A DNA stretch of 64,000 nt from Methanococcus maripaludis (GTDB taxonomy: Archaea > AGJL01 > Methanococci > Methanococcales > Methanococcaceae), in NCBI RefSeq assembly GCF_013760955.1, contig NZ_JACDUL010000002.1, forward strand, positions 194,719 through 258,718, in the 5' to 3' direction. Made by a program: the position numbers and the translations under genes. The notes under the pieces are model-generated. The model had not been told where the DNA came from. It made no database searches and saw only the letters and a program-made list of their open reading frames with translations. Below, in pieces: positions 1 to 64,000 of the stretch. Each line of letters begins with the position of its first letter. The first letter of the stretch is position 1.

Positions 1-1076
1 CATATATCAGAAGTGCAGGTGAATTAAAGACAAAACCAACACAGCACTCCGTAAAAGAATTAAAAGGAATCGGAATCCAGCCCGATATTTTGGTGTGTAG
101 ATCAGAAATTCCAGTAAGTGAAAAAATAAGGGAAAAACTCGCACTCTTTTGCGACGTTGAAAAAGAAGCAGTAATTGAATGTAAAGACGCAAGAACAATT
201 TACGAAGTTCCATTAAACCTTGAAAAAGAAGGAATTGGAAAATTAGTTACTGAAAAACTTAATTTAAAAGATTCTACACCTGACTTAACCGAATGGAGAG
301 CTATTGTTGATAGGATCATTAATCCAATGAATGAAATTACAATTGGAATTGTTGGAAAATACGTTGAATTAAAAGATTCTTACATGAGTATTATGGAAGC
401 ATTGGGACATGCTGGTGCTAAAAATGATACTAAAGTAAATATTGCTTGGATCAACTCAGAAGAACTTGAAACCAAGAATTATGTGGAAATTCTCGATAAA
501 ATGGTTGACGATGAAAAATTACATGGTATTTTAGTTCCAGGCGGTTTTGGAGATAGAGGAATTGACGGAAAAGTAAATGCCGTAAGATATGCAAGAGAGA
601 AAAATATTCCATTTTTGGGAATTTGTCTTGGAATGCAGTGTGCGGTAATTGAATTCGCAAGAAATGTATGTGGTTTAAAAGCAAATTCAACAGAATTTGA
701 CGAAGAAACTGAAAACCCTGTAATCGATTACATTCCTGAACAGCGTGAAATTACTGAAAAAGGGGGAACCATGAGACTTGGTGCATACCCTGCAATTTTA
801 ACAGAACATTCACTTGCAAGTGAATTATACGGTTCAATAAATGTATCCGAAAGACACAGACACCGATACGAAGTAAATCCGGAATACCATGAAATCTTGA
901 AGAAAAACGGTTTAATAATTTCAGGAATGTCGCCTGACGGAAAACTTGCAGAATTCATAGAACTTGAAAATCACAAGTACTTTATTGCAACACAAGCGCA
1001 CCCTGAATTTAAATCACGACCAAACAAACCTCACCCATTATTTTATGGATTGATAAAAGCTGCGATCGAAAAATAA
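1..1076 (+). CDS. pyrG: CTP synthase, C-terminal part (5' end outside window)
   Basis: Makes CTP from UTP, ATP and glutamine in the cytoplasm. The frame is open from base 3 to the TAA at 1074-1076, so about 358 residues are visible and the N-terminal part lies upstream. The visible part holds the end of the amidoligase domain (SAGELKTKPTQHSVKEL) and the whole class I glutamine amidotransferase domain: the nucleophile loop GICLGMQC near base 620, and the His-Glu pair in AQAHPEF near base 1000. The ATG at 90 is internal to the conserved domain and is not the true start. guaA follows after 22 bases, so CTP and GMP synthesis are probably co-transcribed. Confidence 0.97.
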   Translation, partial: YIRSAGELKTKPTQHSVKELKGIGIQPDILVCRSEIPVSEKIREKLALFCDVEKEAVIECKDARTIYEVPLNLEKEGIGKLVTEKLNLKDSTPDLTEWRAIVDRIINPMNEITIGIVGKYVELKDSYMSIMEALGHAGAKNDTKVNIAWINSEELETKNYVEILDKMVDDEKLHGILVPGGFGDRGIDGKVNAVRYAREKNIPFLGICLGMQCAVIEFARNVCGLKANSTEFDEETENPVIDYIPEQREITEKGGTMRLGAYPAILTEHSLASELYGSINVSERHRHRYEVNPEYHEILKKNGLIISGMSPDGKLAEFIELENHKYFIATQAHPEFKSRPNKPHPLFYGLIKAAIEK

Positions 1077-1098
1077 ATAACTACTTGGAGGAAAATCA

Positions 1099-2031
1099 AT
1101 GTTCAAGACGGAACCATTTATAGAAGAATCTATTGAAGAAATAAGAAAGCAGATTGATAATAGGAGAACAATCATTGCATTGAGCGGCGGTGTTGACAGT
1201 TCAGTTGCTGCAGTTCTTGCAGATAGAGCAATTGGGGATAAATTGCTTGCAGTTTACGTTGATACTGGATTGATGAGAAAAAACGAGTCTGAGGAAATCT
1301 GGAAAATTTTTAAAGAACAGATGGGACTCAATTTAAAAATTGTTGAAGCAAAAGACATATTTTTAAAAGAACTCGAAGGAGTAATTGATCCAGAAGAAAA
1401 AAGAAAGATAATTGGAAGACTCTTTATCGAAGTATTTGAAAAAGTTGCAGAAGAACAAGGTGAAGAAGTACTTGTTCAGGGAACAATTGCGCCAGACTGG
1501 ATTGAAAGTGAAGGCCAGATTAAAACACACCACAACATTGCACTCCCTGGTGGAATGGTTTTAGATGTTGTTGAACCTTTAAGGGAACTTTATAAGGATG
1601 AAGTTAGACTTTTAGCAGAAGCTCTCGGGCTTCCAGACCAGATTGCACACAGGCAGCCTTTCCCAGGACCCGGACTTGCAGTTAGGATTTTGGGTGAAAT
1701 TACAGATGAAAAATTAGCAATCTGTAAGGAAGCAAACTTCATTGTTTCAGAAGAGATCGAAAAAACTGAACTTAAAAACGAACTTTGGCAGTACTTTGCA
1801 GCAGTGCTCGATACAAAAGCAACTGGTGTTAAGGGCGACATTAGGGACTACAACTGGGTTGTTGCACTTAGATTTGTAAGCTCACTTGATGCAATGACTG
1901 CACACACCCCCGAAATTCCATTTGATCTTATAAAAAGAATCAGCAAAAGAATAACTTCAGAAATTCCAAATGTTACAAGAGTGGTTCTTGATGTAACCGA
2001 TAAACCACCAGCAACAATTGAATTTGAATAA
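1099..2031 (+). CDS. guaA: GMP synthase, ATP-pyrophosphatase subunit B
   Basis: Aminates XMP to GMP using ammonia from a separate glutaminase subunit. At 310 residues it has the length of the archaeal split enzyme, which lacks the fused amidotransferase domain. The PP-loop SGGVDSS lies at residues 29-35, and the C-terminal GMP synthase dimerisation domain contains [14 protein letters not shown]. The ATG at 1099 follows a strong GGAGG site. The glutaminase subunit (guaA-A) is not in this window. Very likely in an operon with the upstream pyrG. Confidence 0.97.
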
Positions 2032-2153
2032 TTCTTTAAAATACATCTTTTTTTAAATTCAATTCTACCTACACAATAGCTATTTATTTTCAAACTTCAT
2101 TATTCATTATATCAAAAGATTTGGACTGTTTTTAACTTTTGAAAGGATGGAAC

Positions 2154-2747
2154 ATGAAGAACAATTACGGTATTCAAAAATGGCACAGCCACGGAGCAAT
2201 GCTCTGTAATTCTGAAAAGTATTCGGAAGCACTCGAGTGTTATGATAAGATACTTTCATATTATCCAAACGATTTTTTAGCAGTCTTTGGGAAAGGAATG
2301 GTTTTTTTAAAACTTAGGGAATACGAAAAAGCGCTTCAATGTTTTAACAGCGTTTTAAACATGAATTCTTCATATATTCCTGCAATAAAAAATAAAAAAA
2401 TGATAGAAGAAAAGTTAAAAAAGCAGGAAAGCGAAAATTATACTAAATTTTCAAAATTGGGTGTTGAATATTATAAAAATGGAAACTTTGAGAATGCTCT
2501 TAACTATTTTGAAAAAGCTTTTGAAATAAATCCATATTCGGAAACTTTAAGAAAAAATATTGAAAGAACTCACCTTAAATTAAAAGAAACACTCCCAATA
2601 CGGTGGAATAATAAGGGTGTTGAATATTTCAAAGTTAAAAACTACCAAAAAGCTTATGAGTGTTTTGAAAAAGCTGTTAAATTAAATCCAAAATTTGAAT
2701 CCGCTTTAAAAAATAAAGCAATGGTTCAAAAGTTAATCAAAAATTAA
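2154..2747 (+). CDS. TPR-repeat protein
   Basis: About 197 residues, nearly all tetratricopeptide repeats. I count four units, for example SEALECYDKILSYYPNDFLA, EKALQCFNSVLNMNSSY, ENALNYFEKAFEINPYSE and QKAYECFEKAVKLNPKFE. There is no signal peptide or membrane segment, so it is probably a cytoplasmic scaffold. The ATG at 2154 is chosen because GAAAGGATGG sits just upstream; a TTG 15 bases earlier is in frame but would fall on that site. The partner is unknown. A flippase gene starts 21 bases downstream, so the two may be co-transcribed, but nothing in the sequence proves a shared function. Confidence 0.85.
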   Translation: MKNNYGIQKWHSHGAMLCNSEKYSEALECYDKILSYYPNDFLAVFGKGMVFLKLREYEKALQCFNSVLNMNSSYIPAIKNKKMIEEKLKKQESENYTKFSKLGVEYYKNGNFENALNYFEKAFEINPYSETLRKNIERTHLKLKETLPIRWNNKGVEYFKVKNYQKAYECFEKAVKLNPKFESALKNKAMVQKLIKN

Positions 2748-2768
2748 GTTTAATTTGTTCGTGATTTC

Positions 2769-4040
2769 ATGATTAAAAACCTAAAAAAAGATGGAATTTT
2801 AAAAGACAGCGCATACATGATATTTTCAAACATGTATTCCAAATTTGCAGCCTATCTTTTTTATTTTTTAATACCATTTATTCTTGGAACTGAGGGTTTT
2901 GGTATAATCAAGGGACTAATGCCGATTTTAGATACGTTAGTTATTATTTTTTGTTCTGGAATTCCACCTGCGATGGCAAAATTTATTTCTGGTGGCGATT
3001 TTAACGAAAACAGTTGGATATATGATATTTTAAAAGTAATGTTTGTTTTTTCAATTTTTGGTGGAATTTTTACCATATTTTTAAAGTATTTACTTGGTGG
3101 AAACTATTCTACTTTACCAGACGTTTACTTTTATGCGGTTGCAGTTGCATTACCCTTTTCAGTTGTTATTTCTTGGAGTAGGGGAATATTACAAGGCAAT
3201 TTGAAGATAAAAAATTTATCAAAAACTTGGATTTTAGAAAATACTTCAAAAGTTGTTTTTTTAATAATTTTAAGCTATTTATTTGGCGTAGTTGGCGGAA
3301 TCCTATCGATTTCAGTTTCCTTTTTAATCGGAGGAATTTTTGGAATGTATTTATTATCAAAATCAAAACTCGAATATTCCTTTTCAAACATTTTAAAAAA
3401 TATATTTTCACCGATAAAGAATAGTGATTCTGTTAAGAAAGTTATATATTATTCAATTCCTATCGCACTTACGACTGCATCCTATAGGCTTATAAATGAT
3501 CTTGATGGTATTTTCATACTTTCGATGCGGGGGGCTTATGATAATGGTGTTTACGGATACGCATCGTTACTTTCAAGGCTCCTTTTCTTGTTCGCATCTG
3601 CAATAGCAATAGTACTGATTCCAAGAATTTCAAAATCAAAAGATATTTCATATTTCAAAAAAGCAACAATTTTAAACATTTCAATAGTTTTGCCTGCATT
3701 ATTGATAATATTTTTATTTTCAAAAGAACTTCTAAACTTATTTTTTGGAATAAGTACTCCTGAAAGCATTATTTCTTTAAAGATACTTTCTGTCTCGGCA
3801 GTATTCATGAGTACATATACAATATGTGCTTCATCACTTCAGGGTATTGGATATGCAAAAATTCCAGTATATGTTTTATTTTTGGGTATTTTATTAAATG
3901 CAATATTCAATTACACATTGATTCCAAATTTGGGTATTGTTGGCGGTGCAATCGCAACTCTTTCATCGTCATTTGCTGTTTTTGTATTAATTTGGATAAT
4001 TACATTCAGTAAACTTAAAAAAATTAAAAATAATAGTTAA
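2769..4040 (+). CDS. Polysaccharide/oligosaccharide flippase (MATE/Wzx-like)
   Basis: An integral membrane protein of 423 residues with about 12 to 14 hydrophobic segments and short basic loops. It matches the polysaccharide biosynthesis (RfbX/Wzx, MOP superfamily) pattern: an N-terminal FSNMYSKFAAYLFYFLIPF segment, a charged central loop, and a C-terminal NYTLIPNLGIVGGAIAT segment typical of these carriers. It probably moves lipid-linked sugars across the membrane for surface glycan or N-glycan assembly. No glycosyltransferase lies next to it, so the substrate cannot be inferred. Start ATG at 2769 after a GTGAT site, 21 bases behind the TPR gene. Confidence 0.85.
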   Translation: MIKNLKKDGILKDSAYMIFSNMYSKFAAYLFYFLIPFILGTEGFGIIKGLMPILDTLVIIFCSGIPPAMAKFISGGDFNENSWIYDILKVMFVFSIFGGIFTIFLKYLLGGNYSTLPDVYFYAVAVALPFSVVISWSRGILQGNLKIKNLSKTWILENTSKVVFLIILSYLFGVVGGILSISVSFLIGGIFGMYLLSKSKLEYSFSNILKNIFSPIKNSDSVKKVIYYSIPIALTTASYRLINDLDGIFILSMRGAYDNGVYGYASLLSRLLFLFASAIAIVLIPRISKSKDISYFKKATILNISIVLPALLIIFLFSKELLNLFFGISTPESIISLKILSVSAVFMSTYTICASSLQGIGYAKIPVYVLFLGILLNAIFNYTLIPNLGIVGGAIATLSSSFAVFVLIWIITFSKLKKIKNNS

Positions 4041-4081
4041 AATTTAATAATTTTAGTTTTAAATATTATTTTGAATAAATC

Positions 4082-4092
4082 TTTTTATACTT
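4082..4092 (+). promoter_or_regulatory. Putative TATA box of argJ
   Basis: A TTTTTATACTTA stretch about 52 bases before the argJ start, in an AT-rich gap after the flippase gene. A transcription start about 25 bases downstream would leave a leader of roughly 30 bases. Assigned by position and composition only. Confidence 0.4.
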
Positions 4093-4143
4093 AGAATAAA
4101 ATAATTTTCAGAATTAAATTAAATGCGCAAGAGATGATGAAAC

Positions 4144-5370
4144 ATGGCCGAAAATTTCGTGGTTGTGGATGGAGGCGTCGTAGCTCCAAAGGGTTTTAAG
4201 GCAAACGGGCACAAGGATAGAAAATACGGTGCCGCATTAATATATTCAGAAACAGATGCAGTTGCAGCAGGGGTATTTACAACAAATAAAGTTTTTGCAC
4301 ATCCTGTTGCTCTTTCAAAGGACGTTTTAGTAAATAATTCAGTATTTCGGGCAATCGTTGCGAACAGTGGAAATGCAAACTGCTTTACAAAAGGCGGAAT
4401 GGACGATGCAAAATTACTCGTAAAAAAAGCTGCTGAATTATTAAATATTCCTGAAAATCAGGTACTTTCAGCATCAACTGGAGTAATTGGTAGACGAATG
4501 CCAATGGATATTATAACAACTGAAGTCGAAAGGGCATTTGAAAATATGTCCTCAGAAAACAGCAACAAAAATGCATCAGCTGCAATAATGACTACCGATG
4601 CTTTCCCAAAAACCATTGCTGTAGAATTTGAAGTAAATGGTAAATCCGTTAGAATCGGCGGAATTGCAAAAGGTGCGGGAATGATTGCACCAAACATGCT
4701 TCATGCGACAATGCTTGGATTCATTACAACGGATATTGAAATATCAAAAGAAGATTTAACAAATTCCCTTCAAAAAGCAACTGATGAAAGCTTTAACAAT
4801 GCGGTTGTCGATGGAGACATGAGTACAAACGATACTGTATATGTTTTGGCGAATGCTCAGAGCGGTGTAAAATATATTGATTGTAAAGATAAATTTGACA
4901 GTGCTTTAGCTTATGTTTCAAAAGAACTTGCAAAAATGATTGTTTCAGACGGAGAAGGTGCTAAAAAATTAATCGAAGCAACAGTCTATGGTGCAGAAAC
5001 GAAAGAAGATGCGAAAAAAGCTTCAATGTCAATTATAAGGTCACTTCTTTTAAAAACTGCTGTGTTTGGTGCTGATCCAAACTGGGGTAGAATTGCAGCG
5101 GCAGTCGGATACAGCGGTGCTGAAATGGACATGTCAAATTTTGATATTATAATAAGCGATATTTCTTTAGAAAAACAGGCAATTTTGGTTAAATCTGGGG
5201 AACAGATTGCGGACTGCGGAACTCCTGAATTAAAGCTTGCAGAAGAAATCATGAAGGAAGATAAAATCAAAATAATCGTTGATTTAAAAATGGGAAGCTT
5301 TGAAAATACGGCATTTGGATGCGATTTAGGATATGACTACGTTAGAATAAATTCAGAATACACAACATAA
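4144..5370 (+). CDS. argJ: Glutamate N-acetyltransferase (bifunctional or ornithine acetyltransferase)
   Basis: Transfers acetyl from N-acetylornithine to glutamate in the arginine pathway. The enzyme is an Ntn-hydrolase-like protein that cleaves itself into alpha and beta chains. At 408 residues it has the family's length. The cleavage motif is LHATML, with the nucleophile Thr at residue 189, and the conserved GGIAKGAGMIAPNM precedes it. The C-terminal DPNWGRIAAAVGYSG is also typical. The start MAENF is preceded by a weak GATGA site. It appears to be transcribed alone, ending in a T-rich stretch. Whether it also uses acetyl-CoA (bifunctional) cannot be read from sequence. Confidence 0.96.
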   Translation: MAENFVVVDGGVVAPKGFKANGHKDRKYGAALIYSETDAVAAGVFTTNKVFAHPVALSKDVLVNNSVFRAIVANSGNANCFTKGGMDDAKLLVKKAAELLNIPENQVLSASTGVIGRRMPMDIITTEVERAFENMSSENSNKNASAAIMTTDAFPKTIAVEFEVNGKSVRIGGIAKGAGMIAPNMLHATMLGFITTDIEISKEDLTNSLQKATDESFNNAVVDGDMSTNDTVYVLANAQSGVKYIDCKDKFDSALAYVSKELAKMIVSDGEGAKKLIEATVYGAETKEDAKKASMSIIRSLLLKTAVFGADPNWGRIAAAVGYSGAEMDMSNFDIIISDISLEKQAILVKSGEQIADCGTPELKLAEEIMKEDKIKIIVDLKMGSFENTAFGCDLGYDYVRINSEYTT

Positions 5371-5410
5371 TTTTTTAAATTTTTTAAAATAAAATTACTA
5401 TTTTTTTAAC
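5371..5410 (+). terminator. T-rich transcription end after argJ
   Basis: Directly after the argJ stop the plus strand carries several T runs of six or seven within 40 bases, with no strong hairpin. This is the usual look of intrinsic archaeal termination in methanococci. Confidence 0.4.
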
Positions 5411-5497
5411 AAATTTACAATTTCAAAATCGCATTTTTTGAATAGCTATCCATTAAGTTTTTTAATATGTTTTTACTACTGTATTTCTGGTGTAAAC

Positions 5498-6157
5498 ATG
5501 ATGATTATTGGACTTTTTGGAAAAACGGGTTGTGGAAAAACCGAAATTTTAAACGAATTAAAGAAAAAATACTCAGTCGTGGATATCGAAGGCTGTGCAA
5601 ACAATAAAGGGAGTATTTTAGGGGATTTGTACGATTTATCCTCAAGTACTCAAGAACAGTTTGATTTGTGTATTGAAAAACAGAAAAAAATTGCAGAAGA
5701 TGCTGGATACTGCATAGTTGAATTTGAAGGGCGGAGAATTGGTGGGCGAGATAAGGTAACAATTCCTGAACCGTTTTCTGATTTAAAATGTTACAATTAT
5801 AATATTGTCGTAAACTGCCCGTATGAATGCCAGATTAAGAGGCTTTTAAACTGGTATCTTCCAAAAAACGAGATTGAAAAAGAAATTTTAATCGATAAAT
5901 TTATTGATTTGAAATCCGCACTTTCAAAACCTGAAAAAATCGAATTAATGGACGAAATAGTTGATTTACTAAAAAAAGATGAATATTACAATGCTGCAAC
6001 TTTAATTGAAGAAGGATTATACAGTGAACACTATTTACGGCATATTATGAAAGTGAAACATGATTTAGAAATAAATAACGAAGATATTTTAAAATCAGCT
6101 GAAGAAATATCTAAATATATTGACGAAATTTTGAAAAAACACGGAATTAAAATTTAA
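5498..6157 (+). CDS. tRNA 2-selenouridine synthase, P-loop half (SelU C-terminal domain as a separate protein)
   Basis: A 219-residue P-loop protein with a Walker A motif GKTGCGKT at residues 8-15 and CIVEFEGRRIGGR, the region that aligns with the C-terminal half of bacterial SelU/YbbB. The next gene encodes the rhodanese half, so the pair together resembles one bacterial enzyme that replaces sulfur by selenium at the wobble 2-thiouridine of tRNA. A bipartite SelU in methanococci is established in the literature. The start is the ATG at 5498, which has a GGTG site 5 bases upstream; in-frame codons further upstream lack one. The spacing of 9 bases to the next gene supports an operon. Confidence 0.8.
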   Translation: MMIIGLFGKTGCGKTEILNELKKKYSVVDIEGCANNKGSILGDLYDLSSSTQEQFDLCIEKQKKIAEDAGYCIVEFEGRRIGGRDKVTIPEPFSDLKCYNYNIVVNCPYECQIKRLLNWYLPKNEIEKEILIDKFIDLKSALSKPEKIELMDEIVDLLKKDEYYNAATLIEEGLYSEHYLRHIMKVKHDLEINNEDILKSAEEISKYIDEILKKHGIKI

Positions 6158-6166
6158 AGTGAAAAT

Positions 6167-6820
6167 ATGGATGAAAACATTCTTTCAAGGCTACTTACAT
6201 TTAAAAACGATGTTATTTTAGTAATCAGATTAAAAACTGGTGAAAAGGTAATTTTAAAGGATGGAAAAATTGCCGCAGGAAAATTAACTGGACAGATTGC
6301 ATCGTTTATTTCTGAAAATTCTAAAAGCATTTCAAAACCAACTGTTTTAGAGTTTTCTGGCGAAATGTTTTATTTTGAACCAGTAAATATCAAAAAATAC
6401 CTCGAATCAATCGGAAGCGAGCTTTCGGATGAGGTTATCACAGTTGACCAGTTTTTTAAATCAGATTTTGAAAATGTAGTAATAATTGATGCAAGGTCCC
6501 CAAGGGAATTTTCTGAAAAAACCATACCCGATGCAGTAAATATCCCTCTTTTTTTAACTGAAGAATATGAAACTATTGGAAAACTCTATAAAAGCGAAGG
6601 AAAAGAAGTTGCAATTGCTAAAGCAGGGGTTATCATTCAGGATGGAATAAAAAGAATAGTTTCAGAATCTTTAAAGTTGGATCCAAATAAAAATTTAATA
6701 GTCTTTTGTGCAAGGGGCGGCATGAGAAGCCAGTCGATTGCAACGATATTAAAACTGTTAGGGTTTAAAGTAAAACGACTTGTAGGCGGATTTAAAAGCT
6801 ACAATCTATCAAAAACCTAA
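6167..6820 (+). CDS. tRNA 2-selenouridine synthase, rhodanese half (SelU N-terminal domain as a separate protein)
   Basis: A protein of 217 residues. Residues about 88 to 215 form a rhodanese domain of the SelU/YbbB type: IIDARSPREFSEKTIPDAVN, then the active-site loop FCARGGMRSQS with Cys181 as the selenium or sulfur carrier, and the ending LVGGFKSYN. The first 85 residues are an extra N-terminal part that I do not recognise. In bacteria this domain precedes the P-loop domain in one chain; here it is a separate gene and the order is swapped. It works with the gene just upstream and needs selenophosphate, made by selD 3 kb away. Confidence 0.82.
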   Translation: MDENILSRLLTFKNDVILVIRLKTGEKVILKDGKIAAGKLTGQIASFISENSKSISKPTVLEFSGEMFYFEPVNIKKYLESIGSELSDEVITVDQFFKSDFENVVIIDARSPREFSEKTIPDAVNIPLFLTEEYETIGKLYKSEGKEVAIAKAGVIIQDGIKRIVSESLKLDPNKNLIVFCARGGMRSQSIATILKLLGFKVKRLVGGFKSYNLSKT

Positions 6821-6849
6821 AAAAATAAAATAAAAAAAATAGATCAATT

Positions 6850-7890
6850 TTATTCTTCTTCTAAAAGGTCCATTAAACCTTGTTCATCAAGAATATCTAA
6901 AAGTCTACCTTTTAAGTCAACGATTCCTTCTTTTTTAAGTGAAGATACTTTCATTACTTCGTATTCTCCAAGGTCTTCTTCAAGTGCATCTAAACCTTCT
7001 ATTTCATCAACATCCATTTTGGTTAGCGCAACTAAAATTGGAGCGTTAAATGTTTTTCTAACTTCCTCAAGTAAATTGAACTGTTCTTCTATCGTAAATC
7101 CGCAGAATTCAGTTGGGTCAATTACGAATAAAATCATATCTGAAAGATAGTTTATTGCAACTACCGCGTGAAGTTCGATATCGTTTCTTTCATAAATAGG
7201 CCTATCTAAAACTCCAGGAGTATCGATTATCTGAATTCCTTCTTCAGTATATCCGATATTCAATCCTTTCGTTGTAAATGGGTAAGAATTTACTTCTGGT
7301 TCTGCATCTGTAAGTGTTCTAAGGAGTGTTGATTTCCCAACATTTGGGTATCCTGCAATAACAACTGAAGGTAAGTTTTTCACAGTTGGAATATTTTTAA
7401 GCTTGTTTCTTGCAACACCTAAAAACGCCATGTTTGGGTAAATCTGTTTTAAAACTGATGAAACCCTTCCGATAAACTCTTTTCTAACGATTGATGTAGC
7501 TTGCGGGCTTGGTGCTTTCTTAACTTTTCTTGAATACTGGGTTCCTAATTTTTTCACGATTTCAGATGCCCACTGCACTGCTGCAAGCGATTTTTTAAAT
7601 TCGTCGCTTCCAACCATGATTTCAAGAATTTCCCTATAAAATGGGTCTAAATTATCTATTGAAGGAGTTTTTTCTACAATTTTCAAAAGATTGTCTGAAA
7701 TAACTGATGCAGTAGTTCTAATTTTGTTATCTTCGATTATTCTTGATTTTGGGACACTTAATCCTCTTGTAGTTGTTCTAAGTTCTCCTGCAATCTTTTC
7801 AGATCGGTTATATGCCTTGTCTAACAATTCATCAGGATATAAAATGGTAGGCATTGCTTTAAATGGATTCGCGTCTCTCGATTTCCTCAT
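6850..7890 (-). CDS. NOG1-family GTP-binding protein
   Basis: A GTPase of 346 residues of the OBG/NOG1 group, linked in eukaryotes to large ribosomal subunit assembly. An N-terminal helical domain (about 1-170) is followed by the G domain: G1 GYPNVGKS at residues 180-187, G3 DTPG at 223-226 and G4 TKMD near 293. The length is typical for archaeal NOG1, which lacks the long eukaryotic tail. The C-terminus ends in an acidic EEE. It lies downstream of the DUF126 gene on the same strand with a gap of about 60 bases, so it may be in the same transcript. A second possible start (MPTIL) lies 12 codons in. Confidence 0.9.
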   Translation of the reverse strand: MRKSRDANPFKAMPTILYPDELLDKAYNRSEKIAGELRTTTRGLSVPKSRIIEDNKIRTTASVISDNLLKIVEKTPSIDNLDPFYREILEIMVGSDEFKKSLAAVQWASEIVKKLGTQYSRKVKKAPSPQATSIVRKEFIGRVSSVLKQIYPNMAFLGVARNKLKNIPTVKNLPSVVIAGYPNVGKSTLLRTLTDAEPEVNSYPFTTKGLNIGYTEEGIQIIDTPGVLDRPIYERNDIELHAVVAINYLSDMILFVIDPTEFCGFTIEEQFNLLEEVRKTFNAPILVALTKMDVDEIEGLDALEEDLGEYEVMKVSSLKKEGIVDLKGRLLDILDEQGLMDLLEEE

Positions 7891-7953
7891 AGTCTCATCT
7901 CACATTTTAAAATATGAATAAAAATTCAAAATAGTAGGAAAGTATATTTTAGT

Positions 7954-8346
7954 TTACTGTTCTTTTATTTTAACAGTTCCCGTGTTTCCATCAACTACTA
8001 CTATATCGCCATCTTTAATTTCATCTATATTAACTTTATCCACGAGCGGGATTTTTCCAAGAATTGCACCAGTTGCGACAATTGGTTCGGACTCAAAATT
8101 TACCATTCCTTTTAAAAGCCCTCTTTTAGCAAGCCCGTAGATTACGTAAGAACCAACAGTACTTCCTTTCCCAGTTGGAAATACAAATATTTTGTTTGCG
8201 ATACTTTTTCCAAAAAGTTCATTTTCCTTATCAGTTACAATTCCTTCCTCATTTACGCCACCAAGAAATGAAATGGACGATTTTGAAACAATTGCTTCCC
8301 CTTCAACGACGCCTTTTGAAATAATTCTTCCAGTTAGCTCTTTCAA
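7954..8346 (-). CDS. Phosphomevalonate dehydratase small subunit (DUF126, aconitase X swivel domain)
   Basis: The small subunit of the archaeal phosphomevalonate dehydratase, which converts 5-phosphomevalonate to trans-anhydromevalonate phosphate in the modified mevalonate pathway for isoprenoid lipids. The DUF126 signature PTGKGSTVGSY lies at residues 57-67, with the conserved serine at 62, followed by ATGAILGKIPLVDKV. At 130 residues it is full length. It starts with TTG behind a GGTGAAAC site. The large catalytic subunit is not in this window. It sits 11 bases behind the pilin gene, an apparently accidental pairing. Confidence 0.87.
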   Translation of the reverse strand: MKELTGRIISKGVVEGEAIVSKSSISFLGGVNEEGIVTDKENELFGKSIANKIFVFPTGKGSTVGSYVIYGLAKRGLLKGMVNFESEPIVATGAILGKIPLVDKVNIDEIKDGDIVVVDGNTGTVKIKEQ

Positions 8347-8357
8347 AGTTTCACCAT

Positions 8358-8585
8358 TTACTTATTACTTAAATTTCCAACCGATTCAGTTAATTTGTTT
8401 ACTGCATTGTTATATATCCCTATAGTACCATTTGTAGTTTCGTTTATTTGAATTGCGGATTCTACAGTGCTTTTTACATAAAGATACGCTGCAAATACTG
8501 CAACCATTGCAACGGCGATTACAATAACACCTGCTTCAAGAGATATCTGGCCCCTATTTTTAAATGCTAAAGATTTTAAACTCAT
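8358..8585 (-). CDS. Type IV pilin-like protein with class III signal peptide
   Basis: A preprotein of 75 residues. A short basic leader ([12 protein letters not shown]) is followed by the cleavage motif QISLEAG and a hydrophobic helix of about 20 residues. This is the class III signal peptide (QXSXEXG) that the methanococcal prepilin peptidase EppA cuts between Gly and Gln. The mature chain would be about 63 residues with several Asn and Thr in the C-terminal half, including NETTNGT, a possible N-glycosylation site (N-E-T). Likely a minor pilin or pilin-like membrane protein. The ATG at 8585 has GGGA upstream. No pilus assembly genes are nearby. Confidence 0.87.
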
Positions 8586-8618
8586 TTTTTCCCAAATAAA
8601 TTTTAAATTAGCATAAGC

Positions 8619-8626
8619 TTATATAA
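8619..8626. promoter_or_regulatory. Shared palindromic TATA box for divergent pilin and zinc-ribbon genes
   Basis: TTATATAA is its own reverse complement and sits between two divergent genes, 34 bases from the pilin start and 46 bases from the zinc-ribbon start. TBP could bind it in either direction. Flanking bases read as a plausible archaeal box on both strands. Confidence 0.45.
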
Positions 8627-8671
8627 ACCATTATAATTCTAGATATAAATATTATTGGTAAGAGGAAGACC

Positions 8672-8830
8672 ATGGAATTTAAAAGTGAAATCAGCAAGTA
8701 CACAATAATAAATCTCGATAAATTAAAAACAAATAAAACAAAATGTCCAAAATGCGGAAAAGAATTTAATTCTGTGGGAAAGAAAATAATCTGCCCTGAA
8801 TGCAAATATATATTTAAAGTAGCTGATTAA
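8672..8830 (+). CDS. Small zinc-ribbon protein (52 residues)
   Basis: A short open frame from the ATG at 8672 to the TAA at 8828-8830. The chain has two CXXC pairs, CPKC and CPEC, 16 residues apart, which form a compact zinc ribbon, and a basic N-terminal half. GGTAAGAGGAAG lies just before the start and a TATA box lies 46 bases upstream. The Cys spacing and coding character make it a real gene. The function is unknown; similar mini zinc ribbons act in transcription, RNA or protein binding. It ends 3 bases before the SECIS hairpin of the convergent selD gene. Confidence 0.75.
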   Translation: MEFKSEISKYTIINLDKLKTNKTKCPKCGKEFNSVGKKIICPECKYIFKVAD

Positions 8831-8833
8831 ATA

Positions 8834-8863
8834 ATAATCCTCCTAAATTTAGGTTCGGATTAT
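8834..8863 (-). promoter_or_regulatory. Archaeal SECIS element in the selD 3' UTR
   Basis: Read on the minus strand, it starts 3 bases after the selD stop codon. A 7-bp lower stem (ATAATCC with GGATTAT) is followed by the internal loop GAA on the 5' side opposite a single A on the 3' side, then a GC-capped upper stem (CCTA with TAGG) around an AATT loop. This is the known architecture of archaeal SECIS elements, which lie in the 3' UTR and direct selenocysteine insertion at UGA. Its position right after a gene with an in-frame UGA makes the assignment strong. Confidence 0.88.
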
Positions 8864-8865
8864 CA

Positions 8866-9936
8866 TTATATTTCTAAAATCTTAACATTTTCGGATAATT
8901 TAGATATTCCAACACCATTATTTATTATTTTTCCAACTTCAAAGGCGTAAACGTTATTTTCTTCAAATTTCTGAATTAATTTATATTTATATTCTGGTTT
9001 TGTGGAAATTAAAAGACCGCCGGCAGTTTCAGCACCCTTTCCACAGCAAAGACCATGTCCAAACAGTGAAGCAAGTTCTGGAGTTCCCTTAATTACTGGA
9101 AGGCAGGATATTTCAATTTCTACATTGCTTTGTTCAGCCATTTCCTGACTGTGACCTAAAATACCAAATCCTGTAACATCAGTCATTGCATTTGCAATTT
9201 TTTCGCCCAACTCATTTTCAAGTTCTCTTAAATGTAAAAGAGCTATTCTATTAGACGTTGTCATCAGTTCAATGGTTTTTTCAAAGATGTATTTTTGTTC
9301 TTCTTTTGGGATATCGATTAAATCTTCAAATTCTTCAGTAACTCTAGATAGTGCCATTGCACTCTGGTTTCCAAGCGGTTTTGTAAGAATTAATACATCG
9401 CCCTTTTTACATCCTGCTTTTGTAAGGATATCTTCTTCTTTTCCTACACCAGTAATTGCGCCACCAATCAAAGGCCAGGGGTTTAAAATGGTATGTCCAC
9501 CAATAATTGTGGTATCGTTTTCTCGGCAGAAGTCCTGAAAACCCTGAAGCATTTTTTTCGCAACGCTTACAGGAAGTTCTGGAGGAATTCCAAGAAATAC
9601 AAGTCCGCCAATAACTTCGGAAATTCCCATTGCATATACATCACTGGTAGAATTACATGCAGCAATTCGTCCTTGAAGGTAAGGGTCATCTACAATTGGT
9701 GTGAAAACGTCAATTGTTTTTACAATTGCCATTCCATTTTTTATAACTACTGCGGCATCGTCTCCGAGGCCAACTTTCGTATTTTTTAAATCATCTTCAG
9801 AAATTATGCCTTTTACTAAATTTTCAAGTTCGGTGTCTGGAAGTTTACAAGCTCATCCGTGTAATGTAACCATTTGAGTTAATTTTATTTCCTCTTCGAT
9901 TTTACCACCTTTGAGGTATATTTTTAAACATTTCAT
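8866..9936 (-). CDS. selD: Selenide, water dikinase (selenophosphate synthetase), selenocysteine-containing
   Basis: Makes selenophosphate from selenide and ATP for selenocysteine-tRNA and selenouridine. The full reading is 356 residues with an in-frame UGA at 9853-9855 (codon 28) in the context LHG-U-ACKLP. The codon falls at the Cys or Sec nucleophile position of SelD. A conventional reading would begin only at 9732 and lose the glycine-rich N-terminus and the VGLGDDAAVV metal/ATP-binding motif. Later motifs AACNSTSDVYAMG and TDVTGFGILGH are intact. A SECIS hairpin follows the stop. The start is not certain: ATG at 9936 has no clear ribosome binding site, while a good AAAGGTGG site precedes an ATC at codon 13. 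Confidence 0.93.
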
Positions 9937-9953
9937 ATATCATGTATTTTCAA

Positions 9954-10532
9954 CTATTCATGCTTTTTCTTATTTCTTGGCATGCATATCAATTCTCTTA
10001 ATTCAATATCAAAAAATGTATTCATATTTGACGGCAAAATAACGACTGCAGAATCAGCACCTCTGCTACTTCCACCTATTGCAATAATTTCTTTTTTCGT
10101 TGAAACAAGCCCTGCATCAGCAGCCATCACTGTTACCTCATAGCATACTTTAACGCCCTGTCCGAGTGTTTTTAATGTCTGTGCAATAACTTCTACTGGC
10201 CCATATCCACCAAGTCTTTTTGAAATTCCTCGTTCAACACCGCTTAAAGCGTGAGTTCCGCTAAATACTTTTGCACCCCGTTTTTCGAGGTCTTTTTTAA
10301 TATTTTCAGGCATTGCTACAATATCGGGCCCAGAAAAGCCCCGATGATAGGTTACAACAACCACATTTACATTTAAATTTTCTTTTTCTAAACTATCAAG
10401 TAACATTTTTGCAGTTTCACCATATGAAGAAGCTACAACAATGTCAAAAATTCCTAATTTAGCCCGTTCTACTGCATATTTTAAGGTATTTTCTGTATTT
10501 TCAACCCCTGCATACTCAAAATACTCAGTCAT
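9954..10532 (-). CDS. Pyruvate kinase alpha/beta-domain-like protein (COG1751 type)
   Basis: A protein of 192 residues that resembles the C-terminal alpha/beta domain of pyruvate kinase as a free-standing protein. It shows the Rossmann-like VASSYGETAKMLLDSL segment near residue 35, VVVTYHRGFSGPD and EIIAIGGSSRGADSAVV. No catalytic barrel is present, so it is not a pyruvate kinase; the family's function is unknown. The ATG at 10532 follows AGGTGAG by a normal spacing, better than the GTG three codons upstream. It overlaps nothing and lies 9 bases downstream of rnz on the same strand. Confidence 0.8.
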   Translation of the reverse strand: MTEYFEYAGVENTENTLKYAVERAKLGIFDIVVASSYGETAKMLLDSLEKENLNVNVVVVTYHRGFSGPDIVAMPENIKKDLEKRGAKVFSGTHALSGVERGISKRLGGYGPVEVIAQTLKTLGQGVKVCYEVTVMAADAGLVSTKKEIIAIGGSSRGADSAVVILPSNMNTFFDIELRELICMPRNKKKHE

Positions 10533-10541
10533 TTGTCTCAC

Positions 10542-11474
10542 CTATTTTCCTTTTAATGAATATTCCATTAAATCTTCTGCAATCAGTATGTGTAAATCCG
10601 GATGTTCTGCTTTAAATTCAACAATGTCTTTTTCATAAGCAGATATTTCGTCATATCTTGCCGATATATGTGTTAATATTACAGTATTCACGCCAGAAAG
10701 TTTTGCAATGTTTAATGCGTCACTAACGGTCGAATGTAATGTTTCTTTTGCATTTTTATCCATTGATTTATCAAAAGTTGCTTCATGAATTAACGTCGTG
10801 CATTTTAATTCTTTTAAAAATTCAGCAAATTCATTCAAGGGAATAGTATCCCCACTGTATCCTACGCAAATCCCTTTTTTTGGGGGAACTGTAACGTCAT
10901 CTGGAGTTATTATTTTTCCGTTGAGTTCAATATTAAAACCATCTTTTAACCTTTTTAAATCAGGCCCGATCTCAATTCCCAATTTATTTACTTTTTCCAA
11001 ATCCATTCTAGGTTTTTTAACCTGTTTGAATACATATGCAAGTGCAGGAACGGAGTGAACTACTGGAAAACTGAATACTTCGTAATTATCACTTGAAATT
11101 ATCTTTTCAGGGGACTTTGCAGATATTTCATAGACATTTATTGGGTAATCGATTGAATGGTAGCCCACATTTAATATATTTTCAATCATTTTTGCAGTTT
11201 CTTTTGGCCCGTATATGTTCAATGGCTTTGTTCTGCCCTGAAATGCAATTGATTGCATAAGTCCGGGGATTCCTAAGATATGGTCGCCGTGCAAGTGTGA
11301 AATAAAGATATTATTAATTTTCATCGGAGATACATCTGTAAAAATAATCTGTCTTTGTGTATTTTCACCACAATCAAACAAGAATATCTCTCCATCAAAT
11401 TTTAAGGAAATTGATGGATGGGCCCTATATTTGGTGGGTATTGCCGCTCCGGTTCCAAGAAAAGTTAGTTTCAT
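10542..11474 (-). CDS. rnz: Ribonuclease Z (tRNA 3' endonuclease)
   Basis: Cuts the 3' trailer from tRNA precursors. A 310-residue short-form RNase Z of the metallo-beta-lactamase fold: [13 protein letters not shown] at the N-terminus, the zinc motif HLHGDH at residues 60-65, GYSGDT near 210, and LIHEATFD and LTHISARY toward the C-terminus. The full catalytic set is visible. The ATG at 11474 follows TGTGAAAAT. It heads a two-gene minus-strand unit with the downstream COG1751-like gene. CCA addition is done by the cca gene at 46.8 kb. Confidence 0.95.
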
Positions 11475-11501
11475 ATTTTCACATATATTTTATTAATTAC
11501 T

Positions 11502-11894
11502 TTAAATTAAATTGTTTATCAGTTCATCGGCATCTTTTTCATCTATTTCATCTACCCATTTGCAAACATCCCGACTCCATTCACTCATGGTTTTTTTAAT
11601 CCGTTCTTTGACGTCTGCAAAAGGAACGGCTTCGTATTTATAGTAATAGCCACCTTCTTTGATATTAATCTGTTTTCTAATGATGATACCTGCATTCATC
11701 AAACTCTGTGCAGACCTTTGAATCGTGCTTCTTTCCCTATTCAGTGATTCTGCAATTTCATTTATTTTTGCAGGCTTACACTTTAAAATTTCAAAATAGA
11801 CTGCAACGTCAAATGCTTTCAGTCCAAACACACAACACATTATTGTTTCAAGAGTAAATGTGCTGCAAGGCATATTAAGTACCAATTTGCTCAT
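11502..11894 (-). CDS. HTH transcriptional regulator (TrmB/ArsR-like winged helix)
   Basis: A 130-residue protein with a central winged helix: FDVAVYFEILKCKPAKINEI, then the recognition part ESLNRERSTIQRSAQSLMNA and a wing near IIIRKQINIKEGGYYYKYEA. The pattern is typical of archaeal TrmB-type and related regulators, without the sugar-binding C-terminal domain. Four cysteines near the N-terminus (CSTF and MCC, plus one further on) could sense redox state or bind metal, but this is a guess. It is divergent from the CBS-protein gene. An inverted repeat in the 183-base gap could be its operator. Confidence 0.75.
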   Translation of the reverse strand: MSKLVLNMPCSTFTLETIMCCVFGLKAFDVAVYFEILKCKPAKINEIAESLNRERSTIQRSAQSLMNAGIIIRKQINIKEGGYYYKYEAVPFADVKERIKKTMSEWSRDVCKWVDEIDEKDADELINNLI

Positions 11895-12005
11895 TACACC
11901 ACCAAAGAATATAATCTATGAGTTTCATTATATAATGTGAATTCAAAAATAGATTCATTGAATTTGAAATACATGACATTTTACGCTAGTTCATAATTAA
12001 GGCGG

Positions 12006-12024
12006 ATGTGTCACAATTACACAT
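12006..12024. promoter_or_regulatory. Inverted repeat, possible operator in the regulator/CBS intergenic region
   Basis: ATGTGT and ACACAT separated by 7 bases form a perfect 6-bp dyad. It lies upstream of an AT-rich TATA-like stretch (about 12037-12052) that precedes the CBS gene, and 112 bases from the start of the divergent HTH regulator. A binding site for that regulator is a reasonable guess and nothing more. Confidence 0.3.
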
Positions 12025-12077
12025 TTCTTTATTTTAATTAATATATTAATCTATCGAAAAAAAGTGAGTGGAGTGTT

Positions 12078-12458
12078 ATGAAAGTAAAAGAATTGATGAA
12101 TCCGACGATTTTTACCATTGATGGGGAAAAAAGCTTATTTGAAGCATTTAAATTAATGAACAATAAGGGCGTTAAACGGGTTTTTGTAAGAATTGATGAA
12201 AATATCGATGGAGTAATAACCTACAGGGATTTGGCACATATATTCTTTGAAAAAGGAGTTTTTGAATTAATGGACGTTACATTGAAAGACGTTTCGACAA
12301 AAGAAATATTAACAATAGACGAAAATGCAGATGTAAAACATGCTGCACAGATAATGCTCCATGCGGATGTTTCCGGACTTTTGGTAATCGATGAGAAAAC
12401 AGATGCAGTTGGAGTTATTTCTCAGACAGATATATTGCGTTCACTAGTTAAAGGATAA
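12078..12458 (+). CDS. CBS-domain protein
   Basis: A 126-residue protein made of two CBS domains in tandem: MNPTIFTIDGEKSLFEAFKLM at the N-terminus and STKEILTIDENADVKHAAQIM from about residue 73, each ending in the typical GVI(S/T) strand (GVITYRDLAHI and GVISQTDILRSL). Such pairs bind adenosine nucleotides, AMP or SAM and regulate partners. No enzyme domain is attached, so the partner is unknown. The start ATG is preceded by GTGGAGTG. The DedA-like gene begins 15 bases downstream, so both are probably on one mRNA. Confidence 0.88.
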   Translation: MKVKELMNPTIFTIDGEKSLFEAFKLMNNKGVKRVFVRIDENIDGVITYRDLAHIFFEKGVFELMDVTLKDVSTKEILTIDENADVKHAAQIMLHADVSGLLVIDEKTDAVGVISQTDILRSLVKG

Positions 12459-12473
12459 AAATAAAGGTGTATT

Positions 12474-12956
12474 ATGGATATTTACCAATTTGCAGAATAT
12501 ATTGTACTTAACTACGGATATTTTGGAATATTTTTAATTGCATTTACTGAAGCGGTAATTCAACCCGTAATTCCAGACATATTTATTATCGGCGCTGCAG
12601 CTTTCGGATTAGATTCTGTAACATGCGCCTTTGTAGCTTCTTTTGGGTCACTTACCGGGGGATACACAGGTTATTTTCTTGGAAAAAAACTTGGAACAAA
12701 TGCATTTCTAAAAATTTTCAAAGAAAAAAATTTTATCAAAGGAAAAGCGTTTTTCGAAAAATTTGGAGTTTGGGGCGTTGCGATTGCAGGTTTTACCCCA
12801 ATTCCATACAAGGTGTTTGCATGGCTTGCAGGCATATTTAAAATGAATCTTCTGTCATTTGGTGCAGGAACACTTCTTGGAAGAATTCCAAGGTTTTTGC
12901 TTGTCGCATACTTTGGTTACAGTTTAGGAATGTTATTTGGCTTGCATACACCTTAA
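12474..12956 (+). CDS. DedA/VTT-family membrane protein
   Basis: An integral membrane protein of 160 residues with the SNARE-associated (VTT) domain: [20 protein letters not shown], then the glycine-rich [17 protein letters not shown], a basic loop, [15 protein letters not shown] (the conserved F-x-P-x-P-x-K type motif) and [17 protein letters not shown]. It is closest to the short YqaA-like branch. These proteins take part in lipid scrambling or membrane homeostasis; the substrate here is unknown. Starts 15 bases after the CBS gene and converges on a minus-strand gene. Confidence 0.85.
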
Positions 12957-12984
12957 TTGACTTAAAAAATAATTTTAAAATTGA

Positions 12985-13413
12985 TTACATTCCTAATATT
13001 TCCCTATCTTCCGTATTTTCAAGCGTTACCGAAATACTCAAGAAATCTTCGGCCCATTTTGAACTTTGGGTAAATGAGTAAATTATGTCGTTTTTTACCC
13101 AATACATTGTAAATATTGCCAGTTTTCCGATATGCTTTTCAAAAGACCTTATTTTATTGTTAAATTCAACAATTTTTTCATCAGAATCTGTTGTCGGGAT
13201 TATGTTTGATTTTATATGTGCGTCTTTAAAAATTTCTTCCCTAACAAATATTATGGATGCTTTTTCAAAAATTGCGATTTTCAAAAAATCTTTCCAATTA
13301 TCCCCTTCCCAAGCAATATTTGGGAAATCTTCAGGAATATCCTGAGTAGGATAAATTTGGAGTTCATTTTCGATTAAATACTTTTTTATGTCCCTGGTTT
13401 CTGCTAAATCCAT
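12985..13413 (-). CDS. Hypothetical protein (142 residues)
   Basis: Not recognised. An acidic, soluble, mixed alpha/beta-looking chain with repeated aromatic residues (IAWEGDNWKDFL, FTMYWVKNDIIYSFTQSSKWAED). It has no signal peptide, membrane segment, Cys cluster or nucleotide-binding motif. The ATG at 13413 has a good GGGGGAT site, so it is very likely translated. It stands between the DedA-like gene (convergent) and the iron-sulfur flavoprotein gene (same strand, 38 bases upstream), which could place it at the end of that transcript. Confidence 0.65.
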   Translation of the reverse strand: MDLAETRDIKKYLIENELQIYPTQDIPEDFPNIAWEGDNWKDFLKIAIFEKASIIFVREEIFKDAHIKSNIIPTTDSDEKIVEFNNKIRSFEKHIGKLAIFTMYWVKNDIIYSFTQSSKWAEDFLSISVTLENTEDREILGM

Positions 13414-13451
13414 AAAATCCCCCAGATTAGTTAAAATAAATTATAAATATG

Positions 13452-14033
13452 TTATAATTTCATTTTTTTCAAAACTTCAGCTACTCTTTTTCCAGTATTT
13501 CTTGAAGTTTCGATTCCAGGATTATCTTCTTTTGTATCTTCTGGTGATTTTCCTTGCCCCGTTCCACCGTAGTGTGCAGTAGGTTCGCTATCTCCAACTA
13601 CAATCATTGACTGTATCAAGAAAAAGTCGTGAATCTGCCTTATTGTAGTTTCCTGACCGCCGTTTCTTGAAGCACCGACTGAAATTGCTGCACCAACTTT
13701 ATATTTTAATTTAAAACCTGCCCTTAGCGGTCTTGATCTATCAATTAACATTTTTGTCTGTGCAGAAACTCCTCCAAAGTAAACAGGAGATCCAACTATT
13801 ATTCCATCCGCTTCTTCAATTTTTTCCAAAATTTCTTCCATATCATCTACAATAATACATCCTTCTTCTTTTTTGCACATATCACATGCAATACACGGGT
13901 TTAACTCAAGACCTGAGAGTGAAATAAATTCTGTTTCAAAACCTTCCTTTTCGGCAGCTTTTAGTGCTTCTTTTACTAGATTGCTTGTATTTCCGTTTTT
14001 TCTTGGTGAACCGCTTATTCCAAGTATCTTCAA
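13452..14033 (-). CDS. Iron-sulfur flavoprotein (Isf-like NADPH-dependent FMN reductase family)
   Basis: A 193-residue flavodoxin-fold protein. The FMN phosphate loop GSPRKNGNTSNLV is at residues 8-20. A compact Cys motif C47-X2-C50-X2-C53-X5-C59 is typical of archaeal Isf proteins, which bind one 4Fe-4S cluster next to FMN and pass electrons in oxygen or peroxide defence. The DGIIVGSPVYFGGVSAQTK segment is the second flavin loop. It starts with TTG behind a GAGGCGAT site. The physiological partner is not evident from its neighbours. Confidence 0.87.
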   Translation of the reverse strand: MKILGISGSPRKNGNTSNLVKEALKAAEKEGFETEFISLSGLELNPCIACDMCKKEEGCIIVDDMEEILEKIEEADGIIVGSPVYFGGVSAQTKMLIDRSRPLRAGFKLKYKVGAAISVGASRNGGQETTIRQIHDFFLIQSMIVVGDSEPTAHYGGTGQGKSPEDTKEDNPGIETSRNTGKRVAEVLKKMKL

Positions 14034-14108
14034 AAAAATCGCCTCTTCAAAAAAATCTTGTTAAAAATCAAAGAAGTTTAATGTAAAAATAGAATAAATG
14101 CTTATCGG

Positions 14109-14303
14109 TTATCTTTTGGATTTAAGTTCTAAAAGGGAAATTCCACCGACACCGACATTTTCATCAGTATTTTCTTTTATAAATACGATAAATTTTTCTT
14201 CTGGAAGTCCAATTATCTCGCTTGCAGATTTCGTAAATTCCTTAATTAATTTTTCTTTCTGTTCTTTACTCACAGATCCAGCTTCTATTGTAATTACAGG
14301 CAT
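14109..14303 (-). CDS. 4-oxalocrotonate tautomerase-family protein
   Basis: A 64-residue tautomerase with the typical Met-Pro start: after Met removal the N-terminal Pro1 is the catalytic base (MPVITIEAGSVSKEQKEKLI). The start is the ATG at 14303, which keeps Pro next to Met and has GGTG 7 bases upstream; the GTG three codons earlier overlaps that site and would bury the proline. The helix EKLIKEFTKSASEIIG and the strand FIVFIKEN follow the family fold. The substrate in methanogens is unknown. Confidence 0.85.
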   Translation of the reverse strand: MPVITIEAGSVSKEQKEKLIKEFTKSASEIIGLPEEKFIVFIKENTDENVGVGGISLLELKSKR

Positions 14304-14338
14304 TTTTTTCACCAGATTTCATTCTTAAATATTAATAA

Positions 14339-14716
14339 TTAAAGATCATATACAGATCTTGCTTTCAAAATTACAACTGAAGGATCCATTAATCCGGTTT
14401 CGACCACATTTGAACAGGATGCATAGCCTAAAAGTTCTACTTGAACTTTGCCAACTACGGATTCTGTTTCGTCACAGCTTTTTGAATATCCGCTTTGGTT
14501 ATTAATTGATATCTTCTTTATTTGAACGATTAACCCCTCAGTTCCAGAAATTACGTCTTCTTTTGAAACATTTGTAACAAATAAAAAATCTCCAACCTTT
14601 GAAGATTCTAATACCAATAAATTACAAATATTCTTCAAATTTAATGTTTTTATGTGGTTTTTTACAATTTCAGAAATTGCATAAGGTCCCACTCCCGTCA
14701 AAGCTAGTGCTTTCAT
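14339..14716 (-). CDS. DUF473-type conserved archaeal protein
   Basis: A 125-residue protein beginning MKALALTGVGPYAISEI, which I place in the methanogen family DUF473 from memory of its N-terminal pattern. It is soluble and mostly beta-strand in character (GLIVQIKKISINN, VGKVQVELLGYASCSNVVE). No catalytic motif is visible. It lies between the tautomerase and PAC2 genes on one strand, 18 bases behind PAC2, which suggests co-transcription. Function unknown. Confidence 0.65.
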   Translation of the reverse strand: MKALALTGVGPYAISEIVKNHIKTLNLKNICNLLVLESSKVGDFLFVTNVSKEDVISGTEGLIVQIKKISINNQSGYSKSCDETESVVGKVQVELLGYASCSNVVETGLMDPSVVILKARSVYDL

Positions 14717-14734
14717 GATATCACTTTTTTAATT

Positions 14735-15442
14735 TTACATATACATTGGATTTTCAGTTTTTGGCTTTGACATTAATTTTGCATGTTCTTTTGCGAGGCT
14801 TTTCATTTTTTCCTCTATATTTTCAGCTTCTTTTATCAGTTCTTCAGTGTCAGCATCTAAATTGTATTTTTTATTTAAGTTTTCAATTATTTTAGACGCT
14901 CCTCGTGGGTCAGGCCTTAACCCAACCGTTTCAGTAATTAAACATGCAGCCCGAATATCCTCTTCATTGCAGCAGTTCATAAGCGCTCCCGGAATTCCCC
15001 CAACCATTCCAAGCTGTAATGCAGGGGTATCTTCATCCACAATTGAATTTAAAACGTCTTCAGACGATGAAACCCAGAATGATTTTTCGGGATTCATCGA
15101 TGCAAATCCTTCCAGTGTTACAACCATTTTTGGATTTATTTTCTTTAAATGTTCAGAAATCATGGTTGACATGGAATATACTAATTCAGGAGGGATCATT
15201 ACGTCTGAAAAAAATACTATCAAATCATCGCGAGCGTATACTCTAACAGGAGGATATGCAATTCCTTCTTCGACAATCATTATTTCTGGAAGCTTTGGGT
15301 CTTCAATATAGCCAATATATTCCAGTTTTAAGTTTTTTAAAATATGGTACGAAGCAATGCTTCCAACAAGGCCGATACCTGGAAAACCAGTAATTACGAG
15401 AGGTTCTTTATACATTATTTCTTTTTTAGAAACATATTCCAT
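14735..15442 (-). CDS. PAC2-family protein (proteasome assembly chaperone-like)
   Basis: A 235-residue protein of the archaeal PAC2 family: PLVITGFPGIGLVGSIASYH at the N-terminus, IAYPPVRVYARDDLIVFFSD, and VVTLEGFASMN followed by LGMVGGIPGALMNCC. Eukaryotic PAC2 relatives help assemble 20S proteasomes; whether the archaeal proteins do so is not settled. The C-terminus is a charged helix of about 35 residues. The start is ATG at 15442, which has GGGGGAT in front; longer reading frames upstream run into the divergent cobY promoter region and lack the family pattern. Confidence 0.83.
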   Translation of the reverse strand: MEYVSKKEIMYKEPLVITGFPGIGLVGSIASYHILKNLKLEYIGYIEDPKLPEIMIVEEGIAYPPVRVYARDDLIVFFSDVMIPPELVYSMSTMISEHLKKINPKMVVTLEGFASMNPEKSFWVSSSEDVLNSIVDEDTPALQLGMVGGIPGALMNCCNEEDIRAACLITETVGLRPDPRGASKIIENLNKKYNLDADTEELIKEAENIEEKMKSLAKEHAKLMSKPKTENPMYM

Positions 15443-15525
15443 AATTATCCCCCGAATTGATAATGACACATTTAAATATGTTTTTGGAGTTATATAAATC
15501 ATACTAATCATGTTTGCGTGAAAAA

Positions 15526-16134
15526 ATGGATGCACTAATTATGGCGGGCGGAAAAGGAACGCGGTTGGAAGAAAATGTGGAAAAACCGATTCTAAACATT
15601 TGTGGAAAACCTATGATCGATTATGTTATTGACTCACTTTTAAAATCAGAAATCAAAAAAATATATGTTGCAGTATCAAATCATACTCCAAAAACAAAAG
15701 AATATTTAGAAAAAAAATATTGTGCAAACCAAAATTATAATCAAAAGGTAAATATAATTTGTACATCTGGAACAGATTATGTGGATGACCTAAATGAATG
15801 TATAGAATTTTTTAAAGAACCATTTTTAATTTTATCGAGTGATATCCCCACAATTAAGACGAAAGTTATTAATAGTATAATAAATGAGTATCTAATTGTT
15901 AACAATTCTTGTAATCGCATAGAGTCCTTTTGTGTAGTCACAAAACATGAGGACTATGTTGGAACGCCCTCATTTGATATGGGTGGATACATACCGTTAG
16001 GTATCAATATATTAACTCCAAAATATGGGGAACAGATCGAAACTCTCCATGTTGTTAAAGATATTATTGTAAATGTCAATACCCTTTCCGATAAAAAACT
16101 GGTCGAAACCCTAATTAATAAGGTGGTTGAATGA
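15526..16134 (+). CDS. cobY: Adenosylcobinamide-phosphate guanylyltransferase (CobY)
   Basis: Activates adenosylcobinamide phosphate with GTP in the late part of cobamide synthesis; CobY is the archaeal replacement for bacterial CobU. The nucleotidyltransferase signature AGGKGTR lies at residues 7-13, followed by EKPILNICGKPMIDYV and LSSDIPTIKTK. The 202 residues match the archaeal length. The start MDALIMAGG at 15526 fits the family; an in-frame TTG four codons upstream adds nothing conserved. The next step is done by CobS, encoded at 36.0 kb. The PRC-barrel gene overlaps its stop (ATGA). Confidence 0.92.
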   Translation: MDALIMAGGKGTRLEENVEKPILNICGKPMIDYVIDSLLKSEIKKIYVAVSNHTPKTKEYLEKKYCANQNYNQKVNIICTSGTDYVDDLNECIEFFKEPFLILSSDIPTIKTKVINSIINEYLIVNNSCNRIESFCVVTKHEDYVGTPSFDMGGYIPLGINILTPKYGEQIETLHVVKDIIVNVNTLSDKKLVETLINKVVE

Positions 16135-16379
16135 AATTATCCTTCAAATCATTAAATGGTAGATCTATTGTAGGCAGCTTAGGTAGTATCATCGGTACTG
16201 TTGATGATATCGTAATTGATGAAAAAACAGGCAGAATAATTTCATTAAATATTGAACCTTCAGAACAAAGTCCAATTTCCCCCTCATCAGAAAACTATTC
16301 TTTTGTTCCATACAGAACAGTAACTGCAATCAGGGACGTTGTTGTTATTGATGAAACAAAGATAAATGCTAAAGCTTAA
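16131..16379 (+). CDS. PRC-barrel domain protein
   Basis: An 82-residue protein that is one PRC-barrel: the small beta-barrel pattern GRSIVGSLGSIIGTVDDIVI, followed by ISLNIEP, FVPYRTVTAI and VVVIDE. PRC-barrels occur in RimM (16S rRNA processing), photosynthetic reaction centres and small archaeal proteins of unknown role. Its ATG overlaps the cobY stop (ATGA), which implies translational coupling, although no link with cobamide synthesis is known. Confidence 0.82.
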   Translation: MKLSFKSLNGRSIVGSLGSIIGTVDDIVIDEKTGRIISLNIEPSEQSPISPSSENYSFVPYRTVTAIRDVVVIDETKINAKA

Positions 16380-16430
16380 TTACTTCTTTTACTATTTTTT
16401 AATAATTACCCATTTTGTATGGTGGTTTTA

Positions 16431-17264
16431 ATGAAATTTACAAAAATGCATGGTTTAGGCAACGATTATATCTACGTAGATGCTACCTCACAAAAAATTG
16501 AAAATCCAAACGAAATTTCAAGATTTGTGAGTGACAGGCACTTTGGAATCGGGTCAGATGGTCTTGTATTAATTCTTCCTTCAGAAATAGCTGACTTTAA
16601 AATGAGAATGTTTAATTCAGATGGTTCAGAAGCTGAAATGTGTGGTAATGCAATTCGTTGCGTTGGAAAGTTCGTTTATGATAAAAAAATGACCGATAAA
16701 TCAACAATTACGATTGAAACACTTGCAGGAATAAAGGTTCTTGAAATGACTGTCGAAAATGACAAGGTAGTTTTGGTAAAAGTCGATATGGGAGAACCAA
16801 TCTTAAAAGCAGAAACAATTCCTGTTTTAAGTGAAAAACACCCTGTAATCGATGAAGAAATAACTGCAAAAGATTACTGCTACAATTTCACCTGCGTTTC
16901 AATGGGGAACCCGCATGCAATAACATATATTGAAAATGTAAGCGAATTCCCTCTTGAAAAAATCGGCCCATTATTTGAATTTCACGAAAAATTCCCAAGA
17001 AAAACAAATGTCGAGTTCGTTGAATTAATCGATGATTCTACTATTAAAATGAGAGTTTGGGAAAGAGGTGCTGGGGAAACGCTTGCTTGCGGAACTGGAG
17101 CTTGCGCAGTTTTAGTTGCTTCCGTTTTAAAAGGATATGTTGGTAGAAAAGCAACAGTCAAACTTCTCGGTGGAGATTTAACAATTGAATGGAATGAGAG
17201 TGACAATCACATCTACATGACCGGTCCAGCAACAACCGTCTTTGAAGGAGAAATTGATATTTAA
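16431..17264 (+). CDS. dapF: Diaminopimelate epimerase
   Basis: Converts LL-diaminopimelate to the meso form, the last step before lysine. A 277-residue protein with both catalytic cysteines: C71 in [10 protein letters not shown] and C220 in [11 protein letters not shown]. The start [13 protein letters not shown] at 16431 has GGTGG 6 bases upstream; the GTG and ATG codons before it overlap that site. The dapB gene of the same pathway lies at 22.2 kb. Methanococci use the LL-DAP aminotransferase route, so only meso-DAP for lysine is needed, with no peptidoglycan. Confidence 0.96.
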
Positions 17265-17286
17265 TTAAAAGTAAATAAAAAAAAAC

Positions 17287-18828
17287 TTAAAATTTTATTT
17301 TTTCAAGTAAATATTCTTCGAAAAATTTATTTATTTCTTTTTTAGAGTACCCGTGTTTTTTTGCAACGGCATAGACCATTTTTTCGCTTCCACTACCGTA
17401 TTGCGCGGCTTTTTTTGGCCGTTCTGCAATATAATCTGGAACATATTTTGAAGCGATATCTCGCAATATCTTTTTTCTTGGTTCTTCAATTTTGTATCCA
17501 ACTGGAATTGATAAGCCAACATCGATTACAAACTTGTCTAAGAAAGGAACTCTTAATTCAACACCATTTGCCATTGTACAGTGGTCATCCCTTTCAAGAT
17601 TGATTTTATGAATATCAAAGACATCTGAAATTATTGATTCTTTAAGGCCATCTTCTCCTTTTTCATTTAATATCCTTTGATATCTATTGTATCCTGCAAA
17701 TAATTCATCTGCACCTTGGCCGGAAAGTACTACTTTTATCCCGTCTTCTCTTGCCATTTCTGATGCTGCAAATATTGGAATTCCAACGCTCAACTTCATT
17801 ACATCGAGTTCATCTATTGCTCTTGCGACGTTTACCACATAATCTTCAAATTCATCTTCTGAAATTATTTTTTTTCTAAAGTTAAGCCCCATATCTTTTG
17901 CAGCCCGTTCTGCATATACCAAATCTTCAGAATTTTCGGAACCTACTGAATAAAGTATAACTTCGCATGATTCGGATGCAAGTTTTGAGATAAGGGTGCT
18001 GTCAACGCCACCCGAGTATATAATTCCAACTTTTTCAAGCCCTTTTACTCGTTTTAAAACTGAATCTAAAATTGTAGTTTCAAGTTCATTTTTGCACAAT
18101 TCATAATTCTCTTCTTCGAAATAATTTGAATTTATTTTTTCCAATTCTTCTTCAATGTACCAGGAATTTTCATCCAGTTCATAAGTAAGCCTTGAATTTG
18201 GATCAAGTCGGCATATATCATAATTAAAAGCATTTTTGTAGTCCATACCATTGATTTCCATTAATAAATAGTAAAGAGCCTTTTTTTCAGATGCGAATGC
18301 AAAATATTCATCCGTGTCTATGAAATAGAGTGGTTTTACACCAATTAAATCCCTTCTTAGTTCAATGATATTTTTTTCCTTATCGTAAATTGCGTAAGCG
18401 TAATCTCCATCTAAAACATCGATAAGTTCATCTTCGTAAGCGTGAATAATTGCTTCAGAATCTGTATCTGTTTTAAATTCATGTTCTACAGAGAGTTCAT
18501 CCCTTAATTCAATGTGGTTATAAATTTCACCATTACAGATGATCCATATAGATTCATCGTCATTTGGTATTGGTTGAACTGCGGTACCAACGATAGCAAG
18601 CCTGTTGTGGCCCATTGCCATTCGCGAAATTGTTTCGGTGTTTTCAACAACATCGTCAAAATTTTCAAAATAGAGAACTTCATCATCAAACATCATTCCA
18701 GAATAATCCGGACCCCGATGCTTTAGTATTTTCATCATGTTTATAACATGTTTTTGGATATTATCCAGCAGACTACGGCTCCCCGAGCCCTCTTCATCCT
18801 TTGCAACTATTCCACTTATTGAACACAT
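17287..18828 (-). CDS. asnB: Asparagine synthetase, glutamine-hydrolysing
   Basis: Makes asparagine from aspartate, ATP and glutamine. The start MCSISGIV exposes the catalytic Cys2 after Met removal. The N-terminal class II amidotransferase domain (to about residue 200) includes LKHRGPDYSG, MGHNRLAIVG and ICNGEIYNH. The synthetase domain carries the PP-loop YSGGVDSTL near residue 268 and VLSGQGADELFAGY near 365. At 513 residues it is full length. It converges on dapF with only 22 bases between, so it is a single-gene unit or the end of one. Confidence 0.94.
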   Translation of the reverse strand: MCSISGIVAKDEEGSGSRSLLDNIQKHVINMMKILKHRGPDYSGMMFDDEVLYFENFDDVVENTETISRMAMGHNRLAIVGTAVQPIPNDDESIWIICNGEIYNHIELRDELSVEHEFKTDTDSEAIIHAYEDELIDVLDGDYAYAIYDKEKNIIELRRDLIGVKPLYFIDTDEYFAFASEKKALYYLLMEINGMDYKNAFNYDICRLDPNSRLTYELDENSWYIEEELEKINSNYFEEENYELCKNELETTILDSVLKRVKGLEKVGIIYSGGVDSTLISKLASESCEVILYSVGSENSEDLVYAERAAKDMGLNFRKKIISEDEFEDYVVNVARAIDELDVMKLSVGIPIFAASEMAREDGIKVVLSGQGADELFAGYNRYQRILNEKGEDGLKESIISDVFDIHKINLERDDHCTMANGVELRVPFLDKFVIDVGLSIPVGYKIEEPRKKILRDIASKYVPDYIAERPKKAAQYGSGSEKMVYAVAKKHGYSKKEINKFFEEYLLEKIKF

Positions 18829-18921
18829 ATTTTACTCACATTTATTATTCTTTAAAAAAAGTAATTTTTAATTATATCAGTATTTCTTAATATATATAGT
18901 TTAAATAAATAAGTCGTTTAG

Positions 18922-19689
18922 TTATAAAATAGCGCCGCTTGCATCTCTTTTGTATTTCCCAAATTCACTTACAAATTTAAGTTTATCGTTCCAGAATACT
19001 GGCCCATCTTTACAAACGCATAGTCCTTCATCGTCAACAGCACACTGGCCACATATTCCAATTCCACATTTCATATATCTTTCAAGTGAAACTTGAATGG
19101 GCATATCGTTGTTTTCTGCAATTTCTACAACTTTTTTCATCATTATTTCAGGGCCGCATGTAATTACCATGTCAAATTTTTCTTTTGAAAGTAATTCTAA
19201 CATTTTTTCAGTAGTAAATCCACCAAATCCATAGCTACAGTCATCAGTACATGCAAAAATCCTTCCACATTTTTCAAATCTATCTAAAAATAAAAGTTCG
19301 TCTTTAGTTCTTCCGCCAATAATCGAAGTAACTTCAACATTCATTTTAGAAAACTCTTCGACTGCGGAAATAATCGGAGCACTTCCAATTCCACCTGCAA
19401 CTGCAAGAATTTTATTTCCAATACATTCAAAATTATTTCCATAAGGGCCCCTTATTCCCAAAAGGTCTCCTTTTTTTAAGGAATGAATTTTTTCAGTAAA
19501 TCTGCCAACTTTTGCAACACTAATGGAATTTTTACTCGAAAACCCAAAAGGTTTTTCATCAATTCCGGGAATCCACACCATTGCAAATTGCCCGGGTTTA
19601 AAATCAAACTCTTTATCGAGTAAAAAAGTTTTCACTGTTGGACTTTCATCCAATATATCAATTATTTTACACATAACTGGTTTTTCCAT
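18922..19689 (-). CDS. pyrK: Dihydroorotate dehydrogenase electron-transfer subunit (PyrK-like)
   Basis: A 255-residue ferredoxin-reductase-type protein. The FAD-binding barrel comes first (KPGQFAMVWIPGIDEKPFGF), then the NAD-binding part (VAGGIGSAPIISAVEEF), and a C-terminal 2Fe-2S motif with C208, C213, C216 and C226, the last in CVCKDGPVF. That last motif is typical of PyrK. It passes electrons from NADH to dihydroorotate dehydrogenase PyrD, whose gene is not nearby, so a different partner is possible. The start is the ATG at 19689, with GTGAT upstream. Confidence 0.85.
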   Translation of the reverse strand: MEKPVMCKIIDILDESPTVKTFLLDKEFDFKPGQFAMVWIPGIDEKPFGFSSKNSISVAKVGRFTEKIHSLKKGDLLGIRGPYGNNFECIGNKILAVAGGIGSAPIISAVEEFSKMNVEVTSIIGGRTKDELLFLDRFEKCGRIFACTDDCSYGFGGFTTEKMLELLSKEKFDMVITCGPEIMMKKVVEIAENNDMPIQVSLERYMKCGIGICGQCAVDDEGLCVCKDGPVFWNDKLKFVSEFGKYKRDASGAIL

Positions 19690-19719
19690 GATAATCACTA
19701 AAAAAGTTAAATTAAAAAT

Positions 19720-20967
19720 TTAAGTTCCTTCTTTCCAGTCGCTTAAGTACTTTCTCTGTTCAGGTGAGAGTTCATCGATATCTGCGCCCATTGAATGTAA
19801 TTTTAAAAGTGCAATTTTTAAATCCTGTTCGTATGGGATTTCGTATACTTCGTTTTCAAGTTTTCCATTGTTATCCTTGATGAATTTCGCACTTAAAGCC
19901 TGGTTTGCAAAACTCATATCCATTACTTCGCAAGGGTGTCCGTCAGCACATGCAAGGTTTACGAGTCTTCCCTCTCCGAGCACGAATATTTTTTTGTTTC
20001 CAAGGTCGTATTCTTCAATATTAAATCTAACTTCCCTTACAGATTTTGAGAGTTCTTTTAGATCATTTTTATTAATTTCATTGTCGAAGTGTCCTGCATT
20101 TGATAAAACAGCACCATCTTTCATTAATAAAAAGTGTTCCATTCTTAAAATGTCTTTACAGCCCGTCGTAGTTACAAAAATGTCCCCAACTTTTGCAGCT
20201 TCTTCCATTTTTAATACCGTAAATCCATCCATTTTAGCTTCTAATGCTCGAATTGGATTTACTTCTGTAATGATTACGTTTGCACCGTGGCCTGCAGCTC
20301 TTGAAGCTACACCTCTTCCACACCAACCGTATCCGCCGACTACAACGTTTTTTCCAGCAATAAGTAAATTTGTAGTTCTGATAATTCCATCCATTGCACT
20401 TTGGCCCGTTCCATACCTGTTGTCAAACATGTGTTTTGTGTAAGCATCGTTTACATTTACAACAGGGAATTTTAATGCACCTTCTTCGGCCATTGCTTTT
20501 AATCTAATAATTCCAGTTGTAGTTTCTTCACAACCGCCCATTATTTTTCCGATTAATTCAGTTCTTTGGGTATGAATTAAGAATATTAAATCTGCACCAT
20601 CATCAATTATGATATCGGGATTTGAATCGAGAACCAAATTTAAATTTTCATAGTATTCCTCGTTGGTTTCTCCACGCCATGCGTAAACTTCCATTCCTTT
20701 TTCAACGCATGCTGCTGCAACGTCGTCCTGTGTTGAAAGTGGATTACAGCCAGTAATTACAATTTTTGCGCCGCCTTCCATGAGTGTTTCTGCTAAAATC
20801 GCAGTTTTAGCTTCTAAATGAAGTGCCATTCCAATTGTAATTCCGTTAAAAGGCTTATCTTTTTTAAAATCTTCCCTTATACGACAAAGAACAGGCATGT
20901 GTTTTTTAGCCCATTCCATTTTTAGGTGTCCGCTTGGAGCAAGACCCATGTCCTTAACTTTACTCAC
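19720..20967 (-). CDS. ahcY: Adenosylhomocysteinase (S-inosylhomocysteinase-like)
   Basis: Hydrolyses the by-product of SAM-dependent methylation. A 415-residue protein with MALHLEAKTAILAETL, the NAD-binding VGGYGWCGRGVASRAAGHGA and GHPCEVMDMSFANQ near the C-terminus. The start is a GTG at 20967 with GGTGA in front, giving the normal archaeal length; an upstream ATG at 21033 adds 22 residues not typical of the family. It lacks the C-terminal Lys-Tyr of bacterial and eukaryotic enzymes. In methanocaldococci the relative acts on S-inosylhomocysteine, so the true substrate may be inosyl rather than adenosyl; this is knowledge of relatives, not seen here. Confidence 0.93.
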   Translation of the reverse strand: MSKVKDMGLAPSGHLKMEWAKKHMPVLCRIREDFKKDKPFNGITIGMALHLEAKTAILAETLMEGGAKIVITGCNPLSTQDDVAAACVEKGMEVYAWRGETNEEYYENLNLVLDSNPDIIIDDGADLIFLIHTQRTELIGKIMGGCEETTTGIIRLKAMAEEGALKFPVVNVNDAYTKHMFDNRYGTGQSAMDGIIRTTNLLIAGKNVVVGGYGWCGRGVASRAAGHGANVIITEVNPIRALEAKMDGFTVLKMEEAAKVGDIFVTTTGCKDILRMEHFLLMKDGAVLSNAGHFDNEINKNDLKELSKSVREVRFNIEEYDLGNKKIFVLGEGRLVNLACADGHPCEVMDMSFANQALSAKFIKDNNGKLENEVYEIPYEQDLKIALLKLHSMGADIDELSPEQRKYLSDWKEGT

Positions 20968-21129
20968 TGTTTCACCATAGATATAAAAAATCTTTAACAA
21001 ATTCTTTAGCAAATCATATTCGGTTTCATACAATATAAATTTTAGTAAGAAATCTATTCCTTACATTCCTTTTTATATAATTTTATCAGATTTCTATTTG
21101 ATTTTGTTACAATATTTCAAGGGAAAAAC

Positions 21130-21462
21130 ATGAAACTAAAAAAGAAATTTTTGGAAAAGTCAAAAAAAATTGCTGAAGAAAGAATTGATATACTGATGAA
21201 TTTGGCTGAAAAAGAATCAAAAGACGGAAAAACTGATCGTTCAAAAAATTATGTTGTTTTGGGTAAAAAAATAGCAATGCGAATGAGAATGCCCTATCCA
21301 AAAGAATGGAAAAGAAGAATTTGCAAAAATTGTGGTTCTTTTTTAATTTATGGTAAAAATTCAAGGGTTAGAACGAAGGCAAAAAATTACCCTCATGTTG
21401 TAATTACATGTCTTGAATGCAATTCCATTACAAGAATACCCATTAAAACAGAAAAAAAATGA
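21130..21462 (+). CDS. rnp4: Ribonuclease P protein component 4 (Rpr2/Rpp21 homologue)
   Basis: A protein subunit of archaeal RNase P, which matures tRNA 5' ends. It has 110 residues: two N-terminal helices rich in Lys and a zinc ribbon with C65-X2-C68 and C94-X2-C97. The sequence MRMRMPYPKEWKRRICKNCG is typical. The start ATG is preceded by AAGGGAAAAAC. It is a single plus-strand gene divergent from ahcY. RNase P RNA and the other protein subunits are not in the window. Confidence 0.93.
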   Translation: MKLKKKFLEKSKKIAEERIDILMNLAEKESKDGKTDRSKNYVVLGKKIAMRMRMPYPKEWKRRICKNCGSFLIYGKNSRVRTKAKNYPHVVITCLECNSITRIPIKTEKK

Positions 21463-21524
21463 AAAATTATTAACTTTTTAATGGTTGTTTAAATATACAC
21501 ATAATTACCTACACAAAAACAATA

Positions 21525-21536
21525 TAGTATATAATC
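21525..21536 (+). promoter_or_regulatory. TATA box for the coiled-coil/dapB/trmY/che transcript
   Basis: TAGTATATAATC lies 37 bases before the start of the coiled-coil gene, giving a short leader. No other convincing box appears between here and cheW, so it may serve the whole run of plus-strand genes down to mcp. Confidence 0.5.
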
Positions 21537-21572
21537 GGCAAAAAATCTTTCAAGTTATATGGAGCCGATATC

Positions 21573-22211
21573 ATGGAAGTTTTTGATAGTAGTATTGAGC
21601 GATTCGAAAAATTAAAAGAAAACCATCAAACCCAAAATGATACTGAAAATATCATTGAAGATTTAAAAAATTCATCTGAAAATGAAGAATTCGAAACTGT
21701 TGAAGCTGATTTTCAGGAATCTGAAAACATATGTATTGAGAATGATGACTTTGAATCCCTTGCCTATAATTTAAAAAATTCTATGGACAATATTTTTACT
21801 AAAATCAAACTTGCAATGGATAAACCAGCAATTCAGATTAAAAAAATTGAAACTGGCTCTGAAGGAAACAATAATTTACTCGAATCAATAAATAATAAAC
21901 TGGATATATTAATAGCTTCAAATAATGAACAAACATCTAAATTAGATGTAATAACTTCAGAAATCGATAATGTATTATCAACTATCGACAACAATTCTGA
22001 AAAAATAATCGATGCACTAGATGCCCAAAATGTCAAAATTTCAGGACTTTTGAACCTTCTTCAGGAAATTTACGAAGGCGTACAAGATATAAAATATCTC
22101 TTAAAAGAATTCACGCCTGAAAATATAGACCGGGCTTCTGGTGTTGTAGATAATTTAAAATGTAAAATTGACAATTATATGGACAACATTAATGAAAAAG
22201 CGGAAGTTTAG
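21573..22211 (+). CDS. Acidic coiled-coil protein of unknown function
   Basis: A 212-residue, strongly acidic protein. After a disordered N-terminal third rich in Glu, Asp and Asn come heptad-like stretches (LLESINNKLDILIASNNEQ, then KLDVITSEIDNVLSTIDNN and KIIDALDAQNVKISGLLNLL), with regular Leu and Ile spacing that predicts a coiled coil of about 80 residues. It has no membrane segment or Cys. I do not recognise it. It is 8 bases ahead of dapB in a run that leads to cheW, so a role in taxis signalling (an adaptor, or a partner of the archaellum proteins FlaC-E) is possible but unproven. Confidence 0.7.
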   Translation: MEVFDSSIERFEKLKENHQTQNDTENIIEDLKNSSENEEFETVEADFQESENICIENDDFESLAYNLKNSMDNIFTKIKLAMDKPAIQIKKIETGSEGNNNLLESINNKLDILIASNNEQTSKLDVITSEIDNVLSTIDNNSEKIIDALDAQNVKISGLLNLLQEIYEGVQDIKYLLKEFTPENIDRASGVVDNLKCKIDNYMDNINEKAEV

Positions 22212-22219
22212 GTGGAAGT

Positions 22220-23032
22220 ATGGTTAAAGTAGCAGTTACGGGAGCACTCGGTAGAATGGGAAGTGGAATTATAAAAACAATTACTGAAACTGATGGATTA
22301 GATGTAGTTGCAGCAATTGATATTCCAAACCACCCTAAAAAAGGCCAAGATATTGGGGAATTAACGGGCCTTGGAAAAATTGGTGTATCATTGAGCACTT
22401 CAGACGAACTTGAAGCTATTTTAAAAGAATCTGGTGCAGAAGTATTGGTTGATTTTACAGCAGCTGCCCCATGCGTTAATACTGCAAAAACAGCAGCTAA
22501 ACTTGGAGTAAATTTGGTTATCGGAACTACCGGATTTACACCCGAACAAAGAGCTGAAATGGAAAATGCAATTTCTGAGAACAAAGTTGCAGCAACCATC
22601 TCACAAAACTATGCAGTTGGAGTAAACATATTCTTTAAAACACTTGAACTTCTCGCGCAAAAACTTGGAGATTACGATATCGAAATTCTTGAAATGCACC
22701 ACAAATTCAAAAAAGATGCACCAAGTGGAACTGCATTAAGGGCTGCTGAAATTATTCAAAACAACCTAAACAGAGATTCCAACATAATCTACGGAAGAGA
22801 AGGAATTACTGGTGAAAGAACAAAAGAAGAAATCTGCATCCATGCCTTAAGGGGTGGAGACATAGTTGGAGACCACACTGTAATATTCACAACAGATGGG
22901 GAGAGACTTGAACTTTCACATAGGGTAACCAGTAGACAGTCCCTTGTTTCCGGAGCAATTCGTGCAATTCAATTCGTTGCTGATAAAAAAGAAGGTATTT
23001 ACAATACTTTTGATGTTTTAGACCTTAATTAG
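22220..23032 (+). CDS. dapB: 4-hydroxy-tetrahydrodipicolinate reductase
   Basis: Reduces hydroxy-tetrahydrodipicolinate in the lysine/DAP pathway. A 270-residue protein: the NAD(P)-binding [14 protein letters not shown] at residues 7-20, GTTGFTPEQ, then the catalytic motif [16 protein letters not shown] (His-His and Lys), and a C-terminal DVLDLN. The ATG at 22220 follows GGTGGAAGT. It has 8-base gaps to both neighbours, so it is translated from a common message with the coiled-coil gene and trmY. dapF of the same pathway is at 16.4 kb. Confidence 0.96.
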
Positions 23033-23040
23033 GTGAAATT

Positions 23041-23637
23041 TTGAAAGAATTCATAATTAAAGCTAACAAAGCTGTAACAAATGGTGAAATTAACCTAAAA
23101 GACCTTCCTGGAAGTTCTGGAAGATTGGATTTATTATGCCGCTGTGTAAACAGCGCATTTTTCCTTTCTCACGACATGCGAAGAGATACTATTTTTTACA
23201 GTGTCAACTATGGCGATCCAAATCCGCCAGTTACACTGAAATTCGTTGGAAGTGAATTAAAAAGAGTCAGTCCTGATGAACGAAGTATTGCACTTTTTAT
23301 CAAAAAAGCACTCGAAAAGGATGCGACTGAACTCTGGAAAGAAAGTACTTCTGGAATATATTCATCTAAGCGTGAATTTAGAGATATTATTTTAGAAAAG
23401 AAAAACGAAGGAAAACGAATTTTTTACCTCCATTTAAACGGAAAGCCACTAGAAGATTTTGAATTTAAAGATGATGAAGATTTTTTATTCGTACTTGGTG
23501 ACCATATTGGAATTGGCGATGAAGACGAAGAATTTTTAGAAGAAATTGGTGCAGAAAAAATATCGCTGTCACCCCTAGAATTGCATGCTGATCACTGCAT
23601 AATTCTTGTTCATAATATATTAGATAGGTTAAAATGA
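23041..23637 (+). CDS. trmY: tRNA (pseudouridine54-N1)-methyltransferase TrmY
   Basis: Methylates pseudouridine at tRNA position 54 using SAM, giving m1-pseudouridine in place of bacterial ribothymidine. It belongs to the SPOUT superfamily (old DUF358). The 198 residues contain the family pattern [20 protein letters not shown] at residues 23-42, and in the knot region [17 protein letters not shown] and [14 protein letters not shown]. It starts with TTG behind GGTGAAAT. cheW follows after 10 bases, so translation and taxis genes seem to share one transcript. Confidence 0.93.
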
Positions 23638-23647
23638 GGTGTTTTTT

Positions 23648-24088
23648 ATGGATGACGTTCCAAAAGTAGTAGTTTTCAAATTAGCAAGCAATGAATACTG
23701 TTTAAGAGTAACAGGAGTAAGAGAAGTTTTAAAATTACAAGATATTACATCTATTCCAAATACTCCAAGCTATATTGTCGGAGTTACGAACATTCGTGGC
23801 GAAATCATGCCAATCATCGATCTTAGGAAGAAATTAAATCTTTTTGAGGATGTTGCTGATGAAGACAGTGAAAAGCTCGTAATGGTTGTAGAAATCGATG
23901 GTGTACCAATTGGAATTTTAGTTGATTCTGTAAGTGACGTAATGCAAATTTCATCCGAACAGATTGAAGACATTGAAGGAATCAAGAAAAATGCAAGCGG
24001 AGAATATATTGAAGGTATTGCAAAAATTGGAAATAGATTAATCATTATTCTTGACATTAAAAATTTAATTGACCCACAAGAATTCTAA
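23648..24088 (+). CDS. cheW: Chemotaxis adaptor protein CheW
   Basis: Couples the receptor to the histidine kinase CheA. A 146-residue protein that is one CheW domain (two SH3-like barrels): VVFKLASNEYCLRVTGVREV, VVGVTNIRGEIMPIIDLRKK-type core (IVGVTNIRGEIMPIIDL), VDGVPIGILVDSVSDVMQI and IGNRLIIILDIKNL. The ATG at 23648 follows GAGGTG. It is the first gene of the plus-strand che arm, 42 bases before cheB. Confidence 0.95.
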   Translation: MDDVPKVVVFKLASNEYCLRVTGVREVLKLQDITSIPNTPSYIVGVTNIRGEIMPIIDLRKKLNLFEDVADEDSEKLVMVVEIDGVPIGILVDSVSDVMQISSEQIEDIEGIKKNASGEYIEGIAKIGNRLIIILDIKNLIDPQEF

Positions 24089-24130
24089 ATAATTAAAAAA
24101 TCCCCATAATTACCAAAAACAAGTGAAATC

Positions 24131-25231
24131 ATGAGTAAAATAAAAGTTCTAGTTGTAGATGATTCGGCATTTATGAGAAAGGTTCTAGAAGACATCCTAA
24201 AAGCAGATGACGAAATCGAAGTCGTTGCTACTGCAAGAGATGGAAAAGAAGCAATAGAACTTGCAAAAAAATTAGAACCAAATGTAATCACCATGGATGT
24301 CGAAATGCCAATTATGAATGGAATTGATGCTACAAAACAGATCATGGAACATAAACCTACCCCAATACTCATGCTTTCCGCAATAACTAAACAAGGGTCA
24401 GAAGCTACGTTAAAAGCACTTGATAATGGTGCGGTTGATTTTATAGAAAAGCCTTCAGGTTCTGTTTCACTTGACATCAGAACTATTGGGGAAAATATAA
24501 TAAAAAAAGTAAAAGCCGCTTCAAAATCTACTGCAAGAATTAAATCATCAAGAATTTTCGAAACTATCAAAAAAGAAGAAAAATCCGACAATAATGCACT
24601 TGAAAAAACGATTGAAAAGATTTCGGGACTTTCTCCTGAAAAATTAAACAACATGGCCATAATGATAGGCTCCTCAACAGGTGGCCCGCCAGTAGTTTCA
24701 GAAATAATTTCAAATATTCCAAAAAATATGCCTCCAATATTTATAGTACAGCACATGCCAAGGGGATTTACTCGTGTTTTTGCTGAAAGAATGAATAATA
24801 ATTCATCAATTACAGTTAAAGAAGCAGAACACGGTGAACTTGTAAAACCCGATCATGCTTACGTCGCACCAGGAGACTCACAAATGATTCTTCAAAAAAG
24901 AGGCGGAAATATATACATTTTAATTGATGAAGATATGCCAAAAATCCACGGAACAAAACCCACTGTAGACGTAACTGCAGAATACGTTACAAAATACTAC
25001 GGTAAAAATACAATTGGCGTAATTCTAACGGGCATTGGTAGAGATGGTGCAAACGGAATGAAAATGGTCAAAAATAAAGGAGGATACACAATTGCACAAA
25101 ACCAGGAGACCTGTGTGATTTATGGCATGCCTAAAACTGCAATCGAAATGAATGTGGTTGATAAGGTGATGGATCCAACAAATATACCCGACGAAATCAT
25201 AAAATTCGCCAAAAAAATCGGGGGTCGATAA
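24131..25231 (+). CDS. cheB: Protein-glutamate methylesterase / response regulator CheB
   Basis: Removes methyl groups from receptors to adapt the signal. The receiver domain covers residues 1-125 with the phospho-acceptor D56 in ITMDVEMPIMNG, acidic pair DD near 10-11 and K at 107 in EKPSG. The esterase domain covers about 175-360 with S182 in MIGSSTGGPP, H208 in IVQHMPRGFT and the Asp in GIGRDGANGM. At 366 residues it is complete. The stop is one base from the cheA start, so the two are translationally coupled. With CheA truncated, phospho-activation of CheB should fail. Confidence 0.95.
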   Translation: MSKIKVLVVDDSAFMRKVLEDILKADDEIEVVATARDGKEAIELAKKLEPNVITMDVEMPIMNGIDATKQIMEHKPTPILMLSAITKQGSEATLKALDNGAVDFIEKPSGSVSLDIRTIGENIIKKVKAASKSTARIKSSRIFETIKKEEKSDNNALEKTIEKISGLSPEKLNNMAIMIGSSTGGPPVVSEIISNIPKNMPPIFIVQHMPRGFTRVFAERMNNNSSITVKEAEHGELVKPDHAYVAPGDSQMILQKRGGNIYILIDEDMPKIHGTKPTVDVTAEYVTKYYGKNTIGVILTGIGRDGANGMKMVKNKGGYTIAQNQETCVIYGMPKTAIEMNVVDKVMDPTNIPDEIIKFAKKIGGR

Positions 25232-25232
25232 T

Positions 25233-27992
25233 ATGGACGACATGGAACAATATAAGGAACTATTCATGACTGAAGCTGAAGAGCATTTGCAATCATTAAA
25301 TCAAAATATGGTCGAACTTGAAAACTGCCCTGAAGACTCTGAAAGAATCATCAATATGATCTTTAGATCTGCACACACATTGAAAGGGTCAGCAAGAACA
25401 CTTGGATTTGAACATATCTCCTCACTAACTCACCATATGGAAGATATTTTAGACTACATCAGAGATGGAAGAATTAAAGTAAATCCTGAAATAGTTGACT
25501 TACTCTTTAAATGTCTTGATGCCCTTGAAACCATGGTTTCAGAAGTTGGCGATGGTGAAGATACAACAAGTGTTGATGTAGATTCCCTCGTTGAAATAAT
25601 AAAATCTGTCAAAAATAAGTATCTTTCAGGTGAATATTCAGAAGAAGATTTTTCAGAGGATATTGAAATTACTGAAGAATTAGTCGAAGAAGAATCCGTT
25701 AAAAATATTTCATCAAATTCAAGTTCCATAAAATTAGCAAATGAATCGACCACTGTATTTATCAAAGAAAACTCCAGCGCTTCAGCTGAAAAACCGGAAA
25801 ATTTGGACAGTGTTTTAAATCAAATGCACGAATCAGCTTCTGCACTTTTGACAATCCTTGATGCCCTCGAATACACTGAATTAAAAGATACTTTAAAAAA
25901 TATCGATGAACTCGCAACAGGGCTGCTAAATGAAACCGTTGCAGTAACCGAAAATTCACTTGCAGTGCTCAAATCAGCACTTTTGGCAATGGAACAGATT
26001 GCAAAAGTAATTGAAACTGGATCCGATCCGAAAAACGATTATTCAGAATTAAATGAAAAAATTTCATCCACATTATCTGAAACTGTTGGCGAATCAGTAG
26101 AGGATAAAGAAATCATTTTGGATCATACAGTATTTGATTTAGAGGAAGTTTCAGATAAATTAATTTCTGAAATAAATGAAAATAAAAAAATTTACCACGT
26201 AAAAGCAAAAGTTGTGGATGATTGTTTATTAAAAGCAGTTCGGTTAACAATGGTTCTTTCCAAATTAAAAGAAATCGGGGAAGTGATTTTATCAATTCCC
26301 TCAGAAGCTGAACTTTTATCAAGCGGTTCTGGAGAACTAGATGTTTTGGTTTCAACAGATTTGGACGAAATAGATATTTCAAATTCAGTTTGTGAAATGG
26401 AATATGTTTTATCGGCAGGACTTGAACTTAAATTTAAAAATACTTCGTCAAAAGAAGTACCTAATATAGCAAAACCAAAAACTCAAGCTAAATGCTACAG
26501 TAGTCCCGGGCAGTACAAAATCGACATTAAAATCGATGAAGAATGTCTCTTAAAAGCAGTTCGTGCATACATGGTACTTAAAGACTTAAAAGAAAAAGGT
26601 AATATTTTGGAAACTGAACCTTCCGAAAGTAAAATTCAGGAAGGGAATCTTGGTGGAAACACAGTTACAATATATTACGATACTGACGAGTCTGAAGATG
26701 ACATTAAAGAAATAATTTTAAAAACTCCCGAAATAACCGGATTTTCAATCGAACCGATACACCAAGATATTGAAATTTCAGAACAACCCGAAAAAGCTAA
26801 ATCTGCTGAGGGTAATGGTTCAAAAAAACAGGCCGATAATTCTGCATCCAAAAAATCACAGACTGTTAGGGTGAATATTGAAAAACTTGACAAACTGATG
26901 AACTTGGTTGGTGAAGTTGTAATAAACAGGGCAAACTTTACACAGATTGCTACAAAATACGATTTAAAAGAACTCCACAATGCTGTTGGAAGACTCAACA
27001 TGCTTGCAACAGAACTTCAGGAAGAAGTAATGGGCATGAGAATGATCCCTGTTGCATTCGTATTCAATAGATTTCCAAGAACTGTTAGAGATACTGCAAA
27101 AGCACTCAGTAAAGAAATCGACTTTGAAATCGAAGGTTCCGAAATTGAACTTGATAGAACAGTTCTCGACGAACTTGCAGAACCATTAACGCACCTCATT
27201 AGAAATTCTCTTGATCACGGTATAGAACACTCAGACGAGAGAATAAAATTGGGAAAACCTGAAAAAGGAATTTTAAAACTAATTGCTACAAGAGAAAGAG
27301 ATAGGGTAAATATTGTCATTAAAGACGATGGTAAAGGAATAGATCCAGAAGCTATGCGTAAAAAAGTAGTTAAAAAAGGACTCTATTCAAAAGAATAGGC
27401 TGAAAAATTAACTGACAATGAAGCCATAAATGTTATATTCCTACCAGGATTTAGTACTGCTGAAGTTGTATCCGATGTTTCTGGAAGGGGCGTTGGAATG
27501 GATGTAGTAAGATCAAAAATCGAATCTCTTGGAGGCAGTGTATCAGTACATTCCGAAGTTGGAAAAGGAACTGAAATAACACTCCATCTTCCACTAACAA
27601 TGGCAATCATACAAACGCTTTTAGTAAGGCTAAAAGAACAGATCTATGCACTCCCACTCACAAGTGTTTTGGATGTAATTTCAGTTGAAAAAGATCAGAT
27701 CAAAAATTTGGAAGGTCAGGAAGCAATAATATACAGAAACCACATCCTTCCAGTAATATGGTTAAAAGATGCACTGAACACATATGAAGTTTCCGAACCT
27801 GAAAACTTGTATGTGGTAGTTGTTGAGAAAAATAAAGGAAAAGTGGGGGTCATTCTTGATGAGGTTATCGGAAGAGATGAAATCGTTGTAAAACCACTCA
27901 CAGGAATACTCAAAAACATTAATGGACTTGCAGGAGCCACTATATTGGGGGACGGCCGTGTAGCGTTAATATTAGACTTGAACAACATCTAG
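25233..27992 (+). pseudogene. cheA: Chemotaxis histidine kinase CheA, interrupted by an in-frame TAG at codon 722
   Basis: Autophosphorylating kinase of the taxis system, 919 sense codons if read through. Order: P1 HPt domain with His48 in SAHTLKGSA; acidic linker; a helical stretch near 190-260; two P2-like domains (about 320-400 and 427-510); P3 dimerisation helices (about 545-605); the P4 ATPase with N-box HLIRNSLDHGIE near 654 and G1 box DDGKGID near 700; then TAG at 27396-27398; then the G2 box GRGVGMDVV near 751 and the CheW-like P5. Both sides are in one frame and well conserved, so one nonsense change explains the break. The first part (25233-27398, 721 residues) lacks G2 and P5. An ATG at 27498 could restart a P5-only fragment. 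A sequencing error is possible. Confidence 0.9.
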
Positions 27993-28002
27993 GACGATTA
28001 TC

Positions 28003-28467
28003 ATGGTTTTGAAGGTAAAAATGGGTGATATCGGGGTTGCTAAAAGCCCCGAATCAATTGAAACCCTATTAGGATCTTGTGTAGCTATTATACTTTATGA
28101 CCGAGGTAAAAAAGTTGGTGGTGTTGCCCATGTGATGCTCCCCAAATCAAGAAATACTGCAGAAAGAACCCCTGGAAAATATGCAAATACTGCAATTCCA
28201 GAATTAATAGATAGACTTACTAAACTAGGCGCTAGAAAAGATAAATTAACTGCTAAACTTGCAGGTGGTGCTGCAATGTTTAAATGCAATTCAAATACGA
28301 TAGATGTAGGTAAAAAAAATATCGAAGCTTCGAAAGAAGAAGTTCGAAAAGTAGGCTTAAGAATAGCATCTGAAGACCTTGGTGGTGACACAGGCCGAAC
28401 TATAACATTGTCACTTAAAGATGGCAGTGTTTTGGTTAGAAAAGGTGCCGAACTCAAAGTCATATAA
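28003..28467 (+). CDS. cheD: Chemoreceptor glutamine deamidase CheD
   Basis: Deamidates receptor glutamines and binds CheC. A 154-residue protein with the catalytic Cys in LGSCVAIIL (C27), the His in GGVAHVMLP (H44) and the Thr in [11 protein letters not shown], the triad known for CheD, plus KLAGGAAMF. The ATG at 28003 is 10 bases after the cheA end with GGACGAT upstream. Intact, in contrast to cheA just before it. Confidence 0.95.
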
Positions 28468-28483
28468 AGATACGGTGATGAGC

Positions 28484-29887
28484 ATGAAAACACAAAAACC
28501 ATATATCCCAATACTTGTTACAGCGATTTTATCGTCTGCAATTATTTTCGTTAGTGCATACGTCTTGATGATGACATCAATGTTTGATTTAAAAATATTA
28601 TTTGTATTGTTTATTGTTTCGGCAGTGATTTCAACAGTGGTTGGATATACAATTCTTAAAAAAACATGTCTCGACAAAGTGGATAAGTTTTTAGCATCTT
28701 CTTCAAAAATAATTGGAAAAGATTATGATCATTGCGATGAAGAAATGTTTAATACAGTAATATCAGACTTTGAAAAGATAAAAAAAGACGAAGATTTTTT
28801 AAAAATTTACAAAAAAGAAGTTACAAATACCTTTGGAGAACTCCACACAATATTTAAAAGTTTAGAAAACGGAGATTTCACAATAAGAGCTGATACTAAC
28901 CGAAAACATAATGCATTGCAGGTAACAACCAACAATGCAATTGTAAACGTTGCTACAATGGTAAACGACCTTAAAAAACAGGTCGCATACTTAAATTCTG
29001 AACTTTTAAAAGCAAAAGAAGACCTTGTAAGAGCTGAGGAAACTTCAGAACAGGTCGCAGATGCAGCAAGCCAGGTTGCAACCGCAGCAGCAGACCAGTC
29101 TGCAAAATTGCAGGACGTATCTGACCAGCTCGAAGCAACATCTGAAATTACAACTGCAGTAACCAGTGCAGCTGAAGATACTGTTGTTGCAGCATCTGAA
29201 ATTGAAGAAAACTCTGAAATCGGAGTTAAAAAAGTTGAAAATGCAATTGAAACAATGCAAGGTATCACAAATGTTATTGAAAACCTTGGAAAAGCAATTC
29301 AAGAACTCGGTGACGAATCCAAAAAAATTAACGAAGTTACAGTTTTAATTAAAGATGTTGCAGAACAGACTGGATTACTTGCTTTAAATGCATCAATTGA
29401 AGCAGCACGTGCTGGAGATGCGGGAAAAGGGTTCGCAGTTGTTGCAAGTGAAATCAAGTCACTCGCAGAAGAAATTAAAAAATCCGTTGAAGATATCAAC
29501 AGAACAATTAACGGCGTAAACAAAAAAGTTGAAGCTACAATAGACCTTGGAATTTCCGGAAGAGATGAAGTTGATAAGGGAGTTATTGCAATTGATGAAG
29601 TTAACGGTGCTTTCTTAAAAATCAGAGAAAGTGTAGAAACTACCTCTGAAAAAATAAATTCGATAAAAATTAATGCTGAAAAATCAGCAAGCAATGTAGA
29701 AAGTGCTCTTAGAAATGCACAAGATATTGCATCAATTTCTGAAGAATTTGCGGCAACTGCAGAAGAATTAACTGCGTCAGCTGAAGAACAGAGTAGAATC
29801 ATGAATGAAATCGATGATGCAATAGAAGAGATAACCTCAGCATCTGAAAAAATTTCTAACGATGTAAGTAAATTTAAAACACAATAA
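28484..29887 (+). CDS. Methyl-accepting chemotaxis protein with no extracellular sensor domain
   Basis: A 467-residue receptor. Two membrane helices lie at about residues 8-30 and 37-60 with a loop of only a few residues outside, so no periplasm-facing ligand domain exists. A short HAMP-like linker ([17 protein letters not shown] near residue 125) follows, then the long cytoplasmic coiled coil with the hairpin tip [20 protein letters not shown] and [15 protein letters not shown]. Sensing must happen in the membrane or cytoplasm. The start is the ATG at 28484 with GGTG 6 bases upstream; the ATG at 28478 is too close to that site. Last gene of the plus-strand che arm. Confidence 0.92.
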
Positions 29888-29935
29888 CTAAATTTAAAAA
29901 AATAATTTTTTAATTTATTTTTAATTTTTGATAAA
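29888..29935. terminator. Convergent T/A-rich terminator between mcp and cheR
   Basis: The two che arms meet here. The plus strand carries T runs of six, five and five, and the minus strand carries A-rich sequence that reads as short T runs in the other direction. The terminator for cheR may lie in the gap or just beyond. Confidence 0.45.
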
Positions 29936-30722
29936 TTCTTTCCCTGTGATTTGCAGGTTTGAATGCGTTTCTTGAATCCCCGTGAAGCATTTCTGTTTTT
30001 CCTAAAACTAAATACCCGTCATCAATTAATGCTTCGTGGAATTTCATAAATAATTTTTCCTGAATCTCTTTATCAAAATAAATTATAACGTTCCTACAAA
30101 GAACCATGTTCATATCGTTCATCGGCCCTTCTTTGATTAAATCGTGTTTTTTAAATTGAACCATTCTTTTTATTTCTTTTTTAATTTGGAGTTCATTATC
30201 ATTTAATTTATCAAAATATTTCTCGATAACATCCGCGTCCATATTCTTAAATTGTTTTAATATGTATTTTCCTTCTTTTGCTCGTTCCAAAATTTCTTTG
30301 TCGAGATCAGTTGCAGTAATTGATACTCTTAAAAATTTTTGATTATGTTTTTCCATTAATTCCTTTATCATAACTGCCAAACCGTACGGTTCTTCTCCTG
30401 AAGAACATCCTGCACTCCATATTCGTATTGTTCGAACCTTCCTATCAGTTACCATTTTTTCAAAAACGTTTCTAAGTTCGTTGTAAACTGTTCTATCTCT
30501 CCAAAACTCAGTTACATTTACAGTAAGCGTATTTTCGAGTTTTTCGTATTCTGAAGGGTTTTTTGTTAAGAATTCATAGTATTCTTTAAAATCTTTGCAC
30601 TTACAGAGTCTCATCCTAACTGAAACACGCCTTAAAATGTAAGTATCTTTGTACTGGTCCACCTGTATTTTCAATTTGGTACCGATGTCACGTTTAATTC
30701 TTTTAAAATACATATCTTCCAT
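29910..30722 (-). CDS. cheR: Chemotaxis protein methyltransferase CheR
   Basis: Transfers methyl from SAM to receptor glutamates. A 270-residue protein: the N-terminal helical domain (YILRRVSVRMRLCKCKDFKE), then the SAM fold with NVTEFWRD, IWSAGCSSGEEPYGLA, ITATDLDKEILERAKEG and MVLCRNVIIYFD. The last part GYLVLGKTEML is conserved too. The start ATG has GGTGAT in front. It is the last gene of the minus-strand arm, 63 bases after the second cheC. Confidence 0.96.
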   Translation of the reverse strand: MEDMYFKRIKRDIGTKLKIQVDQYKDTYILRRVSVRMRLCKCKDFKEYYEFLTKNPSEYEKLENTLTVNVTEFWRDRTVYNELRNVFEKMVTDRKVRTIRIWSAGCSSGEEPYGLAVMIKELMEKHNQKFLRVSITATDLDKEILERAKEGKYILKQFKNMDADVIEKYFDKLNDNELQIKKEIKRMVQFKKHDLIKEGPMNDMNMVLCRNVIIYFDKEIQEKLFMKFHEALIDDGYLVLGKTEMLHGDSRNAFKPANHRERIYQKLKIN

Positions 30723-30785
30723 TAAATCACCAGCATAAAGAATAAAAAAAATAAAAATTTGCCTAAGTTATAAAAATATAAAAAA

Positions 30786-31394
30786 TTATAATTTATCGAG
30801 GTTTTCAAGCTTTTCAGGATCTATTAATATAAAGATATTGCTTTTTATGGGGAATCTTCCAACAATGTCTATTTTATTGTCAAAAACGAGTGCGTTTTCA
30901 ATTCCTTTGTCAGCCATTTCTAAAACCAGGGATTCAACAATATTAAATCCACTATCTTTTGTAAACTCCGGAGTTGTAATGTTTATTTCGCTTTTGAGTG
31001 CATTTGCAAACACATTTAAAAATGAAGCCAAAACTACATTGGCAACCTCATTTAACACGGATTCTTCAATTTCCGCATAATCGGGCAGTTCTGTTTTATT
31101 AACGAGACCATCCCAAACAAGATCTAGTAACAGAAGTTTTTCAAGTTTTATTGAATCTTCTTCGTTTACCATCAAAACAGAAGTTCCTGAAAGAATTCCA
31201 TCAAAATTTATCCGGACTACCTTACAAGTTTCATCACTAAACTGTTCTGGAATGTATTCAACAGGTACAAATCTAAGTCCAGTAAAATGAATATCCGTAT
31301 CTTCACCAGTGAGTCCCGTAAATGCATTGGCAGTGTTTTCTGCCGCATCTTTTCCGATATCAACTATTTTATTTATCGTTTCAATTACTCCCAC
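30786..31394 (-). CDS. cheC: CheY-P phosphatase CheC (second paralogue)
   Basis: A CheC-like protein of 202 residues. The CheC phosphatase motif S-X3-E-X2-N-X22-P is complete in one half: SVLNEVAN near residue 113 followed 22 residues later by the Pro of TTPEF. The matching N-terminal site (IVDIGKDAAENTANAF) has lost the Glu-Asn pattern, so only one active site remains. It starts with GTG behind GGTG. The paralogue lies just upstream. In other organisms CheD binds CheC and tunes this activity. Confidence 0.9.
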   Translation of the reverse strand: MGVIETINKIVDIGKDAAENTANAFTGLTGEDTDIHFTGLRFVPVEYIPEQFSDETCKVVRINFDGILSGTSVLMVNEEDSIKLEKLLLLDLVWDGLVNKTELPDYAEIEESVLNEVANVVLASFLNVFANALKSEINITTPEFTKDSGFNIVESLVLEMADKGIENALVFDNKIDIVGRFPIKSNIFILIDPEKLENLDKL

Positions 31395-31413
31395 AGTAAC
31401 ACCGTAAAGTTTC

Positions 31414-32103
31414 TTAATTTAATTTTTCAAATAATTTATCGGTAGATTCGGGGTTCATTACAATATATACTTCAAAACCAGAGCCGATTCCTTTAGAAAA
31501 GAGTTCTGAGGTAAAAGTAAATAGTGTATCTTCAGAGTTTATTTCATAATTTTTTAATTCAGCTTCAATAAAATCGCCCAAATTTCCAGTAGAAAATTCT
31601 GGCGGGGTCATGTTAAGGGAGGTATTCATAAAATTTGCAATTGTATCAACGAATGCGGAAATTAAAAGATTACAGGTTTCATTTATTGCAGAAACTCTCA
31701 TTTCGCAGAACACTTCTTCAGAATCTCCTTCCATGCCCATTCCAACGAGCATTGAGTCAGCCATACTTTTTGCAGATTCTTCAGAAAAAATTAAAACTCC
31801 AGTTCCACAGATGTCCCCACTAAAATCGATTTTTGTAAAAACATTGCTTTCAGAGATATCTGCCATATTTTTAAAATCCTGTGCAGAATTAAGTTCTATT
31901 TTAAAAACTTTGACTTCGACACAGTCTCCACTCATTTCTTGGACAAAACTTGCAGCTTTTTCTGCAGCAGTTTTTCCAATATTTTCAAAAGCTGCGACAT
32001 CTTTTAAATCATAGTTATTTTTAACAACCATTGTTTCCACACTCGCTTCTTCGTCGACAATAATTTCAAGAAGTTCTTTCCATTCGTTTTCGGAAAACTT
32101 CAT
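31414..32103 (-). CDS. cheC: CheY-P phosphatase CheC (first paralogue)
   Basis: A 229-residue CheC. The motif S-X3-E-X2-N-X22-P is present: SAINETCN near residue 143, then the Pro of NMTPPEF. The N-terminal counterpart AAFENIGKTAAEKAASF keeps NIG but lacks the Glu three residues before Asn, so this half is probably inactive. The ATG at 32103 has a run of six G 7 bases upstream; an in-frame TTG at 32118 would overlap it. It lies between cheY and the second cheC, and the two paralogues share only limited similarity. Confidence 0.9.
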   Translation of the reverse strand: MKFSENEWKELLEIIVDEEASVETMVVKNNYDLKDVAAFENIGKTAAEKAASFVQEMSGDCVEVKVFKIELNSAQDFKNMADISESNVFTKIDFSGDICGTGVLIFSEESAKSMADSMLVGMGMEGDSEEVFCEMRVSAINETCNLLISAFVDTIANFMNTSLNMTPPEFSTGNLGDFIEAELKNYEINSEDTLFTFTSELFSKGIGSGFEVYIVMNPESTDKLFEKLN

Positions 32104-32118
32104 GGTAAAACCCCCCAA

Positions 32119-32490
32119 TTATGGAAACAATTTGTTAAACTGCTCTAAGATTTTTGGTGCCTGAAATGGTTTTACGATGTAACCATCTGCACCCGCATTT
32201 ACAGCGTCGATCATTTTTTGCTCCTGATCTACTGACGTACACATTACGATTTTGATTTCAGGAGTTTTTTCTTTTATTGCTTTTGTAGCAGTTATACCAT
32301 CAGTTTCGGGCATTACAATATCCATACTGATTAAATCTGGCTGTAATTCTTCTGCCATTTTAATTGCTTCTGCACCGTTAGAAGCTTCACCGATAACCAC
32401 GTATTTGTTTGTGGTTGTCAAAATCCTCTTTAAAATGTTTCTCATGAATGCAGAATCATCCACAATCATTGTTTTTACTATACTTGCCAT
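32119..32490 (-). CDS. cheY: Chemotaxis response regulator CheY
   Basis: A single-domain receiver of 123 residues that passes the CheA signal to the archaellum motor through CheF. Acidic pocket DD11-12, phospho-acceptor D57 in SMDIVMPETDG, the conserved Thr or Ser in MCTSVD and Lys in IVKPFQAP are all present. The ATG follows GAGGTG. It is placed between cheF (upstream) and cheC, so output and signal removal are co-expressed. Intact, but without an active CheA it should stay unphosphorylated. Confidence 0.96.
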   Translation of the reverse strand: MASIVKTMIVDDSAFMRNILKRILTTTNKYVVIGEASNGAEAIKMAEELQPDLISMDIVMPETDGITATKAIKEKTPEIKIVMCTSVDQEQKMIDAVNAGADGYIVKPFQAPKILEQFNKLFP

Positions 32491-32573
32491 TAGTACACCT
32501 CGATAAATAAAAATAAGTTAAATCTATTTTTAGAATACTAGTATTTGAATTTTTTATGTAGGTAGTTTGTGAC

Positions 32574-33623
32574 TTAAAAGTTCGTAATAATGAAGTTTGT
32601 GACCGCCCTTCCTTTTTCAGTTAAATCTGCTTCTTTCCTAATCCTTATGAGGTCTAAAAATCCCCTGTCGATCAATTTTTCAAGAATTCTTTCAACTTCG
32701 TCAATATCCATACCCATCATTCCGGGAAGTTCAAGTGACGTAATTCCAGTATATATTGCAGCCAGCACTTCTTGCTCTTCAGGAGTTAACTGGTCAACCT
32801 CGTTTTTCAATTTATCCCCACTCCAGCTTTCGACAGCAATTTCAGAATCTAGGTCGTCTTCGGATTTTGGGAGTAAACTTTTAACCGTATTGTGATATTT
32901 TGTTAATTTTGAAATATACCTTAAAACATAAAGCATTTTGGTTGAAGGGATGTGTATATAGGAATTTACTGTTTCTCCGCCCCGCAACTGTTTTATTTCA
33001 AGTACATCTTTGTCTTCATCATCAATTTTCTTTTTTTCAAGTGAAATTGATTCAATATTATTAAATAAATCATAAACTTTCGGTTTGTCGCCCGAAGTTA
33101 CCGCAGCTGCGAGAACCATTTCTTCGATAACAGATACTCCTCTTTTAACAGGTTTTTTAGCAAAAACAAGGTATCCATCTTCCCACTGTGCATCTACATC
33201 AACAGAACCGCCAACAATTCTTGCATACTGTAATTTCATTTCTTTTTTATTCAATAACTGCTGGAATAATTTTTTTAAGAATGCATTTATTGTGGGTTCA
33301 CCATAAATTGAAGCTTCTGGTGCATAGCCGATGCTAAATTTATCTTCATCAGGAGGACTTAATCTAAAAGAACCATAAATTGAAATATCATCTAAATTGT
33401 TTTTTGCAATTTCGAGTGCTTTTCTTGGAAGTTCAAATCCGATATCGTCAATCTGATCAAAACTTGCCTCAATTTTCTTGTTTTCAAAAATAAACTCTAA
33501 AGAATCTTCATACAACTCTATTTTTAAGTTTCTCCATTTTGTGAACGGATCCCTTAATGTATAGGGGGTTGCAATAATACCTTTACCATTAAACGTTGCT
33601 ACCAGTTTAGACTTGGCCACCAT
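32574..33623 (-). CDS. cheF: Archaeal taxis protein CheF
   Basis: The archaea-specific adaptor (DUF439) that links CheY-P with the archaellum motor switch. It has 349 residues: a mixed N-terminal part (VATFNGKGIIATPYTLRDPF), the core GGSVDVDAQWEDGYLVFAKK, and a C-terminal winged helix from about residue 280 (LTPEEQEVLAAIYTGITSLE and IDEVERILEKLIDRGFLDLI). Start ATG at 33623; a GTG one codon later has better spacing from GGTG. First gene of the minus-strand arm. Archaellum genes are not in the window. Confidence 0.93.
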   Translation of the reverse strand: MVAKSKLVATFNGKGIIATPYTLRDPFTKWRNLKIELYEDSLEFIFENKKIEASFDQIDDIGFELPRKALEIAKNNLDDISIYGSFRLSPPDEDKFSIGYAPEASIYGEPTINAFLKKLFQQLLNKKEMKLQYARIVGGSVDVDAQWEDGYLVFAKKPVKRGVSVIEEMVLAAAVTSGDKPKVYDLFNNIESISLEKKKIDDEDKDVLEIKQLRGGETVNSYIHIPSTKMLYVLRYISKLTKYHNTVKSLLPKSEDDLDSEIAVESWSGDKLKNEVDQLTPEEQEVLAAIYTGITSLELPGMMGMDIDEVERILEKLIDRGFLDLIRIRKEADLTEKGRAVTNFIITNF

Positions 33624-33861
33624 AACACCTTCTGTAAATTAAAGTTAGTAGTCTATTGGTTTTTATGAATTTAAAACTTTTAGTTTTGGACATGCCTACC
33701 ACAAAATTAAAAAAATTAAAGAGGATATTTGATTACAGAATAATTAAAATTTAAAATACAATTGCCCCTTATTTCAATTAAGCGTAATTATTTTATTAAA
33801 AATACTTTATTATACTAGTTTTTTTAAATATTCATAAATAACACTCGGTAAAAAGGATAAA

Positions 33862-34359
33862 ATGATTTCAGTTGCTACTGCAGAATGTTTCACACATGGA
33901 AAAATCGGAGTTAAAATTCATAAAATGGCCTGCGGATACAAAGAAGTTGAAAAAGATCCGAATTACAGCATAATAAATGGAAATGTTTTTGTAATGGCCT
34001 CAATGTTCTTACCTTCAAAAAAAGGAATTGAATCACTTCTAGATGTTAAACTTCCAGAACCTGACTACGTTTTTAAATACTCAAAAGCATACACTCAAGA
34101 AAACGATATTTTGGTAGCCAAAATAGTTGCAAATGCACTTAAAAATAAATTAAATTGCGATATTGCAATTTCGAGTACTGCAGGAATTGGAAACGGTGCC
34201 ATATGTATTTTAACGGATAAAAAAGAATACAATTTTACATCCGAAGTTTACGGGGATTTAATAAAAGGGGAAAATATATTAAAAAGACAGGAAAATGGAA
34301 TAAATAAAGCATTTGATACGGTTATTGAAATTTTGAAAAAAGAATATGGTTTAAAGTGA
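33862..34359 (+). CDS. UPF0254-family conserved archaeal protein
   Basis: A 165-residue protein starting MISVATAECFTHGKIG, a pattern I recognise as the methanogen family UPF0254. Near residue 110 it has STAGIGNGAICI, which looks like a glycine-rich turn of an alpha/beta fold. Function unknown. The aroE start overlaps its stop, so the two genes are translationally coupled, and cofE follows: an operon of UPF0254, aroE and cofE. A link with either pathway has not been shown. Confidence 0.8.
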   Translation: MISVATAECFTHGKIGVKIHKMACGYKEVEKDPNYSIINGNVFVMASMFLPSKKGIESLLDVKLPEPDYVFKYSKAYTQENDILVAKIVANALKNKLNCDIAISSTAGIGNGAICILTDKKEYNFTSEVYGDLIKGENILKRQENGINKAFDTVIEILKKEYGLK

Positions 34360-34364
34360 TTATT

Positions 34365-35207
34365 ATGATGGACACGAAAACAAAATTACTCGGGCTTATC
34401 GGGCATCCAGTAGATCATTCATTTTCACCGATAATGCACAATACTGCAATTGAAGACCTTGGTATTAATTACGTGTACCTTGCATTTGATGTTTCAGAAG
34501 AAAATCTAAAAAATGTAGTATCTGGTGCAAAAGCACTTCAAATTACTGGTTTTAACGTTACAATCCCGCATAAAATAAATATTATGAAGTATTTAGACGA
34601 AATTGATGAAGATGCAAAAGCAATTGGTGCAGTGAATACCGTAAAAATTGAAAACGGGAAAGCTATTGGATATAACACTGACGGAATTGGTGCAAAGAGG
34701 ACACTTGAAGAAAAAGCTGGAATTTTGATTGATAAAAACATTTTAATTATAGGTTCAGGAGGTGCCTCAAGGGCCGTTTGTTTCGAACTTGCAAAGGATA
34801 ATAATTTGACAATCATAAACAGAAATATTGAAAAAGCAAAAATTCTTTCAGAAGAATTTTCCAAAAAACTAAAAAAACAAAAGCCAATAAATTACGGGGA
34901 TTTAGATCTCGATATAAAAAATTTTGACATAATTCTAAACACAACCCCTGTTGGAATGCATCCAAACACGAATGTAGATCCAGTAATTCCTTTGAAAAAT
35001 ATCAAAAAAGATGCTGTTGTAATGGATTTGATATACAATCCCATTGAACCAGTATTTTTAAAAGAAGCTATAAAATATGGTGCTAAAACAATAAACGGTC
35101 TTGGAATGCTTGTTTACCAAGGAGCAGTTTCATTTGAAATATGGACTGGGATGAAACCCGATATATATGTTATGAAAAAAGCTATTAACTCAAAAATTAG
35201 ACTGTGA
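34365..35207 (+). CDS. aroE: Shikimate dehydrogenase
   Basis: Reduces 3-dehydroshikimate with NADPH in the aromatic amino acid pathway. About 280 residues: the substrate-binding part GLIGHPVDHSFSPIMHN, GFNVTIPHK with the catalytic Lys, GAVNTV, the NADP-binding GSGGASRAVCFEL, and NTTPVGMHPN. The C-terminal GLGMLVYQGA is also typical. Two adjacent ATG codons (34365 and 34368) can serve as start after GTGAT. The gene lies between UPF0254 and cofE with no gaps. Confidence 0.96.
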   Translation: MMDTKTKLLGLIGHPVDHSFSPIMHNTAIEDLGINYVYLAFDVSEENLKNVVSGAKALQITGFNVTIPHKINIMKYLDEIDEDAKAIGAVNTVKIENGKAIGYNTDGIGAKRTLEEKAGILIDKNILIIGSGGASRAVCFELAKDNNLTIINRNIEKAKILSEEFSKKLKKQKPINYGDLDLDIKNFDIILNTTPVGMHPNTNVDPVIPLKNIKKDAVVMDLIYNPIEPVFLKEAIKYGAKTINGLGMLVYQGAVSFEIWTGMKPDIYVMKKAINSKIRL

Positions 35208-35211
35208 AAAC

Positions 35212-35958
35212 ATGATAACAGAAAGAGTAAAAATGGAAGTAATCGGCCTTGAAATTCCATTAATAAGTGGAAATGAAGATTATACTTTAGCAGAACTCAT
35301 TTCAAAATACCCTCTAAAAGATAAAGATATAATCGTTATTGCAGAAACTGTCGTTTCTAAAAGTGAGAAGAATGTTATCTTAAAAGATACAATAAAACCT
35401 TCAAACGAAGCTATTGAACTTTCTAAAAAACTTGGAAAAGAACCCGAAGTCGTTCAGGTAATTTTAGATGAATCAAATGAAACCGTTAGACTTGGGCCTA
35501 ATTTTATAGTAACAGAAACTAAACACGGATTTGTCTGTGCAAACAGTGGTGTTGATGAAAGTAACACTTCGAAAGGAATAAAACCACTTCCAAAAAATCC
35601 GGACAAAAGTGCAAACGAAATAAGAAAGGGAATTGAAGAAATTACTGGAAAAAATGTTGGTGTAATTATCAACGATAGTATGGGTAGACCATTTAGAAAG
35701 GGTTCGTGTGGTGTTGCAATTGGAGTTAGCGGAGTTTGTGGACTTTGGGATAGAAAAGGAGAAAAAGACCTTTTTGGAAGAGAATTAAAAACTACTGAAG
35801 TTGGAATTGCAGATGAACTTGCAGCAACTGCATCAGTTGTCATGGGCCAATCCAATGAAGGAATTCCATTAGTAATTATTAGAAATGCGCCAGTACCATT
35901 TAATGATGGAACTGGAAAAGAATTAATTAGAAAAAAAGAAGAAGATGTATTTAGATAG
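35212..35958 (+). CDS. cofE: Coenzyme F420-0:L-glutamate ligase
   Basis: Adds gamma-linked glutamates to F420-0 with GTP, finishing the deazaflavin carrier of methanogenesis. A 248-residue protein with IPLISGNEDYTLAELI, VIAETVVSKSE, ANSGVDESN, GVIINDSMGRPFRKG and AIGVSG, the typical FbiB/CofE metal-binding pattern. The ATG follows GTGAAAAC, 4 bases after aroE. Ends in a T-rich region shared with the convergent cobS. Other cof genes are not nearby. Confidence 0.96.
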   Translation: MITERVKMEVIGLEIPLISGNEDYTLAELISKYPLKDKDIIVIAETVVSKSEKNVILKDTIKPSNEAIELSKKLGKEPEVVQVILDESNETVRLGPNFIVTETKHGFVCANSGVDESNTSKGIKPLPKNPDKSANEIRKGIEEITGKNVGVIINDSMGRPFRKGSCGVAIGVSGVCGLWDRKGEKDLFGRELKTTEVGIADELAATASVVMGQSNEGIPLVIIRNAPVPFNDGTGKELIRKKEEDVFR

Positions 35959-36001
35959 TTTATTTAATTTTTAAACTTTTTTTATATTTTTTTATTTTAA
36001 T
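35959..36001. terminator. Convergent T-rich terminator between cofE and cobS
   Basis: A 43-base gap with T runs of five, seven and seven on the plus strand and no hairpin. The gap would serve the cofE transcript by U-rich termination. Confidence 0.5.
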
Positions 36002-36775
36002 TTATCCAACTAGTGCAAAATACGGAGTAAATGCAATAATTACGATTAAAAATACCATTCTTGATATTTCTGCAGTTGCTCCAAAAATGTCTCCTGTTAC
36101 ACAGCCTAATTTATTATTGGATTTCCAAGCAATGAACATTCCCAAAAACACTGCTAAAATTGAGCATAAAACCCCTATTTTTGGAATTTGGAGTAACATT
36201 GAAACTCCAAGTGAAAATATTAGCCCTGCTAAAAGATGAGATTCGTTTGATCTTTTCGCAAAATATCTTCCAGTACCTTCATTTGCAGGAATTCCACAGC
36301 AAGCGCATGAAAGAAGACCTAGTCTTGAACAGGTTTCAATTATTATAACATACTTTAAGAATAATGTAAATTCGTTAGTTTCAAAAAGATAAGCAAATGA
36401 AAATATTGAAAGCAGTTCAACAAAAAATACAAAAACAAAACCACCTATTCCCATGTAAACGTCTTTCATGACTTCTAATTTTTTTCTCGCATTTCCAGTT
36501 ACCATCCACGCATCGCCATAGTCTGCAAGGCCATCAAGGTGGTGAAATCCCTGAACATATAAAAGAGTAAATAAAACCGCTGCTCCAATTATATTTCCAG
36601 AAGTAAATCCCAAATAGTTTAACAAATATGCAGTAACTACTCCAAAAAGTGAAATTAACGTTCCAACAAGTGGCATGAACATGAAATATTTTGCAATACC
36701 TTCAAAATCACTTTTTGACCGCCCAATTGGAATTCTAGTCATAAACAGTATTAATCCTTTTAATTCATCGATCAT
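36002..36775 (-). CDS. cobS: Adenosylcobinamide-GDP ribazoletransferase (cobalamin synthase)
   Basis: A membrane enzyme of 257 residues that joins adenosylcobinamide-GDP to the lower-ligand nucleoside. About six hydrophobic segments; the conserved FHHLDGLADYGDAWM lies near residue 77, with GDAWM as the metal/nucleotide part, and CCGIPANEGTGRYF near 160. A C-terminal GDIFGATAEISR is also typical. It completes the step after CobY (15.5 kb). The ATG at 36775 has GGGAT in front. It is 15 bases behind the HAD hydrolase gene. Confidence 0.94.
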   Translation of the reverse strand: MIDELKGLILFMTRIPIGRSKSDFEGIAKYFMFMPLVGTLISLFGVVTAYLLNYLGFTSGNIIGAAVLFTLLYVQGFHHLDGLADYGDAWMVTGNARKKLEVMKDVYMGIGGFVFVFFVELLSIFSFAYLFETNEFTLFLKYVIIIETCSRLGLLSCACCGIPANEGTGRYFAKRSNESHLLAGLIFSLGVSMLLQIPKIGVLCSILAVFLGMFIAWKSNNKLGCVTGDIFGATAEISRMVFLIVIIAFTPYFALVG

Positions 36776-36790
36776 ATTATCCCATAAAAA

Positions 36791-37468
36791 TTAAATAAGT
36801 GGCTTAATTATCTTCGAAAGTTCTGAAATATTTTTTATCGTGTAATCACTTACATCATCAGTAATTTCTGAATATTTTCCCTGTAGTATTCTAACTGTTG
36901 TCATTCCGACGTTTTTTGCAGGAACCATATCCTTGTCGGCCCGATCCCCAACATAAACCACTTCTTCAGGTTTTAAATTAATTTTTTTAAGACCATAATT
37001 AAAAAATTCAATGTTTGGTTTTCCAAGCCCGTACTCTTCTGAAGTTATGACTTCATCAAAAAATGGATGTATTCCAAGCCTTATTAATTTTTCCCACTGT
37101 TTTATGGTAATTCCATCCGTTAAGATTCCCAAGCTTAAGCCCATACTTCTTAAATCCATTAGGGTTTTTATTGTATCAGAATAAGGCCTAAGTAACGCAA
37201 ATTTAACATTGTGGTAGGTGATAATGCCTGTTGTAATTATTTTTGGATCGTATGTTCCAGTAACTGCCTTTACAAGGTCGTTAAAGTGGCCCCCATAGTT
37301 TGAACCCTTCTGTTCAATAATTTTATTCAGTATTTTTAAAGCATCTTCTTCGGTAGCATTCAAGCCTATATCAATCATCGACCTCAATGCCTCTTTTCGT
37401 GCACGGCTTGCAAAACTCGAAGAATTGTAAAGTGTATCGTCAAGGTCAAAGAGCACCCCTCTAATCAT
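36791..37468 (-). CDS. HAD-superfamily hydrolase (TIGR02253-type)
   Basis: A 225-residue phosphatase-like protein. Catalytic motif I is DLDDTLY with D8 and D10, motif II ILTDG near residue 115, motif III K in LGKPN, and motif IV VGDRADKD. A helical cap domain covers about residues 18-90. It fits the archaeal subfamily TIGR02253. The substrate is unknown; a place just ahead of cobS invites a phosphatase role in cobamide synthesis, but this is only inference from position. The ATG at 37468 follows GGTGA; an in-frame GTG 9 bases earlier lies on that site. Confidence 0.87.
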   Translation of the reverse strand: MIRGVLFDLDDTLYNSSSFASRARKEALRSMIDIGLNATEEDALKILNKIIEQKGSNYGGHFNDLVKAVTGTYDPKIITTGIITYHNVKFALLRPYSDTIKTLMDLRSMGLSLGILTDGITIKQWEKLIRLGIHPFFDEVITSEEYGLGKPNIEFFNYGLKKINLKPEEVVYVGDRADKDMVPAKNVGMTTVRILQGKYSEITDDVSDYTIKNISELSKIIKPLI

Positions 37469-37485
37469 TTTTTTCACCGATTAAT

Positions 37486-37770
37486 CTAATCTGCTTTTTT
37501 AACCTTTTCTTCAACCATTTTAAATATTCCAACGAAATCCTCGCCCACTTCCACAGGAACTACAATTAAACCAAGTTCTTGATGTCTTTTTACCCATTCA
37601 TCATCATATGCAGGAACATCTATCTTTATAGGTTCGTTTGTAGGATTTCCAACCACAACATTTCTGTGGGGGAATTCCTTTACACCATCTTCTTGATAAA
37701 TTTCAACAGTCTCTCTTATATATCCGCCAAGAGACATTGTTAATTTTGGGAGCAGTAGCATCTTTGGCAA
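37486..37770 (-). CDS. ehbP: Energy-converting hydrogenase B subunit EhbP
   Basis: A 94-residue protein with LPKLTMSLGGYIRETVEI, VVVGNPTNEPIKIDVPAYDD and GLIVVPVEVGEDFVGIF, which I recognise as EhbP, a small polypeptide encoded in or near the Ehb membrane hydrogenase genes. Ehb makes low-potential ferredoxin for biosynthesis in methanogens. The other ehb genes are elsewhere. The TTG at 37770 with GGTGAT upstream gives the family length; a longer frame starting at 37857 would overlap the upstream gene. A separate TATA-like box sits in front. The identification is from memory of the sequence pattern, not a search. Confidence 0.72.
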   Translation of the reverse strand: MPKMLLLPKLTMSLGGYIRETVEIYQEDGVKEFPHRNVVVGNPTNEPIKIDVPAYDDEWVKRHQELGLIVVPVEVGEDFVGIFKMVEEKVKKAD

Positions 37771-37810
37771 TATATCACCTTTTGTTTTCATATGAATATT
37801 ATAAGAACTC

Positions 37811-37822
37811 ATTAATATATGC
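37811..37822 (-). promoter_or_regulatory. Putative internal TATA box for ehbP
   Basis: On the minus strand GCATATATTAAT lies 41 to 52 bases before the TTG start of ehbP and just after the end of the PAPS-reductase-like gene. A start of transcription about 25 bases downstream fits the short gene model rather than the longer frame. Confidence 0.4.
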
Positions 37823-37837
37823 ACACGTTTAACGTAC

Positions 37838-39346
37838 CTATCCGAGCCAGTTTTCATTTATCTGTTCGTCTTGTTTTTGGTTTGACCTTGTTTTGTTAGT
37901 CCATCTCCAACCGCCTTTTACCCAACTTTCATCCTTACCGCATTTTTGGGCGTGGTTTTTCAAGAATCCTTCCCATTTTTCCCAGAGTTCTGGATAACTC
38001 ATTTTTACTAATTCAATTTCTCCAATTTCCATTGCAGGACACATGAAACAACCAACTCTATCAAAACATTGCCCATACAATACATTGTACGGAGCTTTAT
38101 GTTTTAAAATATATATCCAAACGTGCATTGCAGTCCAGTTTAATATTGGTGCTGATAACATTTGTTTTTTAATCGTTGGGCTATTCCATATTCTTGGTTT
38201 TTTTGAACGATTTATGGATTCATACTTTCTAAGGCCCACAAACGAAAAACATCCTTTTTCATATTTTTCATCGATAAGTATTCCAAGCGGAGATACTTTA
38301 CATACTTCACTGCACCACCGATTATCTCTTCCAGGGGGCCCATATTCTTCTAATTTTTCCCAGAATTCTCCTGAATTCGTTTTCAAAATTTCGAGATTAT
38401 ACATTTTAGAAATTTCTTCGATATTTTCTAAAGTTTCGTTAAATTCGATTCCTGTGTCATTGAATAATACATCAAATTCTACAGGGTTTTCTGAATTTTT
38501 AAACGCTTCAAATGCTAAAAGAAGTACTGCAAGGCTATCCTTTCCACCAGAATATGCGACAGAAACTGGTCTTCCAATTTTTACAACCGTATTTCTCATA
38601 AATCCAATGGAATTACTTTCAACCTTTTGCATTGCGTTTTTGTTTGCTTCGATCATTTTTTCGATTGCTTCATCAAATTCGCCAATTTCATGCAAAACCT
38701 CTGAATTTTTTGGAAGTTCAGATTTTCTAACCTTTGCAACCATTCCCTTTTCAGAATTTACAATTTCTTCGTAATTCATTCTGGATCTTCCAACACCCAA
38801 AACATCCAGTTCATTAAAATCCATACTCGAGTCGGGTTTTTCTATTAATATAATAACATCATCATCAATACAGATGTCTTCTGATGCAAATGCAACTCCT
38901 GGCCTTAAAACAGATGCCCCTTTATTCAAAATAAATTTGGGAACATCTTCCTTAACTACGAGTAATTTTTTCTTGCAGCCTGCAGTAATAAGTCTTCTGG
39001 CACCCTCAATCGTTGGAATTATCTTCCATTCGTGTTTTTTCTCGTTGAAATTTAAAATTCCAAAGATTATTCCATCAACGACAATTTCTTGAAAATATTC
39101 AATTCCTGGAGCCTTGTTTACGAGCACTAGTTTATTTTTAAATAAATTTTCTTCTATTCCAAACTGAGATTTTATGGTTTTGTTTATTAAATCCAAATCT
39201 CCTTTGAAAGCAGGTCTTGCATCCCCGGGAGGAGTTACCTTAACTTCAACCGTTTCAGAATCGCAAATTGCACATTTGGTATCTAGTACGGGGATGTTGC
39301 AGTTTTTACACCATTTTAAATGAATTTTTCCCAAAATAGTCTTCAA
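37838..39346 (-). CDS. PAPS-reductase-family PP-loop protein with zinc ribbon and PUA-like domain
   Basis: A 502-residue protein in several parts. Residues 13-28 form a zinc ribbon (C13, C16, C25, C28). Residues about 60-205 include a PUA-like RNA-binding domain (IIPTIEGARRLITAGCKKK and VLRPGVAFASEDICIDDDVI). The PP-loop SGGKDS lies at 266-271, and a Cys set follows (C345, C349, C427, C433, C436) that could hold an iron-sulfur cluster. The zinc ribbon and PUA domain argue against simple sulfate assimilation and rather suggest tRNA thiolation or sulfur transfer to RNA. It starts with TTG behind GGTGATATT. The true substrate is unknown. Confidence 0.8.
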   Translation of the reverse strand: MKTILGKIHLKWCKNCNIPVLDTKCAICDSETVEVKVTPPGDARPAFKGDLDLINKTIKSQFGIEENLFKNKLVLVNKAPGIEYFQEIVVDGIIFGILNFNEKKHEWKIIPTIEGARRLITAGCKKKLLVVKEDVPKFILNKGASVLRPGVAFASEDICIDDDVIILIEKPDSSMDFNELDVLGVGRSRMNYEEIVNSEKGMVAKVRKSELPKNSEVLHEIGEFDEAIEKMIEANKNAMQKVESNSIGFMRNTVVKIGRPVSVAYSGGKDSLAVLLLAFEAFKNSENPVEFDVLFNDTGIEFNETLENIEEISKMYNLEILKTNSGEFWEKLEEYGPPGRDNRWCSEVCKVSPLGILIDEKYEKGCFSFVGLRKYESINRSKKPRIWNSPTIKKQMLSAPILNWTAMHVWIYILKHKAPYNVLYGQCFDRVGCFMCPAMEIGEIELVKMSYPELWEKWEGFLKNHAQKCGKDESWVKGGWRWTNKTRSNQKQDEQINENWLG

Positions 39347-39382
39347 AATATCACCGTTAGTTAAAAAATTAAATTTTTGATT

Positions 39383-40195
39383 TTAAATTATCATTGTTAA
39401 TCCAACAAACATGAGTATGATTCCAAAAAATTTCTTCAAAAGCTTGGAGTTAATATTATTTGAAATTTTAGCGCCATATCTTGAAAATATAATACTCATT
39501 GCACCAATCGACAGGGCTGCCGATATTGAAACATATCCTATGAAATTTAGATATTTATAGGTATCTGCTATTTCAACAGGGCTAAATAGATAGCCCAAAA
39601 AACCACTTAATGAAATGATTACCATCATTCCCAGGGATGTACCAATACTCCTTTTTATAGGCGTTTTTAAAAATAACGTCAAAATCGGAATTGCAATAGT
39701 TCCGCCACCAATTCCAAACATGCTTGACAGAATCCCTATTAAAAATCCGCAAAGTACGACAGGCAAATAATTAACGTTTTTATTGATTTCGACCTGAGGA
39801 TTAGTTTTGTTAAATGCCATATTTAATGAAAGAATTATCAAAATAACCCCAAAGAGCATTCTGTGAAGATCGCCACTAATGTAATTTGTAACAATCCTAA
39901 CACCCACAAATGTTCCCAAAATTCCTGAAAACCCGAGTAATATCGAATATCTCCAAATAATGTTTCCAAATTTTGAATGGGAATAAGCACTATTTAGTGA
40001 AGTTAAAAAAATAACTGAAAGACTCGTTCCAACAGCCATTGCAACAACGTGGTCATCAGAAATTCCGAGATTTTGAAAAATGTACATTAATGTTGGAACC
40101 ATGATAAAACCGCCACCGAGGCCCAAAGCACCGGTTGTGAATCCCACAATGCATCCAACGACTACCAAAAGTAAATAAATCAAAAAAATTTCCAT
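39383..40195 (-). CDS. Sulfite exporter TauE/SafE-family permease
   Basis: A membrane protein of about 270 residues with eight likely helices. The family pattern appears twice: GFTTGALGLGGGFIMVPTLMY near the N-terminus and GILSSMFGIGGGTIAIPILTL in the middle, the internal repeat of TauE/SafE proteins. It may export sulfite or organic sulfur anions. Placed just downstream of ribL and upstream of the PAPS-reductase-like gene on one strand; a shared role in sulfur metabolism is plausible but not shown. The start is probably the ATG at 40195, although the ribosome site is weak. Confidence 0.85.
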   Translation of the reverse strand: MEIFLIYLLLVVVGCIVGFTTGALGLGGGFIMVPTLMYIFQNLGISDDHVVAMAVGTSLSVIFLTSLNSAYSHSKFGNIIWRYSILLGFSGILGTFVGVRIVTNYISGDLHRMLFGVILIILSLNMAFNKTNPQVEINKNVNYLPVVLCGFLIGILSSMFGIGGGTIAIPILTLFLKTPIKRSIGTSLGMMVIISLSGFLGYLFSPVEIADTYKYLNFIGYVSISAALSIGAMSIIFSRYGAKISNNINSKLLKKFFGIILMFVGLTMII

Positions 40196-40208
40196 AAATA
40201 ACACAAAT

Positions 40209-40661
40209 CTATACTTTTAATTCTTTACAGCACCATCTTCTCACAATTTCTTTTAGAATATCAAATGAGCTGTGAAATGGGCATCTTACATATTCTTCGA
40301 CTTTCAGTACTTCAGGATATAAAAAATGTTTCGCAAGCTGTGATTTCAGTTCAGTTATCTGATATGTTGTCTGATCCGGACCCAAAACTATAATATCAGG
40401 TCTAATTTCTAAAATCGGTTCAAGTTTGTTAGTTAAACTACCCAAAACTGCACGATCTACAGGTTTAAGTGCTTCTATCATTATTTTTCGTTGTTCTTCA
40501 GGAATTACTGGGCTTCTTCCTTTAATTTTTTTTACGGTTTCGTCCCTTGCAATAATTACAACGAGTTCATCCGCATGTTTTTTTGCGAAATTAAGCGTAT
40601 TAAAGTGTCCAGGATGTAATAAATCAAATGTGCCTGCAGTTACTGCTATTTTCTTTTCCAT
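40209..40661 (-). CDS. ribL: Archaeal FAD synthetase RibL
   Basis: Adenylates FMN to FAD; the archaeal enzyme belongs to the cytidylyltransferase-like family rather than the bacterial RibF. The HIGH-like motif [10 protein letters not shown] lies at residues 10-19, with [15 protein letters not shown] and [10 protein letters not shown] downstream. A Cys pair (WCC) at the C-terminus is known to matter for activity in the related M. jannaschii enzyme. It has 150 residues. Two adjacent ATG codons exist; the second (40661) is better placed after GTGAT. Confidence 0.92.
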
Positions 40662-40683
40662 CATATCACTTTGTAGTTATTAG

Positions 40684-41694
40684 CTATTTTAAGTTTATAA
40701 TACTATCTTTCCCATTTTTGACCCTAAATATTGCATCAAATGTACCCATTATCAAAGGGCCTAATGCAAAACCCGTAACTCCAAGCGCAAGCGGGCCCAT
40801 CAAAAATGCAACCAGCGCAAGCGCCGGATGGATACTACTTTCATGATTTACAAGTCTTGGGCGTATTGCAAAATCAGGTGCTAGAGATAAGAAAATTACC
40901 CCAAAACCAAAAAGTAAAACTGCTTTAGAATACATTCCAACTGCAACATAATAAACAGATAATGGCATATATATTGTCCAACCACCAACGATAGGAAGTA
41001 GTGTTAGTATACCACTCAGCGCCCCAAGTGTTACGGGATTTGGAATACCTATTGCCCAAAAACCTGCAATTGAAATTAAGCCTACAGTAAATGCAGTTAG
41101 CGCATTTACTACAAAGAGATTTTTGTAAGCTTCATGAAGTTTTCGGATAAACAGTTCTGTTTGAACATGGTAAACTTCAGGAACATGTGGCATTATTGCA
41201 TCTTTAAATCTATAACCATCTTTTAAAAAATAGTACGTTAAAAATATGGTAACTAACCCTTTTATGAATAAAAGCGGAAGTCCGTATATTTGGCTTGCCA
41301 TTTTATTTACAGTTGGCTTTAAAAAAGTCCACAATTCTGAAATTATCGAATTTAAATCTTCTTTTGCAATATTTTGTAATCCAAAATAATTTACAAACTG
41401 TATCGAATTATCAACAAAACTTTGAATATTTAAAGTGTTTAAAAATTCCACAACATCTGTCAAAATTAAAACTACCAGGGATAGTGCAGGAACGGTTATC
41501 ATTAAAATACAGATTATCGCACCGAGGTTTCTTCCAGTATATCGTTTTATTACATTGAAAAAAGGCTCTGTCATGTATGCAAATGCACATGCAAATGCAA
41601 TAGTATCCAGAAAAGGAAATGCCACAAATAAAACAGATGCAAAAGATATTAACACAAAAACTCGCATTATGAATCGATATTCATTCTCTTTCAT
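40684..41694 (-). CDS. AI-2E-family transporter (UPF0118)
   Basis: An integral membrane protein of 336 residues with about eight helices and the family signature AFACAFAYMTEPFFNVIKR at the N-terminus, followed by a middle cytoplasmic-looking stretch and a C-terminal LTLLPIVGGWTIYMPLSVYY and GPLALGVTGFALGPLIMG. Related proteins in bacteria export AI-2 or act as Na+/H+ antiporters; the substrate here is unknown. The ATG at 41694 has GGGGAT in front; the frame continues 12 codons upstream without a good site. Confidence 0.87.
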   Translation of the reverse strand: MKENEYRFIMRVFVLISFASVLFVAFPFLDTIAFACAFAYMTEPFFNVIKRYTGRNLGAIICILMITVPALSLVVLILTDVVEFLNTLNIQSFVDNSIQFVNYFGLQNIAKEDLNSIISELWTFLKPTVNKMASQIYGLPLLFIKGLVTIFLTYYFLKDGYRFKDAIMPHVPEVYHVQTELFIRKLHEAYKNLFVVNALTAFTVGLISIAGFWAIGIPNPVTLGALSGILTLLPIVGGWTIYMPLSVYYVAVGMYSKAVLLFGFGVIFLSLAPDFAIRPRLVNHESSIHPALALVAFLMGPLALGVTGFALGPLIMGTFDAIFRVKNGKDSIINLK

Positions 41695-41786
41695 AATATC
41701 CCCGCTAAAATTAAAAACAAATAAAAACAAATAGGTTTAAACCCCAATTAATTGTAAGTGTTTATTAATTTGTCAGGGTGTGGTAT

Positions 41787-43628
41787 ATGAACATTTTGAT
41801 TGATGGATCAAGACAAAATTACGAAGTACTTTCTGGAGAAGAATTTCCAATCTCATTTGGAATTGATTTGCATGATAAATATGAAACCTGGAAATATGAT
41901 GCATACGATAAAAAAAACCTTTTCTGCTTTGGAAAAGGGGTTTTACCAATTGTTGGAGGCCATAGATTAATTTTTTCATTTAGGTCTCCATTATGGGATG
42001 GATTTCACTTTTCTGCAATGGGTGGTGCCGGATACACATTTAAAGATACGGGAGTACAGAACGTTGCAATTACTGGAAAATGTGAAGTTCCAAGTATTTT
42101 AGTAATTAATGGGGAAGAAGACGAATTAAAAATAAAATTTATCCCATTTACTGAAGAAATACGTGACATTTACGAATTTAACGATAAAATCATCGAATTA
42201 TTTAAAGAAAAAAATTACAGGGCATTTCTTGTCGGATCTGCTTCAAAAACTACAAATATGGGTGCAATTTACTCTCAAACAATAAGAAATGGAAAAATTG
42301 TTGAAGGTTCTGAGGACTGGGCTGCAAGAGGGGGCGGTGGTTCAGTTCTCTACCAAGCCCACAATATTTTAGGAGTTGTATTTTTTGGCAAAAAAACTCC
42401 TGAAAAGAACGTAAAATCGGTCGTTGAAGAACACTACCAAAAGCAGTATTCAAAGGTAATTTTGGAACATACTGAAAAATACCGATACAGTGAAGAGAGA
42501 AAAACAGGCGGAACATTTGGGAACAACTACCACGTTACGATGGATTTAACACCAATATTTAACTGGAGAATGCCTTTTATCGATAAAAATAGAAGATTGA
42601 AATTACATAAAAAAATACTCGAATATTTTGTAAGTAGATTTGATAAAGAAGCAATTGAAACTAAAAACTGGACAAACTGTGGAGAACCCTGTCCCGTAGT
42701 CTGTAAAAAATATAGAAACGGTCTTCACGTAGATTACGAGCCGTATGAAGCAAACGGTCCCTGTATTGGAGTATTTGATCTTTATGCCGCAGACCATGTT
42801 GTGCATACAATAGATAAACTTGGATTTGATGCAATTGAATTTGGAAACCTGTGTTCCTTTGTTTTTGAACTTTTGGATAATGGAATGTTAAAACCAGAAG
42901 AAGTTGGAATTGAAAAGCCAGTATTTGATATTTCAAATTTTGAAAATGATGCCGATATATTAAAAAATTCAAAACATAATGCAGAACAGGCCGTAAAACT
43001 TGCAGAAATTATTGCTTTTCAAACTAACGAATTTGGAAAACTCTGTAAATTTGGAGCTAGACGAGCTGCAAAAATATTAAATAAAAAATATCCTGAACGA
43101 GTCGAAAATAAAAAATTCGAAGACTTCGGAGTTTACGATTCTTTCGGGGAAAATGGACAGATTTCGCCAACAATGTACTGGGCAATTGGAAATTTCATGC
43201 CGTATTTAATTCAGGGAAAATATTTAACACATTATCAATGCGGTGTTTTTTTAGAACCTGAAGAGCTTGCAGAATTAAGCGTTAAAAATTCAATTGAAGA
43301 AATTACGCTTGAAAATCTAGGAATATGCAGATTCCACAGGAAATGGGTTTCCCCAATAATCGACAAACTTGTAAATGAAGTAAGTGATGTCGATATAACA
43401 AAAGAATCCATGGAATTATTTAAAAAAATTGCGAAATACGATTCAAATATAGGTTATCCATTAGTTGAAAGTAAACGTGTAAAAGAACTCATAATTTCAG
43501 GAGCTTTTGAATTTGAAAATGAAAAATGGTCGGAAGAGTTTGAAAAAGGAAATTTCGAGGAATATATAAAAAGAGTTCTTGAAAAATACAGTGAATTATT
43601 AGATATTGAATGGAAATTAAAAGAATAA
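41787..43628 (+). CDS. gor: Aldehyde ferredoxin oxidoreductase-family enzyme, probably glyceraldehyde-3-phosphate:ferredoxin oxidoreductase
   Basis: A 613-residue member of the tungstopterin/molybdopterin AOR family. The N-terminal domain has HFSAMGGAGYTFKDTGVQN and AARGGGGSVLYQAHNILGVVF; the 4Fe-4S ligand set begins with CGEPCPVVC (C-X3-C-X3-C) near residue 296, and the fourth Cys may be in HYQCGVFLEP. It oxidises an aldehyde and reduces ferredoxin. M. maripaludis is known to have a molybdenum-dependent GAPOR, and the gene neighbourhood matches my memory of it; family is sure, substrate is inferred. The start ATG at 41787 follows AGGGTG. Confidence 0.83.
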   Translation: MNILIDGSRQNYEVLSGEEFPISFGIDLHDKYETWKYDAYDKKNLFCFGKGVLPIVGGHRLIFSFRSPLWDGFHFSAMGGAGYTFKDTGVQNVAITGKCEVPSILVINGEEDELKIKFIPFTEEIRDIYEFNDKIIELFKEKNYRAFLVGSASKTTNMGAIYSQTIRNGKIVEGSEDWAARGGGGSVLYQAHNILGVVFFGKKTPEKNVKSVVEEHYQKQYSKVILEHTEKYRYSEERKTGGTFGNNYHVTMDLTPIFNWRMPFIDKNRRLKLHKKILEYFVSRFDKEAIETKNWTNCGEPCPVVCKKYRNGLHVDYEPYEANGPCIGVFDLYAADHVVHTIDKLGFDAIEFGNLCSFVFELLDNGMLKPEEVGIEKPVFDISNFENDADILKNSKHNAEQAVKLAEIIAFQTNEFGKLCKFGARRAAKILNKKYPERVENKKFEDFGVYDSFGENGQISPTMYWAIGNFMPYLIQGKYLTHYQCGVFLEPEELAELSVKNSIEEITLENLGICRFHRKWVSPIIDKLVNEVSDVDITKESMELFKKIAKYDSNIGYPLVESKRVKELIISGAFEFENEKWSEEFEKGNFEEYIKRVLEKYSELLDIEWKLKE

Positions 43629-43676
43629 ATTTTATTTTTATTTTTGATATTTTAAAAATTTAAAAAAGTAAAAAAA

Positions 43677-45086
43677 TTATCCATCAATTTTTTTCTTAAG
43701 TATTTCAACAACAGTTCCAGGTTCAGCCCTTCCACGGGTTAATTTCATAACTTGGCCTACAACTGAGTTTAATGCTCTCTGATTTCCAGATTTATAATCT
43801 TCAATTGCTTTTTCACTGTTTTTAATAGCTTCTTCACAGGCTTTTTCGAGTTCACTTGTGTCTTCGATAACAGTTAAACCCATTTCTGAAATCAGTTCTT
43901 TTGGAGTTTTTTCTCCTTTGTGTTCAACCATCTGTTCGATAATTGTTTTACCGATTTTCTGGCTGATTGTTTTGTCTTTAATTGAATTAATCAATTCAAC
44001 CATGTGTTCTGGTTTTAAATTTGTTTCGAAGAATTCTATTTTGTTATAAACTAAAACTCTCTTCAACTCATTTCTAATCCATGTAACTGCAAGCGAAATT
44101 CCGTCTTTGTCGTTTCCAAGTTCAGCTACAACTTTTTCAAAGACATCTGCAAGTTCCAAATCTGAAACTAAAACTTTTGCATCGTCTTCTTTTATTCCGT
44201 ACTGTTCAACAAACCTTTTTTCCTTGTTCATTGGAGTTTCTGGCATCTGAGCCTCTACTTTTTCAACCCAGTCGTTACTTAATACAATAGGCTGTAAATC
44301 GGGGTCTGGAATGTACCGGTAATCGTCCGCAGTTTCTTTACTTCTCATTCCTTTTGTAATCATTTGGCTTTCCATGAAAGCTCTTGTTTCGAGTTTAATT
44401 TCTCCGCCTCTTCTGAGAACGTTTTTCTGTCTGATTAATTCGTATTTTAAAACTTTGTAAACTCCCCTTATGGAATTTACGTTTTTAACTTCAACCCTGT
44501 TTCCTTGAATTCCGTTATATTTAATGGATATGTTCGTATCGGCCCTCATTGTACCTTCGCCCCTTAGGTTGCCGATATATCTAAATAATCTCAGTAACTG
44601 CCTTAAAAATTCTCTCGCTTCTTCAGGGCTTTTCATGTCTGGATCTGTTACAATCTCAATTAACGGAGTTCCGCTCCTGTTGTAGTCCACTGTTCCAAGA
44701 TCAGGCTTGTACTGTCCAGGATCTTCTTCGAGGTGAACTTCTGTAATTCCAACACCTAAAAACGTACCGTGTTCCCCAATTGGAACAGATGTTTTTTGAT
44801 ACCCGCTTGGTAAATCAGGATAGTTATAGTGTTTCCTCTGGAAATAGATATCTTTGTCAATAACCATTTCACAGCCCAACATTTTTGCAACCATTATTGC
44901 CATATCAATTGCCTTTTTGTTTGGAGGCATTGGTTTTGCACCCGGGTGTCCAATACATACCGGGCAGATGTTCGTGTTTGGTTCAACATCCTTATAATTT
45001 GTAGGGCACTGGCAGAATAATTTAGAATTTGTGTCTACCTGCACGTGAATTTCAAGACCGCATTTCATCGATAGATCTTCGCTCAT
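43677..45086 (-). CDS. gatB: Aspartyl/glutamyl-tRNA(Asn/Gln) amidotransferase subunit B
   Basis: Subunit of the GatCAB enzyme that forms Asn-tRNA and/or Gln-tRNA by amidating mischarged tRNA. A 469-residue protein: CGLEIHVQVDTNSKLFC at the N-terminus, CPVCIGHPGAKP, KHYNYPDLPSGYQKTS, RSGTPLIEIVTDPD and the C-terminal tail domain (NQRALNSVVGQVMKLTRGRA). The ATG at 45086 is 7 bases after GGGTG; the GTG three codons earlier lies on that site. gatA and gatC are not adjacent. Confidence 0.95.
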   Translation of the reverse strand: MSEDLSMKCGLEIHVQVDTNSKLFCQCPTNYKDVEPNTNICPVCIGHPGAKPMPPNKKAIDMAIMVAKMLGCEMVIDKDIYFQRKHYNYPDLPSGYQKTSVPIGEHGTFLGVGITEVHLEEDPGQYKPDLGTVDYNRSGTPLIEIVTDPDMKSPEEAREFLRQLLRLFRYIGNLRGEGTMRADTNISIKYNGIQGNRVEVKNVNSIRGVYKVLKYELIRQKNVLRRGGEIKLETRAFMESQMITKGMRSKETADDYRYIPDPDLQPIVLSNDWVEKVEAQMPETPMNKEKRFVEQYGIKEDDAKVLVSDLELADVFEKVVAELGNDKDGISLAVTWIRNELKRVLVYNKIEFFETNLKPEHMVELINSIKDKTISQKIGKTIIEQMVEHKGEKTPKELISEMGLTVIEDTSELEKACEEAIKNSEKAIEDYKSGNQRALNSVVGQVMKLTRGRAEPGTVVEILKKKIDG

Positions 45087-45261
45087 TTTATTCACCCAAA
45101 TAATAAAAATAAATTATTTTAACATGACGAGATTTTAAGAATAAACTTCATTTCAAACCTAGATAAATATACTCTACTTTCTTTTTAAATTTAACTATAA
45201 AAAGATTATTTAAGAGATATTATTTTAATCTAAAATCAAATGGCTTGAATTAAAAAAAATT

Positions 45262-46128
45262 TTATAGTATTCTTTCTATTGGAACGACCAAAATATCTCT
45301 TGCACCAAGCATTTCAAGATTAGTAACTGTTTCAAATACCTTATTTTCATCAATTACTGCATTGATTGCAAGCATTTTATCATTTGAAAGAATTTCTGAT
45401 ACTGTTGGACCGCCCATTCCAGGAATTATTGAGGTAATTTCTGAAACTTTGTCTTTTGGAGCGTTCATCATTATCAATCGTTTACTCTGTGCGTAGAGTA
45501 CACTTTTAATTCCTGAAAGAACCTGATTTATTTTTGCACATTTTTCTGGGTCTTCCATACTTTTTTTGTTTGCAACGAGCCTTGTTGTTGATGAAACAAC
45601 ATTTTCTACTTCTTTTAGCCTGTTTAATTGGAGTGTTGTTCCAGTTGAAGTTAAATCACAGATTAAATCTGAAACACCAATAAATGGGGCAATTTCAGTT
45701 GCACCACTTAATTCAATAATTTCTAAATTCAATCCTTTCTTTTCCAAATATCGTTTTGTAAGGCCGGGAAACTCTGTTGCAATCTTCATTCCATCTTTTA
45801 CATCTTTAATTGAATTTACAGTTGAATTTTCGGGAGCTGCAATTACAAGTCTCGCATTTCCAAACTTAAAGTCTAAAAGCATTTCAAGTTCTTCTTCAGT
45901 ATCTCGCTCAAGCATTAAATCGTATCCCGTAACTCCAACATCTGCAACACCGTCCCTCACAAATTCAGGAATGTCTTTTGCCCTTGCAAACATTACTTTT
46001 ATTTCTGGGTCAACAGTTTGTGCAAAGAGACTTCTCCCATGTACGCTTATCTTTAAACCCGCTTTTTCCAAAATTTCGTTTACGGGTTTTGAAATTCTTC
46101 CCTTGTTTGGTAATGCAAGTAAAATCAA
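45262..46128 (-). CDS. hisG: ATP phosphoribosyltransferase, long form
   Basis: The first step of histidine synthesis. About 288 residues: the catalytic part [60 protein letters not shown], and a C-terminal regulatory ACT-like domain ([12 protein letters not shown]). The long form is feedback-inhibited by histidine and does not need HisZ. It starts with TTG at 46128 behind GGTGATATT, which matches the family's N-terminus better than the longer frame. hisD begins at 63.9 kb, so the his genes are scattered. Confidence 0.94.
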
Positions 46129-46339
46129 AATATCACCTATAATTATGAACAATACAAAATTAAATCAGATAATCACAATTAATCTTAAAATTTAGTACGT
46201 TTTTCTGCATAAATAAGTATTGGTATAATGGAGATTATAATATAAAGTATAAGGTATGATTTAGGTATGATTTTACATTTAAGTTTTTATCAATATTTCA
46301 ATATGGGAATAAAAAGAGTAAAAACGAAACCTCTGAAAA

Positions 46340-46350
46340 GTATATATAAT
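46340..46350 (+). promoter_or_regulatory. TATA box for the UPF0058 gene
   Basis: TATATATAAT lies 46 to 56 bases before the start and is preceded by an A/G-rich stretch that could be a BRE. The expected transcript begins about 25 bases later, leaving a leader of around 25 bases. Confidence 0.55.
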
Positions 46351-46395
46351 ATGATGGTTTAATTTAATCCACAACAAATTTAAAAGGGGGAACCA

Positions 46396-46752
46396 ATGCA
46401 TAAAGAACAACTGATGGAACTCCACCAATTTTTCGTACATGTCTTCAAAGAAATGGTCCCTGAAGGAAAGGACTGCGTCTATTTGAAAACCTACGAAGAA
46501 CTAGACGTAAAGCCCCACCATATCCACAAACTCAAAACAGAACAACGGGCCGCTATTTTTTTACTTGCTGCATGCCTTGCAGACGGTTTATCTGAAAGAG
46601 ACAATACAATCCCCGAAAATCTCTCAAAAAGATTGGCTGAAAATGCTTTTAAATACATAAACATGCAATCTGAGAAATATCAAAATTTAAAGAACGTTAA
46701 AAACTCAATTGATGTTCAATGTAAACGCGAAAACGTAAGAAACACTGTTTAA
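46396..46752 (+). CDS. UPF0058-family conserved archaeal protein
   Basis: A 118-residue protein starting MHKEQLMELHQFFVHVFKEM, typical of the archaeal UPF0058 family, a helical fold rich in His and Lys. It has HHIHKLKTEQRAAIFLLAACLADG in the centre. Function unknown; the small all-helical family is widespread in Euryarchaeota, so a basic role is likely. It has its own TATA box and a strong GGGGGAACC site. cca follows after 56 bases. Confidence 0.85.
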   Translation: MHKEQLMELHQFFVHVFKEMVPEGKDCVYLKTYEELDVKPHHIHKLKTEQRAAIFLLAACLADGLSERDNTIPENLSKRLAENAFKYINMQSEKYQNLKNVKNSIDVQCKRENVRNTV

Positions 46753-46808
46753 CCTGTTTTTAAATATATTACATAGTTATTTTTAAATTTTGTTTTCAGG
46801 TGGGTATT

Positions 46809-48143
46809 TTGAAAAAATTAAATATTGGCGATTATAATGATATTCTAAACGAAGTTTTAAACGATATCAGTCCGACAGAAGTTGAAAAAAAGGAATTAAA
46901 AGTATTTTCGGATAAAATAATCGCTAAAATCAAAGATATTTCAAAAAAACCTGTTGTTGATATTATTCAGGTCGGATCAACTGCAAGAGATGCAAATCTA
47001 AAGGATGATCACGATATTGACATATTTTTAAGATTTGAAAGAGAAACCGATCGAGATACTTTAAAAGAATCGGGATTAAAAATCGGAAAAGAAGTAATTG
47101 ATTATTTCAATGGAAAATCATGGGTAGAATATGCGGAACACCCTTATGTTTCTGGAGAAATTGAAAAATTCAATCTCGATATTGTTCCGTGCTACGGTAT
47201 TGAAAACTGCGAAAAAATAATTTCTGCGGTTGACAGAACCCCACTTCATAACGAATTTTTGATAATGTCTTATAAAAATAAAAATTTATCAGATGATATT
47301 CGACTTTTGAAAAAATTCTTAAAAGGTCTTGGAATTTATGGTTCTGACTTAAAAACTGCAGGATTTTCAGGATACCTCTGTGAACTTTTAATATTAAAAT
47401 ACGGCGGATTTTTAACCCTTATATCTGACGTAAAAACCTGGAAACCAACTAAATCAATAGTATTAAACGAAATTTACGAAATGTATGATTTGAAAAAAGA
47501 TCATGTTTTTTCAAAATTTGATGATCCCCTAGTAGTTTACGATCCCGTTGATCTAAATAGAAACGTTGCAGCAGCATTAAACGAAGAAAACCTTTGCAAA
47601 TTCATATTTTATTCAAAAATGTTTTTGAAAAACCCTTCAAAAGACTTTTTTTATGGATTTGATAAAAAAATTACAGATTTTTTAAACAGGCGGGAAAGGG
47701 GTTATTTACTAACTTTAGAAATTAAAAGGCCCGAAAATATCGTTGAAGATGTAATTTATCCACAAATGGAAAAAATACAAAAAAGTATCAACAAATTAGT
47801 TAAAGAACATGATTTTGAATATTTGAGATACCAAAATTTTGCAGATGAAAATACGTGTTATCTATCTTGGGAATTTTTAGTTAATGAACTCCCAAGTGTA
47901 AAATTAAGAATTGGGCCTCCAGTATACAGCGAACCGGGAGTAATGAATTTTATAACGCATAACGAACATTATTTTGTTAAAGGCTGCAATGTTTGTGCGT
48001 ACAAAACCAGAAAATATAAAAACATACAAATACTATTCGAAGATATTGTTAATGGGAAATTTAGGAAGATTATAACCTATCCTAAGTACGTATGCCCTGA
48101 AAATGCGGAAATACGATTAGGTACTTTTGTCGAGAGGACATGA
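46809..48143 (+). CDS. cca: CCA-adding tRNA nucleotidyltransferase, archaeal class I
   Basis: Adds and repairs the 3'-terminal CCA of tRNA. The class I catalytic region has GSTARDANLKDDHDIDIFLRF near residue 53, with the Asp-X-Asp metal ligands in DIDIF, then LDIVPCYGI with the third Asp. About 444 residues, full length for the archaeal enzyme, with the C-terminal part (VGLSWEFLVNELPS-like region) beyond. The start is a TTG at 46809, after AGGTGGG; an earlier GTG overlaps that site. It works after RNase Z (rnz). Confidence 0.95.
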   Translation: MKKLNIGDYNDILNEVLNDISPTEVEKKELKVFSDKIIAKIKDISKKPVVDIIQVGSTARDANLKDDHDIDIFLRFERETDRDTLKESGLKIGKEVIDYFNGKSWVEYAEHPYVSGEIEKFNLDIVPCYGIENCEKIISAVDRTPLHNEFLIMSYKNKNLSDDIRLLKKFLKGLGIYGSDLKTAGFSGYLCELLILKYGGFLTLISDVKTWKPTKSIVLNEIYEMYDLKKDHVFSKFDDPLVVYDPVDLNRNVAAALNEENLCKFIFYSKMFLKNPSKDFFYGFDKKITDFLNRRERGYLLTLEIKRPENIVEDVIYPQMEKIQKSINKLVKEHDFEYLRYQNFADENTCYLSWEFLVNELPSVKLRIGPPVYSEPGVMNFITHNEHYFVKGCNVCAYKTRKYKNIQILFEDIVNGKFRKIITYPKYVCPENAEIRLGTFVERT

Positions 48144-48155
48144 TTTCGGGATAAT

Positions 48156-49586
48156 ATGGACAGTAGTGTCTTAATTAAGGAATGTAATGATTTTTTAGAT
48201 TGTTTAACGAATTTTGGAGATGAATTAAAAGATTTTGAGTCCAAAAAAGAAGATAGTGCATACCCTATATCTGAAACTCTCGAAAGTAATTTAAAAATTT
48301 TAGAAAATTTTAGAGAAAAAATGGAACTTCAGGGATTTGATACTCCGTATATTGGTGTTGGTCGGTTGAAAGGTGGAGAAGACGATGATATTTACGAAAT
48401 AATCAATTATTCATCATATCTCAGAAGAATGGTGGATGAAAAAAAAGGATCCCTTGAAAGGGTAAAATATGCAATAGTTTCCCATAAAATTGCTATTGGA
48501 AATATTCAAGAAGACGAAGGAAACAAAACGATACTTCCATACCTTTCCTTTGATGGTTCATACAAAGAAATGCTCTCTAAAATTCCTCCTTTTTTTATAA
48601 AAGCATACAAAAGAATTTTAAGCGCTTTTGAAACCGAAGGAAAAGGAATTTTAAGTTCGATTACACTATCCCTTGTTATTTTGGAAAATGGAAAAAGAAA
48701 ATTTAAAAGAATAAAGATCGAAGAAGAAGATTACGAAGGATACATCAAAAAAACGTTTGGCGATGCCATAATTACATCACTTAAAAAAAATTATTCAAAA
48801 AATAAACTTTTAAATGACCAGTATGTTAAAAAGATACTTTCTTTAGCCTATTTGAGCGCATATGCAGATGAAATAATTCAAAAGATCGACGAAAAACTCA
48901 AAGAATCGCTTTCAGATGAAGAAAGATGCATTGTTAAAAAATACAAAATGATTTGTAGTGATTTTAAAGGCGACGACTGTGAAAGCGGCATAATTGACGT
49001 ACGTGCAATGGATGAAACCAAACTTAAGAAAATGAATTTGAAAATGGATCTGGAAGAAAAAGGATTATATCAAAATGGAAAACCATTGAAAAAGCTTAAA
49101 GAATCACTTAAAGCAGAAGATGAAATTTTTGAAAATATTTCTTTAGAAGTTCCACTCAAAAATCTCTCAAAAGACCTTTTAACATACTATTTGAAAAAAT
49201 CGGCTGACGAAAGGACTCGATCAAACCAGTTTCCATCAATACTCGTTACCCCCTCTTCAGCACATTTGAACTGGTTAATCGTAGAAAATATCGAACCAAA
49301 AAAAATACTTGATTTGAAATTCTTACTTGAAAAAGAACTTCCAAAATACGAAATACCGATAAAAAACCTCGGTGGTGTTTCAATATACCTCCATTACGAC
49401 TGGGATTTTGTAGAATCTTTTGGATTTGAAAAAACGGAAATTGAAGGGATATTAAAATTAATGGCTGCGATGAACGATGTTAAAGAATTATTAAATGACA
49501 AAATAGATGTTAAAAAGTTAGAAGAATTCAATAAAATTAAAAAAGACAAAACTAAAAACTTCTTAAACGCACTTGGAAAACTCTAA
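48156..49586 (+). CDS. DUF530-type conserved methanogen protein
   Basis: A 476-residue soluble protein rich in Lys and Glu. I place it tentatively in DUF530 from its size and methanogen context. No enzyme motif is evident. It has charged helical segments and a C-terminal stretch near residue 370 (LVTPSSAHLNWLIVENIEPK). The start ATG at 48156 has a GGGAT site 5 bases before it. It lies 12 bases after cca and 10 bases before cbiB (start), so the three probably share a transcript. A role in RNA or cofactor metabolism cannot be stated. Confidence 0.65.
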   Translation: MDSSVLIKECNDFLDCLTNFGDELKDFESKKEDSAYPISETLESNLKILENFREKMELQGFDTPYIGVGRLKGGEDDDIYEIINYSSYLRRMVDEKKGSLERVKYAIVSHKIAIGNIQEDEGNKTILPYLSFDGSYKEMLSKIPPFFIKAYKRILSAFETEGKGILSSITLSLVILENGKRKFKRIKIEEEDYEGYIKKTFGDAIITSLKKNYSKNKLLNDQYVKKILSLAYLSAYADEIIQKIDEKLKESLSDEERCIVKKYKMICSDFKGDDCESGIIDVRAMDETKLKKMNLKMDLEEKGLYQNGKPLKKLKESLKAEDEIFENISLEVPLKNLSKDLLTYYLKKSADERTRSNQFPSILVTPSSAHLNWLIVENIEPKKILDLKFLLEKELPKYEIPIKNLGGVSIYLHYDWDFVESFGFEKTEIEGILKLMAAMNDVKELLNDKIDVKKLEEFNKIKKDKTKNFLNALGKL

Positions 49587-49596
49587 AGGTTACAAA

Positions 49597-50517
49597 ATGA
49601 CAAATCCAATTTACTTAATTTTAGCAGATTTTTTCGATAGATATATTGGAGAACCGCCTGAAAAAATCCACCCGGTTGTATTTATTGGAAAATTAATCTG
49701 TTTTTTTGAGAATGTATTCAAATCAACCAATTCGGTAAATAAAACTAGAGATTTACTTTTTGGTTTTTTAAATGTTATTTTAGTTTTGGCAATTGTATTC
49801 TTCATGACCTATGAAATAGAACAGATTATAAACTCGATTTCAAATTCATACATTAAAATATCTATTTATTCGATAATTCTTTCATTTTCAATCGGACACA
49901 AATCATTAATTGAATTTTCAAAGGCACCCATAAAGTTTATTGTAAATAACGATCTTGAAGGTGCAAAAAAGTCAGTTCAGTGTATTGTAAGCAGAAACAC
50001 AAGTGAATTGGACAAAAAACATATTTTGTCAGCCTCGATTGAAAGTGCATCAGAAAATATTACGGATAGTATCATTGCACCGCTAATCTATGCTGCAATT
50101 TTCGGACTTCCTGGCGCTTTTTTATATAGGGCAGTTAACACGTTTGATGCAATGATTGGGTATAAATCAGAAAAATACCAATATTATGGAAAAACTGCTG
50201 CGTACCTTGATGATATTTTAAATTTCATTCCATCAAGAATTGCAGGAATGCTTTTAATTATCTCTGCACCATTTTACGGCGGAAATATAAAATCTGCAAT
50301 TTATGGTTACTTTAATGAGGGAAACAAAACCCCCTCACCAAATTCCGGATACACCATGGCAACGCTTGCAAATTCATTAAATATGGAACTTGAAAAAATT
50401 GGATACTACAAACTTGGAAAAGGAGAAATAACAATTGAAAAAGCTCTGAATTCATTAAAAGCAGTTGATTATTCTGTTTTACTATTTTTAATAATTTATA
50501 CCGTATTATTGATGTAA
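49597..50517 (+). CDS. cbiB: Adenosylcobinamide-phosphate synthase (CbiB)
   Basis: Attaches the aminopropanol linker to adenosylcobyric acid. A membrane protein of 306 residues with about five helices: LADFFDRYIGEPPEKIHPVVFIG at the N-terminus and ASENITDSIIAPLIY near the middle, AVNTFDAMIGYK, and PSPNSGYTMATLANSL near the C-terminus, all typical of CbiB/CobD. The ATG at 49597 follows AAAGGTTACA. One of five scattered cobamide genes in the window. Confidence 0.94.
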   Translation: MTNPIYLILADFFDRYIGEPPEKIHPVVFIGKLICFFENVFKSTNSVNKTRDLLFGFLNVILVLAIVFFMTYEIEQIINSISNSYIKISIYSIILSFSIGHKSLIEFSKAPIKFIVNNDLEGAKKSVQCIVSRNTSELDKKHILSASIESASENITDSIIAPLIYAAIFGLPGAFLYRAVNTFDAMIGYKSEKYQYYGKTAAYLDDILNFIPSRIAGMLLIISAPFYGGNIKSAIYGYFNEGNKTPSPNSGYTMATLANSLNMELEKIGYYKLGKGEITIEKALNSLKAVDYSVLLFLIIYTVLLM

Positions 50518-50597
50518 ATTAAAATTTAAATAATCTTTATTTTTCAAATCTATTTTAAAAAAAGCATTAATATTTAAAAAAAGTTTTAATCAGAAAA
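50518..50597. terminator. Convergent AT-rich terminator between cbiB and aIF5A
   Basis: An 80-base gap between convergent genes with T runs on both strands (TTATTTTTC on plus; several A runs that read as T runs on minus). No hairpin is evident. Confidence 0.4.
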
Positions 50598-50993
50598 TTA
50601 TTTGCTGATAACTCTTGTGATTTTGTATCTGTCCATTGCTTCGAAGTATTCTACTTCTACACCACTTTCGATACCTTCAACATCGTCAGGCATTGGGATT
50701 TCTAATGTTTCGTAGGTTTCCATGTCCATGATTTGAACATTGTCGCCCATGAGTGCTAAAACCTGTCCTTTTCTTTTGTCGATAAGTGGAATATCGATTC
50801 TTGAGCTTGCGGGTCCTACGTGTTCTTTTTTAACTGGTTCAAAAATACCGACTGCAACTAATCTTACTTTTGCACCACCGTGTTTTCCTGGTTTTGAGTG
50901 TGCTGTGTCCATAACTTTACATGCAACACCCTCAATAACTACGTATTGACCTACTTTAACTCCACCTAAATCTCCTGGTTTTGTTCCTGCCAT
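50598..50993 (-). CDS. eif5A: Translation factor aIF5A (hypusine-containing)
   Basis: Archaeal initiation/elongation factor 5A, which helps ribosomes at difficult peptide bonds such as polyproline. A 131-residue protein: the N-terminal SH3-like domain with the modification loop HSKPGKHGGAKVRL, where Lys37 is the deoxyhypusine/hypusine site, and a C-terminal OB fold from about residue 70. The ATG follows GGTGATATT. TATA box at 51025-51035. Probably transcribed alone. Confidence 0.97.
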   Translation of the reverse strand: MAGTKPGDLGGVKVGQYVVIEGVACKVMDTAHSKPGKHGGAKVRLVAVGIFEPVKKEHVGPASSRIDIPLIDKRKGQVLALMGDNVQIMDMETYETLEIPMPDDVEGIESGVEVEYFEAMDRYKITRVISK

Positions 50994-51024
50994 AATATCA
51001 CCGTTTTAAGCTTGTAGTGTTTGG

Positions 51025-51035
51025 AATTATATAGC
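51025..51035 (-). promoter_or_regulatory. TATA box of the aIF5A gene
   Basis: On the minus strand GCTATATAATTCC lies 32 to 42 bases before the start codon, so the leader would be short and contain the GGTGA site. A second TATA-like region (51050-51065) lies further upstream. Confidence 0.6.
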
Positions 51036-51135
51036 AATTATCTCAAATGCTATATAAACTATATAGTCCTGAAAAAAGGCTTTCGAATAATATCGTTTCC
51101 TAATATATATATTTTTTTGGCATTTTAATTCAAAT

Positions 51136-51888
51136 TTACTCGTATTTTGACATATACCCTCTTGGAGTAATCATCATACCGTCGATAATTTTTGTATTGC
51201 TGTTTCCAACAACAAGAGTTGTACTCATGTCAATATATTGCATAAACTCATCTAAATTATCAACAAGATTATTTATTGTAGTTATTTTGTATTCACAATC
51301 ATTTCTTCCTGCATTTTTAACAATTCCGATAATATAGTCGATATTTCGGTTTTTAGAATAGTTCGAGATTATTTCAATAGTTTTTAAAAACGGTTCTTTT
51401 CTTTTTTTTCCAAGAGGATTATAAATTGCAAGAACCAGATCGCTTTCTATTGCGCAATTTATTCTTTTTAAAATAGTTTCTAAGGGCGTTAAAAGGTTGC
51501 TCAAACTAACAACTGCAAAATCGTGGTTTAGTGGTGCACCAAGTATTGATGAACATACGCTTGCAGATGTAAGTCCGCTTACGACGTTTATTTTAACGTT
51601 GTGTAAATTTTTTTCATTCAATTCATAAGCAAGTGATGCAAGACCATATATTGTAGCATCCCCATTTGAAACAAGTGCCACATTTTTATTTTCAGCTTCT
51701 TTTAGGGCATATTCAACCCTTTCAACTTCTTTAGTCATGCCACTTACGTAAATTTCTGTATCGAATCTTTCGACATATTTTTTGTATCCCGTATAGCATA
51801 CAATTAAATCAACAGAATTTAGCGCATTTTCAGCTTCTTTTGTAAAATATTCCTCGTTTCCAGGACCAATACCAACAACATACAACAT
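51136..51888 (-). CDS. cobJ: Precorrin-3B C17-methyltransferase (CobJ/CbiH)
   Basis: A 250-residue SAM-dependent methyltransferase of the tetrapyrrole family that contracts the corrin ring. Family motifs: VVGIGPGNEEYFTKEAENAL at the N-terminus, ALVSNGDATIYGLASL, VVSGLTSASVCSSILGAPL and LAIYNPLGKKRKEPFLKTI. The last motif and the C-terminal DMSTTLVVGNSNT favour the C17 enzyme. Start ATG follows GTGAT. A TATA box at 52121 and a structured region of about 120 nt lie upstream, giving a long leader. Other corrin-ring methylases are not nearby. Confidence 0.9.
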   Translation of the reverse strand: MLYVVGIGPGNEEYFTKEAENALNSVDLIVCYTGYKKYVERFDTEIYVSGMTKEVERVEYALKEAENKNVALVSNGDATIYGLASLAYELNEKNLHNVKINVVSGLTSASVCSSILGAPLNHDFAVVSLSNLLTPLETILKRINCAIESDLVLAIYNPLGKKRKEPFLKTIEIISNYSKNRNIDYIIGIVKNAGRNDCEYKITTINNLVDNLDEFMQYIDMSTTLVVGNSNTKIIDGMMITPRGYMSKYE

Positions 51889-51960
51889 TTTATCACAGAA
51901 TCAGTTAAAATACAGGTTATAATTTTTAAAAACAGTTTATTTAACATTAGATTAATAAAT

Positions 51961-52093
51961 GGTAGCTGTGTCAGATAGTGCTGATGTCTTCATCCCAAAA
52001 TCATGAAAATCACGAATTTAGTCAGCGGGGGTAACTGTCATCATACAACGATGGCAAACTGAAAAATTCACCATATGCTACCGTGGTTACCAC
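51961..52093 (-). ncRNA. Structured RNA element in the presumed cobJ leader (strand not certain)
   Basis: Read on the minus strand it lies between a TATA box (52121-52131) and cobJ. The outer stem GGTAGC/GCTACC (52082-52077 with 51966-51961) closes a multi-helix structure: a hairpin at 52056-52036 (6 of 7 bp on minus, 7 of 7 on plus), GCTGA/TCAGC (52026-52022 with 51984-51980) enclosing a 6-bp hairpin (52015-52001, perfect with one G-U on minus only), and a GATG/CATC hairpin (51994-51983) that competes with it. A GTGG/CCAC hairpin precedes it. A CCCCCGC run has faint similarity to cobalamin riboswitches, but the B12 box is absent. It may be a cis-regulator or an independent small RNA. Confidence 0.4.
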
Positions 52094-52120
52094 TTTGATG
52101 TAAATTTAGTATGGCGTTAA

Positions 52121-52131
52121 TATTTATATAA
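52121..52131 (-). promoter_or_regulatory. TATA box upstream of the structured element and cobJ
   Basis: On the minus strand TTATATAAATA is followed about 25 bases later by position 52100, just before the structured element. This gives cobJ a leader of about 210 nt. Confidence 0.5.
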
Positions 52132-52168
52132 TTAATCTTATTTTCAAAAAATTCAAAAATAAAAAAAG

Positions 52169-52642
52169 TTATAATTCAATCAAATCGTTTTTTATTGCAG
52201 TTTTCAAAAAGATATCGTTGCTTATTTTAATTATATTGGTATGTGGAACAAGATATGCAGTAACCATGTCCCATTTATCGTCATCTTTTAACTCCTGTCT
52301 ACAATCACTTAACCTGTATTTAATATTTCCATCCAAACTTGCCCATACTGAAAATTTTAAATAATTTTTAGGAGATAGTTCCGAAATATCACGATTTTTA
52401 TACTTTTTTAAAAGTGCTACTGTGTTTTTCTCTTCGTAACTTAAATCCATCATATCTATTTCTTTTTCTATAAGCCGAAAGACCAGCATATTATGTATTG
52501 TGAGTTTTGTATAATTGTAAGGATCGATATCATATCCTTTTTTTTCAAATTCATTGTATTTTATAAAATATTTCAATATTGCAGATGAAATATTTCTTGC
52601 AGTTGAATAACATTCTTCAAATATTATTGTTTGGTCTTCCAT
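52169..52642 (-). CDS. Hypothetical protein (157 residues)
   Basis: Not recognised. A soluble acidic helical protein starting MEDQTIIFEECYSTARNISS with several aromatic and charged stretches (KNYLKFSVWASLDGNIKYRL). No Cys cluster, signal peptide or membrane segment. There is no strong ribosome site in front of the ATG (AGGGATAGAGCATGG, with AGGGAT 6 bases earlier, is acceptable). It stands alone between two long non-coding stretches, and no neighbour suggests a function. Confidence 0.6.
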   Translation of the reverse strand: MEDQTIIFEECYSTARNISSAILKYFIKYNEFEKKGYDIDPYNYTKLTIHNMLVFRLIEKEIDMMDLSYEEKNTVALLKKYKNRDISELSPKNYLKFSVWASLDGNIKYRLSDCRQELKDDDKWDMVTAYLVPHTNIIKISNDIFLKTAIKNDLIEL

Positions 52643-53128
52643 GCTCTATCCCTATGCCCAAATTGCCAAATAATTTAATAATTTTAGTCTTTCGATAAAC
52701 ATTATATTTATTATTTTGGATATTTTTAAACAGCACCTATTACCAATTAATTTACAAAAGTAAAATAACCTACACTATAAGAAAAAATTAATCGATTTAT
52801 TTATATATTAATTTTATTTTATGATCAAAAATAGTCAAATTTGGGCTAAGTATTTATACTATAATAAATTATTATAAAAACACGTCATAAATCTTGTCAT
52901 TTTTGATATGGGTTGCTGACGAACAGTGTGTATGATTATCAATCATAAATTATGCTTTAAAAAAACATTTAAAATCCATATCTAAAAATTACTTTTTCAA
53001 CCCCCGAATATTTGAGTATAATTCATGATTTTTCTAAAAATTTTTTAAATGCCCCCAAATTTTTATTTTTTTAAGCTGATTTGTAATTTTAAAACCGTTT
53101 TTCCAAATTTTATTCTAAAAGCTGAATC

Positions 53129-53139
53129 TTTATATATTA
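53129..53139 (+). promoter_or_regulatory. TATA box of sucD
   Basis: CTTTATATATTATA lies about 75 bases before the sucD start. Transcription would begin near 53157, inside the dyad listed next, and leave a leader of about 55 bases. Confidence 0.55.
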
Positions 53140-53143
53140 TAGG

Positions 53144-53161
53144 GTAATACTTGGATATTAC
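53144..53161 (+). promoter_or_regulatory. Dyad over the predicted sucD transcription start (possible operator)
   Basis: GTAATA and TATTAC form a perfect 6-bp inverted repeat with 6 bases between them, between the TATA box and the predicted start. This position is typical for a repressor operator in archaea. The sequence does not match the NrpR site (GGAA-N6-TTCC), so the regulator is unknown. Confidence 0.4.
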
Positions 53162-53211
53162 GGATTTTTATATTCATTGTTATTCACTCTTTCATGTAAT
53201 GAGGTGAAATA

Positions 53212-54075
53212 TTGATTTTACTAGACGAAAACACAAGAGCAATTGTTCAAGGAATTACTGGAAATCAAGGAAAGTTCCACACAAAAAATATGCTTGAATG
53301 CAATACAAATATTGTAGCAGGCGTAACTCCTGGAAAAGGTGGCCAGGATGTTTACGGAATTCCTGTTTATGATACTGTTTTGGAAACTGTTGAAAAATAC
53401 GATGCGAATGCATCTTTGATATTCATACCTGCACCATTTGTAAAAGATGCAGCATATGAAGCAATAGATGCAGGAATTGACCTCGTTACAATCATTACTG
53501 AACACATACCAATTCAGGATTCAATGGATATTGTAGCATACGGAAAAAAACACGGCGTAAATATAATAGGACCAAATACTCCAGGATTAGCATCCCCCAA
53601 AGTAGGAAAACTTGGAATTATCCCGATGAGTATATTAAAAGAAGGAAACATTGGAATGGTATCAAGAAGCGGTACCTTAACTTACGAAATTGCAAGCCAG
53701 CTCACTTCATCAAATTACGGTCAATCCTCATGTGTCGGAATTGGTGGAGACCCGATAACTGGTTTGAGATACATTGAAGTTTTAGAAATGTTTGAAAAAG
53801 ACAGCGAAACTGATGCAGTTGTAATGGTTGGAGAAATCGGTGGAAATGCTGAAGAAAATGCAGCTGAAAAAATGATTTCAAAAATGAAAAAACCAGTAAT
53901 TTCATATATTGCAGGACAGTCTGCACCCGAAGGAAAAAGAATGGGTCACGCTGGTGCAATTATCGAAAAAGGGGTTGGAACTGCAAAAAGTAAAATGGAA
54001 GCACTTGAAAATGCTGGTGCCCATGTTGCAAAGCGAATTTCAGATATTCCACTATTATTAAAAGAAATTATTTAA
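53212..54075 (+). CDS. sucD: Succinyl-CoA synthetase (ADP-forming) alpha subunit
   Basis: Forms succinyl-CoA from succinate, CoA and ATP in the incomplete reductive citrate cycle of methanogens. A 287-residue protein: the CoA-binding domain [15 protein letters not shown] near residue 10, [19 protein letters not shown], then the phospho-His region and the C-terminal [13 protein letters not shown]-type motif ([10 protein letters not shown]), with His as the phosphorylated residue. It starts with TTG behind GAGGTGAAAT. The beta subunit (sucC) is elsewhere in the genome. topA follows 47 bases later. Confidence 0.94.
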
Positions 54076-54122
54076 ACTGCTTTTTTCAATTATTTTATTA
54101 TTAATTTAAAACGTGAAAAAAT

Positions 54123-56567
54123 ATGACTGGACTAATTATCTGTGAGAAACCAAACGTTGCTAAAAAAATTGCAGAAGCTCTTGGAAAACCAAAGAAAAAA
54201 TCCCATAATTCTGTGCCATATTATGAAGTGGAACGAAGTGGGGAAAACGTAATTGTAGCTTCAGCAGTAGGTCACCTCTACACGCTCCAAGAAAAAACCA
54301 AAACCAAGTTTGGAGACTACCCTGTTTATGATATAGATTGGGTTCCAGCATCCACTCTCGATGAAAAAAAATATATTCAAAAATACATCGATGCACTGAA
54401 AAAAGTTTCAAAAGAAGCTAACAAGTTTTACGTTGCAACGGACTGGGATATAGAAGGAGAATTAATTGGATACCACGCATTAAATTTCTCATGTGGACAA
54501 AAAAACGCTCACAGATTAAGATTTTCAAGTTTAACAAAAAAAGAAATTGTAAAAGCTTATGAAACTCCGAATGAAATAGATTTTGGGCTCGTTGATGCAG
54601 GAGACAGTAGACACAAAATCGACTGGTATTTTGGTATAAACGTTTCAAGAGCACTCATGCAGGCCGTAAGTTCTGTTAAACGATGGAAAACCCTCAGTAC
54701 AGGTAGGGTTCAAGGTCCAGCACTTGCTTTTTTAGTAGATAAAGAAATGGAAATTAAAAATTTCGTTCCGACACCATACTGGGTGCTTGAAGCTCTTTTG
54801 GATAATGAATTAATTGCAATTCATGAACTTGAAAAATTCTGGGATGAAGAACAGGCGAATGAAGCTTTTGAAAAAGTAAAAGGCCAAAAGGAAGCTACTG
54901 TTTCAGACGTTAAAAAAACCATGAAAAGCATTCCTCCAAATCCGCCTTTCGATTTAGGTGCACTTCAAAGAGAAGCACACAACATGTTTAGATTTTCACC
55001 TAAAAAAACACAGGAAATTGCACAAAAACTCTATGAAAAAGGATACTGTTCATATCCAAGAACGAGTTCCCAAAAACTTCCTGATGATAAAGCGTACATG
55101 GACGAAATATTGAAAAATCTTTCAAAAAATAAAAATTACAAGCCATACATTGAAAGAATTTTAAGCGAAAACAGAAAACCAATTTCAGGTAAAAAGGACG
55201 ATCCTGCGCACCCTGCGGTACACGCAGTAGACGTTCCAAAAGAACACCTGCCTGATGATGAGTTAAAATTGTATGAACTAATTGCAAGAAGGACTATTGC
55301 TCTTTACTGGGATAATACTGAAAGGGAATATTCAAAAATTAATCTCGATATAAACGGTGAACCATTCAAATTAAGCGGTTCGAGAACCGTTAAGGAAGGC
55401 TGGCACGAAATTTACTACTACACTAAATTTGATGAGATAGAACTTCCCGATTTAAAGGAAAAAGACGTAATAAATGTAAATAATATTAATTTCGAAGCAA
55501 AAGAGACGAAGCCCCCAAAAAGATACACAATGGCTTCAATTATCAAGGAACTCGAAAAAAGAAAACTCGGAACAAAAGCAACAAGGGCGGACATTCTTGA
55601 AAAACTGACCAAAAGAGGTTACGTGATTGAAGATGGTTCTTTAACGGTTACCGACCTTGGAATCGGAGTTACCGAAACTTTGAGAAAGTACTGTCCCGAA
55701 ATTGTTGAAGAAACCCTTACAAGAGATCTTGAAGATAAATTGGAACTTATTCAGGATAAAAAAATTAAAAAAGAAGATGTCATAACAGAAACACAAAACA
55801 AGCTTACCAAAATCCTTGGAGAATTCCGTTTAAAAGAAAAAGAAATTGGAAATGAACTTGTAGATAAACTCGATTCGACAAACCGATCTTTACAGATAAT
55901 TGGGAAGTGTAAATGTGGTGGTGACCTGATTATCATCCGTACAAAAGGCAAAAAAAGATTTGTTGGATGCAGCAATTACCCAGACTGTGATGTTACATTC
56001 CCACTACCTCAAAAAGGAAGAATTAAAGTTTTAAATGAAGTCTGTGAAACATGCCATAACCCAATAATTGGACTTGATAGGGTAAAAATTTGTGTAAATC
56101 CTGATTGTACCACAAGAATTTCAGAAGAAGATAAAAAAGAAATTGAAAAAGCAGAAAAAGAAGAAAAAATATGTCCAAAATGTGGTGGTAAGCTTTTAAT
56201 CAAAAAAGGCCCTTACGGCGTATTCAGGGGCTGTGAAAATTACCCAAAATGTAAATACACGGAAAAATTAAACGGGGAATCCAATGAAAAAGAAATCGTT
56301 GGAAAATGTCCAAAATGTGGAAGCGACTTATTTAAAAGAAGAGGCAGATTTGGGGAATTTATCGGATGTAGTAATTACCCAAAATGCAGGCACACTGAAA
56401 AAATAGAAAAGAAAAAAGACGATAACGCAGATGGAACTAAAGCAGAAAAAAATGAAGAACCAAAACCAAAAACCACTAAAAAATCAGCTCCAAAAAAGAC
56501 CGAAACTAAAAAAACTACCAAATCGACTGCTAAAAAAACAACTGCAAAGAAAACCACTAAAAAATGA
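54123..56567 (+). CDS. topA: DNA topoisomerase I (type IA)
   Basis: Relaxes negative supercoils. An 814-residue protein: the Toprim domain (ICEKPNVAKKIAEALG at the N-terminus; DWDIEGELIG near residue 108), the central domains, and the active-site Tyr311 in CSYPRTSS. The C-terminal part carries four zinc fingers of the CX2C...CX5-6C kind between about residues 595 and 755 (CKCGGDLI, CETCHNPI, CPKCGGKL, CPKCGSDL). The last 50 residues are a Lys-Thr-rich basic tail with KKTT repeats. The tail is of low complexity and may bind DNA. Start ATG follows CGTGA. Confidence 0.95.
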   Translation: MTGLIICEKPNVAKKIAEALGKPKKKSHNSVPYYEVERSGENVIVASAVGHLYTLQEKTKTKFGDYPVYDIDWVPASTLDEKKYIQKYIDALKKVSKEANKFYVATDWDIEGELIGYHALNFSCGQKNAHRLRFSSLTKKEIVKAYETPNEIDFGLVDAGDSRHKIDWYFGINVSRALMQAVSSVKRWKTLSTGRVQGPALAFLVDKEMEIKNFVPTPYWVLEALLDNELIAIHELEKFWDEEQANEAFEKVKGQKEATVSDVKKTMKSIPPNPPFDLGALQREAHNMFRFSPKKTQEIAQKLYEKGYCSYPRTSSQKLPDDKAYMDEILKNLSKNKNYKPYIERILSENRKPISGKKDDPAHPAVHAVDVPKEHLPDDELKLYELIARRTIALYWDNTEREYSKINLDINGEPFKLSGSRTVKEGWHEIYYYTKFDEIELPDLKEKDVINVNNINFEAKETKPPKRYTMASIIKELEKRKLGTKATRADILEKLTKRGYVIEDGSLTVTDLGIGVTETLRKYCPEIVEETLTRDLEDKLELIQDKKIKKEDVITETQNKLTKILGEFRLKEKEIGNELVDKLDSTNRSLQIIGKCKCGGDLIIIRTKGKKRFVGCSNYPDCDVTFPLPQKGRIKVLNEVCETCHNPIIGLDRVKICVNPDCTTRISEEDKKEIEKAEKEEKICPKCGGKLLIKKGPYGVFRGCENYPKCKYTEKLNGESNEKEIVGKCPKCGSDLFKRRGRFGEFIGCSNYPKCRHTEKIEKKKDDNADGTKAEKNEEPKPKTTKKSAPKKTETKKTTKSTAKKTTAKKTTKK

Positions 56568-56602
56568 GTTAAATATTAAAAATTAAAAAAGTTTAAAAAA
56601 TA

Positions 56603-57508
56603 TTATTCTTTTTGAATACTACTTAAAGCACCGGTAAATGCAGTTACCCCCTCACCAACTGCTTTTGAAACCTGTAAAATTCCGCCGGTAACATCCCCGC
56701 AAGCATAAATTCCATCAACACTTGTTTTACAGTTTTCATCGGTTTCAATGAATTTTCGCTTATTGAGTTTTATATCGCTTTTTTCTAAAAATTCAGTATT
56801 TGGGACGTACCCAAAGCTCATAAATATTCCCTCTGCAAAAATGGTTTTTTCTGTTCCGTTTATCGAAACCTTAACTCCTTCTGCTTTTTCGGTTCCAACA
56901 ATTTTAATCGGTTTTGCATTGAGGACTACTTCAAGATTAGTCATTAAGTTCATTCTCTCTTCCATTATCTTTTCGACAGCCCTTAATTCGGGCCTATCTG
57001 TAACTATCGTTATTTTCTTTGCAATATCCTTCAAATTATATGCAGCCATTATTGCAGAAGTGCCCCTTCCAAGCACAATTATTTCCTTGTTCAAGAAAAA
57101 GAATGCATCACACATTACGCAATAACAGACCCCTTTTCCCATATAGTCGTCTTCATTTAAACCCGGTTTTTTGTAGCGACTTCCTGATGCAATTATTATT
57201 GATTTTGCTTCGTACTTTTCGTTTTTAGTAATTACTTTGTAGGGTTTTGAAGAAGTGTCTATTTTTTCAACTTCTTCATGTATTATTGGAAGTTCGAAGT
57301 GTTTTGCATGTTCTGAAAATTTTTGGGCAAGTTCAAAACCTTTTATCGATTCAAAACCAGGATAATTTTCAACAATTCCGGCTTCTGCAATTTTTCCGCC
57401 TTCATTTTCTTTTTCAAGACATAATGTGCTTATTTTCGCCCGCATTGCATAAATTCCGGCAGTAAGTCCTGCTGGACCGCCCCCAATAATAATTAAATCA
57501 TATACCAT
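56603..57508 (-). CDS. trxB: Thioredoxin reductase
   Basis: A 301-residue FAD and NAD(P)H enzyme that reduces thioredoxin, or in methanogens the F420H2-linked relatives. The FAD motif GGGPAGL lies at residues 9-15, the redox pair C130 and C133 in [11 protein letters not shown], and the second dinucleotide-binding loop [13 protein letters not shown] near 148 (G-X-G-X2-A type). The C-terminal [19 protein letters not shown] is typical. The start is the ATG at 57508 with AGGTGG before it; an earlier ATG at 57529 includes that site. Its cofactor preference cannot be told from the sequence. Confidence 0.93.
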
Positions 57509-57594
57509 CAAACCACCTGTTGTTCTCAATAATAATCTCTCTTTAAAAATATATAAAATAGTATAAAATATTAAATATCGTCTTTAAATCAATT

Positions 57595-58599
57595 TTATGG
57601 TTTGAATGATTCGAGTTTTTCTTTTAAGTTGAAAACACAACCGCCAATGTTTTCATCGTTACAATTTATTTCGATTTTTGAGATATCTTCGGTATCTAAA
57701 AATGCAAAGATATTATATGCTGGACATCCGTACTGGGTTTTTTTGGTTTTTGGAAGGATTAATTTTTTTAATTCTTCTGAAATATCGTTATTTAAATATA
57801 ATATTTCATTTTCGATCCCTTCATTCATTACGGGTTTATTATTCAAAGTCTGAGGACTTCGTGTAACAATTCCTGATGAATTTGAAAGAACTGATGCGTA
57901 AATCATTCCTTCGATACTTGAGGCTGGTTCAATTATTGTTGATTCATCTTTTTTTATAAATTCGGGAAGAAATGATGCTTTAATTCTAAGCCATGTGCTT
58001 TCTTCAGGATTTTCTTTGATAATTTCTTTTGCTTTTTTTGATAAATTTGCATTATTCAAAAAATACGTTTTAAATTCCAAAGATAATTCTCTCAAACGTG
58101 CATCTTCCGAATTTTTATGGGTTAAATGGTAATTTACATTGTTTGAAAGCTTTTTATTATAATAATTTATAAGGTTCTCGGCTGCTTTTTTCGTAAGTTC
58201 TAATGCATCTTCAAAACTGATTTTCGTTTTATATTCGATTAATTTAGCGTATTCGTAAGTTTCAATTATAATATTAGTTTCAAAATCTTCATTGGTTTCA
58301 AGTGCAATTGAGACGTAATCTTCGAGGGTCGGGTGTCTCATTAGCATTTTTAAAACTTCTTCTTCAGTTGTATTATAATTTAAACTTTTGATTTCTTGAT
58401 GCGTTAAAAGACATGGGCCTGCTGTGATATTTTTTGAGATAAAGTCTCCCAAAATTCCAATAAATCTGTGAGATGAAAGTGCCGTAAATTCATTTGTATT
58501 AACTGGTTTTAAACCATATTTTTCGATTATACGGTTCCAGTACTGGGGATAAGTATGCTTAAAGTAAAGGTTTGTAAATTCTTTTTGACAAACCACCAA
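57595..58599 (-). CDS. Hypothetical protein (334 residues)
   Basis: Not recognised. A soluble, mostly helical protein with mixed charge. It has no nucleotide-binding motif, signal peptide or membrane segment. Cysteines near the ends (CQK, CLLTHQ, YGCPAYN, CNDENIGGC) are spaced too widely to identify a cluster, although CPAYNIFAFL near residue 294 and the final CNDENIGGC could form a metal or thiol site. It starts with TTG at 58599 (or the next codon, GTG) behind GGTGG. It is placed between trxB (same strand, downstream) and the divergent DUF2193 operon. Confidence 0.7.
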   Translation of the reverse strand: MVVCQKEFTNLYFKHTYPQYWNRIIEKYGLKPVNTNEFTALSSHRFIGILGDFISKNITAGPCLLTHQEIKSLNYNTTEEEVLKMLMRHPTLEDYVSIALETNEDFETNIIIETYEYAKLIEYKTKISFEDALELTKKAAENLINYYNKKLSNNVNYHLTHKNSEDARLRELSLEFKTYFLNNANLSKKAKEIIKENPEESTWLRIKASFLPEFIKKDESTIIEPASSIEGMIYASVLSNSSGIVTRSPQTLNNKPVMNEGIENEILYLNNDISEELKKLILPKTKKTQYGCPAYNIFAFLDTEDISKIEINCNDENIGGCVFNLKEKLESFKP

Positions 58600-58813
58600 A
58601 TTACCACCCGTGTAAATTCAGTTAATTCTGGGGCGAATTACTTTTAAATTTTTCCCATTGATTAAATATTGTTTATTGTAGTGTCTTAATATTACACTAC
58701 CATTATACTATATATGGTTTGCTGTTTTTTTGAAGAAAGAAAAATACGTTCAAAATAACGACTATATCAAAAAATACGAAAAATTATAAGTTTTTCTAGT
58801 TTATTTAAAAAAG

Positions 58814-58824
58814 CATATAATAGG
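58814..58824 (+). promoter_or_regulatory. TATA box of the DUF2193-DUF2180-MIP operon
   Basis: CATATAATAGG follows an A-rich stretch that could be a BRE. Transcription would begin near 58843, giving a leader of about 95 bases that includes the hairpin at 58854-58903. Confidence 0.5.
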
Positions 58825-58853
58825 CTATTTTCATAAAATTTTATGGCCACTAA

Positions 58854-58903
58854 TTAGGCGGAGGGGGCTTTAAATTTAGTTATCACCCCCATTTAACGTC
58901 TAA
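58854..58903 (+). promoter_or_regulatory. Hairpin leader with a ribosome-site mimic, upstream of DUF2193
   Basis: TTAGGCG (58854-58860) pairs with CGTCTAA (58897-58903) over 7 bp with one G-U. Inside, GGGGG (58863-58867) pairs with CCCCC (58886-58890), closing an 18-base loop. The true ribosome site (GAGGGGGAT, 58925-58933) repeats the GAGGGGG of the hairpin, so the CCCCC arm could pair with either. Such a fork would let the leader expose or hide the ribosome site. The ligand or factor is unknown. Confidence 0.45.
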
Positions 58904-58938
58904 GCCTCAAAATATCCAATCGATGAGGGGGATTTGAT

Positions 58939-60438
58939 ATGGAAGAAATATATTCAAAAATGGTTGATGAAGCAATGGCTGCACAATGGGCGGATGTTGA
59001 TATAATTAAGGAAAAGAGAGGGCATGAATTTAAGATAAAGCATGCAAAAGGATACGTAGATGTTGCAAACAAAATGGAAGCAGTTGGAAATCAGGACGCT
59101 TCCGTATTTAAACTACATAAAGATTCCATCAATGCACACTTTGATGTTTTATGTGATCTTACAAAAACAGTAAGACCCGAAGATGACCCATTCGTTGAAC
59201 ATTATCAAACTCCAGCAATACTCGAAATAATGTACAAAGAAGATCCAGAATTTAGAAAAAGCGTTGAAAAATTTATTCAGACTATTGAAAAGTCAGAAGC
59301 ACTTATCGGAAGAGAAGTCCTTCGAAGATATGGTGGTTTTTATGGGCCCACCTGCGTTGTGGACTTTGCATTAATTCCTGGAAGTACTAGTAACATCGTA
59401 AACAGGATTCTCAAAAACGTAGATATGCCCCTTGAACACAAACAAGCAATTTTAGCTTCAAAATCCTGGGGTATGAACACATCGTATGGTTTTGGAGAAA
59501 AATTCGCAAATGCGGTTGAAGCTGGAAAATCATTAACTGACGCCGTAAATGAAGAAATTGAAATGATAAAATTCATTTATGATAAACCAATTGAGGCTCA
59601 AGCAAAACTTATGGATGATTTTGGCCATGAAAGTTTTGATGTACAAAAATACATGGCAGAATACAAAAAGAAAATGAAATCTGCCGTACTTGCTGCAATG
59701 GAATCAGAAGTTCACTATGGAAACATTGTAACGCTTCCAGCATATTGTGTCGGAGATATTGCACATCACATTGCCCAATCGACATTTAACATGTGTAAAG
59801 ACGACGTTATAATGGCAATAATCGAATCCGTTTCAAATGTAATGGACAACACTTTGAGATCCAATGTAAAGAACTTTAAAAATGAATATGAGGTATTATC
59901 TCTTGCAACAGGATCAACTGCTGCTGCAACTGAATGTATACTCGAATTAGATGGATTTAATGCACCGACGGTTGTAGATCTACTCACCAAAAGATTCCAC
60001 AACTATGTACAGCTCTACCCCACCAGAGGCGCTGCTGCAGAACTTCACAATCATGATTTCATGGACATGATTTATAGGGGTTGGAAGTTAATCGATAAAG
60101 CTAGAAGAGTTAAAAATGGAAGCGATGCCCCAATAACTCCAAAAGTAGGTAATTTCAAAGTAGACCTCAATCCCATTTTCAAAAATCAGGTCATAATGAA
60201 TCCACAAAGGTATGCCTACCCGGCATGTGCAATAACTGTTAGATTTTCAGCATTGATGAGACTTGCAGACTATCCATGTCTTTTAACAAGTGAACCCATA
60301 ACTGCAACACTAATGACAAACATTATTGCACTACATAAAGAAACTCCGGGAGCACCTGCAAGAGTCTGTAAAGATTGTGCAACAGCCTGTTTAGTAGACT
60401 TCAGACACCAATACTGTCAGTATAAAGAAGCAATCTAA
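58939..60438 (+). CDS. DUF2193-family protein
   Basis: A 499-residue soluble protein found in methanogens, which I recognise as DUF2193. It is mostly helical. Conserved-looking stretches include RRYGGFYGPTCVVDFALIPG near residue 131, PAYCVGDIAHHIAQSTFNMC near 274 and YPTRGAAAELHNHDFMDMI near 360. At the end lies a Cys motif C477-X2-C480-X3-C484-X8-C493, which could bind zinc or an iron-sulfur cluster. Function unknown. It leads an operon with DUF2180 and an aquaporin, behind a structured leader and a GAGGGGGAT site. Confidence 0.8.
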   Translation: MEEIYSKMVDEAMAAQWADVDIIKEKRGHEFKIKHAKGYVDVANKMEAVGNQDASVFKLHKDSINAHFDVLCDLTKTVRPEDDPFVEHYQTPAILEIMYKEDPEFRKSVEKFIQTIEKSEALIGREVLRRYGGFYGPTCVVDFALIPGSTSNIVNRILKNVDMPLEHKQAILASKSWGMNTSYGFGEKFANAVEAGKSLTDAVNEEIEMIKFIYDKPIEAQAKLMDDFGHESFDVQKYMAEYKKKMKSAVLAAMESEVHYGNIVTLPAYCVGDIAHHIAQSTFNMCKDDVIMAIIESVSNVMDNTLRSNVKNFKNEYEVLSLATGSTAAATECILELDGFNAPTVVDLLTKRFHNYVQLYPTRGAAAELHNHDFMDMIYRGWKLIDKARRVKNGSDAPITPKVGNFKVDLNPIFKNQVIMNPQRYAYPACAITVRFSALMRLADYPCLLTSEPITATLMTNIIALHKETPGAPARVCKDCATACLVDFRHQYCQYKEAI

Positions 60439-60470
60439 CTAACTATTCTTCATTTTAAAGGAGGGGGAAT

Positions 60471-60686
60471 ATGAAGTGTTATCTATGTAAATTAGAAGGA
60501 AAAGATACAGATGCAGTTGCTTCGTGTATCGTTTGTGGAATGGGAGTTTGTATGAATCACGTTGTACGTGAAGAAGTTGACCAGTGGGAAGGTGGCTATC
60601 CATTCCCGGCTACAAAATTAAAAAAAACTATTCCAAGAATGCTCTGTATGCCTTGCTATAATGCACTTCAGGAGGGAAAAAAATGA
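60471..60686 (+). CDS. DUF2180-family small zinc-binding protein
   Basis: A 71-residue protein with C3, C6, C19, C22, C27, H30, C59 and C62, enough ligands for two zinc sites in a treble-clef or B-box-like fold. I recognise it as DUF2180. It contains DQWEGGYPFPATKLKKTIPR. It probably helps or senses, rather than catalyses. It has a strong GGAGGGGG site, 32 bases after the DUF2193 gene. Its stop overlaps the aquaporin start (ATGA), which couples their translation. Confidence 0.8.
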   Translation: MKCYLCKLEGKDTDAVASCIVCGMGVCMNHVVREEVDQWEGGYPFPATKLKKTIPRMLCMPCYNALQEGKK

Positions 60687-61402
60687 GCTTGGTCAAAAGA
60701 TTACTTGCCGAATGCCTTGGAACAGGTGTTTTAGTATTCTTTGGACCCGGTGCTGCTGCAATGACTTTAATGATTACAAATAATACGGGAACTGCAGGAA
60801 TCGGACTTCTTGGGGGACTTGGAGACTGGTTTGCAATTGGATTTGCATTTGCACTAGCAATTGCCGCAGTAATCTATTCACTTGGACGTGTTTCTGGAGC
60901 ACATATTAATCCGGCAGTAACTGTTGGTCTATGGGCGGTTAAAAAATTCCCCACAAAAGAAGTAATTCCCTATATTATAGCCCAGTTAACTGGTGCTGCA
61001 ATAGGTTCCATACTGTTCTTTGCATGTGTTGGACTTGATTCCGTAACAGTCGGGGGGCTTGGAGCTACCGCACCATTTTCAGGAATAAGTTATTTCCAAG
61101 CAATACTTGCAGAATTTATTGGAACCTTCCTGTTGATGTTTGTTATTATGGGTGTTGCTGTCGACAAACGCGCCCCAGCGGGATTTGCAGGGCTGGTTAT
61201 TGGTTTAACAGTCGGTGCAATAATCACAACAACAGGAAATATCGCAGGATCATCATTAAATCCTGCAAGGACTTTTGGACCTTACTTAATAGACAGTATT
61301 TACGGCTTAAATCTCTGGTACTATTTTCCGATATACATTATTGGCCCACTTCTCGGTGCAATAGTTGCTGCATTCACTTACGAATACTTAAATCGTGAAT
61401 AA
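60683..61402 (+). CDS. MIP-family channel (aquaporin/glycerol facilitator, AqpM-like)
   Basis: A 239-residue channel with six membrane helices and the two half-helix motifs, INPAVTVG near residue 75 and LNPARTFG near residue 196. These are the two NPA boxes that line the pore. It resembles AqpM of methanogens, which passes water, some glycerol and perhaps H2S. The third gene of the DUF2193 operon; the ATG overlaps the DUF2180 stop. What the two soluble partners have to do with a channel is unknown. Confidence 0.9.
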   Translation: MSLVKRLLAECLGTGVLVFFGPGAAAMTLMITNNTGTAGIGLLGGLGDWFAIGFAFALAIAAVIYSLGRVSGAHINPAVTVGLWAVKKFPTKEVIPYIIAQLTGAAIGSILFFACVGLDSVTVGGLGATAPFSGISYFQAILAEFIGTFLLMFVIMGVAVDKRAPAGFAGLVIGLTVGAIITTTGNIAGSSLNPARTFGPYLIDSIYGLNLWYYFPIYIIGPLLGAIVAAFTYEYLNRE

Positions 61403-61531
61403 GGATAAATACCTCTTTATTTTTTTGAAAAATTCTAAAATTTAAAAAAATTATTATGTATTTTAGATAATTTAAAAAGTATTAATATTTTGAATAACAA
61501 TATATTATTACCATATACCGGGGGCCTAATT

Positions 61532-61789
61532 ATGGGAGCTATTTCAGAATATTTTGAGATTAAAAATGAAATTGGGGAATTAAAAGAGGAAGTTAGTAAA
61601 AAAATCAATGATTCGAATGAATTTGCAAACTCCAGATCTGAATCCATGCGGCATATTAATAAAAAAATAATTTCAAAAAAGAAAAGATTAAAAAACGCTG
61701 AAAATCGAATTATTATATATTATATATTCCCTTTGTTTATGATTACCATAATTTTAGCCTATTTTTACTTGAGGCTGAATTTTCTATAA
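61532..61789 (+). CDS. Small membrane-anchored helical protein (85 residues)
   Basis: Not recognised. A basic, helical N-terminal part (residues 1-60; KNEIGELKEEVSKKINDSNE and SKKKRLKNAENR) is followed by one hydrophobic segment, IIIYYIFPLFMITIILAYFY, at about 60-80. This would be a C-terminal membrane anchor with the basic part in the cytoplasm. The ATG at 61532 has GGGGG 10 bases earlier. It is separated from the aquaporin gene by 130 bases and probably has its own promoter. It could be a small stress or regulatory membrane protein, but this is only a guess. Confidence 0.65.
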   Translation: MGAISEYFEIKNEIGELKEEVSKKINDSNEFANSRSESMRHINKKIISKKKRLKNAENRIIIYYIFPLFMITIILAYFYLRLNFL

Positions 61790-61837
61790 TATTTATTTAA
61801 TCTAAAAATCTTTTAAAATCAAAAAATAAAAAAGAAT

Positions 61838-62416
61838 TTAGTGAACTAATTTTTGGAAACATTCTTTACAAACGATTTTACCATCAATTGTTCTTCCTTT
61901 AATTTCCATAAATGTCTCTCCACAGTTATCACAGGTAAGTGAAGGGTAAAGTCTTGCTTTTGTTGGTTCTTCAATTTTTACCCATTTCACATCAAACAAT
62001 TCTTCTTCAGGGGCTTCCAAGAGGTGTTTTATAGCTTCTTTTCTTCTTTCAAACATTTCTTTCTTTTCTTCTTCTGTTAACGTTCCTTCATTGAACTTTT
62101 TATTAAATGTTCCAACCTTATCTGCGAGATTGTATTTTAAGTACATTCTAAGCGCTTTGTTGTTGTCCCTTGAATAAAAAGTGTAAACATGCTTTCCGTT
62201 ATCTTTAAATTTCAAATTTCCTTTTCCAAATGTACATCCAAGCATCTGCTGTATTCCATCAACACTACAGGAGTTATTTTCAACTATTGCAACGAGCTGT
62301 TCGTCTTCAGATCTTTCATAGTGGTCAAGCACGTATTTTGAAACTCTGTATCCTATTGCAACCCCAGGACATTCGTGGCCGTGGAATTCAATTGTTTTTT
62401 GGTAGTCTTCGTTCAA
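61838..62416 (-). CDS. FmdE-family protein with C-terminal zinc finger
   Basis: A 192-residue protein with the FmdE fold: the metal motif HGHECPG at residues 12-18, ENNSCSVDGIQQMLGCTFGKGNL in the middle, and a C-terminal zinc ribbon (CDNCGE and CKEC) near residue 167. FmdE was first seen next to formylmethanofuran dehydrogenase genes, but most family members, this one included, are not in such operons. The likely role is metal or small-molecule binding. It starts with TTG behind GGTGAAAAC. Confidence 0.86.
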   Translation of the reverse strand: MNEDYQKTIEFHGHECPGVAIGYRVSKYVLDHYERSEDEQLVAIVENNSCSVDGIQQMLGCTFGKGNLKFKDNGKHVYTFYSRDNNKALRMYLKYNLADKVGTFNKKFNEGTLTEEEKKEMFERRKEAIKHLLEAPEEELFDVKWVKIEEPTKARLYPSLTCDNCGETFMEIKGRTIDGKIVCKECFQKLVH

Positions 62417-62481
62417 GTTTTCACCAGTTATTCTAATACTTGCAGTATGGCCGTATTACTTTTTATAAGTTTTTATTAATT

Positions 62482-63201
62482 TTAAAGTACATTTACAACA
62501 TTTCCAACCAGAATAATTCCCGGAGGGCATGCATTTTCCAATTTTGCCTTTTCAACGATATTTGAGAGGGTTCCTTTAACCATTCTTTGATTTTCCCTTG
62601 TTCCATCCATCAAAATTGCAACTGGGGTATTTTCATTTCTTTTTGGGTTTTTCAATAATTCTTTTACGTGTTTTTCAAGAGTCGTAATTCCCATCAAGAT
62701 TACAATTGTATCTGCATTTAATTCGCTTAATTTGACTTGCATTTCGTTTTCAGCCTTGTCTACCGCTTCGTGTCCAGTTACAACAGTAAAAGACGTTGCA
62801 ACTTTTCTGTGGGTTACCGGAATTCCAAAAATTTCTGGAACTGATATCGAAGAAGTAATTCCAGGTACCATTTCATATTCTATTCCTTCTTCTTTTAAAG
62901 CGAGTACTTCTTCCCCGCCTCTCCCAAATACAAAAGAATCTCCACCTTTAAGTCGTACAACATTTTTATTTTCTTTTGCCTTATTGACTAAAATTTCGTT
63001 TATTTCTTCCTGCTTGTAGGAGTGCTTTCCCTTTCTTTTTCCAACATAAATAAGTTCAGACTCTTCTTTAGCATGTTTTAAAAGTTTTTCCCCAATTAAA
63101 TCATCATAAACAATTACATCTGCATTTTTTATCGCTTCAACGCCTTTTAACGTAATCAATCCTTCGTCACCAGGACCTGCACCAACTAAAATAACTTTCA
63201 T
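62482..63201 (-). CDS. cobA: Uroporphyrinogen-III C-methyltransferase (SUMT)
   Basis: Methylates uroporphyrinogen III twice to give precorrin-2, the branch point for cobamides, siroheme, F430 and, in methanogens, heme d1-like routes. A 239-residue protein with LVGAGPGDEGLITLKGVEAI, VYDDLIGEKLL, VRLKGGDSFVFGRGGEEVLAL, VPGITSSISVPEIFGIPVTH and ILMGITTLEKHV. It is the stand-alone form with no fused HemD. The ATG at 63201 lies after AAAATC. One of the five cobamide-related genes in this window. Confidence 0.96.
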   Translation of the reverse strand: MKVILVGAGPGDEGLITLKGVEAIKNADVIVYDDLIGEKLLKHAKEESELIYVGKRKGKHSYKQEEINEILVNKAKENKNVVRLKGGDSFVFGRGGEEVLALKEEGIEYEMVPGITSSISVPEIFGIPVTHRKVATSFTVVTGHEAVDKAENEMQVKLSELNADTIVILMGITTLEKHVKELLKNPKRNENTPVAILMDGTRENQRMVKGTLSNIVEKAKLENACPPGIILVGNVVNVL

Positions 63202-63425
63202 GATTTTTCCCTTTTCTTTAAATTTTATATAATACTGAGATTTAAGTTCAATTTTATATATAAAATTTGATATTTAATGCTAAAAACTTCCAAACATTAA
63301 TTTATCGAATAAATTTTAAAATAAATACTTATAAAAGAAATATAAAGGTATATTAAAATATAATATTATGACTATTCTTAAAATTCATGTTTTAAATGAT
63401 TTTAAAGTAAAATAAGAGCGAAAAT

Positions 63426-63857
63426 ATGATAATAAAAGGCATTAGAGATGCAGAAGTCCCTGATGAAATTTTTAAAATGGGCCTTGAATTTCAAATATTA
63501 AATGCAGACCTAATTGCTACAAAAACACATGTTTTGCATAGCATATATCAGGCAAAAACAAAAAATAATATATCGAAAAATATCTGGATGGAAATCCTGC
63601 TTCGTGCATCCGGACAAAAACAAATATCTAATGCAATAAAAGTCCTTGGTGCAAGAAAGGGAAATATCTGTGTTATATGCACTGATGAAAAAACGTTCAA
63701 ACAGATTAAAAACATCGTTAATGGGTTCGTTGACGATAGTGTTCTTGAATTAAATGAAGAAAAAGAAAAAAAGATAAGGGAAGTTTTCGAAATTAACCTT
63801 CACGGAAAACTAATTGAAAGAGTTTGTGAAAAAATTGCTCTTATCGAGGTTCAATAG
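63426..63857 (+). CDS. cgi121: KEOPS complex subunit Cgi121
   Basis: A 143-residue protein of the Cgi121/PRPK-binding fold. The KEOPS complex (Kae1, Bud32, Cgi121, Pcc1) makes threonylcarbamoyladenosine at tRNA position 37; Cgi121 binds the kinase Bud32 and the tRNA CCA end. The pattern LEFQILNADLIATKTHVLHSI near the N-terminus and EILLRASGQKQISNAI in the middle are typical. The start ATG follows GAGCGAAAAT. The partner genes are not in the window. hisD starts 12 bases later. Confidence 0.85.
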   Translation: MIIKGIRDAEVPDEIFKMGLEFQILNADLIATKTHVLHSIYQAKTKNNISKNIWMEILLRASGQKQISNAIKVLGARKGNICVICTDEKTFKQIKNIVNGFVDDSVLELNEEKEKKIREVFEINLHGKLIERVCEKIALIEVQ

Positions 63858-63869
63858 TTGGTGTGGTTT

Positions 63870-64000
63870 ATGATAGTCAAAAAAATATCCGAATTAAACG
63901 AAAAAGACTTAGATGTCATAATTAACAGGAACAAAACAAATATTTCAGGAATTTTACCAACGGTAAGTGAAATTTTAGAAAACGTTCAAAAAAATGGGGA
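63870..64000 (+). CDS. hisD: Histidinol dehydrogenase, N-terminal fragment (3' end outside window)
   Basis: The last 43 or so codons of the window read MIVKKISELNEKDLDVIIN and on to ILPTVSEILENVQKNGD, a pattern I recognise as the start of histidinol dehydrogenase, the final enzyme of histidine synthesis. Catalytic residues lie beyond the window, so the call rests on N-terminal similarity only. The ATG at 63870 has GGTGTGG in front. Confidence 0.75.
   Translation, partial: MIVKKISELNEKDLDVIINRNKTNISGILPTVSEILENVQKNG

Follow-up and report, generated by a model that had tools for sequence, protein, structure and literature searches.

Does the strain of Methanococcus maripaludis represented by this genome still possess a working chemotaxis kinase? 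The question arises from the window, the 64,000-nucleotide stretch of DNA that was analysed, in which the cheA reading frame, in phase with the ATG at 25233, meets a premature TAG at codon 722 (Table 1). Past this codon the frame stays open as far as a normal stop, also TAG, at 27990-27992, so that the read-through frame comprises 919 codons, identical in phase on both sides of the interruption. To judge from what it encodes, the 197-codon open frame that follows the stop cannot be a chance ORF, since it contains the conserved F and G2 boxes along with P5. The original prediction of an in-frame TAG within cheA was exact as to position, codon number and phase.

What is kept and what is lost was assessed with a Pfam scan of the 919-residue frame, an X being placed at the stop, which returned Hpt, two P2 stretches, H-kinase_dim, HATPase_c and CheW. 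The 721-residue product retains the P1 Hpt domain (PF01627, E = 5.3e-19, residues 7-99) and the P3 dimerisation domain (PF02895, E = 2.5e-17, residues 542-602). It matches the HATPase_c profile only at positions 4-55 of 111, the remainder of P4 lying after the TAG. No single product with a complete P4 ATPase (N, G1, F and G2 boxes) was found in the Pfam results, the F and G2 boxes being 3' of the stop, and the P5 CheW-like domain is similarly absent from the 721-residue product, the CheW match falling only in the frame beyond the TAG. Pfam results for the two halves thus agree with the predicted placement of the N and G1 boxes before the stop and of G2 and P5 after it, and with the predicted domain losses. 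With the rest of the ATPase and P5 gone, the kinase output of the truncated CheA should be nil. Nor was a second CheA found when the whole genome was searched for CheW domains: there are two such loci, cheW and the P5 of the interrupted gene, and hence only one CheA.

Table 1. Coordinates of cheA, its premature stop and the neighbouring che genes in the window.
Feature	Position	Strand	Evidence
cheW, whole	23639..24088	+	ORF, G002 comparison, Pfam
cheB, whole	24131..25231	+	ORF, G002 comparison, Pfam
5' part of cheA, 721 codons to TAG: P1 (Hpt), two P2 stretches, P3 (H-kinase_dim), first half of P4 (N and G1 boxes)	25233..27398	+	ORF; Pfam PF01627, PF07194, PF02895, half of PF02518
Premature in-frame TAG, codon 722; Glu (GAA) in 6/6 other Methanococcus genomes	27396..27398	+	Sequence, relatives' alignment
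3' part of cheA, in frame: F and G2 boxes of P4, P5 (CheW-like), to normal TAG	27399..27992	+	Homology, Pfam; 23 synonymous : 1 nonsynonymous lineage-specific changes
cheD, whole	28003..28467	+	ORF, G002 comparison, Pfam
Chemoreceptor (MCP) gene, whole; exact start uncertain	28421..29887	+	ORF, G002 comparison, Pfam
cheR, whole	29910..30722	-	ORF, G002 comparison, Pfam
cheC-like, whole	30786..31394	-	ORF, G002 comparison, Pfam
cheC/cheX-like, whole	31414..32118	-	ORF, G002 comparison, Pfam
cheY, whole	32119..32490	-	ORF, G002 comparison; named from sequence, without profile
cheF-like (archaeal Che-archaellum adaptor), whole	32574..33623	-	ORF, G002 comparison; named from sequence, without profile

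Where the original prediction had proposed comparison with the cheA of other M. maripaludis strains, the gene was compared here with that of six other Methanococcus genomes (G001-G006). A scan of named genomes added no Methanococcus strain to these, only relatives at a greater distance. All six have an uninterrupted cheA, the counterpart of this one in a comparable locus, and over the last 330 residues of the read-through frame (P4-P5) the proteins are 84-95% identical to the one encoded here; the premature TAG is what sets this genome apart. Intact orthologues in every Methanococcus relative and one disabling change here form the pattern of a recent pseudogene. In its DNA, the che region shares no more than 82-85% identity with the two nearest Methanococcus genomes compared.

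At the position of the stop each of the six has the Glu codon GAA, while of two Methanothermococcus MAGs one shares GAA and the other has Asp (GAT). The likely ancestral GAA is two base changes away from TAG. The near relatives G001 and G002 share GAA at 71 sites, of which five are GAG here, and the route to the stop was probably a change of GAA to GAG followed by GAG to TAG. A single-base origin from a sense codon, as first proposed, would therefore hold for the last step, GAG to TAG, but not for the whole path from the codon seen in the relatives.

The age of the stop can be approached through changes specific to this lineage, taken as those where G001 and G002 agree and the present genome differs. 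After the stop there are 23 synonymous changes and a single nonsynonymous one, a conservative replacement of V by I; the 162 codons before it have 14 and one, respectively. Under neutrality 2.69 nonsynonymous changes are expected for each synonymous one, or about 62 replacements after the stop. Set against that expectation, the observed 23:1 means that disuse of cheA is not old. By our own estimate, based on a Poisson limit (about 4.7 of 62), the neutral share of the branch is less than roughly 8%, and the region beyond the stop was under selection for nearly all of it. The stop would then be either very recent or a wrong base in the assembly, and the ratio, fitting both equally, cannot separate the two.

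An error of base calling or assembly is thus the main rival to a genuine mutation: in the living strain the codon would still encode an amino acid, most simply as GAG, and cheA would be intact. Purifying selection undiminished through the post-stop region is just what an intact gene would produce, and the genome is represented by one draft assembly in seven contigs. One miscalled base would suffice were the true codon one base from TAG but, given GAA in the relatives, this requires GAG, or some other codon a single base from TAG, to have been present in the strain beforehand. Nor does the stop fall in a long homopolymer. Sequence quality was gauged more broadly by comparing stretches of the genome with G002, covering about 113 genes with a clear counterpart. 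Among these, cheA alone has a clear internal stop and no convincing frameshift was found, which argues against a low-quality assembly. An assembly so clean overall favours a real mutation, without proving one particular substitution, and we regard sequencing error as distinctly the less probable reading.

A few apparent lesions in the same comparison were rejected. The stop in the gene at 10.5-11.5 kb of the window is where that gene normally ends, four residues short of its G002 counterpart, and the case at 49.6 kb is only an upstream start difference; of two more in the left flank, one seems to be a spurious ORF where the DNA has diverged and the other a difference in start site. Separately, colinearity with G002 stops abruptly at around 52050, the window's genes from 52050 to 64000 having no counterpart in the G002 stretch.

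Could the stop be genuine and yet be read through at some level, so that full-length CheA is still made? The conserved frame downstream speaks for such readthrough. On the other hand, the PylS model TIGR02367 has no match above its cut-off in the genome, the best scoring 39.4 bits against 178.15. Its three weak matches probably represent other class II synthetases, since the model also hits 13 of 14 control genomes, exceeding the cut-off in only one. The tRNAs that RF00005 detected and ARAGORN typed, one of them intron-bearing, include none with a CTA anticodon (CUA tRNA), although this list is incomplete, lacking tRNA-Trp. TAG is, besides, an ordinary terminator here, ending 17 of 114 compared genes as well as cheA itself, and there is no conserved recoding site, all other Methanococcus having plain GAA. 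Programmed readthrough is unlikely given the lack of PylS at the curated cut-off, the absence of a CUA tRNA among those typed and the everyday use of TAG. Readthrough at any level strikes us as very improbable, and full-length CheA made by some unrecognised amber readthrough, in a Methanococcus without pyrrolysine machinery, as scarcely credible. The tRNA search also brought to light a tandem Asp-Lys-Asp-Lys cluster (L046:1403-2224; G000:C3, about 350.4-351.2 kb), suggesting duplication of a tRNA-Asp/tRNA-Lys pair.

The natural split CheAs known, such as Rhodobacter CheA3/CheA4, are cut between domains. A split kinase in which a fragment with P1-P3 and half of P4 acts together with a P5 fragment restarted at ATG 27498 is hardly believable here: that in-frame ATG does follow a purine-rich stretch, GGAAGGGG, and opens a 164-residue ORF containing the whole of P5, but the cut falls within the ATP-binding domain and separates the G1 box from the G2 box, the new start, about 100 bases past the stop, is itself within the G2 box and leaves out the F box, and all relatives retain a single gene.

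There remains the question of how far the damage extends beyond cheA. The nine other genes of the che region have no internal stops in comparison with G002 and, as predicted, are whole. The archaellum operon is likewise open throughout (G000:C1, about 476.8-487 kb), with four archaellins followed by FlaC to FlaJ, the Fla letters being assigned by reading the sequences rather than by profile. The suggestion that this might be a non-motile strain consequently finds no echo in the genes: with archaellin and FlaC-J-type genes all open and the neighbouring che genes whole, those examined predict cells which swim but are unable to steer. The first archaellin gene (L045:1264-2493; G000:C1, about 476763-477992) is unusual in encoding about 400 residues, nearly twice the usual length, through a long insert in its variable middle, both conserved ends being retained; the G002 archaellin is similar but shorter, a split match with a 337-residue frame.

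A recent nonsense mutation inactivating the only cheA of the genome, possibly derived from culture, is accordingly our best reading and one we consider probable; the recent loss originally proposed is supported by the intact relatives and by the pattern of changes after the stop. The ancestral GAA would have passed via GAG to TAG, ending translation at residue 721 and leaving a protein without half of its ATP-binding domain and without any P5. CheY would then go unphosphorylated, and the cell, though swimming, would neither switch in a directed way nor show taxis. Such a mutation may have spread through the culture that was sequenced, taxis plausibly being useless or costly in liquid culture.

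Two precedents bear comparison. When M. maripaludis was evolved in the laboratory, the regulator of its archaellum operon was repeatedly inactivated (MMP1718; PMC8319347). Both cases would involve the recent loss of a gene on which directed swimming depends, although the lesions there were mostly frameshifts in a regulator, whereas here a signalling kinase has acquired a nonsense codon and the archaellum genes are intact. In Halobacterium salinarum lacking cheA, as described in PMC2666748, the cells swim, their archaella turning but hardly switching, and they form no swarm rings and do not respond to stimuli. By analogy the same phenotype would be expected here, though that deletion was engineered in a different archaeon while the present truncation would be natural or culture-derived.

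Literature searches found no published report of the cheA stop in this genome. Gene damage of this sort is commonplace, offers nothing mechanistically new and leaves the understanding of chemotaxis and of decoding unchanged. If real, it would make the strain a cheA-null methanogen, natural or culture-derived, whose archaellum genes are whole and which could serve to test the role of taxis in methanococci; it would also be a warning that a sequenced strain may not be chemotactic.
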